From: Maylandia zebra
Taxonomy: Eukaryota; Chordata; Actinopteri; Cichliformes; Cichlidae
Reading direction: 5' to 3'
Assembly: GCF_041146795.1 (NCBI RefSeq)
Contig: NC_135184.1
Location: 9,414,967 to 9,478,966, forward strand
Length of the DNA: 64,000 nucleotides
A program made the position numbers and the translations under genes. Every line of letters begins with the position of its first letter. Position 1 is the stretch's first letter. Below the pieces are notes generated by a model, which saw nothing but the letters and a program-made list of their open reading frames with translations, was not told the origin of the DNA and did not search any database. This document shows positions 1-64,000 of the stretch, in pieces.

Positions 1-2790
1 AGGCATAGACTGTAATTGCAATAATAAGTGTGCAACCTATTTCCAGACAGCTCATTCAGTGCTCACATTTCCCTCAAGAAAATAAAAGTACTAGGATAAA
101 TATTCATCTTTTGGGACAACACAAAATATTTTGTGTTTACTTCAGTTATTTTTAATGTCTGCTGTCCTTAATTAAAAACAGTATATATACACACACAACC
201 ATAATGAACAAACAGACACTAAGAGGAGTTGTTATTTAAGTGATAGCTTTTATTTCACAGGTTTATTATTTTTAAATTATGACATAGCTTATAGTTTTGA
301 AGACGGTTGTGGTATATTTTCAGGTCTGTTTACATCACTGCCTCTTTTCAGTTTCATTTTCATTGTGTTTATACAAAACAACTATAGTGTGTGTTGATAT
401 TTAGGAAAATCCATTCTTTCCCCGACAAATGCTGTGATTCTTGTAACACTGGCTGCCGGACACTTCCTAAAAATTTAAAGTTACTTTACTTTCTTCAGGT
501 CAATTTCTGGAGCAGTTCAAGCTTAGAGTTCAATGGTGACGTCGAGTGCAGAAGAGGAAATAGCTGAGGGGCATCATGTGGTAGAGCTGGGAGCTTCAGT
601 TCACAGATACTGAGGGGATGTTGTGGTTTCAACTGTAAAAAGAACTAAGGCACAAAACATGCTTTTAAATGCAACAGTAACATGTTGTGCCCTCCCTGAT
701 TTTTAGATTTAATGCAGAATAAAGTCAGAAATTCGGAACTTGGAAATAACCACATCACAAACTTAAAGCTCAGATTTCATAAATGGGAACTGTGTGATGT
801 TTGTCTTCATTGCACAATGACCCATACCATTGCATAATGGTTGGGCTGTGCTGGGACTTGCAGGTACCAGCTGCAGGAGCTACAGTAGAGCTAGTTTAGA
901 TACTTGGACATTTATTTTAAAGCATTATTTCAATTAACTGTAATGTTGGTGGTCACAGGACACAAAAATTGCATGTATGGAATCTCCAGGCAAATCTGAT
1001 CAAAACTGCTTAAAACGTTTGGTGACTTTCATCTGAAATAAGGATTGGAAGGATTTGATTTTTATTACTGCTGCTGAATTACTCATGCATTTAAATTCAG
1101 GATTGTTTGAGTGCCACGTCTCGCTCTTATGTCTCTGACCTGAACACAGTGTACTGTGCTTTATAAAAGCTCCTCATTGTGCTGTCTGGTTCTCACAAAC
1201 CTCTTCTATGCTCAGCAGTGTGCACTTTGCTGTCTGCCACATATGCATATAAGCCTGAAATAACTGATATGCTGGCTTGTTACTGATGATTTTTGTAAAA
1301 TAAGTGCATTACTTAGTGGCAGTCTTTAAGTCAGCCTACGACAGTAATACAAATCCAATTATTGTTTCTTTTAGGACTTTAAATATAAATGTGATAAAGC
1401 CATACAGCTGAGTAGACACTCTGGTTCATAGGTTGCCTTAAATTGCCTTAAATTTCATTTAACTTATTATAGTTTTGTATTTTCTAATTGGTTTTTAATT
1501 TTATTTTCACTTTGTTTTTAATTCAGTTTAAGTTCCAGCGTAGTTTTCCTGTTTCAAATTAGTTTTTATTGTCACAAAATGTTTAGTTTTATTCGTGTAA
1601 GTTTTTCTTTTTAATTATATTACGGAGGGTAAATGTCAGAAGTAAGATTTCGGAGCATCAGTACAAGTATTAAAGTAAGAACACAGAACCTTTTGAAAGC
1701 TGATGACTCACAGTCTTGGAGACATCTAGAAACTCAATAAACGCGTGCCTCAGCAGGCTTGTTGTAATACAGTTTTTGCCAAAGTAACAGATCCTAAAAC
1801 TACAGATGTGTCCTATAAAATGTTTTTTCACATCTAATTATTTTTAGTTAACTACATTAACCTTGCTCTGGGGAACCCTTCCAAACAAGAACCACACTTG
1901 TTCAGCTTTTTCTGATCGGACCATAATGATCTGTAACATTTAACATGCTAACTGAGGCCTCTGGTCTCTTAGATTTCAAGTTTCTCAGAGCATTGCAGAG
2001 TCAGTCCTTGGGCAGGACCTCGTTGGGACATTTCACTACTGGGAAGATTGGTAAATGTCTTGACCGTATTCCCACTTGTGAATAATCTCTCGCTGTAAAA
2101 TGACAGACTTTTTTGGGGACATTGCCTTTATGTATTTTCCCTGCTAGCTCAAATCACATAAATATCTTCTGTGTTTACCTGGTTTCAGTCATGAGAGTTG
2201 GACCATGAAGCGTATCTGAAATCGTGCTACTTTTATGCATTTTGTTTGCTGAAATGTGATGTCGTTTACAAATCTGCTTCAGTAGCTCAGATGCATTTTA
2301 GCAGCAATTTTCAAAATGGTCAAAATGCATTTTTCTGCACCTTAAGGACATCACCATTGTGGATGTTTTTCATCATTTTTAGGAATTATTTGTTATTGGG
2401 GGATGAAAAAAAACAAGAACAGCCAACGATGGCTTAAGAGTTACCAAACACTTTCCTCTGCTTACTTTACATTAATTATTAAAGAACAAGTAATGCCTCT
2501 CCTTCTGTTTATAAGATTGAGGAAACCTGCAGTCAGCTGAGACTGAAGAAGTCACTTGGATGAGTGACGAAGTGTTTCTCCCACTGAAAACGCTACGTCC
2601 ACATGAACAGTATCAACTTTTGGAGATTCCTCTCCTTCTGTTCACATGGAGATGACATGTCCAATGTAACTCCTGAAATCTACACATATGCTTAAGCAGG
2701 CGCCGCAGTCAAGCTCCACAAACAAGGAGACATTTTTGACAACTTAACCAAAACAAAAATATATATACACAAAACAGACACGGACAAAAC
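1..2790. other. Intergenic AT-rich DNA, no gene seen
   Basis: No exon, RNA gene or coding homology is recognisable on either strand. The longest open frames are short, AT-rich and without splice context. The only structured piece is a dispersed repeat fragment near 2519-2634, listed separately. The stretch lies downstream of the poly(A) site proposed for the ZNRF-like gene. Confidence 0.6.
2519..2634. repeat. Dispersed repeat, copy 1 of 4 (unclassified)
   Basis: About 110 bp containing the words cagtcagctgagactgaag and gaaaacgctacgtcca. Near-identical sequence recurs at 47321-47424; its end recurs at 11466-11514 and, as an inverted pair, at 41816-41900. The shared end suggests the terminal part of a DNA transposon or MITE family. 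I cannot name the family. Confidence 0.75.
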
Positions 2791-5441
2791 ATCTGTCACA
2801 CATATTTATTGTAAAAAATACATATAAAAACAATTTGAGACATACAAAAGATCGGAGCTTAGAAACAGTATATTGAACAGACAAGGACCAAGCAATTTTC
2901 TTGAATTGTATTACATATTTACAATTTAATAAATAAAACTCAATTTGTTTGTTTTATACCAGAGTAAAGGCAGATTGTCCATATCTTGGGGCTGCAGATA
3001 CCGCTGTGGTGACATTTTAAACATCGGTCTGTAATCACAGGGCAGGCAGGGAAATGGCGCCCTGTGATTCGAAACCAAAGACTTGAGAATATTTATACAA
3101 AATACATCCTTGGTTGGAGAGGGGCTAGTTTGCACACAGAGCATTTAGCTAGCATTGGTAAAAATTTGAGGTATTGCACCGCACAGCTTAGAGGGGGTTA
3201 AGGAAGTAAATCAAGAGTAACGTGGCGGTTTTGGATTGTCTGTAATCTTTATTGACAACCCAACTGCCACCAACACCCCTCTGAACACACACACACACAC
3301 ACACACTCACACTCACACAAACACCCCCCCTTAAAACCCTCCCAGCCAAAGTATACAATATCATAACTTATCACCACGACAAATGTAATCTGAACATCTA
3401 AATGATCAATGCGCCTCCTCTTCTGCCCTGTCCCCCACAACAACACAGACCTAAATGCACAAACAAACTATTTTTGGCTTTATTTTTCTTTTCTCCAATA
3501 CAAAATAAGAGAAACATGCACAAGGCTGCCCTCTAATGACGGGACAGGTTATAGCACCGCAGACTGCAGAACATTGGGGTGGGGGGAGACAGAAAAGACC
3601 AACAGAGGCTGGGGTGAACAAACCTGTGAGCATGGCTCACCTCTTGGCCAACCTCTAAACCGCCCCACACCACTGCAGCGCTGAAAGGTAAACACCTTTA
3701 GAGCAGGCAGCAAAAGCAATCAGTTACAATATATTTTTTGTTCTTACTGCTAGAGTTTCCACTGGCCTACGTACGACCTGTATCAGGCAGCATCTGTTGA
3801 GCAGCCTTACTGTTTCGGCTTCCACTTCAGCTCAGCCCCCAAAAACGACACCACAAATACCTCTTTGCACAAGAACCCCTTCACCAGGCAAAAGGCAATC
3901 AACACACACACACACAAAAAGAAAGGCCAAGGATAGCCATTTAACACATTTAGCAACAAACATGAGCATTGTGATAATAAAATAGCCTAAATAAAAAAAA
4001 AAAAAAAACAAGGGGAATTGGGGGGGGGGGGGCTGCTTATGTAATAATTAACCATCAGCTGTCCGTAGCCTCCAGTGTTATGGATCGAGGCAGATACCAC
4101 ATGGTGTACACTTGCTCCAAAAATACATCTGTCCCTTTATCTCCCCTCGATCTGGCATTTGTGTAACCAGATGGCGAAACTGTTGCGTGGTCCAAAAGCA
4201 GAGAGAAAGAATCCAAATTACACCCCAGAGGACAGAGGAGGCAGGGGACAAAAACTCAAAACAGCTTTCAAAGTAGAAGTTTCGACCATGTGAGCCGCCA
4301 TGTTGCGTACCAAATACAACATTAAACAGGAAGGATGTTGAATGCAGTTAAGCCGGTTCACCAAGCAGACTTCTGGGCAATTTACAGTACACACACACAC
4401 ACACTTACAGTCGTGCTCAGGACATAGTCTGTCCCTGGTTGTTATCTAAACGTGCACACGCATACAAACAATCTTATCCTGGATCTTATGGTTTAAACTA
4501 AAACAAGCCTGAAGGACAAAAGTGCACAAGTTGGTGCAAACACCAGCGCTACTATGGCCCTATAAAATACCTACAAACCCTCCTCAACGCTCACCAAGTA
4601 GCAGCACATTAAACCCACCGCTATTCAACCACCTACAAGTCTGACCTACCAAAAAAAAAAAAAAAAAAAAAAGACTTATTTTTCCACTCCCCAAACAGTT
4701 AGGCCCCCAAACATCCCCTGAAATGTTTACATGTAACAGGAGAGGAAAAACAAAAAACAAAAAAACCCAACACCTAATGACGGCAGCCCCCACTCACCAA
4801 ATACAAGTCCTCAACCTCCAGCTCAATCAAAATAAAGCAATGTTTACATAGTAACAGTTTGCGCTTTCAGTGTGAGGTTGGTTCATTTATGGGGTGAGCC
4901 GAGAAAAGAAAACATTCATCCGATGTATGACATGGAACGATAATCGTTCTGTTTTGGATTTTGTCTTTTTTTTTGCAAAACACTTGATAAAATAAACAAT
5001 CCCGTTGGGAGGGAGAGAAAATACACAGGAGAGGATCCAGAGTCACAGTTAAGACCATTTTTTCTTTTCTTTTTTAGCCCCCCCCCCCTTCCCCCGCAGC
5101 CAGGTTTAAGTTCGTTCTAGGATGATAATATTTATACGTTCTGCAGTTTAAAGCCAAGTGCGCAGGATAGACGGATAAACGCTGTCGTTTCTGTTCCAAC
5201 CGGGAGGGGATGTCTCGACCACGGATTTTTGAACTGTCGGGAGGAGTTTGGCTTGAAATGGTCAAGCTCAAAAGGGAGCGATCCCAGCAGAGAGCATCAG
5301 GTGTCTTCACGTGCAGCTTCCTCTTAGGATCGTCTGTTCTCCGCTCATGTATTTGTAGTCTGTGTCCAAGAGTGACAGTGGGCTTTCGTTTGTTCAATTA
5401 CACATTTTTTATTGGGGATTTTTCGGATTCAGTGTAGTCTC
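2790..5441 (-). other. Putative 3' UTR exon of the ZNRF-like gene
   Basis: On the minus strand an acceptor (tctttttctgccctcacag) precedes 5441. A poly(A) signal AATAAA lies at 2810-2805, so the exon would be about 2.65 kb. It has no convincing reading frame; a 14-codon frame follows the acceptor and ends at TAA. It contains CA repeats (about 3287-3306), poly-A runs and homopolymer G/C tracts typical of fish UTRs. The extent is inferred from signals only. Confidence 0.55.
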
Positions 5442-8400
5442 CTGTGAGGGCAGAAAAAGACACGAAAGAAGAAGAAGAAGAAGAAGAAGAAGAAGAAAAA
5501 AAAAAGATTCATTAATACAGGCTGTGGGGACTGTGCTGAAAAACAGACTGCAGCAAAGACAGAAAAAATGTGAAAATTTATATCAATTCTATATCTTTTT
5601 TGTTGTTGTTTTTGGTGTTTTACAGAAACGATGTGGCCACAGGCAGAAGTTCTTTGTGCTGCCAGCATTTATTTTCTATTCAAACACTATTAAGTTCAGC
5701 ACTGACGCAAAAAACTTTGAGGGTGCAGTTTCTCCCAACCCCACGCACCCACTCACACACACAGTGTTTTGTGAACACTGAGAAATCCAGAAACATCCAT
5801 GTAGATGCTAAAAATGACAGCCTCAACATGGCATTTAATCTGTTAGACTCAATTGGCTTCTCTCAAACTGTAAAAGAACCCACCCACCACTTTAATCACA
5901 CTCTAGATCTTGTGTTAACATGTGGTATAGAAACTGAACATTTAACAATGTTTCCTGAAAACCCTCTCCTGTCTGATCATTTCCTGATAACATTTAAATT
6001 TACAATAATTGATTACACAGCAGTGGAGAGTAGACTTTATCACAGTAGATGTCTTTCAAAAAGTGCTGTAACTAAGTTTAAGAATATAATCCACCCACTG
6101 CTATCATCTTCAATGCCCTGTACCAACATAGAGCAGAGCAGCTATCTGAACGCTGCTCCAACAGAGGTCGATTATCTTGTTAATAATTTTACCTCCTCAC
6201 TACGTACGACTCTGGATACTGTAGCTCCTGTGAAAACTAAGGTCTCTAATCAGAAGTACCTGACTCCGTGGTATAATTCTCAAACACGTAGCCTAAAGCA
6301 GATGACTCGTAAGCTGGAGAGGAAATGGCGTGTCACAAATTTAGAGGATCATCATTTAGCCTGGAGAAATAGTTTGCTGCTTTATAAGAAAGCCCCCCAC
6401 AAAGCCAGAACATCTTACTATTCATCACTGATTGAAGAAAATAAGAACAACCCCAGGTTTCTCTTCAGCACTGTAGCCAGGCTGACAAACAGTCAGAGCT
6501 CTGTTGAGCCAACAATCCCTTTAACGTTAACTAGTAATGACTTCATGAACTTCTTCACAAATAAAATTTTAATCATTAGAGAAAAAATTACCAATAACCA
6601 TCCCACAGATGTAATATTATCTACAGCTACTCTTAGTACCATTGATGTTAAGTTAGTCTCTTTTTCTCCAATTGATCTTTCTGAGTTAACTTCTATAATT
6701 ACTTCCTCCAAACCATCAACGTGTCTTTTAGACCCCATTCCTACAAAACTGCTCAAAGAAGTCCTGCCATTAATTAATTCTTCGATCTTAAATATGATCA
6801 ACCTATCTCTAATAATCGGCTATGTACCACAGGCCTTCAAGGTGGCTGTAGTTAAACCTTTACTCAAAAAGCCATCTCTAGACCCAGCAGTCTTAGCTAA
6901 TTATAGGCCAATCTCCAACCTTCCTTTCATATCAAAAATCCTTGAAAGAGTAGTTGTCAAACAGCTAACAGATCATCTGCAGAGGAATGGCTTATTTGAA
7001 GAGTTTCAGTCAGGTTTCAGAGCTCATCACAGCACAGAAACAGCTTTAGTGAAGGTTACAAATGATCTTCTTATGGCCTCTGACAGTGGACTCATCTCTG
7101 TGCTTGTCCTGCTAGACCTTAGTGCAGCGTTCGATACCGTTGACCATAATATTCTTTTAGCACGATTAGAGCACGCTTTAGGTATTACAGGTACTGCGCT
7201 GCAGTGGTTTGTATCATATCTATCTAATAGACTCCAATTTGTTCATGTAAATGGAGAGTCCTCTTCACACACTGAGGTTAATTATGGAGTTCCACAGGGT
7301 TCAGTGCTAGGACCAATTCTGTTTACATTATACATGCTTCCCCTAGGCAGCATCATTAGAAGACATAGCATACATTTTCACTGCTATGCAGATGACACCC
7401 AGCTCTATCTATCTATGAAGCCAGATAACACACACCAATTAGTTAAACTGCAGGAATGTCTTAAAGACATAAAGACCTGGATGGCCGCTAACTTTCTGCT
7501 TCTTAATTCAGATCAAACTGAGGTTATTGTACTCGGCCCTGAAAAGCTTAGAAATATGGTATCTAACCAGATTCTTACTCTGGATGGCATTACCTTGGCC
7601 TCCAGTAACGCTGTGAGGAACCTTGGAGTTATTTTTGACCAAGACATGTCCTTCAATGCGCATATTTAACAAATATGTAAGATTGCTTTCTTCCATTTGC
7701 GCAACATCTCCAAAATTTGAAATATCCTGTCTCAGAGTGACGCTGAAAAGCTAGTTCATGCATTTATTACTTCCAGACTGGACTACTGTAATTCATTATT
7801 ATCAGGATGTCCTAAAAACTCCCTGAAAAGCCTTCAGCTAATCCAAAATGCTGCAGCAAGAGTACTGACAAGGACTAGAAAGAGAGAGCATATTTCTCCT
7901 GTTTTGGCTTCCCTTCATTGGCTTCCTGTTAAATCCAGAATTGAATTCAAAATCCTGCTCCTCACATACAATGTCTTAAATAATCAGGCCCCATCTTAGC
8001 TTAATGACCTTGTAGTACCATATCACCCCATTAGAGCACTTCGCTCTCGCACTGCAGGCCTATTGTTGTTCCTAGAGTATTTAAATGTTGAATGGGAGGG
8101 AGAGCCTTCAGTTTTCAGGCTCCTCTTCTGTGGAACCAGCTTCCAGCTTGGATTCGGGAGACAGACACTATCTCTACTTTCAAGATTAGGCTTAAAACTT
8201 TCCTTTTTGCTAAAGCATATAGTTAGGGCTGGACCAGGTGACCCTGAATCCTCCCTTAGTTATGCTGCAATAGATGTAGGCTGCTGGGGGATTCCCATGA
8301 TGCATTGAGTTTTTCCTTTCCAGTCACCTTTCTCACTCACTATGTGTTAATAGACCTCTCTGCATTGAATCATATCTGTTATTAATCTCTGACTCTTAGA

Positions 8401-11400
8401 AATATGGTATCTAAGCAGCATGCGTTTCATCATCACCCCAACTGGTCACAGCAGATGGCCCCGCCCCTCCCTGAGCCTGGTTCTGCCGGAGGTTTCTTCC
8501 TGTTAAAAGGGAGTTTTTCCTTCCCAAAGTGCTTGCTCATAGGGGGTCATATGATTGTTGGGTTTTTCCTCTGTATCTACTGTACAATATAAAGCGGCTT
8601 GAGGAGACTGCTGTTGTGATTTGGCGCTATATAAATAAAATTGAATTGAATAAAACAAACTGTTTCTTTCAATCTGATTATTCTGTTTTAGAAAGCAGGA
8701 TTAACCAGGGTATGCTGGGCATTGTCTGATGACTTATTGAGCTCATCTTGAGGTCTCAAAATAGAACCCATAAAAAAAATGTTTTAAAAAAAAAAAATTG
8801 TTCCTTTCATCTTTTATATTCTCTATGGCTCAGACGCTAACGCTAAACTAAAAGATTCACATTGCATTTCTTTACTTTTCTGAAAAGTACAACTAATAAA
8901 TCCATCTTGAAAAACACATTTTGATGAACAGTAAATAAATCTATAACACATCCACTGGGAAATTAATGTGCATACCAGACTAGCATTTTACAGACATTGT
9001 TGGCATTTATCACACACAATAGCTAATCAAGAAAGCAATCACTGGATCCGTCAATAATGGCATAATTAACAGTCGCAGCTCTTTGTCTTGCATCAATTTC
9101 ACACTCAAGGTGGGGGCCTGTTTCCCTCCAGAAAACAAATCTAACCACACATTTTATTTTTTTAAACAACTTGCCAACAACTCGTGGATACTGGCACTCT
9201 TATTTGGTGCTGGCTTTGTTGTGGCAATGTCTCACTTCCTGTTCCCGTTGCAACGCACCGCGGTGCTTATCTGTAGTTTAATCTGTAGCTTGGTTAATTA
9301 CAAGCATGCACAAAGCGACTTATTTCATTGTGTAACCTACACGTGGGTTATCGGAGCACACTTTCTGCAAATTAAATTTACAGCTTAATGTGTCGTCAGG
9401 GGTTTGAAGGGCTTGTAGTTCTCCGTCTCACCAGCACTTTCCTGCTCAGTGTAGCCAATGTTTAGTTACACCTAAGCCTCCTTTAGTGCTAATAGGACTC
9501 ATAATAAATGTCGTTCTTTCATAGCTTTGAAGGTCTGGTTCTTCAAAAACACAATTGCTGATGCAAAAAAATCCACCAGCTCGGCTGTAGTACTGGCAAC
9601 ATTTTAAATGACTGTGTGACCTAAATACATTACACTTAATAATTGTAGTTATGCGTAATTTAGTGTACCACAATTGTGTCAATTTGCGTATGCATCCCCT
9701 AGGGGGGTGCAAACATTCTCCACTGCAGTCCTCCAAAATCCCAAATGCATGCTGCTGGACACGGATGACGCCGTGCATTGGTAGAAAGCTGAGTGGTTGG
9801 TAAGAGGGCCAGAACAGGGAAGGGAGCAACAGCAGAGTTAACCACGAAAGTGAGAGGCATTGTCTTCAAATTCAAAGAGCTGAAGTGAAACAGTCTGTTA
9901 TAAATTTGCTTTTCTCCACAGCTCGCTGATGGACCAACGGTAGCACAAACAGGGGAAATCCACAGACTGGTTGTGCCACATACATCACATGCTGCCCCTA
10001 TTGAAACCAGGCGCTCTGTGCAAGTAGGCACTCCGGATTGCACACACGCTACCACTGCTGAACCATAATGTCACCATTACTCTTCACTGCAGGCAGTACT
10101 AGCTGCACGTTTTGGTCATTTATCAGGTCAGCAGTGCACGTACCTGAGTCAGGTTGGTCACGGCGTGGGATACATGTGACCCCATGAGTCAATCAAAGGG
10201 ATGTTCAGGGCAGCAAGGCTTCACCTTTGACCAGGAATCAATGCAGCTGCAGGGAGACAGAGCACACTGAGAATGTGGAGACACCAAGACGATATACTTG
10301 AATCAACTCATGTGAATGTGGGAGAAGCTCGAAGGTCTGCCTGTGGTTGTAGCGTCTCCCACAAGGCCTAATCCACTCACAGGAGGTGTGAAACCAAAAT
10401 AAAAGGGTAAACATTCAGCAGTTAATCCTTTAAGGCCTCGTTGACTCCCTGAATACAAATGGAGCAGAGATAAGACGCCTGAAGACCTCGGGGCCTCTTT
10501 TGGCTGTTTGCCTTTGTCTTTTTGTTTTGAGTTGCAAAAGTCTGTTAGGAGTTTTTCCCCCCCTTAAGTTAATGGCCTCTTTACTTTTAACTCGTGCCCT
10601 CACCTCATGTTTTTCAGATGGTAATGACTTTTATTTTTATTGGCTTTAAGTCACTAATCTGGAGCTGAGACAAGCAGTCGATACTTAATGAGCCTGGATG
10701 GGAGAAAAAAAAAAAAAAGAAAAAAAATGGTGTGGGGGGGAAAGCATTTACCAGCAGGAGATTTTAGGTTGTGCTCCTTTCTCTCTCCTTTTTTTGGATA
10801 ATTAAACTGAATGTTTTGGGTGATGCTACTACTAAAACAAAATTAAGTAATTGCATTGAGCGTTGGGTAAACACATTGAATAATGAAAACCGGTGTAAGA
10901 TTAATCAACAGTAAAAAATAAAATACTTGTATAGTCTTGTATAAACTGTTTAAAATGATTGATAAGAAACTCAATCAATACAAGTAGTTTTATATAAGAC
11001 ACACACGATGTATTCACATAAGTAACCGACTGACTTTCTTTATTCAGTAGAAATAGTCAATGATTTTGGGTCTGTTAGCAGTGTAGCTAGTAAAGCACAA
11101 AACAACATTATGGCAGATTGTCCTCATATACCTCAGACCTGATTAGTGATCCTATTCGTCTCCCGGCTTGTGACCGGCTCTAGCAGCGCGTTCCGTTTGA
11201 AGTTAGAAATTTTCAAACGTAGAAAGCCGGAGCAGCCTCACCGACCCAGACTTAACAATCCGAGATGGCAGCAGCAGTGCATATAAACATTCATAAAACT
11301 GCAAAACTTGCAATCTGTACAACTAATGTACATTTGTTATTCACCAAATGAGCCACACGCAAAGCACTGACCAGACTCCATCCATGACTGTGCTTACAGT

Positions 11401-13617
11401 GTTTTTAGTCCTGCGCTCTACTTTTAGTGATGCATAAAGGCCTGCCTTACTAAGGAGCAAAACAAATCCCACTCAAAACGCTACGTCCAGATGAACAGAA
11501 TCAACTTTTGGAGAACTAATTATGTTATCTGAAATTTTTTTAAAAGTTATAAAAAATACAGCAGGCTGGATCTTGAGTGATCGATTACCTAATCTTGGTA
11601 AATCGGCTGTACTGAGATTAAGGGGAAATCAGTGGCTTCTTGGAAGCTGGGCAAAAATCAAGTGATGAACATTACAGTTTGTTTTAAACTGTCAATGTGG
11701 GGTTTTTTTTGTTTTTTAAATAAATTGGCTGAAACATACAAAATACAGGATCACAGTAAAAAAAAAAAAAAAAAAATCTCCTAGAAATGTCATTAATTCC
11801 TTGGAAGTTACAAAAAAATAAAGCGTTGAACATTACAGCACGTTTTAAAAATGTCAAATGGGCTGAAACACATTATGAAAGTTGATAGTCATTTAGTTTT
11901 TTCCTAGAAATGTCATTGCCACTTAGAAAACACTGTGCTCACATCTGTCAAATTAAAATGCAATAATCCTGCATGTGTTTTCACAGTTGTTAAAGCTCTT
12001 ACTGAAAAAATATTTAAAGTCTTCCCTTTTTTTCTGTCACATATTTATAATGGAGGATGCTCTTATTAAACGTGGCCAAAGTTTAAATGAATTAAATACA
12101 TACAGCAGGAAATGAGCATAATAATAATGTGAACACATGTTTGGCTTTAATCCATTTTATCTCAAATTTCAAAACAAGGCTTCCCAATTCCATCACTTTA
12201 GCAAAGATTACAGAGTTGAGTCTGGCACATCCTATCTGGGACATGAGCAACCGATCTGTAATTCTCAGAAAAGTGTAGCTCTATATACGATACACACTAG
12301 TACAGAACAACTTTTGCATCCTTGTTTCAGATAGATGTCAGCTCTGGAAACCACCACATTTGCCCAGTGAGTTTACTTTTAATGTCACGTTTTGTCCCAA
12401 GCGAAGAAACAAGCTTATCTGCCCTACATTTTATTTTAATTTCATTCATACCTCTTGTGGTAGACACAGAGGCAGGCCAGTCTGGCGATGGTCTCTCCCT
12501 GTACCAAATCCTCCAAACAGATGGAACACTCTCCACTGTCTTTACTGAGCACATCCGCTGTAAATGCACAAACACACAAATCAACAATCAGGGTTTTTCC
12601 AGGCTAAAAATGGCCCTCTGGGGAATGGCAATGCATGTAACCAGTCCATATATAGCAAAGGCAATGAGTCTACAGAAGTCTGAATGTTCCTCTTATTATG
12701 TTCAGTTTGATGAAAAAAAGTTTTTTGACTTGATTATATTAAAGCCTACTTAAAAATAAAGTGTTGCTCATATTTTTGTCAGAGACTTTGTGATCTTCTC
12801 TTCTGGAAAGTTCAAAGGGCACTTTGATGAGTGCCAGAATGTGTTTTTTTTATGCATAGGAAAAAACCCTGACATTAAGTCACCAGCCTTTTAATAAACA
12901 CAGCTGTAGGAGTATTTTAGTGGCACGATACTTACTGTTGTAAGGTAGAGGAGGAGATGTGAGGCAACTCAACAGGTGATCCTCAATCCGACCCCCCGGG
13001 AAAGGCTTTGAGCAGAAAGGACAGCGGATATCTGTAGAGGGCACAGACACAACAGACCCAAGATTAACACTGTGTGTCACAGCACGATATAAATGATAGA
13101 TGATGCGCGCTGAGCACAAGTGCTGTGTTTGGACATCTAGGTTGCACAAGCTGAAACCGCAAACCAAAGAGCAGCCTGAAACACACATGCTAAATGAGGC
13201 GTTCCCATGCCTGAGATGGTGAGAAAGACGTTGCCCTGAGTGTAACTGACCTGAAATAACGTTATTTGACTGTACTCACTGCTCAAAACACTGACTCAGT
13301 CTTGAGGGATGGCCACTGCTCGAGCCATTCGTAGATAGGAGAGCCAGGCAGAAACAGTGCCTCGCTGCCCTACATTTGCCTCCTCCATCTATGATTCGCT
13401 GCCAGCAGTGAGCAGGCATGTGCAGTTGTGACCCATTTCCCTACACTTGCTAGAGGGCTGGCCTGGGAAATCCACCACACTGCTCTGTGTTGGCTCAAAA
13501 TGTCACGCTTGCCGTCACATCTCCACCATCTCTATTCATCTGATTATCTAATGCAGGCCGAGACAAGTGCAAAATTTTTTTTAGCTTCCTCTGCACACTA
13601 ATGTTCCAATTTTAATG

Positions 13618-13659
<42 letters not shown>

Positions 13660-14838
13660 GTTTGTTGCTTAAGACTTTCATGCTGCAGGATTTACCACGG
13701 ACAGCCACTGTCAGCAGGCCTTGTGAACTGAATGGACTTGTATATCATCACTTCCAGTTTTATGCCACAGGTCTGCTTCATACAATAGGTCCTCTGATTA
13801 TTTTAGTCAGCATGCGAGCAGGGGAAAAAAAAAAAGATTATCTGTCCAAGAATGTAAATTCCTCAGCAAATCCATTTAATTCCAGACTGGCTTGATTGAG
13901 GGTTGCACTGTGGCATTTATGATGTCGTTATATCCAAAAAACATGTCTTTTACTTAAGGATGCAACAGTTGCATTTTTCTCTTAGTCAAGGTTTTAATAG
14001 CCCTGTGTTATTATTTTGTCTGACTTCAGATTAACATCAGCTGTCTAATGAAAGCACAGTCAACCCCCACATTTTCCCCCCTTCTCCTCAGGTATTGCGC
14101 AATCTTTTCCCGTCATCTTCAAGCTCCAACACATCCATGGATTTTATGTAGCTTCTGTGGAAAAACGCCTAGCTGTATGCAAGCCAAACCACAATTACTG
14201 GTGCAGACCAGCCCCGTTACTAAGGAAATGTCATTTATGTGGCGCAAATGCTAAAGATTGTATTTTTAAAAATATATATACATATCTATCTGGTGCTGTT
14301 TAGATGTTAACTTACTGCCGTGGCGATTGTTCAAACGGTAAAGGCCGATCCAAGCCTCTGACACCGGCCGCTGGTGTGTGCTTCGAACACGGGCGGACCT
14401 TGCGCCAACACGGGTGGCAGAGTGCCGATTCCCGGGCAGCCGCTCGGAAAAGGTGCGGTGTGGTGTGCGGCCTGTCTCCTCAACCTGCTGGTGTTCTGCG
14501 TCGACGGGAGCCTCTGGGCTAACATTGCCGTCTTCCTCGGGTTTCCCCTCGCTGCTGTCGTCGTCCCCGGGTGACGCCTGGCCAATGCTAGAGGGGATGC
14601 TGTGGTGGTCAGCAGGGCTGCCGTCCGCGCTCGCTCCGAGCTGCCCCGGGTCCGAGTCACTACCCTCCTCCGATCGGCTTCGGTTAGCCTCAGTGTCATC
14701 GAAGCTCACCGAAAAGTCGACAACGAGGCTGGTGGGCCTCGTGCAGCGAGGTCGCCGACAGGAATCCCGCTTTGTCCCATCTTTCCCGAAAGCTGAGGAA
14801 ACCGTGTCTTCGTGTAGGCGACTCGTTCTCGTCCCCAT
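2800..14838 (-). CDS. ZNRF1/ZNRF2-like zinc and RING finger E3 ubiquitin ligase (whole gene)
   Basis: Complete minus-strand gene. Coding exons are 14838-14316, 13031-12936, 12557-12452 and 10246-10189 (stop TGA at 10191-10189), phases 1, 1 and 2, total 783 nt, 260 residues. The protein starts MGTRTS, an N-myristoylation consensus as in ZNRF1/2. It continues with an acidic, Ser/Pro-rich low-complexity region (to about residue 160), then the ZNRF zinc finger (CPFC, eleven residues, H, three, C; exon 2), then a C-terminal RING beginning [10 protein letters not shown] with CLCVYH and ending CCPEHPFD. This order and the C-terminal RING are diagnostic of the ZNRF1/2 family (about 230-240 residues in mammals), whose members are membrane-associated ubiquitin ligases of endosomes, lysosomes and synaptic vesicles. 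The N-terminus does not match what I know of ZNRF1 or ZNRF2, so it may be a fish-specific paralogue; I leave the symbol empty. Exon 5 (5441 to about 2790) appears to be pure 3' UTR. Confidence 0.88.
5462..5506. repeat. (GAA)n / poly-A microsatellite
   Basis: About ten GAA units followed by an A-run, immediately upstream (minus-strand sense) of the acceptor of the proposed 3' UTR exon. In transcript sense it is a TTC/T-rich tract and so a natural polypyrimidine tract. Confidence 0.8.
5775..8651 (+). mobile_element. 5'-truncated L2-type non-LTR retrotransposon
   Basis: A long plus-strand frame (to 7669) carries the end of an AP endonuclease domain ([13 protein letters not shown], then LLSDHF), the linker, and the reverse transcriptase with its signature blocks: [39 protein letters not shown] and the catalytic CYADDTQLY. 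The frame carries on to about 8.0 kb through stops TAA (7667), TGA (7718) and TAG (7997). The element ends in attgaattgaat repeats, the short 3' tail typical of fish L2 elements. The catalytic N-terminal part of the endonuclease is missing, so this is a dead, 5'-truncated copy. It lies in the last intron of the ZNRF-like gene, antisense to it. Confidence 0.9.
8652..10143. other. Remainder of ZNRF-like intron 4
   Basis: AT-rich intronic DNA between the L2 insertion and exon 4. Open frames here show no homology I recognise and no codon structure. Nothing else is supported. Confidence 0.55.
10144..10246 (-). CDS. ZNRF-like gene, exon 4 (end of RING, stop, start of 3' UTR)
   Basis: It encodes [19 protein letters not shown] and TGA (10191-10189). 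The Cys and the Cys-x2-His of the CPEH motif complete the RING. After the stop, 45 nt of UTR lead to a strong donor, CAG|GTACGT (exon end at 10144). I infer that the message splices on to the 3' UTR exon at 5441. A terminal, non-coding last exon would match my recollection of the mammalian ZNRF genes. Confidence 0.8.
10247..12451. other. ZNRF-like intron 3
   Basis: Intronic DNA with several A/T homopolymers (10707-10728, 11760-11777). It holds one fragment of the dispersed repeat (11466-11514). No other gene signal is seen. Confidence 0.6.
11466..11514. repeat. Dispersed repeat, copy 2 of 4 (end only)
   Basis: A match of about 45 bp (aacgctacgtccagatgaac, then agaatcaacttttggag) to the terminal part of the repeat at 2519-2634 and 47321-47424. 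Confidence 0.7.
12452..12557 (-). CDS. ZNRF-like gene, exon 3 (first half of RING)
   Basis: A 106-nt exon. It encodes [16 protein letters not shown], then [15 protein letters not shown]: the first RING cysteine pair plus the central Cys/His ligands. The donor is AG|GTATGA in phase 2 and the codon completes as Ser in the next exon. The match to the ZNRF1/2 RING is very close. Confidence 0.9.
12936..13031 (-). CDS. ZNRF-like gene, exon 2 (zinc finger)
   Basis: A 96-nt exon between a good acceptor (ccctctacag) and donor GTAAGTATC. It encodes the N-terminal zinc finger with ligands Cys, Cys, His and Cys (CPFC ... H-LLS-C), followed by a Pro-rich linker ending PPLPYN. In ZNRF1/2 the matching segment also ends in a Tyr-Asn just before the RING. 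Confidence 0.9.
13032..14315. other. ZNRF-like intron 1
   Basis: Intronic sequence with an A-run of about 27-28 nt at 13628-13655. No additional exon could be supported on either strand. Confidence 0.6.
14316..14838 (-). CDS. ZNRF-like gene, exon 1 (start, low-complexity N-terminal half)
   Basis: The ATG is at 14838-14836. The frame stays open 19 codons upstream to another ATG (14895), but I chose the inner one because it gives Met-Gly with Ser at position 6, the myristoylation signature conserved in this family. The exon encodes about 174 residues rich in Ser, Asp, Glu, Pro and Arg, with no fold visible. It is GC-rich compared with the surrounding AT-rich DNA, as expected for a CpG-island first exon. 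The donor is GTAAGT (on the plus strand, cttac at 14311-14315), leaving phase 1. Confidence 0.85.
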
Positions 14839-15480
14839 CTCTGGTAGGCTAATTGAGCTGGCTAGCCGCGCTGCTTCCTCAAAACAAACTACCACAGAAC
14901 GAGGTGGACGGATTAACTTCGAAACGACCCGTAATATGGTAAAATACTCGGATGGACAGTTTAAATAATCCCAACTGCCCAGTAACGTGGCCTTGTGAAA
15001 GGAGTAGTTGAAGTTCGACGTGTCTCCTCCGGCCTCAGTTCGTCCTCACTATCCACATTTTCCTTTCTTTTTTGATGTACCCGTTCTGGCTGCTGCAGCG
15101 GAAATAGAGCGTTTGCGTTTCCTCTTTGTGCCTCAGTCCGGCATTTACGGTAACTTCATCATCCATAATGACTTTATTATTTGAACATTAAACAGCTTAG
15201 ATATGTTTTATGGTGTTATATGTTTATCTAAGATTATTATCTTTTTCAAATAAATATATCTGAATTTATTGCGCGTGACAGTTGTTCTTTTCTGGTCGAC
15301 ACCCATATGTCCGGTATTACGGTAAAAAAAAAAATCGTATTACGAACACAGTATTCTGACCAATCACTGGTCTTTTGATAGCCGGCTGACAGGACAGGTG
15401 TTTGTATGACAGCCGTTTACAGGAAATCAGTGGTTACTCTTGACTTGAAGGGGCTTCGAAACAGAAAATAACGTCTGACG
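14839..15480. promoter_or_regulatory. Probable bidirectional promoter between the ZNRF-like gene and tep1
   Basis: The start codon of the minus-strand gene (14838) and the first proposed tep1 exon (donor at 15534) face away from each other across about 600 bp. The minus-side exon is GC-rich with CpGs, and no TATA box stands out at either edge. Head-to-head spacing like this is typical of shared CpG-type promoters. This is inference from layout; no transcription start can be read directly. Confidence 0.5.
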
Positions 15481-15534
15481 GAAACGTTGTATATCAAACT
15501 CTCTACCCACGGAGTTGAAATTGTGGGTTTTGCG
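15400..15534 (+). other. Putative 5' UTR exon of tep1
   Basis: A strong donor (TTTTGCG|GTGAGT) ends at 15534. The first coding exon begins with ATG immediately after an acceptor at 16246, so an upstream non-coding exon is required and this is the best candidate. The 5' limit is approximate. Confidence 0.5.
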
Positions 15535-16246
15535 GTGAGTTTCCTGTGTCTAGCAATCGTCCTTGTAGCTAACCACGCCTATGAAAACTTGAGTCACTGC
15601 AAAGAACGAAACATTTGCTCCCATATTGAATTCAGCTGCAAATGTTGTGCTGTGTTTGCATTTGGCAGTTCATTCATTGCAGCTAATGTTCTTTCCGTAT
15701 AACTTATATCAGTGTTTGTTTTATTTCTGACTTTGGTGGCTGATTTTACTGCCCTTATTCTTGTTGTTTACACATGGATAATTGTCAAATCGATGACATA
15801 ACATGAGTTGTTGTTTTTGTTTTGTTTGTTTTTTTTTAATCCAAAACAAACTCTGGAGATCACCGCACCAAGTTTAAACGTCGTAGTCCCAATTATGTGT
15901 CAGTTTAGCAAGTTTTACTTTAGTTTCGAGCTGCGTTTGCGGTCTGCTTCAAGGCCCATTTATATTTGTATTTATATTTGACAGATTTATATTTGTTCAC
16001 ATTTCTGTATGTTATTCATGCATTATTCTGTATGTTTCCCAATGACACTATCTACAGTCTGTTGGGCATCATGTTTTCAGACTTTGTTCCTGTAATATGG
16101 TTCACGCCCTTAGATACAATAAAACAGTGCTTGTTCAAACAGTAGAAGGAATCCTGCCACTCAATACTCTGTGCTCTCTAGGATTATATGGCTTGTGACT
16201 GAGAGGAGAGGAGTGGCTTTTGACATTCTGATCTCTTTTTCTGCAG

Positions 16247-17076
16247 ATGAGTGCTCTGACTTTGCAGTCAGCAAGCCTGGCCCCAGGAGTGCAGAAGCAG
16301 CAGCAGGCAACATGTGGGAGAAGTTTGACTTCAAATTATTCTCCCCCAAGTCTGGAGAATAAGTTCTTAGCTCAAACCTCCACAATAATGCCCCAGCTTT
16401 CCTCCCCACTCATAGATTTTGCAGCACAGCCTTCCTCTTGCTCCTCTCTCCAACCCTCCAAACTATCTTCCACCTCATCCTCCCTTCTCTCCACTTCTTC
16501 CTTTGCAGCCTCCTTCACTTCTCCCCTCCTAAGCACCCAGAACAAGCTCCTAGACAGTAACTTATCTCATCATTCTTTTCCCTTGACCTCCTCAGTCCCT
16601 AATGACTCTTTGCTCCCCACATCCCTGGCCAGTGGTGCTCTACTCACTAACTTTGCTCAAACTCCTTCATTCTTCCACCATGATCTCATGAGTAAAGAAG
16701 AGAAAAGGGATGATGGAGGGGATCCAGATGAAAGATATGAGATATCTGAAGTGATGCCTTTCAGTTTTGAAGAAACAAGTGTGGTACATGAGATATTCCT
16801 CATTCCTCTTTAAACATAAAATCATAACACATCAAATTTTATTAAAACTTTTGTTGCATGTCATTTGTAATTTAATTTGTTCTGCACAAGCAGATTTCTG
16901 AGGATGAAGATAATGAGGCTGAAGAAATTGATGCTGAGAAAACTATGGACTTGCCTGTACTGGAAACAGAGTTGATGGAACAAGAATTTGAACAAACCGA
17001 GGTTGTCAGACAGGAGGAATTTGGAGAGGTCGAAAGAGGAAACGAGAAGGCCGAAGAGGAGCTGAAAGACAAAAAG
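16247..17076 (+). CDS. tep1: tep1 exons 2-3: Ser/Pro-rich N-terminus and acidic segment
   Basis: Exon 2 runs 16247 to about 16783 and exon 3 is 16894-17076; residues 1-240. Exon 2 encodes a low-complexity Ser/Leu/Thr/Pro-rich segment. Exon 3 is strongly acidic (ISEDEDNEAEEIDAEKT and following). The four ~30-residue repeats that open mammalian TEP1 are not visible here. The exon 2 donor is ambiguous: GTG at 16781 and GTA at 16784 both keep phase 0. The ATG directly follows the acceptor ctctttttctgcag, which argues for this start. Confidence 0.75.
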
Positions 17077-20000
17077 GTTATAGAGAATAATTTATTTGTG
17101 TTGAACTCCTGGGTGCTGATTAAAGTGACTCCTTGTCTTTGTCTGTCCTTCAGTATTTCCTCTTGAACATTGTATGTTGCTCTCTGGTCAATGAGAGCAC
17201 AGCTCCAGGCCAGAAGGACTGGGACTCAGAGGACAGTGTTTGGACCAGAATCACAAACCTGGCAAAGGATATTTCTGCCTATGACCCACAGTTTCTTCTG
17301 AAGGTATGCATGGGAACTAAATTTTTAATATTTTAACTCCACCAGCACTCCATTATCATGTCAATGTGGTAGAAAAGCAAATTAAAAAAAACAAAACAGA
17401 TAAACACTCAACACCATGTGACAACGGGATAAATCTACTATGACTGCATATATCACAGGCAATATTAAATTGTTGCTCTGTTTCAGGAAAATATTGCCTG
17501 CACAAATGTGTTGTTATAAATGAGTGCATTAGTAGCTACATGCAAATTAGCTAACTCTTTTACAGTCTCCTCATGTAGGTCATGAGGAGATCTGCAAAGA
17601 CTTTCCAGACCAATTAATTCCCACAAGCCTGTATTGTTGGTTGAATTTACGAATGTCTTTAGTTCAACCCAAGATAAAAAAAAATAACATGGTTTATCAC
17701 AAGGTCACACAGCTTCCAACATGCAAATTGTCAGTTTGCATTAAGGTGTGCCCAACATGTAACAAGAGCTTTACTTTCTTGGATGTTCAGAATATTTTCA
17801 TAGACTATTTCACTGTACTCATGCTAACTATTTAGAGCCAGAAATGATCCCATTTGGACAACAGGATAGAGCATTGAAATACCAACTAAAGGTAACAACC
17901 TGGTTTGCAAACTGCATCGAAAAACTGTACAGATAAGACTATACTGTTAGCATTCAGATGCTAAAATCAGACTGATCAAAACTGAAAAAGAAATATCCTC
18001 CTCCTACACCAGATCATCTGCCTCCATCTCACCCTGTCTCTAGCATCCCCCTCAGTCACACCAGCCCATGTCCTGCTTCACGTCATTCACAAATCTTACG
18101 GCAGCTGCTTATTGCACATCCTTGGTACACTGTATCTGCTATCCTTCTTCTTCACGTCCAGACTATCTCAGCTTTGCTTCTCTAACTTTGTCTTCAAATT
18201 GCTCAGCTCAGCTGATATACTCATCTCTAATCCTGTCCATCCCGGGCACTCCTCCTGTCTTTTTGTCAGTGGCACAGACTCCAAACCATACATCATAGTG
18301 GGTCTCACTGCCATCTTATAAATCTTGCTATCCTATTGACACAAACGACTCCTAACACTCATCTCTCCACCTACTGCACACTGCCTGCACTCTCTTCTTC
18401 ACCTCTCTTGTGCACTGTACATTGCTTTGGATGGTTAAAGTCAGGTATTTAAACTCATCTACCTTGACCACTTCTTCTCCTTTCAGCTTCGCTGAACAAG
18501 CTGTATTATTAGTGAGATAATGTGATTAACAATGCTCAAAGTTCCAGCAGCAAAACATGGTAGAGCAGTCCAGTTCAGTGGCTTAAGTTAGCAGAGATAA
18601 GACTTAGAAGATGGCAGTCAGCTATAGCTGTCTATGTTTGCATACCTAACTGTAAGTCTTACCAATATATCTTCAAGATGAACTATGAACCCACTGAACA
18701 CATGTTGTGTTTTAATCAGATAAGCCATAAAAAATTTCCCAAAGGGTCCAACAGGGTAAAAACAGTAGAAAATCCAGTTTAATCACTCATATCAGAGGTC
18801 GGGGATAGCACAATCAGTTTTAGCTGCCTGTCGATTAAATTAGCCACGTCCCTAACTCTATCAAAACGAGCGAGTTATAAAACAACAGCAACAAAAATAT
18901 CACCCCTCTTAGAGTTGTTATGAAGAAGGAAATTACTCATAGAGACCAGAACCTACTTTTTAATGCTAATAGTTGAGCTTTTTTAGTGAGAGTGAATTGC
19001 TTCTGGAGCCAGGCTGAAGGGCTCATTGAGGGAACTGCAGTTTTGGGGGGGTTTTCCACTTTGGTGTTTGCTTAATTTTTCAGCCCTGATGCACACACAT
19101 CAGGTATTCTCAAATAACCAATTTAAAGTGGTGCGTCATGAGAGTAAGCACAGCTAATGAATGGTACACATAATCATGTATGTCATATATTATATGGTCT
19201 GTCTGCTCCAATCTAGGTGGCACTTTACACTCGACAGAAGTTAAATATTCGGATCACTGCGAACTTCTTATTGGCTCTGGCTGCCAACCTGCCGCCCACC
19301 AAGCCACATGTCCGCAGATACTTCTGTGCTGCTGTACAGCTGCCGTCTGATTGGCTGGAAATAGTCAGAATCTACAGTACAGTAAGTCATAATGATTATC
19401 TGTTGTACGGTCTGGACGATCTGGATGTACCAAGTCTGTCTTCACACTACAATCTGATGTTTCCAGTGCTTCAGCCGCTCTCTGCCGATGTGCCTGAAGA
19501 AGGCGATGGCTGACAAGTTCAAGCAGTTCAGCGAGTATCAGCTGGCCAAATACAACACACGCAAGCACCGCTGTAAGCACAACCGCAACAAGCGCAAAGC
19601 AAAGGTACACATTCAGTGATTATGTTCTCTCCTAAACTTTTAAGGTCTCAATGTGGAAATTAAGGCCTAACCAAGTAATACTAATTTCACCACCTCTTTA
19701 GTGGGGAAAAAACTTTAGTACTAGAGATGAACACTTTGCTTTTATTGTTTTGTTTTTGTTCTGCCTCACTGACTCAACCAGAAAAAACTGCTTGTGGTTT
19801 CTGTGTTTGTGTAGCTGACTCTAAATTCACTTCTTATACATACATGCTTTAAATATCTGTATCTGACCACACATATTATGGCATCTGTGACTTCCAGAAG
19901 CCAACCGATAAACAGATCAAGGAGTGGGCGGACTTGGTCAGATCAAATGCATCAATTCTGAAGAACTTTGTAAGTCAATACACTTTACTGTTGTGTCACT

Positions 20001-22853
20001 AAATAAGGCGCTTCCTTTCAGTTCCTTTCTGTCTTTCTATTTTTTTTAGTTACTGTTTAATGAAGTGCTTTCTTAAAACAGACCTATTATGCTCGTTCTT
20101 ATTTCCTGTCATATATACAAGGATATAACCAGGCTTTACTAATTAGTGAGGCCCAGAACTTTATTTTCTCTTAATGTTTTATATTTAAGTCATAGTGCTT
20201 GTGCTCCAGTGACTAGCAGAAAAGGCTACACTTTTGAGGAGACAACATCCTGCTTTTTCAAGAGTAACTGTATATATAGAAATATGTATATGGAGTTTTG
20301 TGTGTATAAAACAATTAATTAAAACAAAATACAGATTCATTCATTCACTGGAAAATAAACTAGCACAAGGGAAAAGTTACTTAATCCATATTTCTGTCTC
20401 TCCTGTGCCGGTGGCTCACTCTTCCTTCCTAAACCAACCAATTATCCATTCTTATGAGTCATGCTTCAACCAAACCCCCCAAACACAATCCAGTGAGAGG
20501 AACACTACGGTGGGCTGTAACTCTTTAGAATTTCCATGGAGTTATTTTAAAGTGAAAATCATCTTGAGCATCACACAATGATTCATGTTACCAACTACTG
20601 TAATAGGCATATTACTTGCTTGCTAGCACGCAGTTGTACCGCCTTTTGCCTTGAGCACAGAAGCTCCACACACCTGCTGTTCAAACCAGTTTTTGACAAA
20701 CGACCAATCAGGAAAAAGTTGACTTAAAATGAGAAGAGCTAAAACAACTTGTTTCAGAGAGAGTATGAGTTGTTCTTATCATGAAAATCTGCTAACTACT
20801 AAGAAATTGCAGCTTCTAGCCTTCCAGTAGTGTGCACCTTTATGATTTTATGAGTGAAAACTAAACTAAAATGTGTGTTTCGTTTTGTCGTGTAAATAAT
20901 TATATTTTGCTGTTTATGTCAATTTTCTACACGTCTTTGCTGAGCACGGTTGGATGTGCACCTGCTGCTGCAAGCTTCTGTGCAATGGGCTTAATCATAA
21001 ACGTAATGGATCTCATAGATTAAGCAAAGTCTTTTCTGACCTAAAGGGAAAAGTGCTAAAATATAAAAAGAAAGGACAAGATTGTGAGATCATTTAGTGC
21101 AGATTGAGTTGAAAAAGTTCCTGCTAAACAACTGAAAAAATGAATGACTCATTCATCATTTTAATATTGCTTTTGTTCTCTTGAAGAGCCGTTTTTCTAC
21201 TCTTGTTTAAACGTCGGCTATGGCTGCTTTATTTGTGTCTGTGATTGGATGCAGTTGCAGTTAAAGGTGGTGGATAAGAAGCAGAGCGAGTTCAGCATAA
21301 AGAAGATGATCAAGAGGCTTCACATCAAAGAACCGGCTGAACACGTTATGGCCATTCTGGGGAAAAAGTAAGACCTGCAGAATTGTGCTTCAGAGTTTGT
21401 TTCCTTTCACGTTGCATAAGCACATAAAAAAAACATGTAATTCTCATGCTGTTTAATTATGCTTCGTCCACAAGTCCTAATTTTTTTCTGGTGATTGACA
21501 CCTTGTATCTGTTTAGTTGTATGTTTACAGATGCTTGTCATCATATCTGTTCGAGAACCATTTATTAAAATCTTTCTGTACTGGCTATAAATGCTGGAGA
21601 TAGGAAGTTAAAGTCTCGCTAAAAATATAAATGTATGCAGTGTTTTCATTTTTTTTGCACTAGAGGTGCATTATCCTTTCTAATTTATAAGATAGCTGGT
21701 ATGTCTCAGAGAAATGAATTTGTACTCAATTCTTTGTAAAATGCAGCACATTTTTGTTGGAGTTCCTGTTTTGACCCTCTTTGATATTTATTCTTTAGAG
21801 AAATGAAGGTAGAAATCAGGTGCATATAAAAATGCAGTGTTTTTTGTTGTCATTAGGTATCCAGCTGATGTGAAGGCATTCACACACAGTGGAATGAAAG
21901 GCGTGTGGGACAGGGAGAGAGCTGGGCAGCGAATGAAACTTAAGGAGCCGCAGACGTGGGAACGGCTGCTCAGTATGGAGGGCAACAAGGCCGCCACCTG
22001 GGAGAAGCTCATAGGTCTGAAAAACAAAAAGCTTAGGCTTTCTATTGAACTGAACAACGTGCACGGGCTTGTTGACCACAGCAGTGCAACCACTGAATCA
22101 CTTTACCAAGCACATGATGATAGGAAAAAAAATGCATCATCTTTCCCTCTGTGTGTTCAGTGTGTTTCAGAGGTTCATTCCTTCAAGTTAAAAGCCCTCA
22201 ATCACTCTTTACAACACATCAATGAATTTTATGTTTAAATTAGTTATTTAATATTTAGTACAGCAGACTTTAAAGTAGACAGAGCATGCGTGTATACATA
22301 ACCTGCAAATACTCAAAGATAAACATGATTACACACACACAGACAGATAATGTCTCCCCTTCGCAGACACCAAGTCTCTTCCATTCATGGCCATGCTGAG
22401 AAATCTGAGGAACATGATTACTAAGGGCATCAGTGAGGCTCATCACAACAAGATCCTCAGCAGACTGACCAATGAGGTGAAACACACTATAAATCTTTAT
22501 TTTAAAGCATATAAAAAGCGAGTAAAAGATGAGTGAAATTGTTTTGCTGTTGAAATTAGCTCATCAGGTTCTCTGTAACTGTTTGTAATTTGTTTACAGA
22601 AAGCAGTTGTTCAGAGCCGACAGTTTCCTTTTAGATTCCTTGCTGCCTACAAAGTCATCATGGAGCTCTACGCTATGGGTGAGATGCACTATAGTGCAAA
22701 AAACGTTCCATATTCATTATTAAATCAGTATTAGTCTATATTACATCAAATAGGCTAAAATTTAGATGATTCATTGGAATGTATAATTTGGATCAAATAT
22801 TGGGTGTAATGTGAGGGGAGGCGGGGTGACCCTACAGTCACAGCTGGAATATT

Positions 22854-22895
<42 letters not shown>

Positions 22896-25800
22896 GCCAA
22901 TTGACTGCTATTGACTCTGCCAAGATAAGATAAGATGACCTTTATTAGTCCCACAGGTGGGAAATTTGTTTTGAAATTTGTTCAATCAGGTGATTAATTG
23001 GCACCTTATATTAGGGATGGGAAACAAGAACCAGCTCTTGTAAAGAACCGGTTCCTAGTAGTCCAATTTCTTGGAACTGTTAGTCTGCTTGCCTATCAAT
23101 TCCCCTGCTATCAGCTGATTTCAGTTCATGTGTCTAAGAAGGAAAAGATTGGCGCAGTCTGCAGCGTAGATATGGACCTTGCTTTTATTTTTATTGCACA
23201 AAAGGATGAGAGCACGATGGTAAAGTGGAAACTGCATTATGCTGCTAATAGAACCTCAACTTATTTCAAGCACTTGCGCTGAGAGCATGCTTACACTAAG
23301 CTATTCAAAAACCCACAGTGATGTTAAAGCTGAGTGAATGTCAACACAGGCCCAGCAGCCTGACCCTGAACTTCAACAAGTTCACTGATAAGCCGTAAGG
23401 CTTCAGCCTCCTTTTCTATTGGTTTTTGTTTCTACAGTAGAATTACTGTGGTCATCTCTGCTGGTTTTCATCATTGCTTTGTGTTCATATTTAAATACTA
23501 AGAGAAAATCATATGTGTGTCATTATTAGGATAGGGATTTGTGTTTGTATGTGGGGCTCTAGGCTAAGGTTTATGCTATTAACTGGTTATTATGTGACAG
23601 TGCGTTTCAGCATGAAAGTTGCACGAAAGTAACGGAACGAGTAGTATAATGAATTACTTAATTGCTCACAGGAGAAGGTAACACACTGCATTACTTTTAA
23701 GAAAAGTGTTCTGTGTGATATGTGTAATACATTACATTTTTAAATAATGATCACAACACCATTTACAACGAAGACAGCAAATACCTCCAACATTCACAAA
23801 CATTTGACCGCAGAGCATGCAATTTATTTGCAAAAATGCAATGTCTTTGACATACTGCTTAGAGATGGTGGTGGCTCTCAAAGCAGAGCCAATGAAAATC
23901 ACTAAGAAATCAAATTGATAATTGATATTGACAATGGAATTGCAATTGCTGAATTCATATCAGTTCTGATCTGGTTAGGGCCTGTGCTATAGGGCAACTT
24001 CAAGCTTTTACTCCCCAAAACCAAATTGCAGCATTATTTGAAGTGAGCCCTAGGACCATCTCCAAATTGAAGGCTAAGTTTCAACGGTGGATGTCAGAGA
24101 TGGGCCATGAAGAGGGCATCCCAAGAAGACAACAACACAGGAAGACAGTTTCCTCATCCTGGCAGCACTAGGAACTGTAGGCAGTCTTCTACAGTCTTGG
24201 GGGCCAATTGGGAACAGCCAGTCTCTAGTCTGAGAGGGCTGCCATGTCTGCCCTTTACTGTTAGGCCCAATTGTACTGATGTCTGCAACATGTGGACTGT
24301 AAGTAATGAGTTTACAATCTGAATCAACTTCAGGCATCCAATCCAATAAACTACACCAAGCAAGAGTCAATAGCAGAATAAGCTGTTTGTGATTAGCAGA
24401 GAAATTTTGGGAGGTTACTCAACTCTGCTGCTCAACCCACAAATACGTTTTCCTTACAAAAATAGGACCATTTAAAGTGAAATAAACAGGCTTTCCAACA
24501 GTTTAAGATTTATTGCCAAGAGCATTGTTACAACTAAGAATTAATCGGCCACACAAATTTTCATACTTTTTCTGCTAAGTTTATGTGACCAGTTTTAAAC
24601 TAAAATATGTCAGCAAAATGACACAAAACGTAACCCTCCATAGATGAGGTGTAAACATCTGTGAAAAACAAAAAAACACACATAGCACTTCTCCTTTCAA
24701 TCTTTTTTTCTTTTAGCCTCTGCAGTACAGCAACAACTACCCTCTGCCAACAAGATCCTGATGGACATCCTGAAGAAGATTCCCAAAAGCCAGCGCTTAA
24801 ATCGGCTGACGTGGGAAACGACTAAAAAGAGCAGGATCAGGCTGACACTCAGGGTGCCGTTTATCTCTCGAATGTATAGAATGAAGAAGGCCCAGCTCAT
24901 AAAAGCCAAGTATGTGAATGTTATTTTTGAGTTGGTGATAATTACTTTTCCTTTTAGCTTTAGTTAATTTTGGAAAAAAACAAAAACATTCCTGGTTTGC
25001 TAATCTTTACACTGCATTGTTTGGATGTTTTCTATATATAATTTGCTTTTGCAGTGATGCACAGGTTACAAAAGCATCACATGAAGAAAATGTAAATATA
25101 TACTGCCACAAAACTGCTTATAATGACATCGAAAATGTTTTTATGTTGCAGATCGGTTCAGATTAAAATGTATTTGGTAGTGAGAAAAAGAATCAATCTG
25201 CACAGAGTGTAAGACTAAAGTTTTCTGTATGTGTGCAGTCAGAGGAACTACACTGTTGCACTGTTGGACCGTTACCGTAAAGCTCTGGAAACTGCCGTTC
25301 AGATCTCCTGTCGTCACAACGTGCCTCCGCTCCCTGGACGGACACTTATCCTGCTCTCTCCGGGCATCTATTACGATCAGTCTGCGATCAAGAAACTGGA
25401 CTTCTGCCTGCCTCCTGACCCAGAGGAACAAGAAAATGAAGAAAAAGAGGCAGAAAACCCAAAACCGAAACGCAGGAAGACGAATATCGAGGATCATGAC
25501 AAACTCACTCCAAGTGTAACTCCCTATATTTTTATTTTTTATTTTTTTTGTGTCTGGAAAAAGTTTGGTATATTAAAATGACGGAGCCTGTTAACCTCTC
25601 CACCCATTTATTTATCATGTATCTTGACAGAAGATAGAGGTTGCAGTTTTGCTCGCTCTGATGATCTCCAGCAGTACAGAGGATTGTGAGTTGTGCATAA
25701 CTTATTCCAATCAGTGGAAAGAAGCAAAGCTGAAGTCTGATGTCCTGTTGGAAAATGTCAGAAGTGTGCTCAAGCAAATAAAGGTCCATATTCTGTTATA

Positions 25801-28800
25801 GCATCTTAATCTTTATTTGTTTTTGATTTGAGAAATGAAGATTATTGCTATTAGTATTGTTCTTAAACCAAGCATGGTAAACTATACTTATAGTTGTTGA
25901 TAGAGGACAACTGTGCAAACTGCTATAAAGTTTGCTTTCTTTTGCAGAACATTTATGAAGACAACTCTGAAGAATGTGACACAGCTTACTTTGACAGAAT
26001 ATTAAAGAGCAAAAAGGTTAGTTTTTTTTATGTGTAATTTGTGATGATGCGTTTGCCTGCAGAGGTGTAACACAGGAGTTGTTTTCACCTACACTTTCAG
26101 TTTTCTGTTTCACGCTTTCACTAACATCTCTCTGAACTGTATTTTCTTACTCTCTGCCATATCGTTTTGAGCTATTTTTATAACAAAAATATTTAATATG
26201 ATTAGTTTTTAAATAATCCTGCTGTATCCCTACTGTTAACTTCACTCCTTTCACTCGCAAACAGCAGCTTTAATAATAGACTTAAGTTACTGTTTTCATT
26301 GCCTGGATGGGTCATGAGCTTTACAGTTGCAGAATTTTTCGTGCCTGTACATGGCACAGATGAGTATCTACAGCTCCTGTAAGAAGGTGGCACAGTACTG
26401 TTTTTCTGCCTGCTTTTCAGGTTCACTCACATAAGTTTCTTTCTTAAATTCACTTAAATACTTTTGAAACCTCAGGTGAGCAACATCATCGTGCTGTCTG
26501 AGTCCTGGCTAAGTACAGAAGTCAGCTTTGTCATCAGGAACTACAGGACGGAAATAAACAGCAGTTCCCTTGTAGTGCACATTTGTTCAGATAGGTAATG
26601 GTGGTTTTTTTGTTTGTTTGTTTGTTTTTATTTATTTTTGCTGTTCTGTCAGGAACAGCAAAAACGGTCATCACTGGGATGATAAAACTCAAATATGCAA
26701 TAATTTGCAATGTTTGGTTTTAGTGATGGAAACTCAGAAACCCTCGACAGGAACCACATAGTGCTGACAGGCTTCAGTGAGCAGGTGCTGAGGTAAAATG
26801 CATAATTTTTTATTATTCATATAAACGATATAAATGTTGCATCCATTGGCACAGTAAGGTGTTATAATAATATTGATAACAACAAGCGTTTATTTCACTT
26901 GATGTTTAGTCATCGTTCATCTTTTAGCCAATATGATTATTTACTTTCTTGCCACAATGAAACCATTGATGCCACTTCTATATTTTTTTGGTTGAGTGTG
27001 AAACTGGAATCAACAGCTGGTTAGCTTAGCTTAACACGAAGCTGGAGAAAAAGAGCCTCTTGAGTAAAATGTAATATCACATTTGTTTAATGTCCTGAAA
27101 AACTAATAATAATAGCAGCAGGTTACTCTGTTAAGCCATTATCTCAACACTATTATTAGAGTTACAGTGGAAAGATGCAAAATATATGGGAAGAAACATC
27201 ATAAAACTCCAGCTAGGACCTGTACTGAGCACTCACTGTTGAAGATAAGAGATAAGATAAGATAAAACTTTATTAATCCCTCGGGTGGGTTCCTCTGGGA
27301 AATTCGGTTTCCAAAAGCACAGCACCGACAGAAGTTACAGTTACAGAATATTATATATATATATATACACACACACATATATAAATACAGAGACATATAT
27401 AAATAAAATATACGAAGGGGATAAATAGAATAAATAGGAATAAAAATACAAGTGAATTGCACATTTCATGTATTGAGGTCTATTGCACCATTGACTATTA
27501 ACAAAAGTATTGCACAAAAGGTATTGCACAGTGAGGTGAAGAGGCACTACAGCTTAGTTGTTCCCCCCTCCTTTGTCCTCCTGTTTCCCCTCCCTCTCCC
27601 CTCCAGAGAGGAGTTAAACAGTTTGATGGCGTGTGGGACAAAGGTTTTTAAGTCTGTTAGTTCTTGTCTTGGGGAGAAGCAACCTGTCACTGAACAGACT
27701 CTTCTGGTTGTTAATGGCCGTGTGCAGAGGATGCCCAGCATTGTTCATAATGTCCAGCAGTTGTTTTTAGTGTCCTTTTCTCTGCCACTGTCACCAGAGT
27801 GTCCAGCTTCATGCCGACCACAGAGCTAGCCTTGTTTGTCAATGAGGTTTGTCAATGTGCTTCTGGAAGCAGGTTTTGCCACATCACAGGCATCTGGAAA
27901 CACCTCGAGGAAGCATAAGTTAAATGAACTTTTATTTTCATCCTGATGTGAAAATTGCACGTTTTCAGCAGTTAAACCAATTTAAAAGGATCCTTATAAG
28001 TTTTGGATGAGATTAACAAAGCTTATAAGGATTTTTATTGTATGTAATGACAGAATATAAGGTTTAAAAAAGGTTTTTCCACTGGAACGTCCAGTGATGA
28101 AGTGGAAGGGGCAGCTGGTCACACCGAAAGTGTGCCCCTCCCATAGACAGAACCTGCCTTTAGTGTTCCTTTGTTTCTAGTTGTCGCTAAACTAAGATGA
28201 CCAGCTGCATATTATTGTATGGATACAACAAAAGTTTATAGTTATCAAGAAAGTCAATAAATATTTCCCCCCCAATCCTTTTTTTCACTATTTGACCAGG
28301 TTTGTGGCAGAGAGAGGATCTTCCAGGCTGCTCGATCACGTGGAGCATTTGGACAAATTATATAACATTCCTCCACCAGAGGGGGGTCAACACTCTCAGA
28401 CCACGAGCAATCTGGTCTCAATACCAACAAGCCCAAAATTAAGGTATGTTTTACATTTTAAGATGTTTTTTTTCCTCCCTATTTCTCCTCATTAGTTTAA
28501 CTGTAGTTCCTCCCTCCATCCTCAGATGGCAAGGTGTGCGGGTGTTCATCTCCTCCACATTCAGAGACATGCACTCTGAACGCGACATCTTGGTGCGGAG
28601 CGTCTTCCCAGAGCTACGCCGGCGCGCTGCACCACACTGCCTCTACTTGCAAGAGGTAGAACTGCGTTGGGGTGTGACAGAGGAGGAGTCTGAGCGGGCC
28701 TCAGAGTTATGCCTGTCAGAGGTGTGTCGCAGCCAGATGCTGGTGGGAATCCTCGGGGAGAGATACGGTCAGGTGCCCCCCAAACCTGACCTACCAGACC

Positions 28801-31800
28801 TCCCACAGTACAGCTGGGTAAGACTTATGGAACAGACGTAACAGGACAAGCTCTGTAAATGTGACCGGGAAAATACTGGAAAGTACAGAACAAACAGAAA
28901 AATATTCTGACCAAACCTGTCACACCGACACTAAACTTAAATGGATTAAGTTATGATCTTTTACAAGAAATCTTTGTAATAATTAAGGAAATGACAGTTG
29001 AGTCTAACAATACAAGAATAAATTATAATCCTATATTCCAGACATTAAACAACCAGACTTCTGCCTACATGAATTATAACATTTGTAGAAAATGGTACCA
29101 ACTATCTTACTAACAACTTACTTTATGCCATATTTATATACATATAAAATTAGATGTTAAATTTTAGATAACAAGAGCAACATATTATAAAGGCAGTCTC
29201 TGTGAGAACCAGTTTGCCTCAAAGTGCTTTATATTGTAAAGTAAAGGCCCTAAAATATTACAAAGAAACACCAACAAGCACGGTGGCACGGGGGTTAGCA
29301 CTGTTGCCTCACAGCAAGAAGGTCCTGAGTTCAATTCTACCATCAGTCAATGGTAGAGTCTGTGTGGAGTTTGCATGTTCTCCCCATGTTTGCGTGGGTT
29401 CTCCCTGGGTACTCCGGCTTCCTCCCACTGTCCAAAGACATGCACTTAGTGGGGTTAGGTTAATTGAGGTCTTTGTCTATGTGTTAGCCCTGTGACAGAC
29501 TGTACCCTGCCTCTTGCCCTAAGATAAGCTCCAGCTGACCCTGAAAGGGATAAGCGGAAGCAAATGGATGGATGGACCAACAAGCACCTGATCCTCTACA
29601 AGGACGAACTTAGTGACTGTGGGAGGGAAAAACTCTCTTTTAACAGGGAAAAAATCTCAAGCAGAACCAGGCTCAAGGAGATAAATTAGCACAGTAATTA
29701 ACTTCATTGATGATAGATACTTCGATAGGTGTTTAATAACTTTATATAACTATTGTGAAACGCGTGAACATTCATATTAGTGATTACATGAAGGTTAAGA
29801 AACCTAAAGTGCTGTAGTAGTGCATAACATATAACATTAGAGACAAAAACATCAAGCATAACAATAAATGTGTCACATACCTGACATGTTAAGATGTACA
29901 AACTAAATTTAATGATGACTTTTGTTTTAAGTTATAAATCTGAGTTGAAATGAAAGATGAATAATGTATTCTTTGCAGCTGGCCTCAGCCCCAGCAGGTC
30001 TGTCCATCACAGAGATGGAAATCCGTCAGTTTCAGGCTCTTTATCCCGACGTAGCACACCAGCGAATGCTTTGCTACTTTAGAGATCCGAACATCATCAA
30101 GTATGTATTTTAATTTGATGTTTTTATACATTTTATACATGTTGGGTTTTTGTTTTTTGGGAGTTGATTTAAGTATAGCAGTCCAACAGCAGTATAGCAG
30201 AAATGCATCACATTACTTTATCCAGTATTTCTATTGGTGTTCAGTTCAGTTCCTGTGGCTTGGAGATCACATTTTGCGCCTGAATCAACGGACGCTGCAC
30301 ATAAAATGGCCTCTCTGAAGGGAAGACTCTTGTCTGGTGATGTCAAGGTCACAGAAAAGTGAGTCGTCTCAATCATGCTTATAGCACTAAAGCCATAATC
30401 TAAGTAGTTTAAAAGTATGCTCTTTCACTGTATGCTCTCTGCTTTTGTTTTTTGGTCTTAAATGTTATGTTTGTACCAAAGTTAAAAGCCTTAAAAGATG
30501 AGCAGGTAGGGAAAAGGTCTGCAAATTGCACCAGTTGTATTTTACTTATTTATGTGTCTCACCCCACAGACCATAATAAATAACTAATAAGTTTGATGTG
30601 TTGATGTTAATTATTGTCAAATTAGAGTCATAAAGGACATCTTTTATATGAACAGAGTCGCCTGGAAATGTCCAGGTTTCTGTTCGGATCTCTATTGGAT
30701 AAATTAAATATTTAAATTTAATTTAATAAGAAAATTAACTTGTTTTGTTCCTGCTTTTCAGTCCTGAAAAAGTCACATTTCACTAAATTTCTCTGTGGTA
30801 TAGTTATTCGTGTGAGTGGGGAGGCGTTGTGGATGGGAAACCATATCTGAAAAACCTGGAGGACTTTGGCAACGCTGTGCTGGAGGACCTTTGGATGGCT
30901 GTCAAAAAGCTGTTTGTCGACGTGAGTCTGATAAGCTCTGATTTTGCTTGTAGAGGTAGAATCTTCTGATATGATCCACTTCAGTATCTTTATTCTTAGA
31001 TTTTCTTCAATGCTGCACCTTACTAATCGACTCAATAAACACTTCATAATTATACATCTCACAGGAGGCTGAGGAGGCTGAGGCTGCATCAGAGGTGTTG
31101 GAGCAGGAGGTCCACCAGGAGGCGATGCAGAGGCAGTTTTTTGGCAGGTCGAAGCTTCTGTCTAACGCTGTGGATTTGGTGGAGCAGGCCCAGACCAAAG
31201 GAGGGATGATTGTGGTGGAGGGAGGACCTGGAGAAGGAAAAACTGTCTTCATGGTAAATTTCTGAAAGACTTCTAACCTGCTGCATGTGTAGGAAGTGGA
31301 CATAATGAAAGAAACACCACATGAAGGCATCAAAATTGATTATGGCGTCTGAACTTTTTGAATGTTTTAGAACGAGGTAGATTTTCTGGCATTTTTGCTT
31401 GTAACTAATTGATTAATTGATTGGGAGTTTCCTCTCCAAGTTGCATAACAAGCCAACAGTCATTTATTATCTTGTGCACTTCTCAAAGACTCAAGCTCAA
31501 AATCTCTAAAAACACATAGTTAGATTTTTAACCTGTAACCTTTTAGGTAAGGAAAGGTTTCATTCTCTCTACCAGGCAATCCCAATTATCATAAGAGGCC
31601 AAACATCTTCAGATTTTCAGATGAACGGAAATGAAAAGAAATGCGTTTGAGTTCACGTACTTACTTAGTCTTTACTTTCCAGCTAATTTTCCAAGCGGTC
31701 TTTTTAGAGCAGCGGTCCCCAACCCTTTTTGTGCCAAGAACCGGTTTATGTCCGACAATATTTTCACGGACCGGCCTTTAAGGTGTTGCAGATAAATTCA

Positions 31801-34800
31801 ACAAAATAAAACCAGTACCGGTATCAAAAAAGGAAGATTTATTCATAACACACGGGAAAAGACCCAAGGAAACCGAGTTAACGATAAAAACGATTAAAAA
31901 AATAACCATAAAAACCCCGAAAACCATAGAGTTCACACCCGACCCTCAACTCGAACTTTGTTTCTTGATATTTTTATTTTGTTTCATTATCTTTTAAGCT
32001 GGTATTCAGAGCTCATATGGTCAAATATATTCTGGCCTAAATGTAAATTTATTGTTTCCACACACAGGCTGCTCTAGCTGAGGCCCTCAGGACTGGAGTT
32101 AAGTCCAGGAAAAACCTCGTCTGCAATGTAATCTCTTACTCTACAGCCGCCAGCCAATCAGCACACTCTGTGGAAAAACTCCTTCGGTGTCTTGTTAAGT
32201 GGCTGAGAAAGATAAAGGGCACAGAGGAGGAATCGCCTTTTCCTCACTCGTATAAGTAAGTAACTTTTTGGTCATGTAATCTGTTCCCTTACAGTGGTTT
32301 CCAGCTGTCTGTTTCATGACCGATTTTTTTTTTTTTTCCTTTTCTCAGAGATTTGCTGTCAGAGTTTCACTCCACATTAAGTAATATAAAGAGGAACAAA
32401 CCTCTGGTGCTGCTAGTTGATGGGGCAGATCTTGTCCAGGATGGCAGAGGTCAGGTCAGCTCTGATTGGATCCCACAGCAGCTTCCACGGGTCACCTGGG
32501 GAGAAAAGGTGCTTCATCACACATAAAAAAATAGCAAAGATTTGCAACTCGGATACATTTATTTCAAGGGACCTGCTGCAATTTTACTTATTATAAGTTC
32601 AGATACAGCCCATGTTAATCAAATAGATCCTTTTATCCTCTGGTGTGCACAACTTTTATTTTGCATTAAAATATTTGAAAGTTGATGACCTGCAAAAACG
32701 AAATCTTATGTGCAGGCGATAAACTCTCCATAATTTTTTCATCCCTGTCTTCATAAACTTTTTTTTATATGTGTAATGTGCAGGGCTGCTCATCCATTTA
32801 TTTACTTTCGTTACGGTATGTTTCAGTTTTAACTGCACTTAATCTCAAATAATCCTGGTCTTAACAGGGTGTCTGTTTGGTGGTGAGCATCACGTCTAAA
32901 GCAGCTCTGTTACAAACACTAACCAAGAAAAAAGGGACGCTCCTGTTTACGCTGGGACAGCTTACCTTGCCAGACCGAAAGGAGATTGTTCAGAAGGAAC
33001 TGGATGCATTTGGCAAGAAACTCAGCGACTGTGCTTTCAACAACCAGGTTCTTCTTATGATATCTTTGAATTCAAAACATTCTCTGGATGGTTAAATTTG
33101 TCTTTTATATCCATCTTTACACTATGTCATGCTTGTGTGTGTTTGTCCAGCTCCAGACACTAATATCCAAGAAGGGAGCAGTCAGTCCTCTTTACTTGCA
33201 CCTGGCTTGTGAAGACCTGAGGAATTTTGCTTCTTTTGACAAGGTTCAAACTCACTGCTTTAGCCCCCTTCTCTCTGGTATTTTAATTTATGTGACAATT
33301 TTAATCTAACACGTAACTACAATAAAGGTAATAAAGAAATGCTGAAATATTAATACAGTGTTTGGTGGAAGATTACTAAAATACTTGAATATTTATTTAA
33401 TTTTACATATAGGAACATGGAGGTGGGTAGAAAAGTAATTTAACCAGTAAATCGACACATTCACACTCAGCTCTCTCTTCCACAATAAACCAGTGCAGGA
33501 TCTGCTTGACTGCAAATGAACTGTTGTGCAAATTATTTTGCTTGGTATATATTTCCTCTAAACTTTAGACTTCATTGTCAGCCTCCATATCTGTTCCCAC
33601 ATTAAACGGTCTTCAACTTGCCGGCTCCTTATACCATGTGATGTCCAGTAGTCCATTAGAGTAACCAACTGCCAGGAGAATTTGTTGTTTACCTGTTTGC
33701 CCTTTATCCTGCCACCTCCTGTGTGCAGAGGTAGCTTCTTATGTACACACTAGTTGCATCCTATATTTAAGAAAAGGCATCTTTGTACATCATTGTCTGG
33801 AGTTCATGTGTGAAAGCGGCTTCTGTGTTTGCGTCCTAGCTGAAGGAGAGCCTGCAGGACTTGCCGCAGTCTCTGAGACAGCTGGTGCAGTACAGCCTGC
33901 AGAGACTCTGCTCACAGTACAGAGGCATGCTGGGACTCCGCTGGGCCCTGGCTACACTCACTGTCAGCACCACAGGTATGATTGATGTCCCAATATCATA
34001 TGTTAACTGCACATTTATTCTTGAATAAGAATAGATAGTAGGGGTGCAACAATACACAAAATTCACGGTTCGGTTTGGTTCGATACTTTGGTGTCACGGT
34101 TCGATATTTTTTCGATTAAAAAAAAAAAAACGTTCATGCCTTTTTAATTTGTCATTTATTAAATTTTCACGGCACATTCCGCACCACATCTCTGTGCGTT
34201 CATCATTTGTTTGAAGCCAGCTCACCTCCTGCAACTACTTTTCCGAGAATACGTGCTTCTTTTGTGGTTCGGACTCCTTCTGACATTTCTTTGGAGGTAG
34301 AGGAACATCACAGTAATTGCTTAAAGGAGCTTGCTTCTTCGACATCTTTAAGAGTTCTAAACAAATGTCTGTCCTCCTCCTGAAAATCTTATGTATGCAA
34401 ACACGCGTTGCAACTTCTTATCTTGTGCCCGTTTTTTTTATTTTGACAGCGAATGCGCACCTGCGGACCACTTATGTGCAGCCCTGGTTATTTCGCTTGT
34501 CATATTGCAGCCACAGAAATTATTTTGTCCATGAAACCATAAAGCTGCACTTTCTTTTTGCCTTACAGTCTGATTTGTCATAACTTTTCCGTTTTGTGGC
34601 AAGCTTTTCTTTGGCTGTCACTTCTTCACCCTGACCTGTCTTACTTGGCTCAGCAGAACTAAAATATTGTGGTGAGCTCAGACAACGAGGAGACGGAGGT
34701 ATCGTTTGGTCTTGCTTCCCGTGAGCTAGCCAGGGAGCACAGCCGTTTATTGACATCTGCAGAAGAACACTGCCGCTAGCTAACTGCTCAGCGCGGCAAC

Positions 34801-37800
34801 AGCACAGCAACAACAACACACAGGGCGCCCTCTGACCCCGGAAGAACACACCGTCGCAGCGAGAGGGCGTCACCCGTCACTATGGCAACATAAACAAAAC
34901 ATAACTGCACAAACAGAACCCCGAACAGCCCTGACCCGCTACATAGCCCCCACCTAAGGGGTCAGTCGTCCCCGACGACCCCATTACCCCACACAAAGTC
35001 CTGCAAATGTCCAGGTGCCTTCTTTTGGCACACCGGCCGGTCACGACCGGCGGGGGAAAAGTCACTCGGGTCAGAACATGGGGTGCCACCATCATCCCAC
35101 TTCTGACACCAATGTGGCGAGCTCAGACAACTAGGAGACGGAGGTATCGTTTGGTCTTGCTTCCCGTGAGCTAGCCAGGGATCACAGCCGTTTATTGACA
35201 TCTGCAGAAGAACACTGCCGCTAGCTAACTGCTCAGTGCGGCAACAGCACAGCAACAACAACAACAACACACAGGGCGCCCTCTGACCCCGGAAGGACAC
35301 ACCGTTGCAGCGAGAGGGCGTCACCCGTCACTATGGCAACATAAACAAAACATAACTGTACAAACAGAACCCCGAACAGCCCTGACCCGCTACAATATGT
35401 ATCCTGCTGCTTTTACACACGCACTCGCATAACGCTCAGCGATTCTCTGCGCGCGATCAACCTCTCACATGTTTAAGCTTGCTGCGGGAGATTTCACTTG
35501 TCATGTTTGCATAGTAAGCTAACAATTGATAAGACTATGTCAGAGGAATTGGTGCGCAAATTATCATCACTCACCAATCAGTGCTGTCGCTCTCTATACA
35601 CAGTTCGCAGGATTGCAAAGTGAAAGCAAAAAACAAGCGCAAATTCAAACGCGATTTCAATATGTCACATATTGACAGTGGCTCACCAATGCCAATGACA
35701 TAATTACCCAGCTACATTTCCGAAAGAATGCAAAACCATTGACATATATTTTTCCTTCCTACGATAGCCTGACGGGCAGGGCAGAGATAGATTTTGGTAG
35801 CCCGACTGGAAAAATCGGGATGTCGGCGATTTTGCGAACCCTGTATCTGATTGAGGAATCACTCATCTTTGGAAAAGAGTTTATTACAGAGAAATGGCTC
35901 TTTCCAAAATAAAAGCTATACTATACGCTTCTTCTGGGCTATATTCTCAGCAGCATATTAAACATATCAGGTCCCCATAAGAAGAATCATGTGCTAACGG
36001 CTGTCTAAATGACTCGGGTAAAGTTTGTAGCATGCCTGCTTGTTGTTTTTGTCTGCTTCCACTTGTCTTTGCACTAGGATGATGTCGGTGTAAATGTGCA
36101 GTCATATTTGTTGTGTTCCCACTAGTGCTGTCAGCGTAAATCTGGTTGAAATGACGTTAACGCCACAACACGGCAAATCTCCGTTAACGAGCTACCGCGG
36201 ATCGCCCATGCATGGGGCTGGACGGCCAACACCTTAACAAGCTAACTGCGCTAACACACTAGCTCCCACCCATGTAATTGAGCATTGCGTGGCACATCCA
36301 ACATACTGTTTTACTTTAGTCCATGACGCGCTTACCTTCAGGGTCATACCTCACATGAAAACCAAAATAGTTCCAAACGCCAAATCTGAATGAGGGTGGG
36401 GGAGGTTCAATTTGCCATGTTGCAAGGAGAGCTTAACTTCTGTCTCGCTAGCTTGCCCTGCGCTCAGTGAATCTGCTTTGGACTACTCCGCCTAGGCTGC
36501 ACTGTGGAGCGCAGATCCACTGAGCGCTCAACACAGACAGCATCGTCAGAAGGAAAGTTGATAAAATAAATATAAAATTTATTTTGTATTGTTCGATACA
36601 TATGGGTACCGAACCGAAAGCACTGTATCGAACGGTTCAATATCGATACGAGTATTGTTGCACCCCTACAGAGTACATACACGGTGTAAAATACAAATTA
36701 CTATCGTATCATCATGTTTTTACAACACCATAACTTTTACCTCCACTCATCAAAGTTAAATACCTCCACCTTTGGAAATTTAATTGTAAACTAAATATGA
36801 AGTAGTAACTTAGTAAACAGAGACATTCATTGAAATTCACCATTTTCCTCTTTCTATCTTATTAATCGCCTAATAACCTCTTTTTTTGAGGTCATTTATG
36901 TTTGGATACAGCGTCAACTCCACACTTAAACTGTTTCACAGGCTCTGTCCACACACAGAAACACAAATCTTTTCCTGGCTGTATACACATTGAATGCAGT
37001 GTACCTTTTATAGTTGTTGCCTCAGACTTTTGGAAAACACTTCAAATAAGATGAAACCTTATTTAAAAACTTGTTGCTGTTGTTGTTGTTTTTAATAATA
37101 ATAACTTTAATAAATCTCATCTTATATGTATAATAGCTCAATCAATGTTCATACACTCCTTCTAACCAGAAGTCTGATTTGAGGAGTGAGCGTAAACTAA
37201 AGTGACCTACTCTGCCTCAACGTTTCCTCCTTTTCATCCACAGGCCTGAAGGAGAGAGATTTATACTCTGTGTTGAACACATGCAATGATTTGTCTTTAC
37301 GGGATGGACAAGTCACATGGCAGGAAGTGCTGCAGTTGTCCAGAGAGCCCAAAGGACGCATTCCTATGGCAACCTTCACCCGCATAGTGCAGAGTTTACA
37401 AAGGTATAAGCCCAGAGCATATAAGCATATTATTTAAGTTTTATGACATATTACGTTGTGTTCATGGAAAAAGAGGCAGTGGTCTGTGTGGTTTCTTGAG
37501 ATTCCTTTAATAATTCATAATACTGTATTGTTATTATGTAATTATTTGCATTCTCTTTCTTTACAACTCAGATATTAATAAGAATAAACAATATCCTTTA
37601 TTTTCCCTTTTCTTCCCTTTAAGTTTTTGTCTCAGGTTTCGATCAGAGTGTGTTTAGAGTTTTAAGCCATATTACAAAGTTTTAAATAAGCATTACACTT
37701 GAATCTTTTCCTGCAGTCTGATTGGTCCATCTCATTGCCACAATACTGACGACCTGCTGGCTTTAACCAATCCGGAGGTGAAGCAAGCCTTTGAGGACTT

Positions 37801-40800
37801 TTTTCTCCCCACAGAAAGTGACAAAACCAGAGCTCACCTCACACTGGCAGGTAAAGTACTCATAATTAGCTTTTAGTACACTGAGTGTAAACCGCTGTAA
37901 ATGTATTGGTGAGTTTTTTGGGGTTTTTTCCCACAGCTCATCTGTGGACACAAGCTGACCCTCGGGGCCAAAATACCTTCCTTCATTGTGAAGCCAACTC
38001 TATCACGCACCTGCCTTCTAGCCTGGTTAGGAATCTTCCATCATTAATTCATGCTGCGCAACATGAATATTAATAAAATTCAGCAAAAAAACCAATACAG
38101 TAATTTATTATAATTACCGCAGATAAAGCACAATATATTGTATTGTATAAGTCCTAATCTTGTGGGAATCATAGCTACAGTTGATATTTCTTGAAGATTT
38201 TAACTTCTCACTGCTTTTGTTTGGCTTTGTTTAGATTCAAAGTGGACAACTGGGGGAACTTTCTTTCCTGCTTTCCAGCTATTATTTCCTTTACGCTAAT
38301 GTGCGCCACGGCTTCCTGCACCACCTCCTGGAGACATACAGCTGGTATGGTGAGTAACTTTCTGAAGCCTGTTAGGTGGGTTTCCTTTTAAATTTTTACA
38401 TCTCTTCTGTGTGCAGCTGTGTATATTTTAAAATGTGTTTTTTTGAGATTACACTCCTCAAAAATTCCTGATATTTATATCCTGTAATTTCTGCAGATAA
38501 GAACCAAGAGTCTGCACCATCATGTAAGTGCTTAAAAGTACTTTACCCACAAATCCTTGCCAGGTGTTTGTTTTATTCATTCCAGTTTCTTTTTGTCCTC
38601 TCAGCTTCCATCCAGGACGATTTAAAGGATTGCCGTAATTTCTTGCGGCGTCACGCCTCCACACTCTCCTCCTGGCCAGCTCTTTTCATTCAGCAGGCCC
38701 TCAATGAACCTCAAGAGACCTCTGCTCACACCTGGGGAAAAGGCATGGTGGGCAAAGGAGGAGTGCGGGTAATTGAGTGTCTGAACATTGATGGGAACAG
38801 TGATGGTGAAGAAAAAAGGTAAGGGGTTCTCCTTCAAGGTGATTTTTTTTTTTTTTTATTGTCAGTAGAAGAGTTCTTGATGTCTCTTACTGTAATAAAA
38901 GTGGTCATGCAGCACTTTAAAAATATATTAAGACAAAGGTTTTAGCACCAACATGAACTTAAAAGTATAACAATAAGTTTCACCCGGAGAAGTCATACTT
39001 TAAAGCAGGGATGGGGAACTCCAGGCCTTGAGGGCCAGTGTCGTGCAGGATTTAGATCTCACCCTGGGTCAACACACCTGAATCAAATCATTAGTTCATT
39101 ACCAGGCCTCTGAAGAACTTCAAGACATGTTGAGGAGGTAATTTAGCCATTTAAATCAGCTGTGTTGGATACAGGACACATCTAAAACCTGTAGGACACC
39201 GGCCCTTGAGGCCTGAAGTTCCCCTTCCCCTGCTTTAAAGGGATGTGCTATTTTCAGATATATTTTATACAGAAAATGAAGATAAGGTTCATAATTCTGT
39301 GTTAACTGGGGTCTAATCCTCTAAAAAGAACGGAAAGTCCATTGTGTTGTACCGCCATGTTTCTGCAGTAGCTTTGCAGAACTTGATGGTATCTCCTGAC
39401 CACTAGAGGTCACCAACTGAAGTTTTTTTTTTTTTTTCCTGAAGGCTTTTTGCCTGTTGTCCAAGAGTACATATTTTTGGGGCTAAAAATAAAATAATCT
39501 TTCTGCATCTTTTCTGCAATGTATACTGTAAATTGTATATGCTTATATTATAGGAAATGGTAAATGTACTTGTGGGATCAGTAATACCAGCAGAAGTACA
39601 AAACAAATAAGATATATGTGTATGTTGGATAATATAGTCCATATTGTTTTATTGTGTTGATATTCTTGTGCGTTTGAACTCCTGAACTCAGCGAGCTGCT
39701 GTCAACCTTCCCCTCGGAGCCCACCTCTCTGGTTGTGAGCCAGGATGACCAGATGATGGTGGTTGGTACTGGCGAGGGAACTCTACATTTCATCCACACG
39801 CAGACTGGACAGGTAAAAATGTGCTTGTTTTAAACACATTTTATAACGTTGTGGATCAACTCAGCAGCTTGTATTCATGCTTTGAATTTGTGAGATCAGT
39901 AGCAGACTGGATTCATTGACCATGTTTGTGTGTAGTTAATTTCCAGTTGGTATTTATTGTCATTAATGTGAACTTTATGCGTTTGCTGTTTTTATTTCTA
40001 GCTGAGACATTTTCTACCCTGATTAAACAAAAATAAATTCATACATAAATAATGTGCTGTCACACTTGCTGAGAATAAGAAGCCTTTAAAATGTCTAATA
40101 TGCACTTTCTCCTGGCTGTGAGCAGGAGGTGAAGTCTCTGATCAGCAGCTGTGACGGCATCTCGAGCTGTGTCTTCCTGAAGGACTTACGACTTGCTACC
40201 ACCTCCTTTGATGGGCGAATAGAAGTGTGGGACATTGAAAATGGATGCAGGTGTGAGAAGGGTTAAAAGATTGGTTTAGATTTAATTTTTTACAAATATA
40301 GCACCGAATCTTTAAAGTCATTTTACTTGTGTTTCTGTAGGACTGACGTTATTGATGGCCACACTAATATGATAACAGGAAGTGATGTCACTGCAGACAA
40401 GAAGCACCTCGCCACGGTTTCCCTCGACTGCATGATTAAAGTAACACTAAAAAGATGTTTGTGTTTTTCTGCCTCGACTTCTGTCTTGATTCAGTATCAT
40501 GTGAAATAGGACCTCAGGAATGCCAGCGCATGTGGATCAAAAACAAACAGTGTTATGTAATTTAGTTTTGTAGAGTGTTCATTGAACGAAATAATCTTCA
40601 ATATCAGCTAGATTGTAATTAAGGTTCACAGAAAGGTAGAATATGTCCACTATTTTTCCAGCGTCTGTGTATAATAATGTTCAACACTTATGATTATGAG
40701 TTTAGCCAAAGTTGAGCAGCCCTTATGTAGCTACAGTTGCATAAAAAAGTAACTTTGCTTTCTTTTTTTCATAATCATTGGAAGTTGAAATTGTTCTCTA

Positions 40801-42562
40801 GCTCTAGTCTGTCCCCCTGAGGGTGAAAGTGATGATTAAGTGATGATATGTTGTTAGTCATTTGTGCAGCTGCTTTGTTATGGTTTACAGCCTGACGCTG
40901 CACTGCCAGGTTTGACATCGTTCCTCGACTGTATTAATCAAACCTGTTTCTTCTCTTCAGGTGTGGTCTTCTGATAAAGGTACTGAAGTGTCCTCCGTGC
41001 TCAGCAGAAGCCCTATGAACTGTGTGACCTTTGACCCTAAGGGTCACCTTCTGGCTGCTGGCTGCTGGAATGGAAATGTGATCATGTGGAACTGGCTCAA
41101 GAATAAAAAACTAACAGTGAGCTCAATGCTGTGAATGTTGCAATGTTATTTCATTTTCACCATGAATGTATGTTAAAAATACATAATCAGTTCTACTAAA
41201 GATCTACAGGAGAAAAAAAATTGGACCATAAATATAACTGAAGTATGGAATATCGGAACCAATGAAAACATGTGTCTACAAAAGGGGGTGTGGTCTATTG
41301 AAACTGAGATATTTATTTTTAATTTCAGTTCTTTAGCAGAATAGGGCTTTTTTGAAAGTATTATTATTATCATTAATTATTATTATTATTATTATTATTA
41401 GAGAACAGCTGAAAGAAGAACTACTTCAGATAATGCACTCACTGTTTTTCTCTCTCTCCATCAGTCCCTGTGCGGCCACACACGATCAGTGCGCAGCCTC
41501 TCTTTTTCTCCCTACTCCTCCATGCTCTGCTCTGGCTCTGTGTCTGGGGAGGTGAGGGTGTGGTCAGTGCCCACCTCCACCTGTGTGGGATGTTTCCAGG
41601 CTCACTGTGAAGCCACAGAGTCCCTCACCTTCCTGGAGGAAGGATCCATGCTTCTGAGCGCTGGCTCTGATCACATGGTGAGACATCAGTCAGCACATAA
41701 TAAAGCTTCTGCTTTTCCCTTCAAATGTTGCTTATTTTAATAACCATTTGGTTTTGTATAAAATAACTTTTGGTTTAAAACGTCTTGATGCATTCTCAAT
41801 CATCCAGGTAAGTAAATCTCCGAACGTTGATTCTGTTCATCTGGATGTAGAGTTTTCAGAAAACTCTACGTCCAGATGAACAGAATCAACGTTCGGAGAT
41901 AGCCTTTTGTTGTTTTCTGATTTATCTGAGATGACTGATATGACACTGCTGTTTATTTTCTCAAAAACGACCTCAAAAAGCACCACCTCTGAAGCAGTCA
42001 TAGTGCAGTTATCAGGAGAAAGTCAGTGCAGGAACAGGCACCAGTATCTTCTCACAAACAAAGATTTCAGTGATTATAAAGCTAATCATCACCACCTCCC
42101 ATTTCTGTTTTTTCTGTTCAAACAGCTCAACCTCTGGTCTGGAGGACTTGGACGTTCTGTCACTGAATTAAAATGTGATGATGTAAGTTCTAATATTTTG
42201 CTGGACCCCTTTTAACTTTAATGATGCTGCACATTTACAAGGATCTTGTACTGATGATGTTAAGTGTTAAGGTGGGGCTCTATTGATGGAAAAACCTGTT
42301 CATTCATATATTCATGAATTTCAGCATCTTCATGTTCATGTTTTTTTTTTTCTTCTTCTTCTTCGTCAGTGGATGCAGGAACCACCTCTGAAAAAGCTAA
42401 AGGCTGTAACGTCTCAGCCTGCTGCTCTGTGTGTGGCTGTGAATGGAGACTATGTTGCTGTGGGATACCACGCTGATGGCATCAAACTTTTCAGCCTCAG
42501 ATCAGGTGTGTTGTGAGCTACGAATGTTTCAAAAATGTTTACCAGATGGAATCACTACAAGA

Positions 42563-42597
<35 letters not shown>

Positions 42598-45500
42598 AAG
42601 TGGGGCCAGTGGCTCAAAAAAGACATCTCTGGCATTAAAATTCAAAGCATCTCCTCTAGGTTTTTTCCTTTCTTGCTCTTTTTAAGTGTGTGCACTATAA
42701 AAGAAACAAACTGTACCAAAATTAATTTTTCAGGTGAGAAGATTTGGGCCTCCGTGGACCTGGACGTGTCTGTACCGTGCATGCTGTGGGTCATTTTAGA
42801 AGCAGAGCAGACCGACACCGATCTGCTGGTGTCTGGAGGAAGTGACAAATTTCTGCGGGTGTGGAAGAGAAAACAAGAAGAGGAGGGAATGACGGAAGTC
42901 CTGGAAATGGTGGGAGTGTTTGGTGTGCAATCGGGCACCATCCAGGCACTCGCACAAAACTCCACGTACCTGGCGACAGCTTCAGGTAGGTGTGATTGGT
43001 GGTAGTGATTATGCTTTCTTCTCAGGGTATTATCAAAAGTTTCTCAAGTTCCAGTCAGTTTGACTTATGTCTAAAAATGTTTTACAATGTTGCTCTTTGA
43101 ATTAGATGACTTCACCATTGGGCTGTGGTTATTGTCTGATCTGACCTGTGACCCTCCGATCCAGCCAAATTCAATACTGAGGGGCCACAGTGGCGGAGTC
43201 ACGTGTCTGGCTTTCAGTCCAGATGGTGCACAGCTGCTGTCTGGTGGAAAAGATCAGGTACCTGTAACTCTTCCCCCCCTTATGAACCTTATGAGAGTAC
43301 CTCAATAAAAGGTTACAACTGTGAAATCAGTATGAGAGGGGGAGAACGTTGTCTCATTTGAGAGGGTGAAATCATGAATTCTGGGTTATTCTTACTTAAA
43401 AAAATAAAATAATAATAATATTAATAATGATATCATGTAGTTGCAGTGCTTCATAGATTCAGATTAGGGATACTGCCTACTGAACATGTAAGATTTTTTG
43501 GTACACTTAAATTACCTTATAAGGTAACTAAAACTCCATCCATCCATCCATCCATCTTCTTCCGCTTTATCCGGGGCCGGGGATAAAGAGCTGGTCCAGT
43601 GTTTCGCGACCAGGACAAAAACTGCATTGTTCCTCCTGTATCTGAGGTTCGACTAGTGGACAAACTCTCCTTTCCAGCACCCTGGCATAGACTTTCCCAG
43701 GGAGGCTGAGGAGTCTGATCCCCCTGTAGTTGGAACACACCCTCCGGTCCCCCTTCTTAAAGATGGGGACCACCACCCCGTTCTGCCAGTCCAGAGGTAC
43801 TGCCCCTGATCTCCACGCAACATTGCAGAGGCTTGTCAGCCAGGACAGCCCTACAATGTCCAGAGCCTTCAGGAACTCGGGGCGGACCTAATCCACACCA
43901 GGGGCTCTGCCACCAAGGAGTTGTTTAACTGCCTAAGTGACCTCTCCCCTGGAAATTGGCGGGTCATCCCCAGACTCTGCTTCCTCCTCGTAAGACATGT
44001 CAGTGGGATTAAGGAGGTCCTCGACGTATTCCTTCCACCGCCCGACAATTTTCTCAGTCGAAGTGAGCAGCGCTCCACCAGCACTATACACAGTGCAGGT
44101 AGAGCACCACTTTCGCCTCCTGAGTTGCCTGACTGTTTGACAGAATCTCTTCGAGGCAGTCCGAAAGTCTTTTTCCATGGCCTCTCCGAACTCCTCCCCC
44201 ACCCGAGTTTTTGCTTCAGCCACTGCCCGAGCTGCATTCCGCTTGGCCTGTCGGTACCTGTCAGCTGCCTCCAAAGTCCCACAGGCTAGCCAAGCCCGAT
44301 AGGACTCCTTCTTCAGCCTGGTGTCCACCATTTGGTTCGGGGGTTACCACCACGACAGGCACCAACCACTTTGCGGCCGCAGCTCAATGCAGCGGCTTCG
44401 GCAATGGAGATGCTGAACATGGTCCATTCGGACTCAATGTCCCCACTCTCCCTCGGAATGCTGTTGAAGCTCTGCCAGAGGTGTGTGTTGAAGATCTCAC
44501 GGACTGGGGCCTCCGTGAATCGCTACCTTATCGTGGTGGAGGGGTTCCCATGGGCTATGTTGTCCGGGGGCTTTTGCCCCCGATAGGGTCTCCCATGGCA
44601 AATTGGTCCTGGGTGAGGGACCAGACAAAGAGCGATTCAGAAGACCCTTATGAGGAGAACATTGAAGGAACAGTTTAGCCTGACGGGATAGGGTTATCGG
44701 GCCCCGCCCTGGAGACAGGCCTGGGGAGGGTGCCCGAGGGCGAGTGTGCCCGAGGGCGAGCGTGTGGTGGCCAGGCCTTAGTCCATGGGGCCCGGCCGGG
44801 CACAGCCCGAAAAGGGGACATGGGCCCATCCTCCCGCAGGCCCACCACCCGCAGGTGGTGCCGTAGGGGTTGGGTGCATTGTGTGCTGGGTAACAGCCAG
44901 GAGCGGAGGCCCTGGCGGACTGATCCCCGGCTACCAAGACTGGCAATTGGGAACTAAAACTCATGTAGTGTAATTAAAAGTGTAGTGTTTCAGTGTGGAA
45001 TGCAGAAAAATAAAGCACATAAAACATAAACACTAACAGTAGCTGATTAAATGCACTTGTTATGTTCTACCTCTGGAGAGAGCTACATTGGTTTTCTCTT
45101 CATCTGTTATCATAAACATTTGATTGTTTCAGGCTCTGATGGTGTGGGATGTGACTGCTCCTGCTGTTCGTTCTAAGACTCTGCCTCATGCTCACCGAGA
45201 CTGGGTCACAGGCTGCGTTTGGACTCCAGATTGTGTGGTTGGTCTTCTTTTTCTTTTTTTCTTTTCATATTTTGTTTGTGTCATAAAGCAGTGGTTCTGA
45301 AAGTGGGATCTGTGGTCCACAGCCAAGAGATCAAATTAATTATATATACAAAGCTGTGATGTTATATTAAAATGGGGATGGAGGCATGTCGAGACCAACC
45401 AAACAAGCGTCCTTTGTCCTTTACTACAATCACAGTTATTGTAGGACAGTGGAAAGAAAAATACAAATAGTGGCCTTTGCCTGATCCTTGTCGGGGTTAT

Positions 45501-48500
45501 GAGTGGTGCTTTGAAAATTTTCTCCCCTGTTTAGTGTCATTGGTGCTAAAATGTCTCACACCTGACTCCATATTGCACTGTTACCTCACAGTACAACAAG
45601 ATCAAATTCAACAGGGCAACTAAGGAAAAGCAACAGGTGGCATCACAAGATTTCATGTAAAAATTCTTTAGTCGTATGTACTGTATTCATGATAGTTAAA
45701 CTGTTTATGGTCAAGTCTTTCAATTTAAAAATAAAAAATAAAGAAACTTAGTCAAGAATTGCTGTACAGCTATATTGTAGAAAGGTTTTGTGGAAAAATT
45801 TGGCTCATTTAGTTAATAAACAGTGTATCGAAGAGGGTTGCTGTACATGTTTGGGTTGTTTTTGTTGTTGTTGTTTTTTGGGTGGGTGGGGTCTATGTGT
45901 TTGTTTGTTTTTAAACTAATTTTCTGTTTCTTTTTTTTTTTTTTTTGGAGCCTAAAGTGTCCACATTTGGCTAAGAAGATGGAGTGTTAATTTATCAGCT
46001 AAGGCTAGCAAGCTTGGAAGCAATGCACAGACACGCATATCTGATAATTACATCTAAGTAACATACAAGTGCTTTCAAAAATGTGTTTTTTGTTTTTGTT
46101 CCAGTTAAGCTCTTCAAATGACGGCAGACTTTGTTCGTGGGACCTTCAGGTTGGGCAGTGTCTGAGGGAAATCTCCTGGACAAGTCCACTTACCTCTGTC
46201 TGCTGTCTGGTGAGTCACTTATGCAGCTTTAAGTAAATAAGCTCTCTATATTGTGTACAATGTAAAGAACTGTTTAACTATAGCATGAAATTGTCTTTTT
46301 CTTTGGTTTGATAAATTATTTTCTTTGTTGACCTGCTCTGTCGTGCTTTCTGTGGGCAGGGACAATATGTGATAGCCAGCTGTGCAGAGGGGGCACTGCA
46401 TGTCTGGAAGTGGGAAACAAACACTGAAATCTGCCATATTTCTGCTCACATGAGACGCATACACCACTGCTCTCTCCTCCCAAATACAGGTACCTGAGAA
46501 AACATGCTGGGAAGTGATTACACACATAGTCTCCTCCTCTTTCCATCATTCAGTACGCTGTATTGAGTTAATACTGCATATTCTGAAATTAATATTTGAT
46601 ATTTCTAAGCCCACTCTTTGTTTTTAAGACAAAGGGAAGGAAGTGAAGTCAGAAGAAATGTCCGTTTTCACAGCGTCTGATGATGGCACAGTGAAATTTT
46701 GGAAACCCTTACAGGTCTCTCAAACAAATAAAAAAAAAAATCCTCTGAATTTTTAAAGTGCCCTGCTGCTTCTTCAGATGTATTTTCTCACTGACTAGAT
46801 ATGTCGGTTTATTTCCAGGTGGAGCACTTTAGCACCTTTCGCGGTCACAGCGGTGCGATTCATGGAGTCGTTTGCAAGGAAAGGGTCCCACAATTCTTCA
46901 CTGTTTCTGAAGACCGCTCGCTGCGATGCTGGACATGGGCAAGAGGTAAAAAAAAAAATTGGTTTAAATTGAGACTTTAATTTTTTTTACCATTTATATA
47001 AATGATACAAATCATAATTATCAACTCACAAGTGTCTACAAATCTGCTGGGAAGGCACCTAAAGAAAGCTCAGCAAAAACCCGTAGTGATCCCGTATGTG
47101 TCAGGAGTATTGGAACAGTTAAACACAGTGTCTCTGTGGCTTTTAAACCCCAACTCTCTGTGAATGGTACTCATGGCTATTGATCAGTGGTCTTTGATCA
47201 GTGGTTGTTGACCAATCGTCATGACAATTTGCATGATCAAGGAACCAATCTCCCAACCCATTGTTCCTTCAGTGGTGCTAGTTTCAGTCACTGTGCAAAT
47301 GTACTGTGTATAAGATTTGGGAAACCTGCAGTCAGCTGAGACTGAAGAAGTCACTTGGATGAGTGACGAAACGTTTCTCTCACTGAAAACGCTACGTCCA
47401 GATGAATAAAATCAACTTTTAGGGAGCTACAAATCTCTCATTTTTCTTATTTTAGTACCTGTTTGGCTTCAGCTTATGTTCCATAAATTGGCACAGTAAG
47501 CCAGTAGAAACATCTCAAATTTGAAAATGGATTTAACTCTCGTTATTTTATTTTTTTACTGTATTAAAAAGTCAATATTTATCATCTGCAATTAAGTAAT
47601 GAACATTTGAAAATTGGTTAACGACGCATTATTATGTGGCCTTTTGCAGCTGTAAGTGCTTATGAGTAATGATGTTTAAAATGCTCCCCTTTTGTGCACT
47701 GATAAGGAGGACGTTATATAGAGAGATGCAAAAAGAGAGGTATTATGTTAAATATTAATGTCTTTAATTATTTTTCCATGTTCCCATTAAATTTCTCACC
47801 AATATTGTGCAAAATTAGCTACTTAAAATGTCTTTAAAACTCCTTATAATTTTCATTTCCTTTCAAGAAAAACCCTTTTTATGTTTATGCACGTCTTCTT
47901 GTGTTAGAGCCCAGACTTCATTTCAGGAAATCTTGAACCAATTAGCTGCGATGTCCATCTCAGTCATTGTGTTCAAAATGGTGTGCCCACAATCCAGCAC
48001 ACAAATCTATGTACTTATAATGACTGCATTTAAAGTTTACGAGAGTGCATCATTTTGGTTTCAGATGCAATTGTCAATGTCAACAAATCAATGTGTCTTT
48101 ATGACTACAATATTCTTTTTTTATATTTAACAAAAAGCCTCAAAAAAACTTATTGTACCTTTTAAAACATAAATGAATGATGGTGAAAAAGATTGGGAGA
48201 TATGAGTATCAATTAGAATTTCTTCAGTGTTGAATTAATCAAAGAAGATTTGTTTTAAATCTAAAAATAAAATAAGTACTACTGAACACGTGCTGGGAGC
48301 TAAACTGGTGCCCTATGTAGCCTTATCTTTAAAGTAATTACAGTGTTATTAAGGGTCCTTATACACATTTTGTTATGAAAACTGTGTTTCTTCTTTTTTC
48401 CACAGCAAGTCCTCCAAACCTGAAAGGCTCGGTCACAGCTCTGTGCTTCTGTCAAAATGATGACCTGCTCCTCGCTGGGTATGAATCTGGTTTGCTCGAG

Positions 48501-48631
48501 TTGTGGCAAAACAACTCAGTGGTTGGCCACAAGCAGGTGAAGAAGTGTACAAAGAAAAATAGTTTTTTTTAAACTCTTTTTAAATCTGTTTTTTTTTTTT
48601 GTTTGTTTGTTTTTTGACCATGCCATCCATC

Positions 48632-48703
<72 letters not shown>

Positions 48704-51700
48704 AGGTATTTGATGACCCCATTACAGCGGTCTGCTCCATGCCTGATAGTCAGATCGCTGTGGCGAGTGTGAAACTTATTGGTGTTTGGAAGCTGGTGTG
48801 GAATAAAAAACATGACACAGCAAGGTAAACACCAACAGCTAATACATAAGATGCCCAAGCACTCTCATCTGCATTAGTCCTATAAAGTTAAAGACAATAA
48901 CTAATTTTGCCTAGTTTGCTTAATAAAAAAACAATCATATGACTGTCTAAGCGCTGTGGTAAACTGGCACGTGAAAGCTGTTTTGTGTTGATTAAGATTG
49001 TGAAGTTTAACTGATTCTGAGCTTCAGTGCATCAGCAGTGGAGGGAGACATCACATGAGGTATTATGAGTTTCAGTCTTCACACTAACTAATTCTTTAAT
49101 TTTTGTCTCTTGCTTCCAGCTTGGTGAAGGTAACCACCTACACAGTCAGTGAACCAGTGGTGCGCCTCTTCTACTGCACTGCTTTATTTGGGGTGAACAA
49201 AACTGGAGAAGTATTTGATGTGGCACCCAAGAACAATGAGGGCAGCTGGCACAATAAAGTCAACAAGTAATGTATTTTTCATGCTTTTTTTTATTTTTTA
49301 AATCAGCCATTCAGCATAATAATCCTCTCATACTGGACTACATTCTAAAACAAGCTGTTTTAGCTTCTTTCCTCAAACTATAGCAGACCTTGGATCAAAA
49401 TGCTTATTTGATATTTGCATGACCAAAATCCAGTTCAACAGCTCTTTGATGGATTCCTTGTTGCTTGTTTTTGGTAACTCTAAATGTGGGTTGTCTCTTG
49501 TTATCAGTTGGCACTATGAAGTTGAATTTCACTGCGTGATCCACAATGATAAGAAAAGCGTGTGGCTGGTGGGTGAATCAAAGGGAGAGATTTACATCGG
49601 CTTCCTTGTGAGTATACGAACCAGCATTACTCCACATTAAGCGTTAATTCACCATCAAAACCATTCTGAAGATGAAAAGAATTGGTATTTTAGGAAATAA
49701 TCCCCTCCCTTGAACTGTGGACACTCATCATCTCTTGTGAACAGATTTAGTACATGTCTATAGGCAGAGATGGGCAGTAACGCGTTACTGTAATCCGATT
49801 ACTTTTTTAAAGTACTGAGTAATGTAAGGGATTACTATTGCAAAAAAATGTAATTAGATTACTGTTACTTTCCCGTAGGCACACTGTGTTACTAAACCCT
49901 GATTTTTGTTTGTGAGAGTGTCTCATGACAACGACGTAAGCGCGTGCAACACCCGTGGCAGCAACAGACGTGTGTATATCAACAATGGAGAGAGTACGAC
50001 CATGCAGCGTTTAAAGCATGGAAGTACTGACATTGGTAAATGGCCTGTATTTGTATAGCGCTTTACTAGTCCCTAAGGACCCCAAAGCGCTTTACACATC
50101 CAGTCATCCACCCATTCATGCACACATTCACACACTTGTCATTAGGGCTGCTCAATTAATCGAATTTTAATCACGATTACGATCTGGGCTTTCAACGATC
50201 ATTAAAAATGACTGAGCCGATTATTAGCCCCTCCCTCATTTATCCGCGACACCTTAAAGGCCGGTCCGTGAAAATATTGTCGGGCATAAACCGTCCGTGG
50301 CGCAAAAAAGGTTGGAGACCGCTGATTAAGAGGACCCGAGGGAAGCTCGGCAAGCTAAGCAGAAGTTATTTGGAGAGTGACTGCCGTTGGTTGAAAAGAG
50401 TTAAAAAAAAAAAAAAAAAACTTCAGTGGTGTTGCACACTATTTTATATTATTTTTTTTAAAGTCATTGTTAACCCTTTAAAGCCGGTCAGAGCAGCACG
50501 CTCCGTTTTGCGTAGCTATTTTTAAATCCCTGTAGAACCTGAACCGTGTAAGCTAGCACAATAATTTGTTTTGCATATGAAACCGGAGGAGTTGTACTTA
50601 CATCTGATGCCATCAGCTTGTCCTCGGTCACGGTTTCGTTCCACATATAGCTTTGCAAAAATTGCATAAAAAGCGCTTGCAGGAACAAAAGCATAATATT
50701 CCAGAAACACGCTTTGCCGTTCCTATCAGCTGTTCGTAACACTTCCCACAGTGAAATGATGCACATGCTGTTTTCTTTGCAAATTTGCATCATAGGATTG
50801 TTTTTTGTTTTTCCTGCAGTATATAAAAATTGCTGTATCTCCAAAATAAAACTATGAAGACACTCAAAATAAATTTCCTGTGGTGGGAAACTATTTTTTG
50901 CAACTTTATTGTATTTAAAGTTTTGAGGGATAAACCTCTTAAACTTCTCCAAGTAGAAATATATGTAAACAAAACAAAAGCGATTTTCAATTTTTTTTGT
51001 AGTTTATTGCACTTTTTTGCAATTTATGTAATTACTATGCACTTAATGCATACATATTATTAAAATATGGGCTATAACAGTTGTATTGATGTATAGCAAC
51101 TTGAAATGCTCCCACAAATGGCACTACAGCATGTAAAAAAAAATAAATAAAAATAATATAAGCTCTGGTGGACTTGGTTCTATAGTAGGTCTTAAAGGGT
51201 TAAATAAATATCGTCAAATAATCGTGATCTCAATTTCAGTGAAAATAATCGTGATTATCATTTTTGCCATAATCGAGCAGCCCTACTTGTCATGGCAAGC
51301 TACATGTAGCCACAGCCACCCTGGGGCGCACTGACAGAGGCATTACTTTGAGTTTGATTCCATAAAAAGTGACAAAAACATTAGCATCCATTGTGCACTC
51401 TTCATGGGAAGAAAACTTCTTTCTACAGCAAAAATTTTAACTTCAAATCTGAGCAACCACCTAGCACACTGCCACAGGAATGTGAAAATCACAGAGAAAA
51501 CCCCGGATCCCCCCACTGACATGACCGTTGAGGCACCGGTGATAACACTGAGTAATAAGACACCGATGAAAAGACAGCTGACAATCATATCCTCTTAATT
51601 TTTAGTTTCCCATGAGTCGGGAAACATCCCTTGGAAGAGCTTTCAGTGAACTGAACATGAAATGTGACGAGGAGGAGGGGAAGAAGAAGAGGACCCTGAT

Positions 51701-53528
51701 AACAGCTGTGATAATGGATAACGGTAAACATCAGACCTGGAAGTAAAAGATGTTTACTTCAGTTGATTTTTCATGCTAATTTGGTCTCAGAAAAATAGTC
51801 AAGATATTCACTTTTCTGCAGCATATGACTAAAACATTGTATTCCTATGCATCACTGCCTAGATTTTGCACCCTTGCTTTAAAATAATGGTCAAGATGAT
51901 GCAGGGTATTCAAATATTGTAAATAAGAAGACTGTTAAGTAGAATTCCACCACACTGTTTTGCTTCCTGTTGGTTAAATTCATAAGGTAACTAAGCAAAT
52001 AAGGTAACTAGGCAACACCTCTGCTCTCCCATACCATATATACACATATAGAAAATGTCCCAATGATCCCAACAGCCAATCAGAGGACTACTGAGGTTAA
52101 TCTGATTAATGAGTATCTTGGACACGTGCATTAGGAGTCAGACATCATTAGAAAATCCATATAACTTCCAAACTCTGAAAAGTTCAGAGCACAAAACGAA
52201 ACTTGTTTACACATGAAAACATTGCAATATCAAGCATGTTCTATGTGTATATGGAGATTCTGTCACACCTGAAATGTTTGTCTGTTTTAGATTTTGTGGT
52301 GTGTGGAGATGCGGAGGGCAACATGTGGTTCAATCGCCCACCAGAGCTGTCCTCATGGAGCAAAAGAAAGCCTGTAAGAGTTCAAGAGTGAGAGAAGAGA
52401 GTGACTGACATGAACATGTAAAACTGAACATTTCAAGCAGTATGAAACCTGAGTTTTTGGCTCACATTGATTATTTGGGCAAATGGTGACCATACACTTA
52501 ATATCAAGCTTCACTATTGTAAAAACGTTTTCTTACTTTCTTCCTGTCTGACAGAGAAAAAAAAAGAAAAAAGCTTAATAAGTTCCCAGTAACGTCTGAG
52601 GTCTTTTAACAAAGCAGAAAGAGAGAAAACTGCCAAAAAAAGCTGAAAATTCTCATATTTCAGCAGGTAAAATTACAAATCTGGCAATTTTTCCTCTGAA
52701 TTTTTAAAATTTATTTATAGACAAATCAAATTTGGTCATCTTGATTTAAATGTACAGAGAAAAGAAAGCAGACAGCAGACATGATATACAACTTTCCTCC
52801 TTGTAATTGTGATGCTTTATCTGCAGGCTCACAGTGACAGGATCAGTGTGCTGAGACTCACTGACAGCACCATCATCTCAGCCTCCTATGACCGGACAGT
52901 GAAGCTGTGGGACAGAGACACCAAGAATCAGGTACTCTACAAACTCCACAAAACAATCTGGTCATAGATTATGTTTGTCTCCTTATCACATTCTTGCTAA
53001 CTTACTGTGTTTACAGTGTTTTTGCAGCTGAAAACAGTACCCAGCAAATACATTTTACGGTTATCTCTACTAGTAAATTACAGTCTCTACTTGTGAGGTG
53101 TGTTAAATCTTTTAACTTAATTTCCTGAATAGGAATAAATTGTTTTATGCCTCAGCTTTCCCCTATAAATACAACATTTGATATTTTCCCCTATACCAAT
53201 GATGCGTTTTGACATTTGATTATATATATGAATTAAGACCTGGTTTGACAACCATTAGAATAGTTTCTGGGTTTTTCCAAGAGTAGCAGCAAAGTTGTAA
53301 GATTCCTGGCTTTATATTGTAAAAATTGTGAGATTAATTGTCAAATTATTTTAGCTTCTCTTAAAGCAAGGATGATTTTCTTCACCCTGTCTCCTTTTCT
53401 TTCTGCAGGTGGGCTTGTTTGTGTGTGGAGGTCCTGTTCTGATCTTGGAGGTGAATCCACAAAGACCCACTGAGCTGGTCTGCAGTGACGGAGAAAGAAA
53501 GCTCTACTTCCTCTCTTGGAGAGAGTAA
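16247..53528 (+). CDS. tep1: tep1, telomerase-associated protein 1 (whole gene, 55 coding exons)
   Basis: TEP1 binds telomerase RNA and TERT and is the RNA-binding 'VPARP-partner' subunit of the vault ribonucleoprotein. I traced 55 coding exons from ATG 16247 to TAA 53526-53528; every junction is GT..AG and the phases agree throughout. The total is 7848 nt, 2615 residues, against 2627 in human TEP1. Order: Ser-rich N-terminus (1-240), TROVE/vWA module (241-861), DUF4062 (about 910-1040), NACHT NTPase (Walker A GGPGEGKT near 1178, Walker B LVLLVDGAD near 1272), helical middle (1396-1686) and WD40 array (1687-2615). Diagnostic TEP1 strings include RRYFCA, VQLPSDW, EYQLAKYN, LPFMAMLRNL, VFISSTFRDMH and LRWGVTEEE. 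No frameshift or internal stop was found, so the gene looks intact. The least certain points are the 3' end of the first coding exon and the 5' UTR. A poly(A) signal AATAAA lies at 53637-53642. Confidence 0.96.
17154..26792 (+). CDS. tep1: tep1 exons 4-17: TROVE RNA-binding module with vWA-like end
   Basis: Exons: 17154-17303, 19217-19381, 19467-19604, 19898-19969, 21255-21367, 21857-22014, 22367-22476, 22600-22678, 24717-24909, 25239-25515, 25631-25783, 25948-26016, 26476-26594, 26724-26792; residues 241-861. Early exons give the HEAT-like TROVE ring (RQKLNIRITANFLLALAANL, RRYFCAAVQLPSDW, FSEYQLAKYN, IKRLHIKEPAEHV, RMKLKEPQTWERL, LPFMAMLRNLRNM, RQFPFRFLAAYKV). Late exons resemble the vWA-type domain seen in Ro60 (RYRKALETAVQISCRHNVPP, LPGRTLILLSPG). 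A Lys/Glu-rich insert follows in exon 25239-25515. TROVE modules bind small RNAs: Y RNA in Ro60, telomerase and vault RNA in TEP1. The metal-binding DxSxS of canonical vWA is not obvious. Confidence 0.93.
17304..19216. other. tep1 intron 4 (with RTE fragment)
   Basis: A 1.9-kb intron. Apart from the antisense LINE fragment listed separately it holds no feature I can support. Confidence 0.6.
18001..18486 (-). mobile_element. Rex3-like (RTE clade) LINE fragment, antisense
   Basis: Read on the minus strand, the segment near 18486-18360 encodes a degraded form of the conserved RTE/Rex3 3' reverse-transcriptase motif around VDEFKYL. The rest is the matching downstream region. Stops and indels break it. 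It is a short fragment with neither end intact. Confidence 0.65.
19970..21254. other. tep1 intron 7
   Basis: Intron of 1.3 kb without recognisable genes or confidently classified repeats. Confidence 0.5.
22679..24716. other. tep1 intron 11 (repeat-rich)
   Basis: A 2-kb intron with a T-run of about 36 nt (22859-22894), a short GATAAGATAAGATGACCTTT repeat (22924-22965) that resembles fish LINE 3' tails, and a decayed transposase fragment (about 23985-24300). Confidence 0.6.
23985..24300 (+). pseudogene. Decayed Tc1-like transposase fragment
   Basis: Conceptual translation across stops and shifts gives the helix-turn-helix pattern of Tc1 transposases: residues like IAALFEVSPRTISKLK, then a basic PKKTT stretch. 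No DDE catalytic part is present. It is non-functional and the assignment rests on a short motif. Confidence 0.45.
27241..27835 (-). mobile_element. Non-LTR retrotransposon 3'-end fragment with (TATCT)n tail
   Basis: The plus strand begins with gataagataagataaaac and continues into a block (27600-27830) of a kind common in fish genomes as the antisense 3' region of a LINE. An AT microsatellite (27350-27410) interrupts it. No open reading frame survives. The family is not identified. Confidence 0.5.
28300..30921 (+). CDS. tep1: tep1 exons 18-22: linker and DUF4062 domain
   Basis: Exons: 28300-28443, 28526-28817, 29979-30100, 30245-30358, 30804-30921; residues 862-1125. A Pro-rich linker (LYNIPPPEGG) leads into DUF4062, a TIR-like fold common at the N-side of NACHT and AAA ATPases: VRVFISSTFRDMHSERD, LQEVELRWGVTEEE, MLVGILGERYGQVPP, then AGLSITEMEIRQF and YFRDPN. 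Exon 30245-30358 uses the first of two overlapping CAG acceptors (ttcag|TTCAG); only that choice keeps the frame (SVPVAWRS). CEWGGVVDGKPYL in the last exon matches human TEP1 closely. Confidence 0.93.
28818..29978. other. tep1 intron 19
   Basis: Contains one tRNA-derived SINE-like insertion (29278-29575); otherwise AT-rich intron. Confidence 0.6.
29278..29575 (+). mobile_element. tRNA-derived SINE-like element
   Basis: An A-box-like gcacgggggttagcactg and a B-box-like gagttcaattct, about 50 bp apart, mark a former pol III promoter. The body (tggagtttgcatgttctccc, tactccggcttcctcccac) is widely repeated in fish genomes. The element ends in atggatggatgga. The GGAT tail is also found on the LINE at 43537-44951, which might supply retrotransposition; that link is inference. 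Confidence 0.7.
31065..33975 (+). CDS. tep1: tep1 exons 23-28: NACHT NTPase
   Basis: Exons: 31065-31253, 32068-32255, 32349-32508, 32868-33047, 33151-33243, 33840-33975; residues 1126-1440. The P-loop GGPGEGKT (Walker A) and LVLLVDGAD (Walker B, with the Gly/Ala-Asp typical of NACHT) are intact, so nucleotide binding is expected. SSDWIPQQLPR and VSITSK follow as the usual sensor region, then winged-helix segments (SPLYLHLACEDLRNF). TEP1 gave its name to the NACHT family (NAIP, CIITA, HET-E, TP1). Confidence 0.95.
31254..32067. other. tep1 intron 23 with hAT-like fragment
   Basis: About 31708-31970 starts agcggtccccaacccttt and carries the caaaataaaaccagtaccgg region of a widespread hAT-like repeat. 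A reverse-oriented fragment of the same family lies at about 50222-50327. The right end is not clear. Confidence 0.55.
34040..36667. mobile_element. Non-autonomous hAT element, 2.6 kb, in tep1 intron 28
   Basis: The terminal inverted repeats are aggggtgcaacaatac and its complement gtattgttgcacccct, with long subterminal similarity (ggttcggt.., cgatac..). Flanks agatagta and acagagta could be a diverged 8-bp duplication (6/8), as expected for hAT. No transposase frame is seen. The body holds a nested miniature LTR element (34668-35394). Around 36122-36270 lies the end of another hAT-type repeat (gtgctgtcagcgtaaat). Confidence 0.75.
34668..35394 (-). mobile_element. Miniature LTR retrotransposon (TRIM-like), no coding sequence
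   Basis: Two direct repeats of about 276 bp (34668-34943) and 282 bp (35113-35394) begin TGTGG and end CTACA on the plus strand. They enclose only 169 bp. On the minus strand the internal part begins TGGTGTCAGAAGTGGGAT, a primer-binding site complementary to the 3' end of tRNA-Leu, and ends in a purine run (AGGTGGGGGC) directly before the second LTR. Flanking atat on both sides is a perfect 4-bp target duplication. All cis signals are present but no gag or pol. It needs another element's proteins to move. Confidence 0.85.
37244..38818 (+). CDS. tep1: tep1 exons 29-34: helical middle region
   Basis: Exons: 37244-37403, 37717-37850, 37937-38025, 38235-38349, 38497-38523, 38605-38818; residues 1441-1686. 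The sequence is predicted mostly helical, with HLWTQAD, HLPSSLIQSGQL and RRHASTLSSWPALFIQQALN; the last matches the segment just before the WD40 array in human TEP1. The 27-nt microexon 38497-38523 (phase 1 to phase 1) sits between introns of 147 and 81 nt. Confidence 0.92.
37404..37716. other. tep1 intron 29
   Basis: Short intron of about 310 nt; nothing further seen. Confidence 0.6.
39006..39232. mobile_element. hAT MITE in tep1 intron 34
   Basis: 227 bp with inverted ends (caggg..tggggaactccaggcct against aggcctgaagttccccttcccctg). It is flanked by a perfect 8-bp duplication, ctttaaag (38998-39005 and 39233-39240). Non-coding. The perfect duplication points to a fairly recent insertion. 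Confidence 0.9.
39692..43257 (+). CDS. tep1: tep1 exons 35-43: WD40 array, first half
   Basis: Exons: 39692-39812, 40126-40250, 40341-40440, 40961-41116, 41465-41677, 42126-42182, 42370-42505, 42734-42985, 43106-43257; residues 1687-2124. Repeats show the usual GH...WD pattern, for example TTSFDGRIEVWD, CGHTRSVRSLSFSP with GEVRVWS, VSGGSDKFLRVWK and RGHSGGVTCLAFSPDG. Several junctions fall at the same place in a blade, just before the hydrophobic-x-x-Trp strand (SDHM|LNLWSG, GGKDQ|ALMVWD). Confidence 0.95.
41816..41900. repeat. 85-bp near-perfect palindrome (dispersed repeat, copy 3)
   Basis: Two arms of about 40 nt, from atctccgaacgttgattc to its complement gaatcaacgttcggagat, with one mismatch and a spacer of about 3 nt. 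The right arm carries the ctacgtccagatgaacagaa word of the repeats at 2519, 11466 and 47321. It looks like two ends of the same element joined head to head. Confidence 0.85.
42565..42594. repeat. (GT)n microsatellite
   Basis: About fifteen GT units in tep1 intron 41. Confidence 0.9.
43258..45132. other. tep1 intron 43 (with LINE insertion)
   Basis: Mostly occupied by the LINE at 43537-44951; the rest is plain intron. Confidence 0.7.
43537..44951 (-). mobile_element. Internally deleted non-LTR retrotransposon
   Basis: The minus strand carries a basic linker frame (from 44331: LACGTLEAADRYRQAKR, then QTVRQLRRRKWCSTC and TEKIVGRWKEYVEDLLNP). A reverse-transcriptase start follows near 43776 (VVPIFKKGDRRVCSNYRGIR, then SLPGKVYARVLERRV). 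After a few dozen more residues it jumps to the 3' terminus (ggataaagcggaagaagatg and a GGAT tail), so the catalytic core is deleted. An 11-bp duplication, aactaaaactc, flanks it (43526-43536 and 44952-44962). The clade is not identified. Confidence 0.85.
45133..49607 (+). CDS. tep1: tep1 exons 44-52: WD40 array, second half
   Basis: Exons: 45133-45237, 46105-46209, 46360-46489, 46629-46714, 46819-46945, 48406-48536, 48706-48824, 49120-49266, 49508-49607; residues 2125-2474. Blades include HAHRDWVTGCVWTPD, SSSNDGRLCSWD, TASDDGTVKFWK, RGHSGAIHGVV and AGYESGLLELWQ. Exon 48706-48824 has a (TG)n tract in place of a polypyrimidine tract at its acceptor. From about residue 2392 the repeats become degenerate, as in the mammalian protein. 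Confidence 0.94.
45238..46104. other. tep1 intron 44
   Basis: AT-rich intron with TTG-type and T-rich simple repeats (about 45850-45950). Nothing else is supported. Confidence 0.55.
46946..48405. other. tep1 intron 48
   Basis: A 1.46-kb intron that contains dispersed repeat copy 4 (47321-47424). Open frames such as 47828-48130 are AT-driven and have no homology that I recognise. Confidence 0.6.
47321..47424. repeat. Dispersed repeat, copy 4 of 4
   Basis: Over about 100 bp it nearly matches the copy at 2519-2634 (gcagtcagctgagactgaag, then tggatgagtgacgaaacgtt). It lies in tep1 intron 48. Confidence 0.8.
48634..48702. repeat. (TG)n microsatellite abutting a tep1 acceptor
   Basis: About 34 uninterrupted TG units run directly into the CAG acceptor of exon 48706-48824. 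No C/T-rich tract remains between repeat and splice site. Confidence 0.95.
50143..51285. mobile_element. Non-autonomous hAT element, 1.14 kb, perfect 8-bp target duplication
   Basis: Ends are tagggctgctcaattaatcg and aatcgagcagccct(a). Both sides are flanked by cttgtcat (50135-50142 and 51286-51293). It carries no transposase. Inside are a fragment of the hAT-like family seen at 31708 (50222-50327) and a piggyBac-like MITE. Confidence 0.9.
50474..51199. mobile_element. piggyBac-like MITE, TTAA target
   Basis: 726 bp bounded by ccctttaaag at the left and cttaaaggg at the right, with TTAA on both outer sides (50470-50473 and 51200-51203). TTAA duplication and CCC-type ends are the piggyBac hallmark. 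Internal frames are AT-rich with no transposase similarity. Confidence 0.8.
51340..51598 (+). pseudogene. hAT transposase N-terminal (BED finger) remnant
   Basis: A plus-strand frame with KLLSTAKILTSNLSNHLAHCH resembles the C-terminal half of a BED zinc finger, the DNA-binding head of hAT transposases. The catalytic part is absent. It probably belongs to the outermost hAT element of this intron. Confidence 0.6.
51606..53528 (+). CDS. tep1: tep1 exons 53-56: C-terminal WD40 blades and stop
   Basis: Exons: 51606-51723, 52291-52373, 52827-52931, 53409-53528; residues 2475-2615. A basic/acidic loop (CDEEEGKKKRT) precedes FVVCGDAEGNMWF. The classical blade HSDRISVLRLTDS with ASYDRTVKLWDRD follows, and the protein ends ERKLYFLSWRE-stop, close to the human end (VYFLNWE). 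Confidence 0.95.
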
Positions 53529-53660
53529 TTCTCTCTGCGTTACACTCTAAGCTTTAGGAATTCAGGATAGTGTTGTGACTTGTTACAAACTAAGCAAAGA
53601 CCAATAGGAATGCTTTCATTTTGGTGTCGTATGTACAATAAATTCATGTGAACAAAAAAG
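53529..53660 (+). terminator. tep1: tep1 3' UTR and poly(A) signal
   Basis: AATAAA at 53637-53642, about 110 nt after the stop, followed by GT-containing sequence. This gives a very short 3' UTR. Confidence 0.75.
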
Positions 53661-54694
53661 AAAGTGAAATGTTTACCTAGCCACATTTGACCTACCTTTA
53701 ATTTAGATGGAGAAACTTGCAAACATGACAAGCAAGGTTAATAAAAAAAAAAAAAAGCTTCAAATGTTAGAAAGATCTCTTTAATTAAAAATTCAAGCAG
53801 AAGAAGAGAAAAATGTGTTTGTGTCTTTTTTAAATTCTTCCCATTGTGTTATTTTGGGTGTATTTTATTAAATATTTTTACATATTTTTCAAGTGTTTAC
53901 ATGATTTCCCCTTGACAGTTCTTCAAGCGTTAGATGACAGCAGATATTGGTTGTTTGTTTTGATTTTAATTACTCGTTATTTCAGTTGTTTTACCTATTT
54001 AAAAAAAACACATTTTATTTACTCACGTTTTAATGAAAGTTCTAGCAGAGACCCCTGGATATTTTTAATTAATGTTTGTACAGTGACTTCTTTTGACCTC
54101 CTTAAAGAGTCAGTATATAGAGGGATCAAAAGTGGTGTCGGTATTAATGATTTTCAACACAGACTATTCTTTTTGAAGGGATTTTCTCTAAATGTATCTA
54201 AGTTTTAAGTTTGGAAAAAACGCACCGTATTTAATGAGCTATATTTTGTGTAAATTTACACAAATTCTAAAACGCCAAACATTGTTTGAAGTAGCTTTAA
54301 ATGTCACATATTGATTAAGAAAAAGGTTAAAAGGTACAGTAAGCGTGCTTGCCACAGCTGATGATAGTATAATAGGTGCTTTTATTTTTAGTACACAGAC
54401 AATTTTTTACAATTATTTGAGAGACATTAACTTAAGTACTTAACCTGCTGATATCCTTCTAGTTGTATTTTTATACCCTAAGGCTGTAAAGGGAATTTCC
54501 GAACTGCTCTCGAATGCAGCAGAATCGGGTTGACCGCTCCCAGATGAGACGATTACTCACCTGGACCACGGGGTGAAGCGGACAACCTCCGCCAGTTTCA
54601 AGCGATAACCCAGATCTGGGGGAAGTATTCCCAACCAGTTTCTTTTTCCTTCTGTTTTGTAATTTTTTTTCCTACAAAGGAGGGAGAATCCTGA
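53661..54694. other. Intergenic DNA between tep1 and the foldback element
   Basis: AT-rich to about 54470, then a more GC-rich island (54480-54660) unlike its surroundings. On the minus strand that island contains a strong donor-like CAG|gtgagt (exon side ends near 54562). It may be the first exon of an unseen minus-strand transcript. No protein frame or known structural RNA could be matched. Confidence 0.45.
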
Positions 54695-55159
54695 ACTGGT
54701 GTCAAGCCAGCCTCCAATTCGAGACTTGCAGTCAAGCCAGCCTCCAGTTTGTTTTACGTTCCCTGTGTATTCAAAGTATTACGGGAATGGATGTGGAAAC
54801 CGGATTTCAAAATAAAAGCCAACTTCGAGTGAATTAACAGATATGTTAAGAACATAATAACATATAATTTAGGCTTTTTTTTTTACAAACTCTAATGTTA
54901 GATCTATATGACACAGCCTTGTACCCTAATTGTGCCCTGTCACTATCAAGGCCATCTTATTTTGGATTTCAAAGTAAAAGCCCTGTGAATCTTCATTTTT
55001 GAACTACTCTTTCAATGACTTAATAATGCTCTTAAAAGCAAAAGTCGTATTTCCAAATACTATTTGAACTTTATATCAACACTTTCCAACCACAGTCTTT
55101 TTACAGTGATACCATATCAATATCAAGTCAGTCTGATTTTGCCTTTCATAGTAATGGCC

Positions 55160-56868
55160 CTTTGAAATTGTCCATAATTGACTTAATCTTCTAACGATTC
55201 AAAATGCTCTAAAATGAAAAATTCTTGTTTCCACAGGGTAATTCCACCTTAGATCAACAGTATACAGCCCCACAGTGATACCATATCAATATCAAGTCAT
55301 TCTGATTATGCCTTCCAAAATAAAAGCCTTTTTAAATTGTCCATAATTGACCTAACTTTCAGTGATTTCAAAATGTTTTAAAATGGAAATTTCCTGTTTC
55401 CACAGGGTAATTCCACTCCAGATCAACAGTATACAACCTCACGATGTTACCATATCAATATCAAAACATTCTGATATTGCTTTAAAAAATAAAAGCATTT
55501 TCAAACTGCCCATATCTGAGTTGCTCCTGGAACAATTTCAAAATGCTCTAAAATGGCACATTCCTGTTTCCACAGGGTAATTCCACTTTAGATCAACAGT
55601 ATACAGCCCCACAGTGATACCATATCAATATCAAGTCATTCTGATTTTGCTCTCAAAAATAAAAGCCTTTTCAAATTGTCCATAATTGACCTAACTTTCA
55701 GTGATTTCAAAATGCTCTAAAAAGGAAAATTCCTGTTTCCACAGGGTAATTCCACCTTAGATCAACAGTATACAGCCCCACAGTGATACCATATCAATAT
55801 CAAGTCATTCTGATTATGCCTTCCAAAATAAAAGACTTTTCAAATTGTCCATAATTGACCTAACTTTCAGTGATTTCAAAATGCTCTAAAATGGAAATTT
55901 CCTGTTTCCACAGGGTAATTCCACTTTAGATCAACAGTATACAGCCCCACAGTGATACCATATCAATGTCAAGTCATTCTGATTTTGCCTTCCAAAGTAA
56001 AAGCCTTTTCAAATTGTCCACAATTGACCTAACTTTCAGTGATTTCAAAATGCTCTAAAATGGAAATTTCCTGTTTCCACAGGGTAATTCCACTTTAGAT
56101 CAACAGTATACAGCCCCACAGTGATACCATATCAATGTCAAGTCATTCTGATTTTGCCTTCCAAAGTAAAAGCCTTTTCAAATTGTCCACAATTGACCTA
56201 ACTTTCAGTGATTTCAAAATGCTCTAAAATGGAAAATTCCTGTTTCCACAGGGTAATTCCACCTTAGATCAACAGTATACAGCCCCACAGTGATACCATA
56301 TCAATATCAAGTCATTCTGATTATGCCTTCCAAAATAAATGCCCTTTCAAATTGAGCATATACGGCCTACTTTTTTGACGATTTCAAAATGTTCTTAAAC
56401 AGAATTTTGCTGTTTCCACAGGATAATTTCACTTTAGTTCAACAGTATACAACCTCACGATGTTACCATATCAATATCAAGTCATTCTGATTTTGCTTTC
56501 AAAAATAAAAGCATTTTCAAACTGCCCATATCTGACTTGATCCTGGAACAATTTCAAAATGCTCTAAAATGGAAATTTCCTGTTTCCACAGGGTAATTCC
56601 ACTTTAGATCAACAGTATACAGCCCCACAGTGATACCATATTAATATCAAGTCATTCTGATTTTGCCTTCCAAAGTAAAAGCCTTTTCAAATTGTCCACA
56701 ATTGACCTAACTTTCAGTGATTTCAAAATGCTCTAAAATGGAAATTTCCTGTTTCCACAGGATAATTCTACTCCAGATCAACAGTATACAGCCCCACAGT
56801 GATACCATATTAATATCAAGTCATTCTGATTTTGCCTTCCAAAGTAAAAGCCTTTTCAAATTGTCCAC
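55160..56868 (+). repeat. Left-arm tandem array, ~170-bp unit
   Basis: The landmark tgtttccacaggg(t/a)aatt recurs near 55230, 55398, 55566, 55734, 55902, 56072, 56242, 56411, 56581 and 56751. Each is followed by gatcaacagtatacagcccc and tgataccatatcaatat. Linkers differ between units (types described in the findings). Non-coding. Confidence 0.92.
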
Positions 56869-57065
56869 AAAGATGTCATTCTAAATAAAGAAATTACAAA
56901 ACAGCTTGCAAACCAACCATGACATCTTTCCACAGACTTAAAATATAAACGTACTATCAATTACAACCTAGTGGCAATTTCAGCTTCCTTTTACATCATC
57001 TTTATGATTCAATTCTGTCATAATCAATTGAGTCTGATTTTGCTTTTCAAAATGAAAACCCAATA
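56869..57065. other. Core of the foldback element
   Basis: About 150 bp of non-repeat sequence. It includes a small hairpin candidate: aaagatgtcat near 56868 against atgacatcttt near 56922, loop about 45 nt. A partial left-oriented unit follows up to the orientation switch. Confidence 0.7.
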
Positions 57066-59460
57066 TGTGTTGAAACAGCAATTTTCATTTTTAAAACATT
57101 CTGAAATAATTGAAAGAGTATATCACATATGGACAAATTCGACGGGCCATTAATTTGAAAGGCAAAATCAGACCAACATGAAATTTACATGGTTTTACTG
57201 TCGGGTTGGATACTGTTGATCTAAAGTGGAATTATCCTGTGGAAACAGCATCTTTCAATTTAAGAGCATTTTGAAATCGTTAAACAAGTAGGTCGTCTAC
57301 GGGCAATTTGAAAATACTTTTATTTTGGAAGGCAAAATCAGAGTGACTTGATCTTAACATCGTATCTCTGTGGGGTTGTATACTGTTGATTTAAAGTGAA
57401 ATTATTCTGTGGAAACAGAAAATTTCCTTTTTAGAGCATTCCGAAATCACTGAAAGTTAGGTAAGTTATTGGCATTTTCAACAGGCCATTATTTTGGAAG
57501 GCAAAATCAGAATGACTTGAAATTGAAGTAGTACCATGGTGTGGATGTACACTTTTGATCTAACATGGATTCATCCTGTGGAAAGAGCAAGTTTCATTTT
57601 TAGAGCGTTCTGAATTCTTTAAAAGAGTAGGTCGTATATCGGCAATTTGAAAAGTCTTTTATTTTGGAAGGCAACATCAGACTGATTTGATATTGATATG
57701 GTATCACTGTGGGGTTGGATACTATTGATCTAAAGTGGAATTATGCTGTGGAAACAGCAATTTTCCATCTTAGAGCATTTTGAATTCGCTCCAAGAGTAA
57801 GTCATATATGGGCAAATTGAAAAAGCTTTTATTTTGAAAAGCAAAATCAGACTGACTTGAAATTGACATGGTAACATCGTGAGGTTGTATACTGTTGATC
57901 TAAAGTGGAATTACCCTGTGGAAACTGAAATCTTCCTTTTTAGAGCATTCTGAAATCACTGAAAGTTAGATCAATTATGGGCATTTTCAACAGGCCATTA
58001 TTTTGGAAGGCATAATCAGAATTACTTGAAATTGATATGGTAACATCGTGAGGTTGTATACTGTTGACCTAAAGTGAAATTATCCTGTGGAAACAGCAAT
58101 TTTCACTTTTAGAGCATTTTGAAATCTTTAAAAGAGTAGGTCGTATCTTGGCAATTTGAAAAGTCTTTTATTTTGGAAGGCATAATCAGAATGACTTGAT
58201 ATTAATATGGTATCACTGTGGGGCTGTATACTGTTGATCTGGAGTGGAATTATCCTGTGGAAACAGGAAATTTCCATTTTAGAGCATTTTGAAATCACTG
58301 AAAGTTAGGTCAATTGTGGACAATTTGAAAAGGCTTTTACTTTGGAAGGCAAAATCAGAATGACTTGATATTAATATGGTATCACTGTGGGGCTGTATAC
58401 TGTTGATCTAAAGTGGAATTACCCTGTGGAAACAGGAAATTTCCATTTTAGAGCATTTTGAAATTGTTCCAGGATCAAGTCAGATATGGGCATTTTGAAA
58501 ATGCTTTTATTTTTGAAAGCAAAATCAGAATGACTTGATATTGATGTGGTAACATCGTGAGGTTGTATACTGTTGACCTAAAGTGAAATTATCCTGTGGA
58601 AACAGCAATTTTCACTTTTAGAGCATTTTGAAATCTTTAAAAGAGTAGGTCGTATCTTGGCAATTTGAAAAGTCTTTTATTTTGGAAGGCATAATCAGAA
58701 TGACTTGATATTGATATGGTAACATCGTGAGGTTGTATACTGTTGACCTAAAGTGGAATTATCCTGTGGAAACAGCAAAATTCTTTTTAAGAACATTTTG
58801 AAATCGTTAAAAAAGTAGGTCGTATATATGCTCAATTTGAAAGGGCATTTATTTTGGAAGGCATAATCAGAATGACTTGATATTGATATGGTATCACTGT
58901 GGGGCTGTATACTGTTGATCTAAGGTGGAATTACCCTGTGGAAACAGGAATTTTCCATTTTAGAGCATTTTGAAATTGTTCCAGGATCAAGTCAGATATG
59001 GGCAGTTTGAAAATGCTTTTATTTTTGAAAGCAAAATCAGAATGACTTGATATTGATATGGTATCACTGTGGGGCTGTATACTGTTGATCTAAGGTGGAA
59101 TTACCCTGTGGAAACAGGAATTTTCCATTTTAGAGCATTTTGAAATCACTGAAAGTTAGGTCAATTGTGGACAATTTGAAAAGGCTTTTACTTTGGAAGG
59201 CAAAATCAGAATGACTTGACATTGATATGGTATCACTGTGGGGCTGTATACTGTTGATCTAAGGTGGAATTACCCTGTGGAAACAAGAATTTTTCATTTT
59301 AGAGCATTTTGAATCGTTAGAAGATTAAGTCAATTATGGACAATTTCAAAGGGCCATTACTATGAAAGGCAAAATCAGACTGACTTGATATTGATATGGT
59401 ATCACTGTAAAAAGACTGTGGTTGGAAAGTGTTGATATAAAGTTCAAATAGTATTTGGAA
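57066..59460 (-). repeat. Right-arm tandem array, ~170-bp unit, inverted
   Basis: The complementary landmark (aatt)a(c/t)cctgtggaaaca recurs about thirteen times between 57230 and 59290, in opposite orientation to the left arm. The inner units are more diverged than the outer ones. Confidence 0.92.
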
Positions 59461-59825
59461 ATACGACTTTTGCTTTTAAGAGCATTATTAAGTCATTGAA
59501 AGAGTAGTTCAAAAATGAAGATTCACAGGGCTTTTACTTTGAAATCCAAAATAAGATGGCCTTGATGGTGACAGGGCACAATTAGGGTACAAGGCTGTGT
59601 CATATAGATCTAACATTAGAGTTTGTAAAAAAAAAAAAAAAAAAAGCCTAAATTATATGTTATTATGTTCTTAACATATCTGTTAATTCACTCGAAGTTG
59701 GCTTTTATTTTGAAATCCGGTTTCCACATCCATTCCCGTAATACTTTGAATACACAGGGAACGTAAAACAAACTGGAGGCTGGCTTGACTGCAAGTCTCG
59801 AATTGGAGGCTGGCTTGACACCAGT

Positions 59826-60143
59826 AATCCAGACCTGCGCAGCTCGCTGAGTGAAAACAACCGACAGTATCAACAAGCAGAGGACACAAAGTCCTTCTGA
59901 GGAGCGGGACTTTTATATTTATATCCGTTAACCTCTGACAACAAACGGGACAAGTTCACCTAAGGGAGACAGCAGTTCCCTGTAATTGTACGTTAATGGT
60001 ACGGTGGCCGTTACACGTCTCGCCCTTTATGGTGAACGCCTTTATAAAAATAGCGTTGATACAGTAAATATGTAACCTGTCTGTTACAGGAGCGGTACGG
60101 TAACCTTGATTTGGACCTGGAGTGTGACGGAGGAGCTGTCTCT
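59826..60143 (+). other. Putative promoter and 5' UTR exon of the next gene
   Basis: A more GC-rich stretch ends in a donor (GTCTCT|GTGAGT, exon end 60143). It lies immediately beside the foldback element and upstream of four plus-strand exons with matching phase. Start site and exon length cannot be read. Confidence 0.45.
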
Positions 60144-62262
60144 GTGAGTACAACTTTAGTTTGTTGACGTTTGTTTTGTTTCTTCCTGAAGTCAGCTCGG
60201 TAAGCATGTTCAACACTTTACTGACCTTTACCACAAACTGCGACCACAAACAGACGCATAAGTGTGCGGAGAGTTCACGTTGGCTCTTCATCGCAAAGTA
60301 ACACCTGCGAGGTTACTTTAAGGGTTTATTTTTAAGGGACTGTAACTTACTCGGGTTGATCGAAGGCGAAAATAACCCTCCGGGTCCCTCGTTAACTCTG
60401 CCTTTCACTGTTAAACTTCCATACTTTTAAGGTTTGTCCGTTAGGACAAACTCATAAAACTCATTAAAAATAGTGAGTAATGGTAAAAGAAAATCTGCTT
60501 AGGTTGCTCAAAGCTCATGATTTTTTTTTAATTCAAAAGTTTTCTCACTTTTTTACATGAGAGATTGTTAAGCACACCAACACCAAGACGCAGTAGTCTG
60601 CTATCAGTCTGCAACTGAACAGGGTCAAGTTGGCAATTGCATACAATCTGTTTCTGATAATTTAGATATAAACTATTTGTTGAAAATCATATCTTGCTAC
60701 GTGGACATAAATTTGCATTTAACAGAAATTCACGTGAATTGTCGTATTTGTACACAGCAACCTTTCTGTTCTATGGGAATATGACCATAATACAACCAGT
60801 TGTCTGTCAGCCAAAATGAGCCCTCTTGTTCGTAGTATCCACAGAGTACTATTTTAATATATTTAATAAAATATTGATGTTTGGTCTCCCTGCGTCAATA
60901 CCATATCTCCATGCAAGATATCGTGATACTGTTCTAAATCAATTCTTTGCCCTGATCCTGCAATTATGAGACGTTGGTTTAAATGTCCTCTAACATTACC
61001 CCAGTGAGTATGTACCATTCACTAAACTAGTGATGTTTAACTGAAAGAATAGCAGTCCAAATCTATGGTGACTATCACAAAAGGTGGCACTTGTATGATA
61101 CATGATCCTGCGTCATGCCCAATAAAGCGAGTTTCTTACAACAGCTGACCTTGGAATAATATCCTCCCTCTGGAATAAATAACTGCCTGAATGTGTCACC
61201 AAGACGGCATGACTTGCCCAGAAGGACCTTGCCCCAACTAATCTACAAAGAGCACATTCACAATAATGAACAAACATGTTTTTTCTTTTTTCCTGTGACG
61301 CAGAAGAATATTTCCAGGCCTGCTGTTTTCTTCAGCCAGAACATTCGAGTAGATCCACTGGGCTCATATCCAGCACTATATTTGTTTTCGGACTCTAGCG
61401 TTTTATTGTGTAAAATAATGCCCATTTTCCTTATCGGACTTTTTCAAAACTCCAAGTTGGGGCAGTGACTGTGCATGTTCCCACGATTGGTTGAGATATA
61501 GTTGTAGTACATTCACATTCTAGTCTTTAATATACTAGCACATGTGTGTCCATAATATTTGATATAGATACATACAAATTACTTAATAAAGATTTTAAGT
61601 TAAAATAAATTAAACTTATAACAAAAACTGTTAGTAATTATTCATTCTTTTGTTTATTATTACTTTTTTCTTTCAAAATCAAAGCCTTCTTTATAGTATA
61701 TTTGATTTTTGACGCTTTTATGGTTTTATGTGCTACTAGTGTAATGCACAACTTGGACAGTAGGAAGTTCTGTACTAAACAAAGTAGTTCAAAACACGGA
61801 AAATGAATAACTTTTCTCTGACATGTCACCTGTAATATACTGGAATAAATATTAAACAATCTGATTATGTCTGAGCTGCTCGGCAAATTTACCATGAGGC
61901 CCAAAGGAAGACTTTGCTTCACTTAAGTGGTCGGAAGCCAGAAGCATTGTGGTCCACTTTTAACTTGTACGTACACATGCTGTAAATACAAAAATCACTC
62001 ATGATGTTTTCCAAGTCCAGACATGAAATCAGCTTCAATTCCAGATTTTAAATTCAAACATGAGATTGGAGTGAGATCTTTAAAATGTGTAAGTGCATTA
62101 GTAACAATTGCATTAGTTAAAATCTTTTCAGTTTTGAGTCCTGAGAGCAGAGCTGTAATCAGCGAGGCATTTTTTTAACTGCAGATTTACATCTTTTAAT
62201 GGCAATGTTTCTTTGAGATGGATTTCAGTAAATGAATGTCTCTCTTTTTAATTTTCAATCAG
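60144..62262. other. First intron(s) of the downstream gene
   Basis: About 2.1 kb of AT-rich sequence. The exon that should hold the start codon was not identified; it may lie here. No repeats are confidently classified. Confidence 0.45.
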
Positions 62263-63769
62263 CAAAAAGCCTCATTATTCAGTGGGATATTCAAAAAATC
62301 CTCCAAGTCTAAAGAACTGCTTCCATCTGCACAGGTAATGTTGCGGCTTTAATTATCCTTATTATGCTTTTTTGTTTATTTTATTAATTTTGTTGTCTTT
62401 TCAAAAGCTTGGATCGAGGACTGACTTCCAACAGATTGCAGCAATTAGCTGTAACTAATTTTAATTAATTAACTTGAAACAGTCAAATTTATGTATTTGT
62501 AATCAAATTTAAAGCAACTTTTTTTTTTTTTATAATTTACATACTTGTATCTCCAATTAATGATATATTTGTGGTTGTAATTATGCTGGAATGCTTAAAG
62601 GAATGCCTAAAATCTGCCAAAGAGGATCAGACATGACATTATACTACAAATGCAAATCCTGTCAAGTCAAAACCTTATGTTATGAATGTCCCAAACAAGT
62701 AATGAAAATTATCCCACAGGAATTTTCTCTAAACCAAAAGTAGTTCTTAAGTTTGTATACAGATGAAAAAAAAAAAGATTAAGCCCTAACAGTAAGTTTG
62801 GATAATCAGTACCACATGCATTGATAAAAGTAATATTTTCCTGTTTGTTTCCTCTTTTGCTTCAGGTTTTGTTTTGTTTTGTTGGTCATGTTTTTAAATA
62901 TTTATAAGATAACAGGGAATAACAGTTTTCTGCCTTTGTGGCTTTAATTTCCTTAGTTTCCTATAACCAAAAACACCTTTTTTTTGTTTTTGCAGGCTGC
63001 CTTGACATTACAAAATCCTGAACTGTCTGCCAGCAATGACAGTTTAACCAGCAAGTCAAAGGTAAATTTGCTCTCTTTCTGTGATATACATATTTTTTAA
63101 TTCAAATTTTGCTTGTATTTTAACATAAGCATAGAAATGATGATGTGCAGAATTTATAGCAATTGCTAGTTTTCAATCCTGTCCCTATTTAACTATCTGC
63201 AGATCTTATATATGTATAAACTATAACTACAAAACTCCACTAAATGCTTGTAACTGGGGAAAATCTTCAAAGCTACAATGCAACAGAGTAAAAAAAAATA
63301 CATTATTTAAAAATAATTGCAATGTGGTTCATTAAAATAGCTGCTGCTATGATTTGCTTTTAGCCAATCATTAAGCTGGACTGTTAAATATTTAATGCCT
63401 ATAAATGATTTGGTTTTAGTTGGACTTCACAGAGAAAAACAAAATTCATGTAATCGCTGTGGATTTCCTACCTAGTGTTATGTTTTGAAATTCTTTTCTG
63501 TACATTTCTCTTCAGGATAAATCAGGTGAGCTGGGTGGATTACGGAAACTATCTCCCAAACCAAGACATGTGCGGAGGCCTTCGCAGGTTAAACACAATT
63601 TTTATTACATGTCCTCCACTCACTCATGCAGGAAATGCTACTAATGACTAACTGGCTAAACTGTGTATTATTATGTTATTTGTTATTTACTGTGCATTCT
63701 TGTGTGCTTCAGGATCTAAAGGCCATCTCAGCCAGTAATGACAATCTGTCTGAGGACACCAATGCAAAG
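62263..63769 (+). CDS. Unidentified gene, four short tandem phase-0 exons (partial)
   Basis: Exons: 62263-62334 (QKASLFSGIFKKSSKSKELL..), 62996-63061 (AALTLQNPELSASNDSLTSK..), 63516-63587 (DKSGELGGLRKLSPKPRHVR..), 63713-63769 (DLKAISASNDNLSEDTNAK). All four are 57-72 nt, start and end in phase 0, and have good acceptors and donors. The predicted protein is hydrophilic, rich in Ser and Lys. The second and fourth exons share (I/L)SASND(S/N)L(T/S), so the exons look duplicated. I do not recognise the family; there is no visible domain, signal peptide or membrane segment. The start codon lies upstream in a missing exon and the gene continues past the window. Confidence 0.7.
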
Positions 63770-64000
63770 GTAGGTCTAATCAGCAAACAGCAATTTGAGA
63801 TTCTCTTTTAAAGTTACCATTTATGTCTTAACAAAACTACATAACATCGACAAGAGGTCCATGCTAACATCAAAAGGCATTAGTCAAAATCTCTACAACA
63901 TAAGAAATGCAACAAAGAAATACATCTTAATAAAAATGGTAATATTATCATTTAAATAACAGTATAGGGAATGACAATGCCTCCTCCTACTGACTACTTC

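Follow-up and report, generated by a model that had tools for sequence, protein, structure and literature searches.

A foldback transposon family with satellite-like arms in a fish genome, probably mobilised by a Mutator-like transposase

The window analysed here, a 64,000-nucleotide stretch of Maylandia zebra DNA, holds at 54695-59825 a foldback element of 5,131 bp whose inverted arms surround a core. It is mobile DNA and not a local satellite inversion: copies with common ends are dispersed through the genome, which bears out the original prediction of a foldback transposon with tandem-repeat arms. We consider it likely that the segment is a non-autonomous DNA transposon, moved in trans by the Mutator-like transposase of rarer relatives.

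Results

Structure of the element

The borders of the inverted repeat are exact, as the element starts at 54695 with ACTGGTGTCAAGCC... and finishes at 59825 with the reverse complement. Self-alignment of the outer arms gave 615 aligned columns (outer ~606 bp) with two substitutions, one near 54944 and the other at the inner limit of the alignment, and an A-run that differs by 9 bp between the arms. Tandem Repeats Finder detected periods of 169 and 339 at 55103-56867 in the left array, and of 170 and 339 at 57068-59408 in the right one. The arms comprise ~170-bp units, degenerate ones being counted in Table 1, and the core is ~200 bp long. The original prediction had described inverted arms of ~170-bp tandem units, a small core, closely alike outer ~600 bp and flanking octamers matching at seven of eight positions (AATCCTGA and AATCCAGA), all of which was recovered. 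It had also found no transposase within the element, and stop-to-stop frames overlapping it do not exceed 90 codons.

A 14-bp unit motif occurs 30 times in the element with up to 3 mismatches, compared with 1-2 times per shuffle in five base shuffles. Apart from one missing step, the motif was found up to 113 bp from either end; the array thus extends further outward than first described. Judged from the sequence, almost the entire arm seems to have descended from a single unit.

Table 1 Features of the foldback element in the window.
Feature	Position	Strand	Basis
Left target-duplication copy AATCCTGA (8 bp)	54687..54694	.	7/8 vs right octamer; family-wide 8-bp rule
Outer left arm, terminal inverted repeat, ends in ACTGG	54695..55300	+	Right-arm alignment; genome-wide copies
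Terminal 16-bp direct repeat GTCAAGCCAGCCTCCA (54701-54716, 54731-54746)	54701..54746	+	Pattern scan, 0 mismatches
Outermost unit motif TCAAAATAAAAGCC, 113 bp from end	54807..54820	+	Motif scan, shuffled control
Left array of ~170-bp units; 12 recognised, the first and the last being degenerate or cut	54926..56866	+	
Core between arms, common to other copies, partly palindromic in some	56867..57067	.	
Right array, ~170-bp units, 15 recognised	57068..59585	-	
Outer right arm, terminal inverted repeat, minus-strand end ACTGG	59211..59825	-	Arm alignment
Terminal 16-bp direct repeat (59774-59789, 59804-59819)	59774..59819	-	Pattern scan, 0 mismatches
Right target-duplication copy AATCCAGA (8 bp)	59826..59833	.	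Octamer comparison

In the rest of the window, likeness to the element is limited to A/T runs and to short matches of at most 27 bp. Other features there include a 709-codon open frame at 5540-7669 that looks by eye like a LINE reverse transcriptase, and a tandem duplication (34668-34943 and 35113-35394) with a spacing of about 445-451 bp and 97% identity in two stretches. A dispersed repeat at 2505-2626, 11467-11514, 41852-41899 and 47304-47425, with a common 48-bp stretch and 77-94% identity, is probably another mobile element.

Dispersed copies and 8-bp target duplications

The genome measures 962 Mb, and the window is part of its contig C18. A query of 301 bp from the terminus returned at least 42 genome matches, with scores computed for 40 of the 128 candidates. 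Allowing up to 2 mismatches, we counted the 18-bp terminus ACTKGTGTCAAGCCAGCC 986 times in the genome, compared with 15 times for the backwards-read pattern used as a control, so the search by terminal sequence called for in the original prediction did yield further copies. Exact termini numbered at least 99 among the matches listed in order of mismatches, and these 99 include 31 adjacent pairs facing each other within 35 kb, with lengths of 1.5 to 31.6 kb. Exact pattern scans for element ends or units in viral contigs and prokaryote genome contigs gave 0 matches.

Flanks were read for 32 end pairs, namely the 31 exact pairs and L019, whose right end has one mismatch. The flanking 8 bp were identical in 17 pairs, alike at 7/8 positions in five, at 6/8 in four and at five or fewer in six, while only 3 of 992 comparisons of left and right octamers from different copies reached 7. 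This confirms the predicted 8-bp target duplication, and among the first 15 copies the best flank agreement was at length 8 in 14, the other being L015 (5 bp). The 17 exact octamers, with orientation left uncorrected, have no clear consensus; their last base is C in 10.

Copies vary in their inner parts. Among 15 copies, one side has between 3 and 14 units per arm and the other between 5 and 19, and the core lies one way in six of eight testable copies and the other way in two. Taken together, the copies have the long tandem-repeat inverted arms, short core, dispersed occurrence, common ends and target duplications of foldback elements.

Age and likeness of the ends

Mean divergence over the outer 240 bp is 0.84% between the two ends of a single copy (15 copies) and 0.93% between ends from different copies (765 pairs). 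The corresponding means for the outer 600 bp are 1.5% and 2.6%, both raised by L032 and by L011 with its interrupted left arm. The two ends of the window copy are 0.17% apart, and 23% of the comparisons with ends of other copies are closer still; likeness between separate copies about equals that between its own two ends. The original prediction had taken the similar ends as a sign of recent movement or arm-to-arm conversion. Recent movement is supported by the ~0.9% difference between copies in the outer 240 bp, and conversion is not required, since ends of other copies are closer in some comparisons. Older copies exist as well, such as L036 with 78.6% identity over the outer 140 bp.

Rearranged and interrupted copies

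Two of the poorly matching pairs, on C9 and C15, are not single insertions, because their flanks are mutually reverse-complementary. At the C9 site (G000 C9:2709260-2740851, L073-L076) the inverted flank spans 739 bp, with 98.8% identity over 1,040 bp including the end; at the C15 site (C15:75575-80341; L010, L077, L078) it spans 442 bp, with 99.8% over 940 bp including the end. These inverted repeats of end and flank are possibly foldback-mediated inverted duplications or else assembly errors. Three further copies (L024, L029, L031) have one arm and a core, with the second arm absent within the 10 kb read, and their match to other cores extends for about 240-247 bp and halts close to the centre of the palindrome; they are either broken hairpins or assembly gaps.

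An 18-kb copy at C6:44831646 was considered as gene-bearing and ruled out, as an array with a period of about 1.5 kb occupies its interior. In this copy (L020-L021, G000 C6:44831346-44849950) the array, some 14 kb long, splits the right end at base ~302. A ~2.2-kb sequence, 96% identical in its two occurrences and probably another mobile element, lies inside the left arm of L011 (about 756-3085) and directly beside the L032 copy (about 4098-6300). The inner cores of L010 and L032 were rejected as remnants of a coding parent: their extra ~450 bp resemble a more diverged repeat by eye and contain stops in all six frames.

A one-base difference between ends

Base 4 divides the 99 exact ends listed into 50 with G and 49 with T, that is, ACTG and ACTT starts. 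Among the 31 pairs, 25 are G/T, five G/G and one T/T, a distribution matched by 42 of 100,000 permutations. Leaving out the inverted duplications on C9 (G/G) and C15 (T/T), the remaining 29 pairs comprise 25 G/T, four G/G and no T/T; the G/G pairs include the window copy and the C25 copy. Across 29 variable columns in 37 outer arms, base 4 alone separates the end types, the lowest other p being 0.105. A pairing rule of the enzyme, by which a productive copy requires one ACTG and one ACTT end, and so a one-base polarity in a near-perfect palindrome, could underlie this excess, though we regard it as unlikely. A plain alternative is that a single mutation in a master copy was passed to its descendants, with which it agrees that 27 of the 28 other variable columns sit beyond column 500 and that the core orientation relative to the G end is alike in six of the eight testable copies. 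Base-4 polarity offers a cheap test of end discrimination in near-symmetric elements.

Gene-bearing relatives and the candidate enzyme

We sampled five longer copies at their midpoints (C1, C4, C11, C18 and C25). Those on C4, C11 and C18 (7-8 kb) hold arms and core and nothing else there, while coding sequence was found in the C1 and C25 copies, longer copies of the gene-bearing kind that the original prediction had suggested seeking. The C1 copy is 14.4 kb long with T and G ends, a 371-codon open frame adjoining its right arm and 7 repeated bases in its flanks; its right-arm units are 72-86% identical to those of the window, and its left end matches over 82 bp. The C25 copy is 17.9 kb long with two G ends, unit arms and octamers alike at 7/8 positions, and its left end shows 99.3% identity over 153 bp. 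A comparison of the two genes across 2,020 bp gave 93% identity, and the flanks of the two sites differ. Neither copy looks intact, given that the reading frame of C25 shifts twice within the DDE region and that the C1 gene is cut short.

The C25 copy matches the teleost proteins P0094 and P0106 across DDE, Ulp1 and PHD parts, and a further related sequence, P0001 (310 aa), is 95% identical. Relatives of the C1/C25 enzyme have a Mutator/IS256-type fold, combining a DDE with the IS256-like RNase-H fold as in Mutator-like elements (MULEs), and IS256 is a better fit than the Hermes or P enzyme. The Pfam MULE domain PF10551 was matched weakly, in 3 of 34 relatives (best E 0.0045), and not in the 371-aa frame. 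A candidate WRKY18 domain match, for a WRKY/FLYWCH-type N-terminal zinc domain, was obtained with probabilities of 1.00 and 0.99 and E about 0.3. The PHD finger scores above the Pfam cut-off in P0110 and below it in P0106, the PHD part of which is matched in the C25 copy. The 8-bp duplications lie within the 8-11 bp given for MULEs in the available part of a survey (PMC6446971). For the C1 and C25 copies only, Pfam gave no THAP or P domain in the 371-aa frame and the scanned relatives, and no hAT transposase was found between element ends. None of 32 pattern matches to the transposase in viral contigs was confirmed. The originally suggested hAT- or P-type helper is unsupported by the C1 and C25 copies: the enzyme that they encode has relatives of Mutator/IS256-type fold, with a weak Pfam MULE match.

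Five enzyme relatives in Oreochromis, Astatotilapia and other fish (P0139, P0140, P0158, P0167 and P0171) have a macro domain (PF01661) among their precomputed annotations, and four of them have a PHD finger as well; an alternative domain layout or a domesticated gene is possible.

Discussion

Alternative explanations

It is improbable that a P-superfamily (Galileo-like) or hAT enzyme moves the foldback and that the Mutator-type genes are chance captures. The 8-bp duplications would suit such an enzyme equally, being seen in the fish elements Pdre2 and Izanagi (excerpts of PMC10983969 and PMC2820524), and Galileo is an example of such arms served by a P-type enzyme (PMC3688188, in part). Yet arms enclose the same Mutator-type gene at two independent sites, C1 and C25; the ends begin ACTG or ACTT here as against CATACC... 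in Pdre2 and CAATGA... in Izanagi, and the fold comparison also disfavours Hermes and P.

Nesting, in which foldback copies served by another helper received an unrelated Mutator-like element by insertion, appears slightly less probable again. Insertions in or beside copies do occur, as the C6 array and the ~2.2-kb sequence of L011 and L032 illustrate, but the same gene is enclosed by arms at two sites whose flanks differ, one relative of the enzyme bears the NOF-FB name, and Rehavkus likewise joins a PHD-finger transposase to a 164-bp satellite unit in inverted ends (partial texts of PMC10218199 and PMC6446971). We judge it very improbable that the palindrome is a satellite inverted locally or an artefact of assembly: inverted repeats are difficult to assemble, several copies seemingly lack a second arm and two places are inverted duplications, but same-ended copies lie across many contigs, each with its own 8-bp duplication. 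The Mutator-like transposase of rarer relatives is the reading we prefer.

Proposed mechanism

We propose that a Mutator-like (MULE/IS256-fold) transposase, supplied in trans by rarer relatives of 14-18 kb whose ends are the same, would move the element by cut-and-paste: it would bind the terminal inverted repeats, excise the element and reinsert it with an 8-bp staggered cut. That an enzyme of the C1/C25 type moves the window copy, and that there is any activity at present, are inferences. Tandem duplication of subterminal sequence probably gave rise to the ~170-bp units, which may serve as extra binding sites for the enzyme by analogy with Galileo (PMC3688188, in part). Unequal exchange may alter unit number, and exchange between the inverted arms may occasionally flip the core.

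Comparison with known systems

FB-NOF of Drosophila has tandem-repeat foldback arms with a Mutator-related gene in some copies, and FB makes a 9-bp target duplication; the fish enzyme relative P0098 bears the NOF-FB name, a likeness by the source's name only. Close parallels also lie with Rehavkus, a MULE-related group (Rehavkus-1_TC of Tribolium, Rehavkus-1_HR) with a satellite unit in its inverted termini as here (PMC10218199, excerpt). Its transposase has a PHD finger, as found here, and its hosts include annelids (PMC6446971, excerpt); leech proteins related to the fish enzyme have 35% identity. The same excerpt gives Rehavkus 9-bp duplications and arthropod and annelid hosts only, in contrast to 8 bp in a fish, and because of the 8-bp duplication we call the family Rehavkus-like and not Rehavkus.

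Tetris of Drosophila virilis is also a non-autonomous foldback, with ~220-bp arm units, no conserved frames and 8-9 bp duplications in three copies (PMC4079207, excerpt), but differs in host and sequence. Tm1 of root-knot nematodes (Mutator/Foldback) combines composite foldback-like ends with a Phantom Mutator-type transposase in some copies and has non-autonomous kin too; it differs in its mostly 9-bp duplications, shorter length and other inner modules (PMC3169594, excerpt). Galileo of Drosophila has long tandem-repeat arms, some repeats of which are bound by the THAP domain of its enzyme, but that enzyme is of the P superfamily (PMC3688188, excerpt) and the duplications are 7 bp (PMC3573991, excerpt). 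The original prediction knew of no well-described teleost family of this kind. That holds for the literature searched, consulted in excerpts, where no teleost or vertebrate foldback family of such type was found; against it, a MuLE-NOF label from automated repeat annotation is reported for Orestias pupfish in the available part of PMC11184842.

Significance

A 2019 survey of Mutator elements described the chordate evidence as limited and, in its available part, posed true absence from vertebrate genomes as an open question (PMC6446971). In the fish genome analysed here, the ends of the family number in the hundreds, young copies are present, and the borders are exact and accompanied by target duplications; the same family includes a gene with Mutator/IS256-fold relatives. 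It would connect the insect and annelid foldbacks that have satellite arms with a family of vertebrates, and its long arms may give rise to inversions, inverted duplications and satellites in the genomes of fish.
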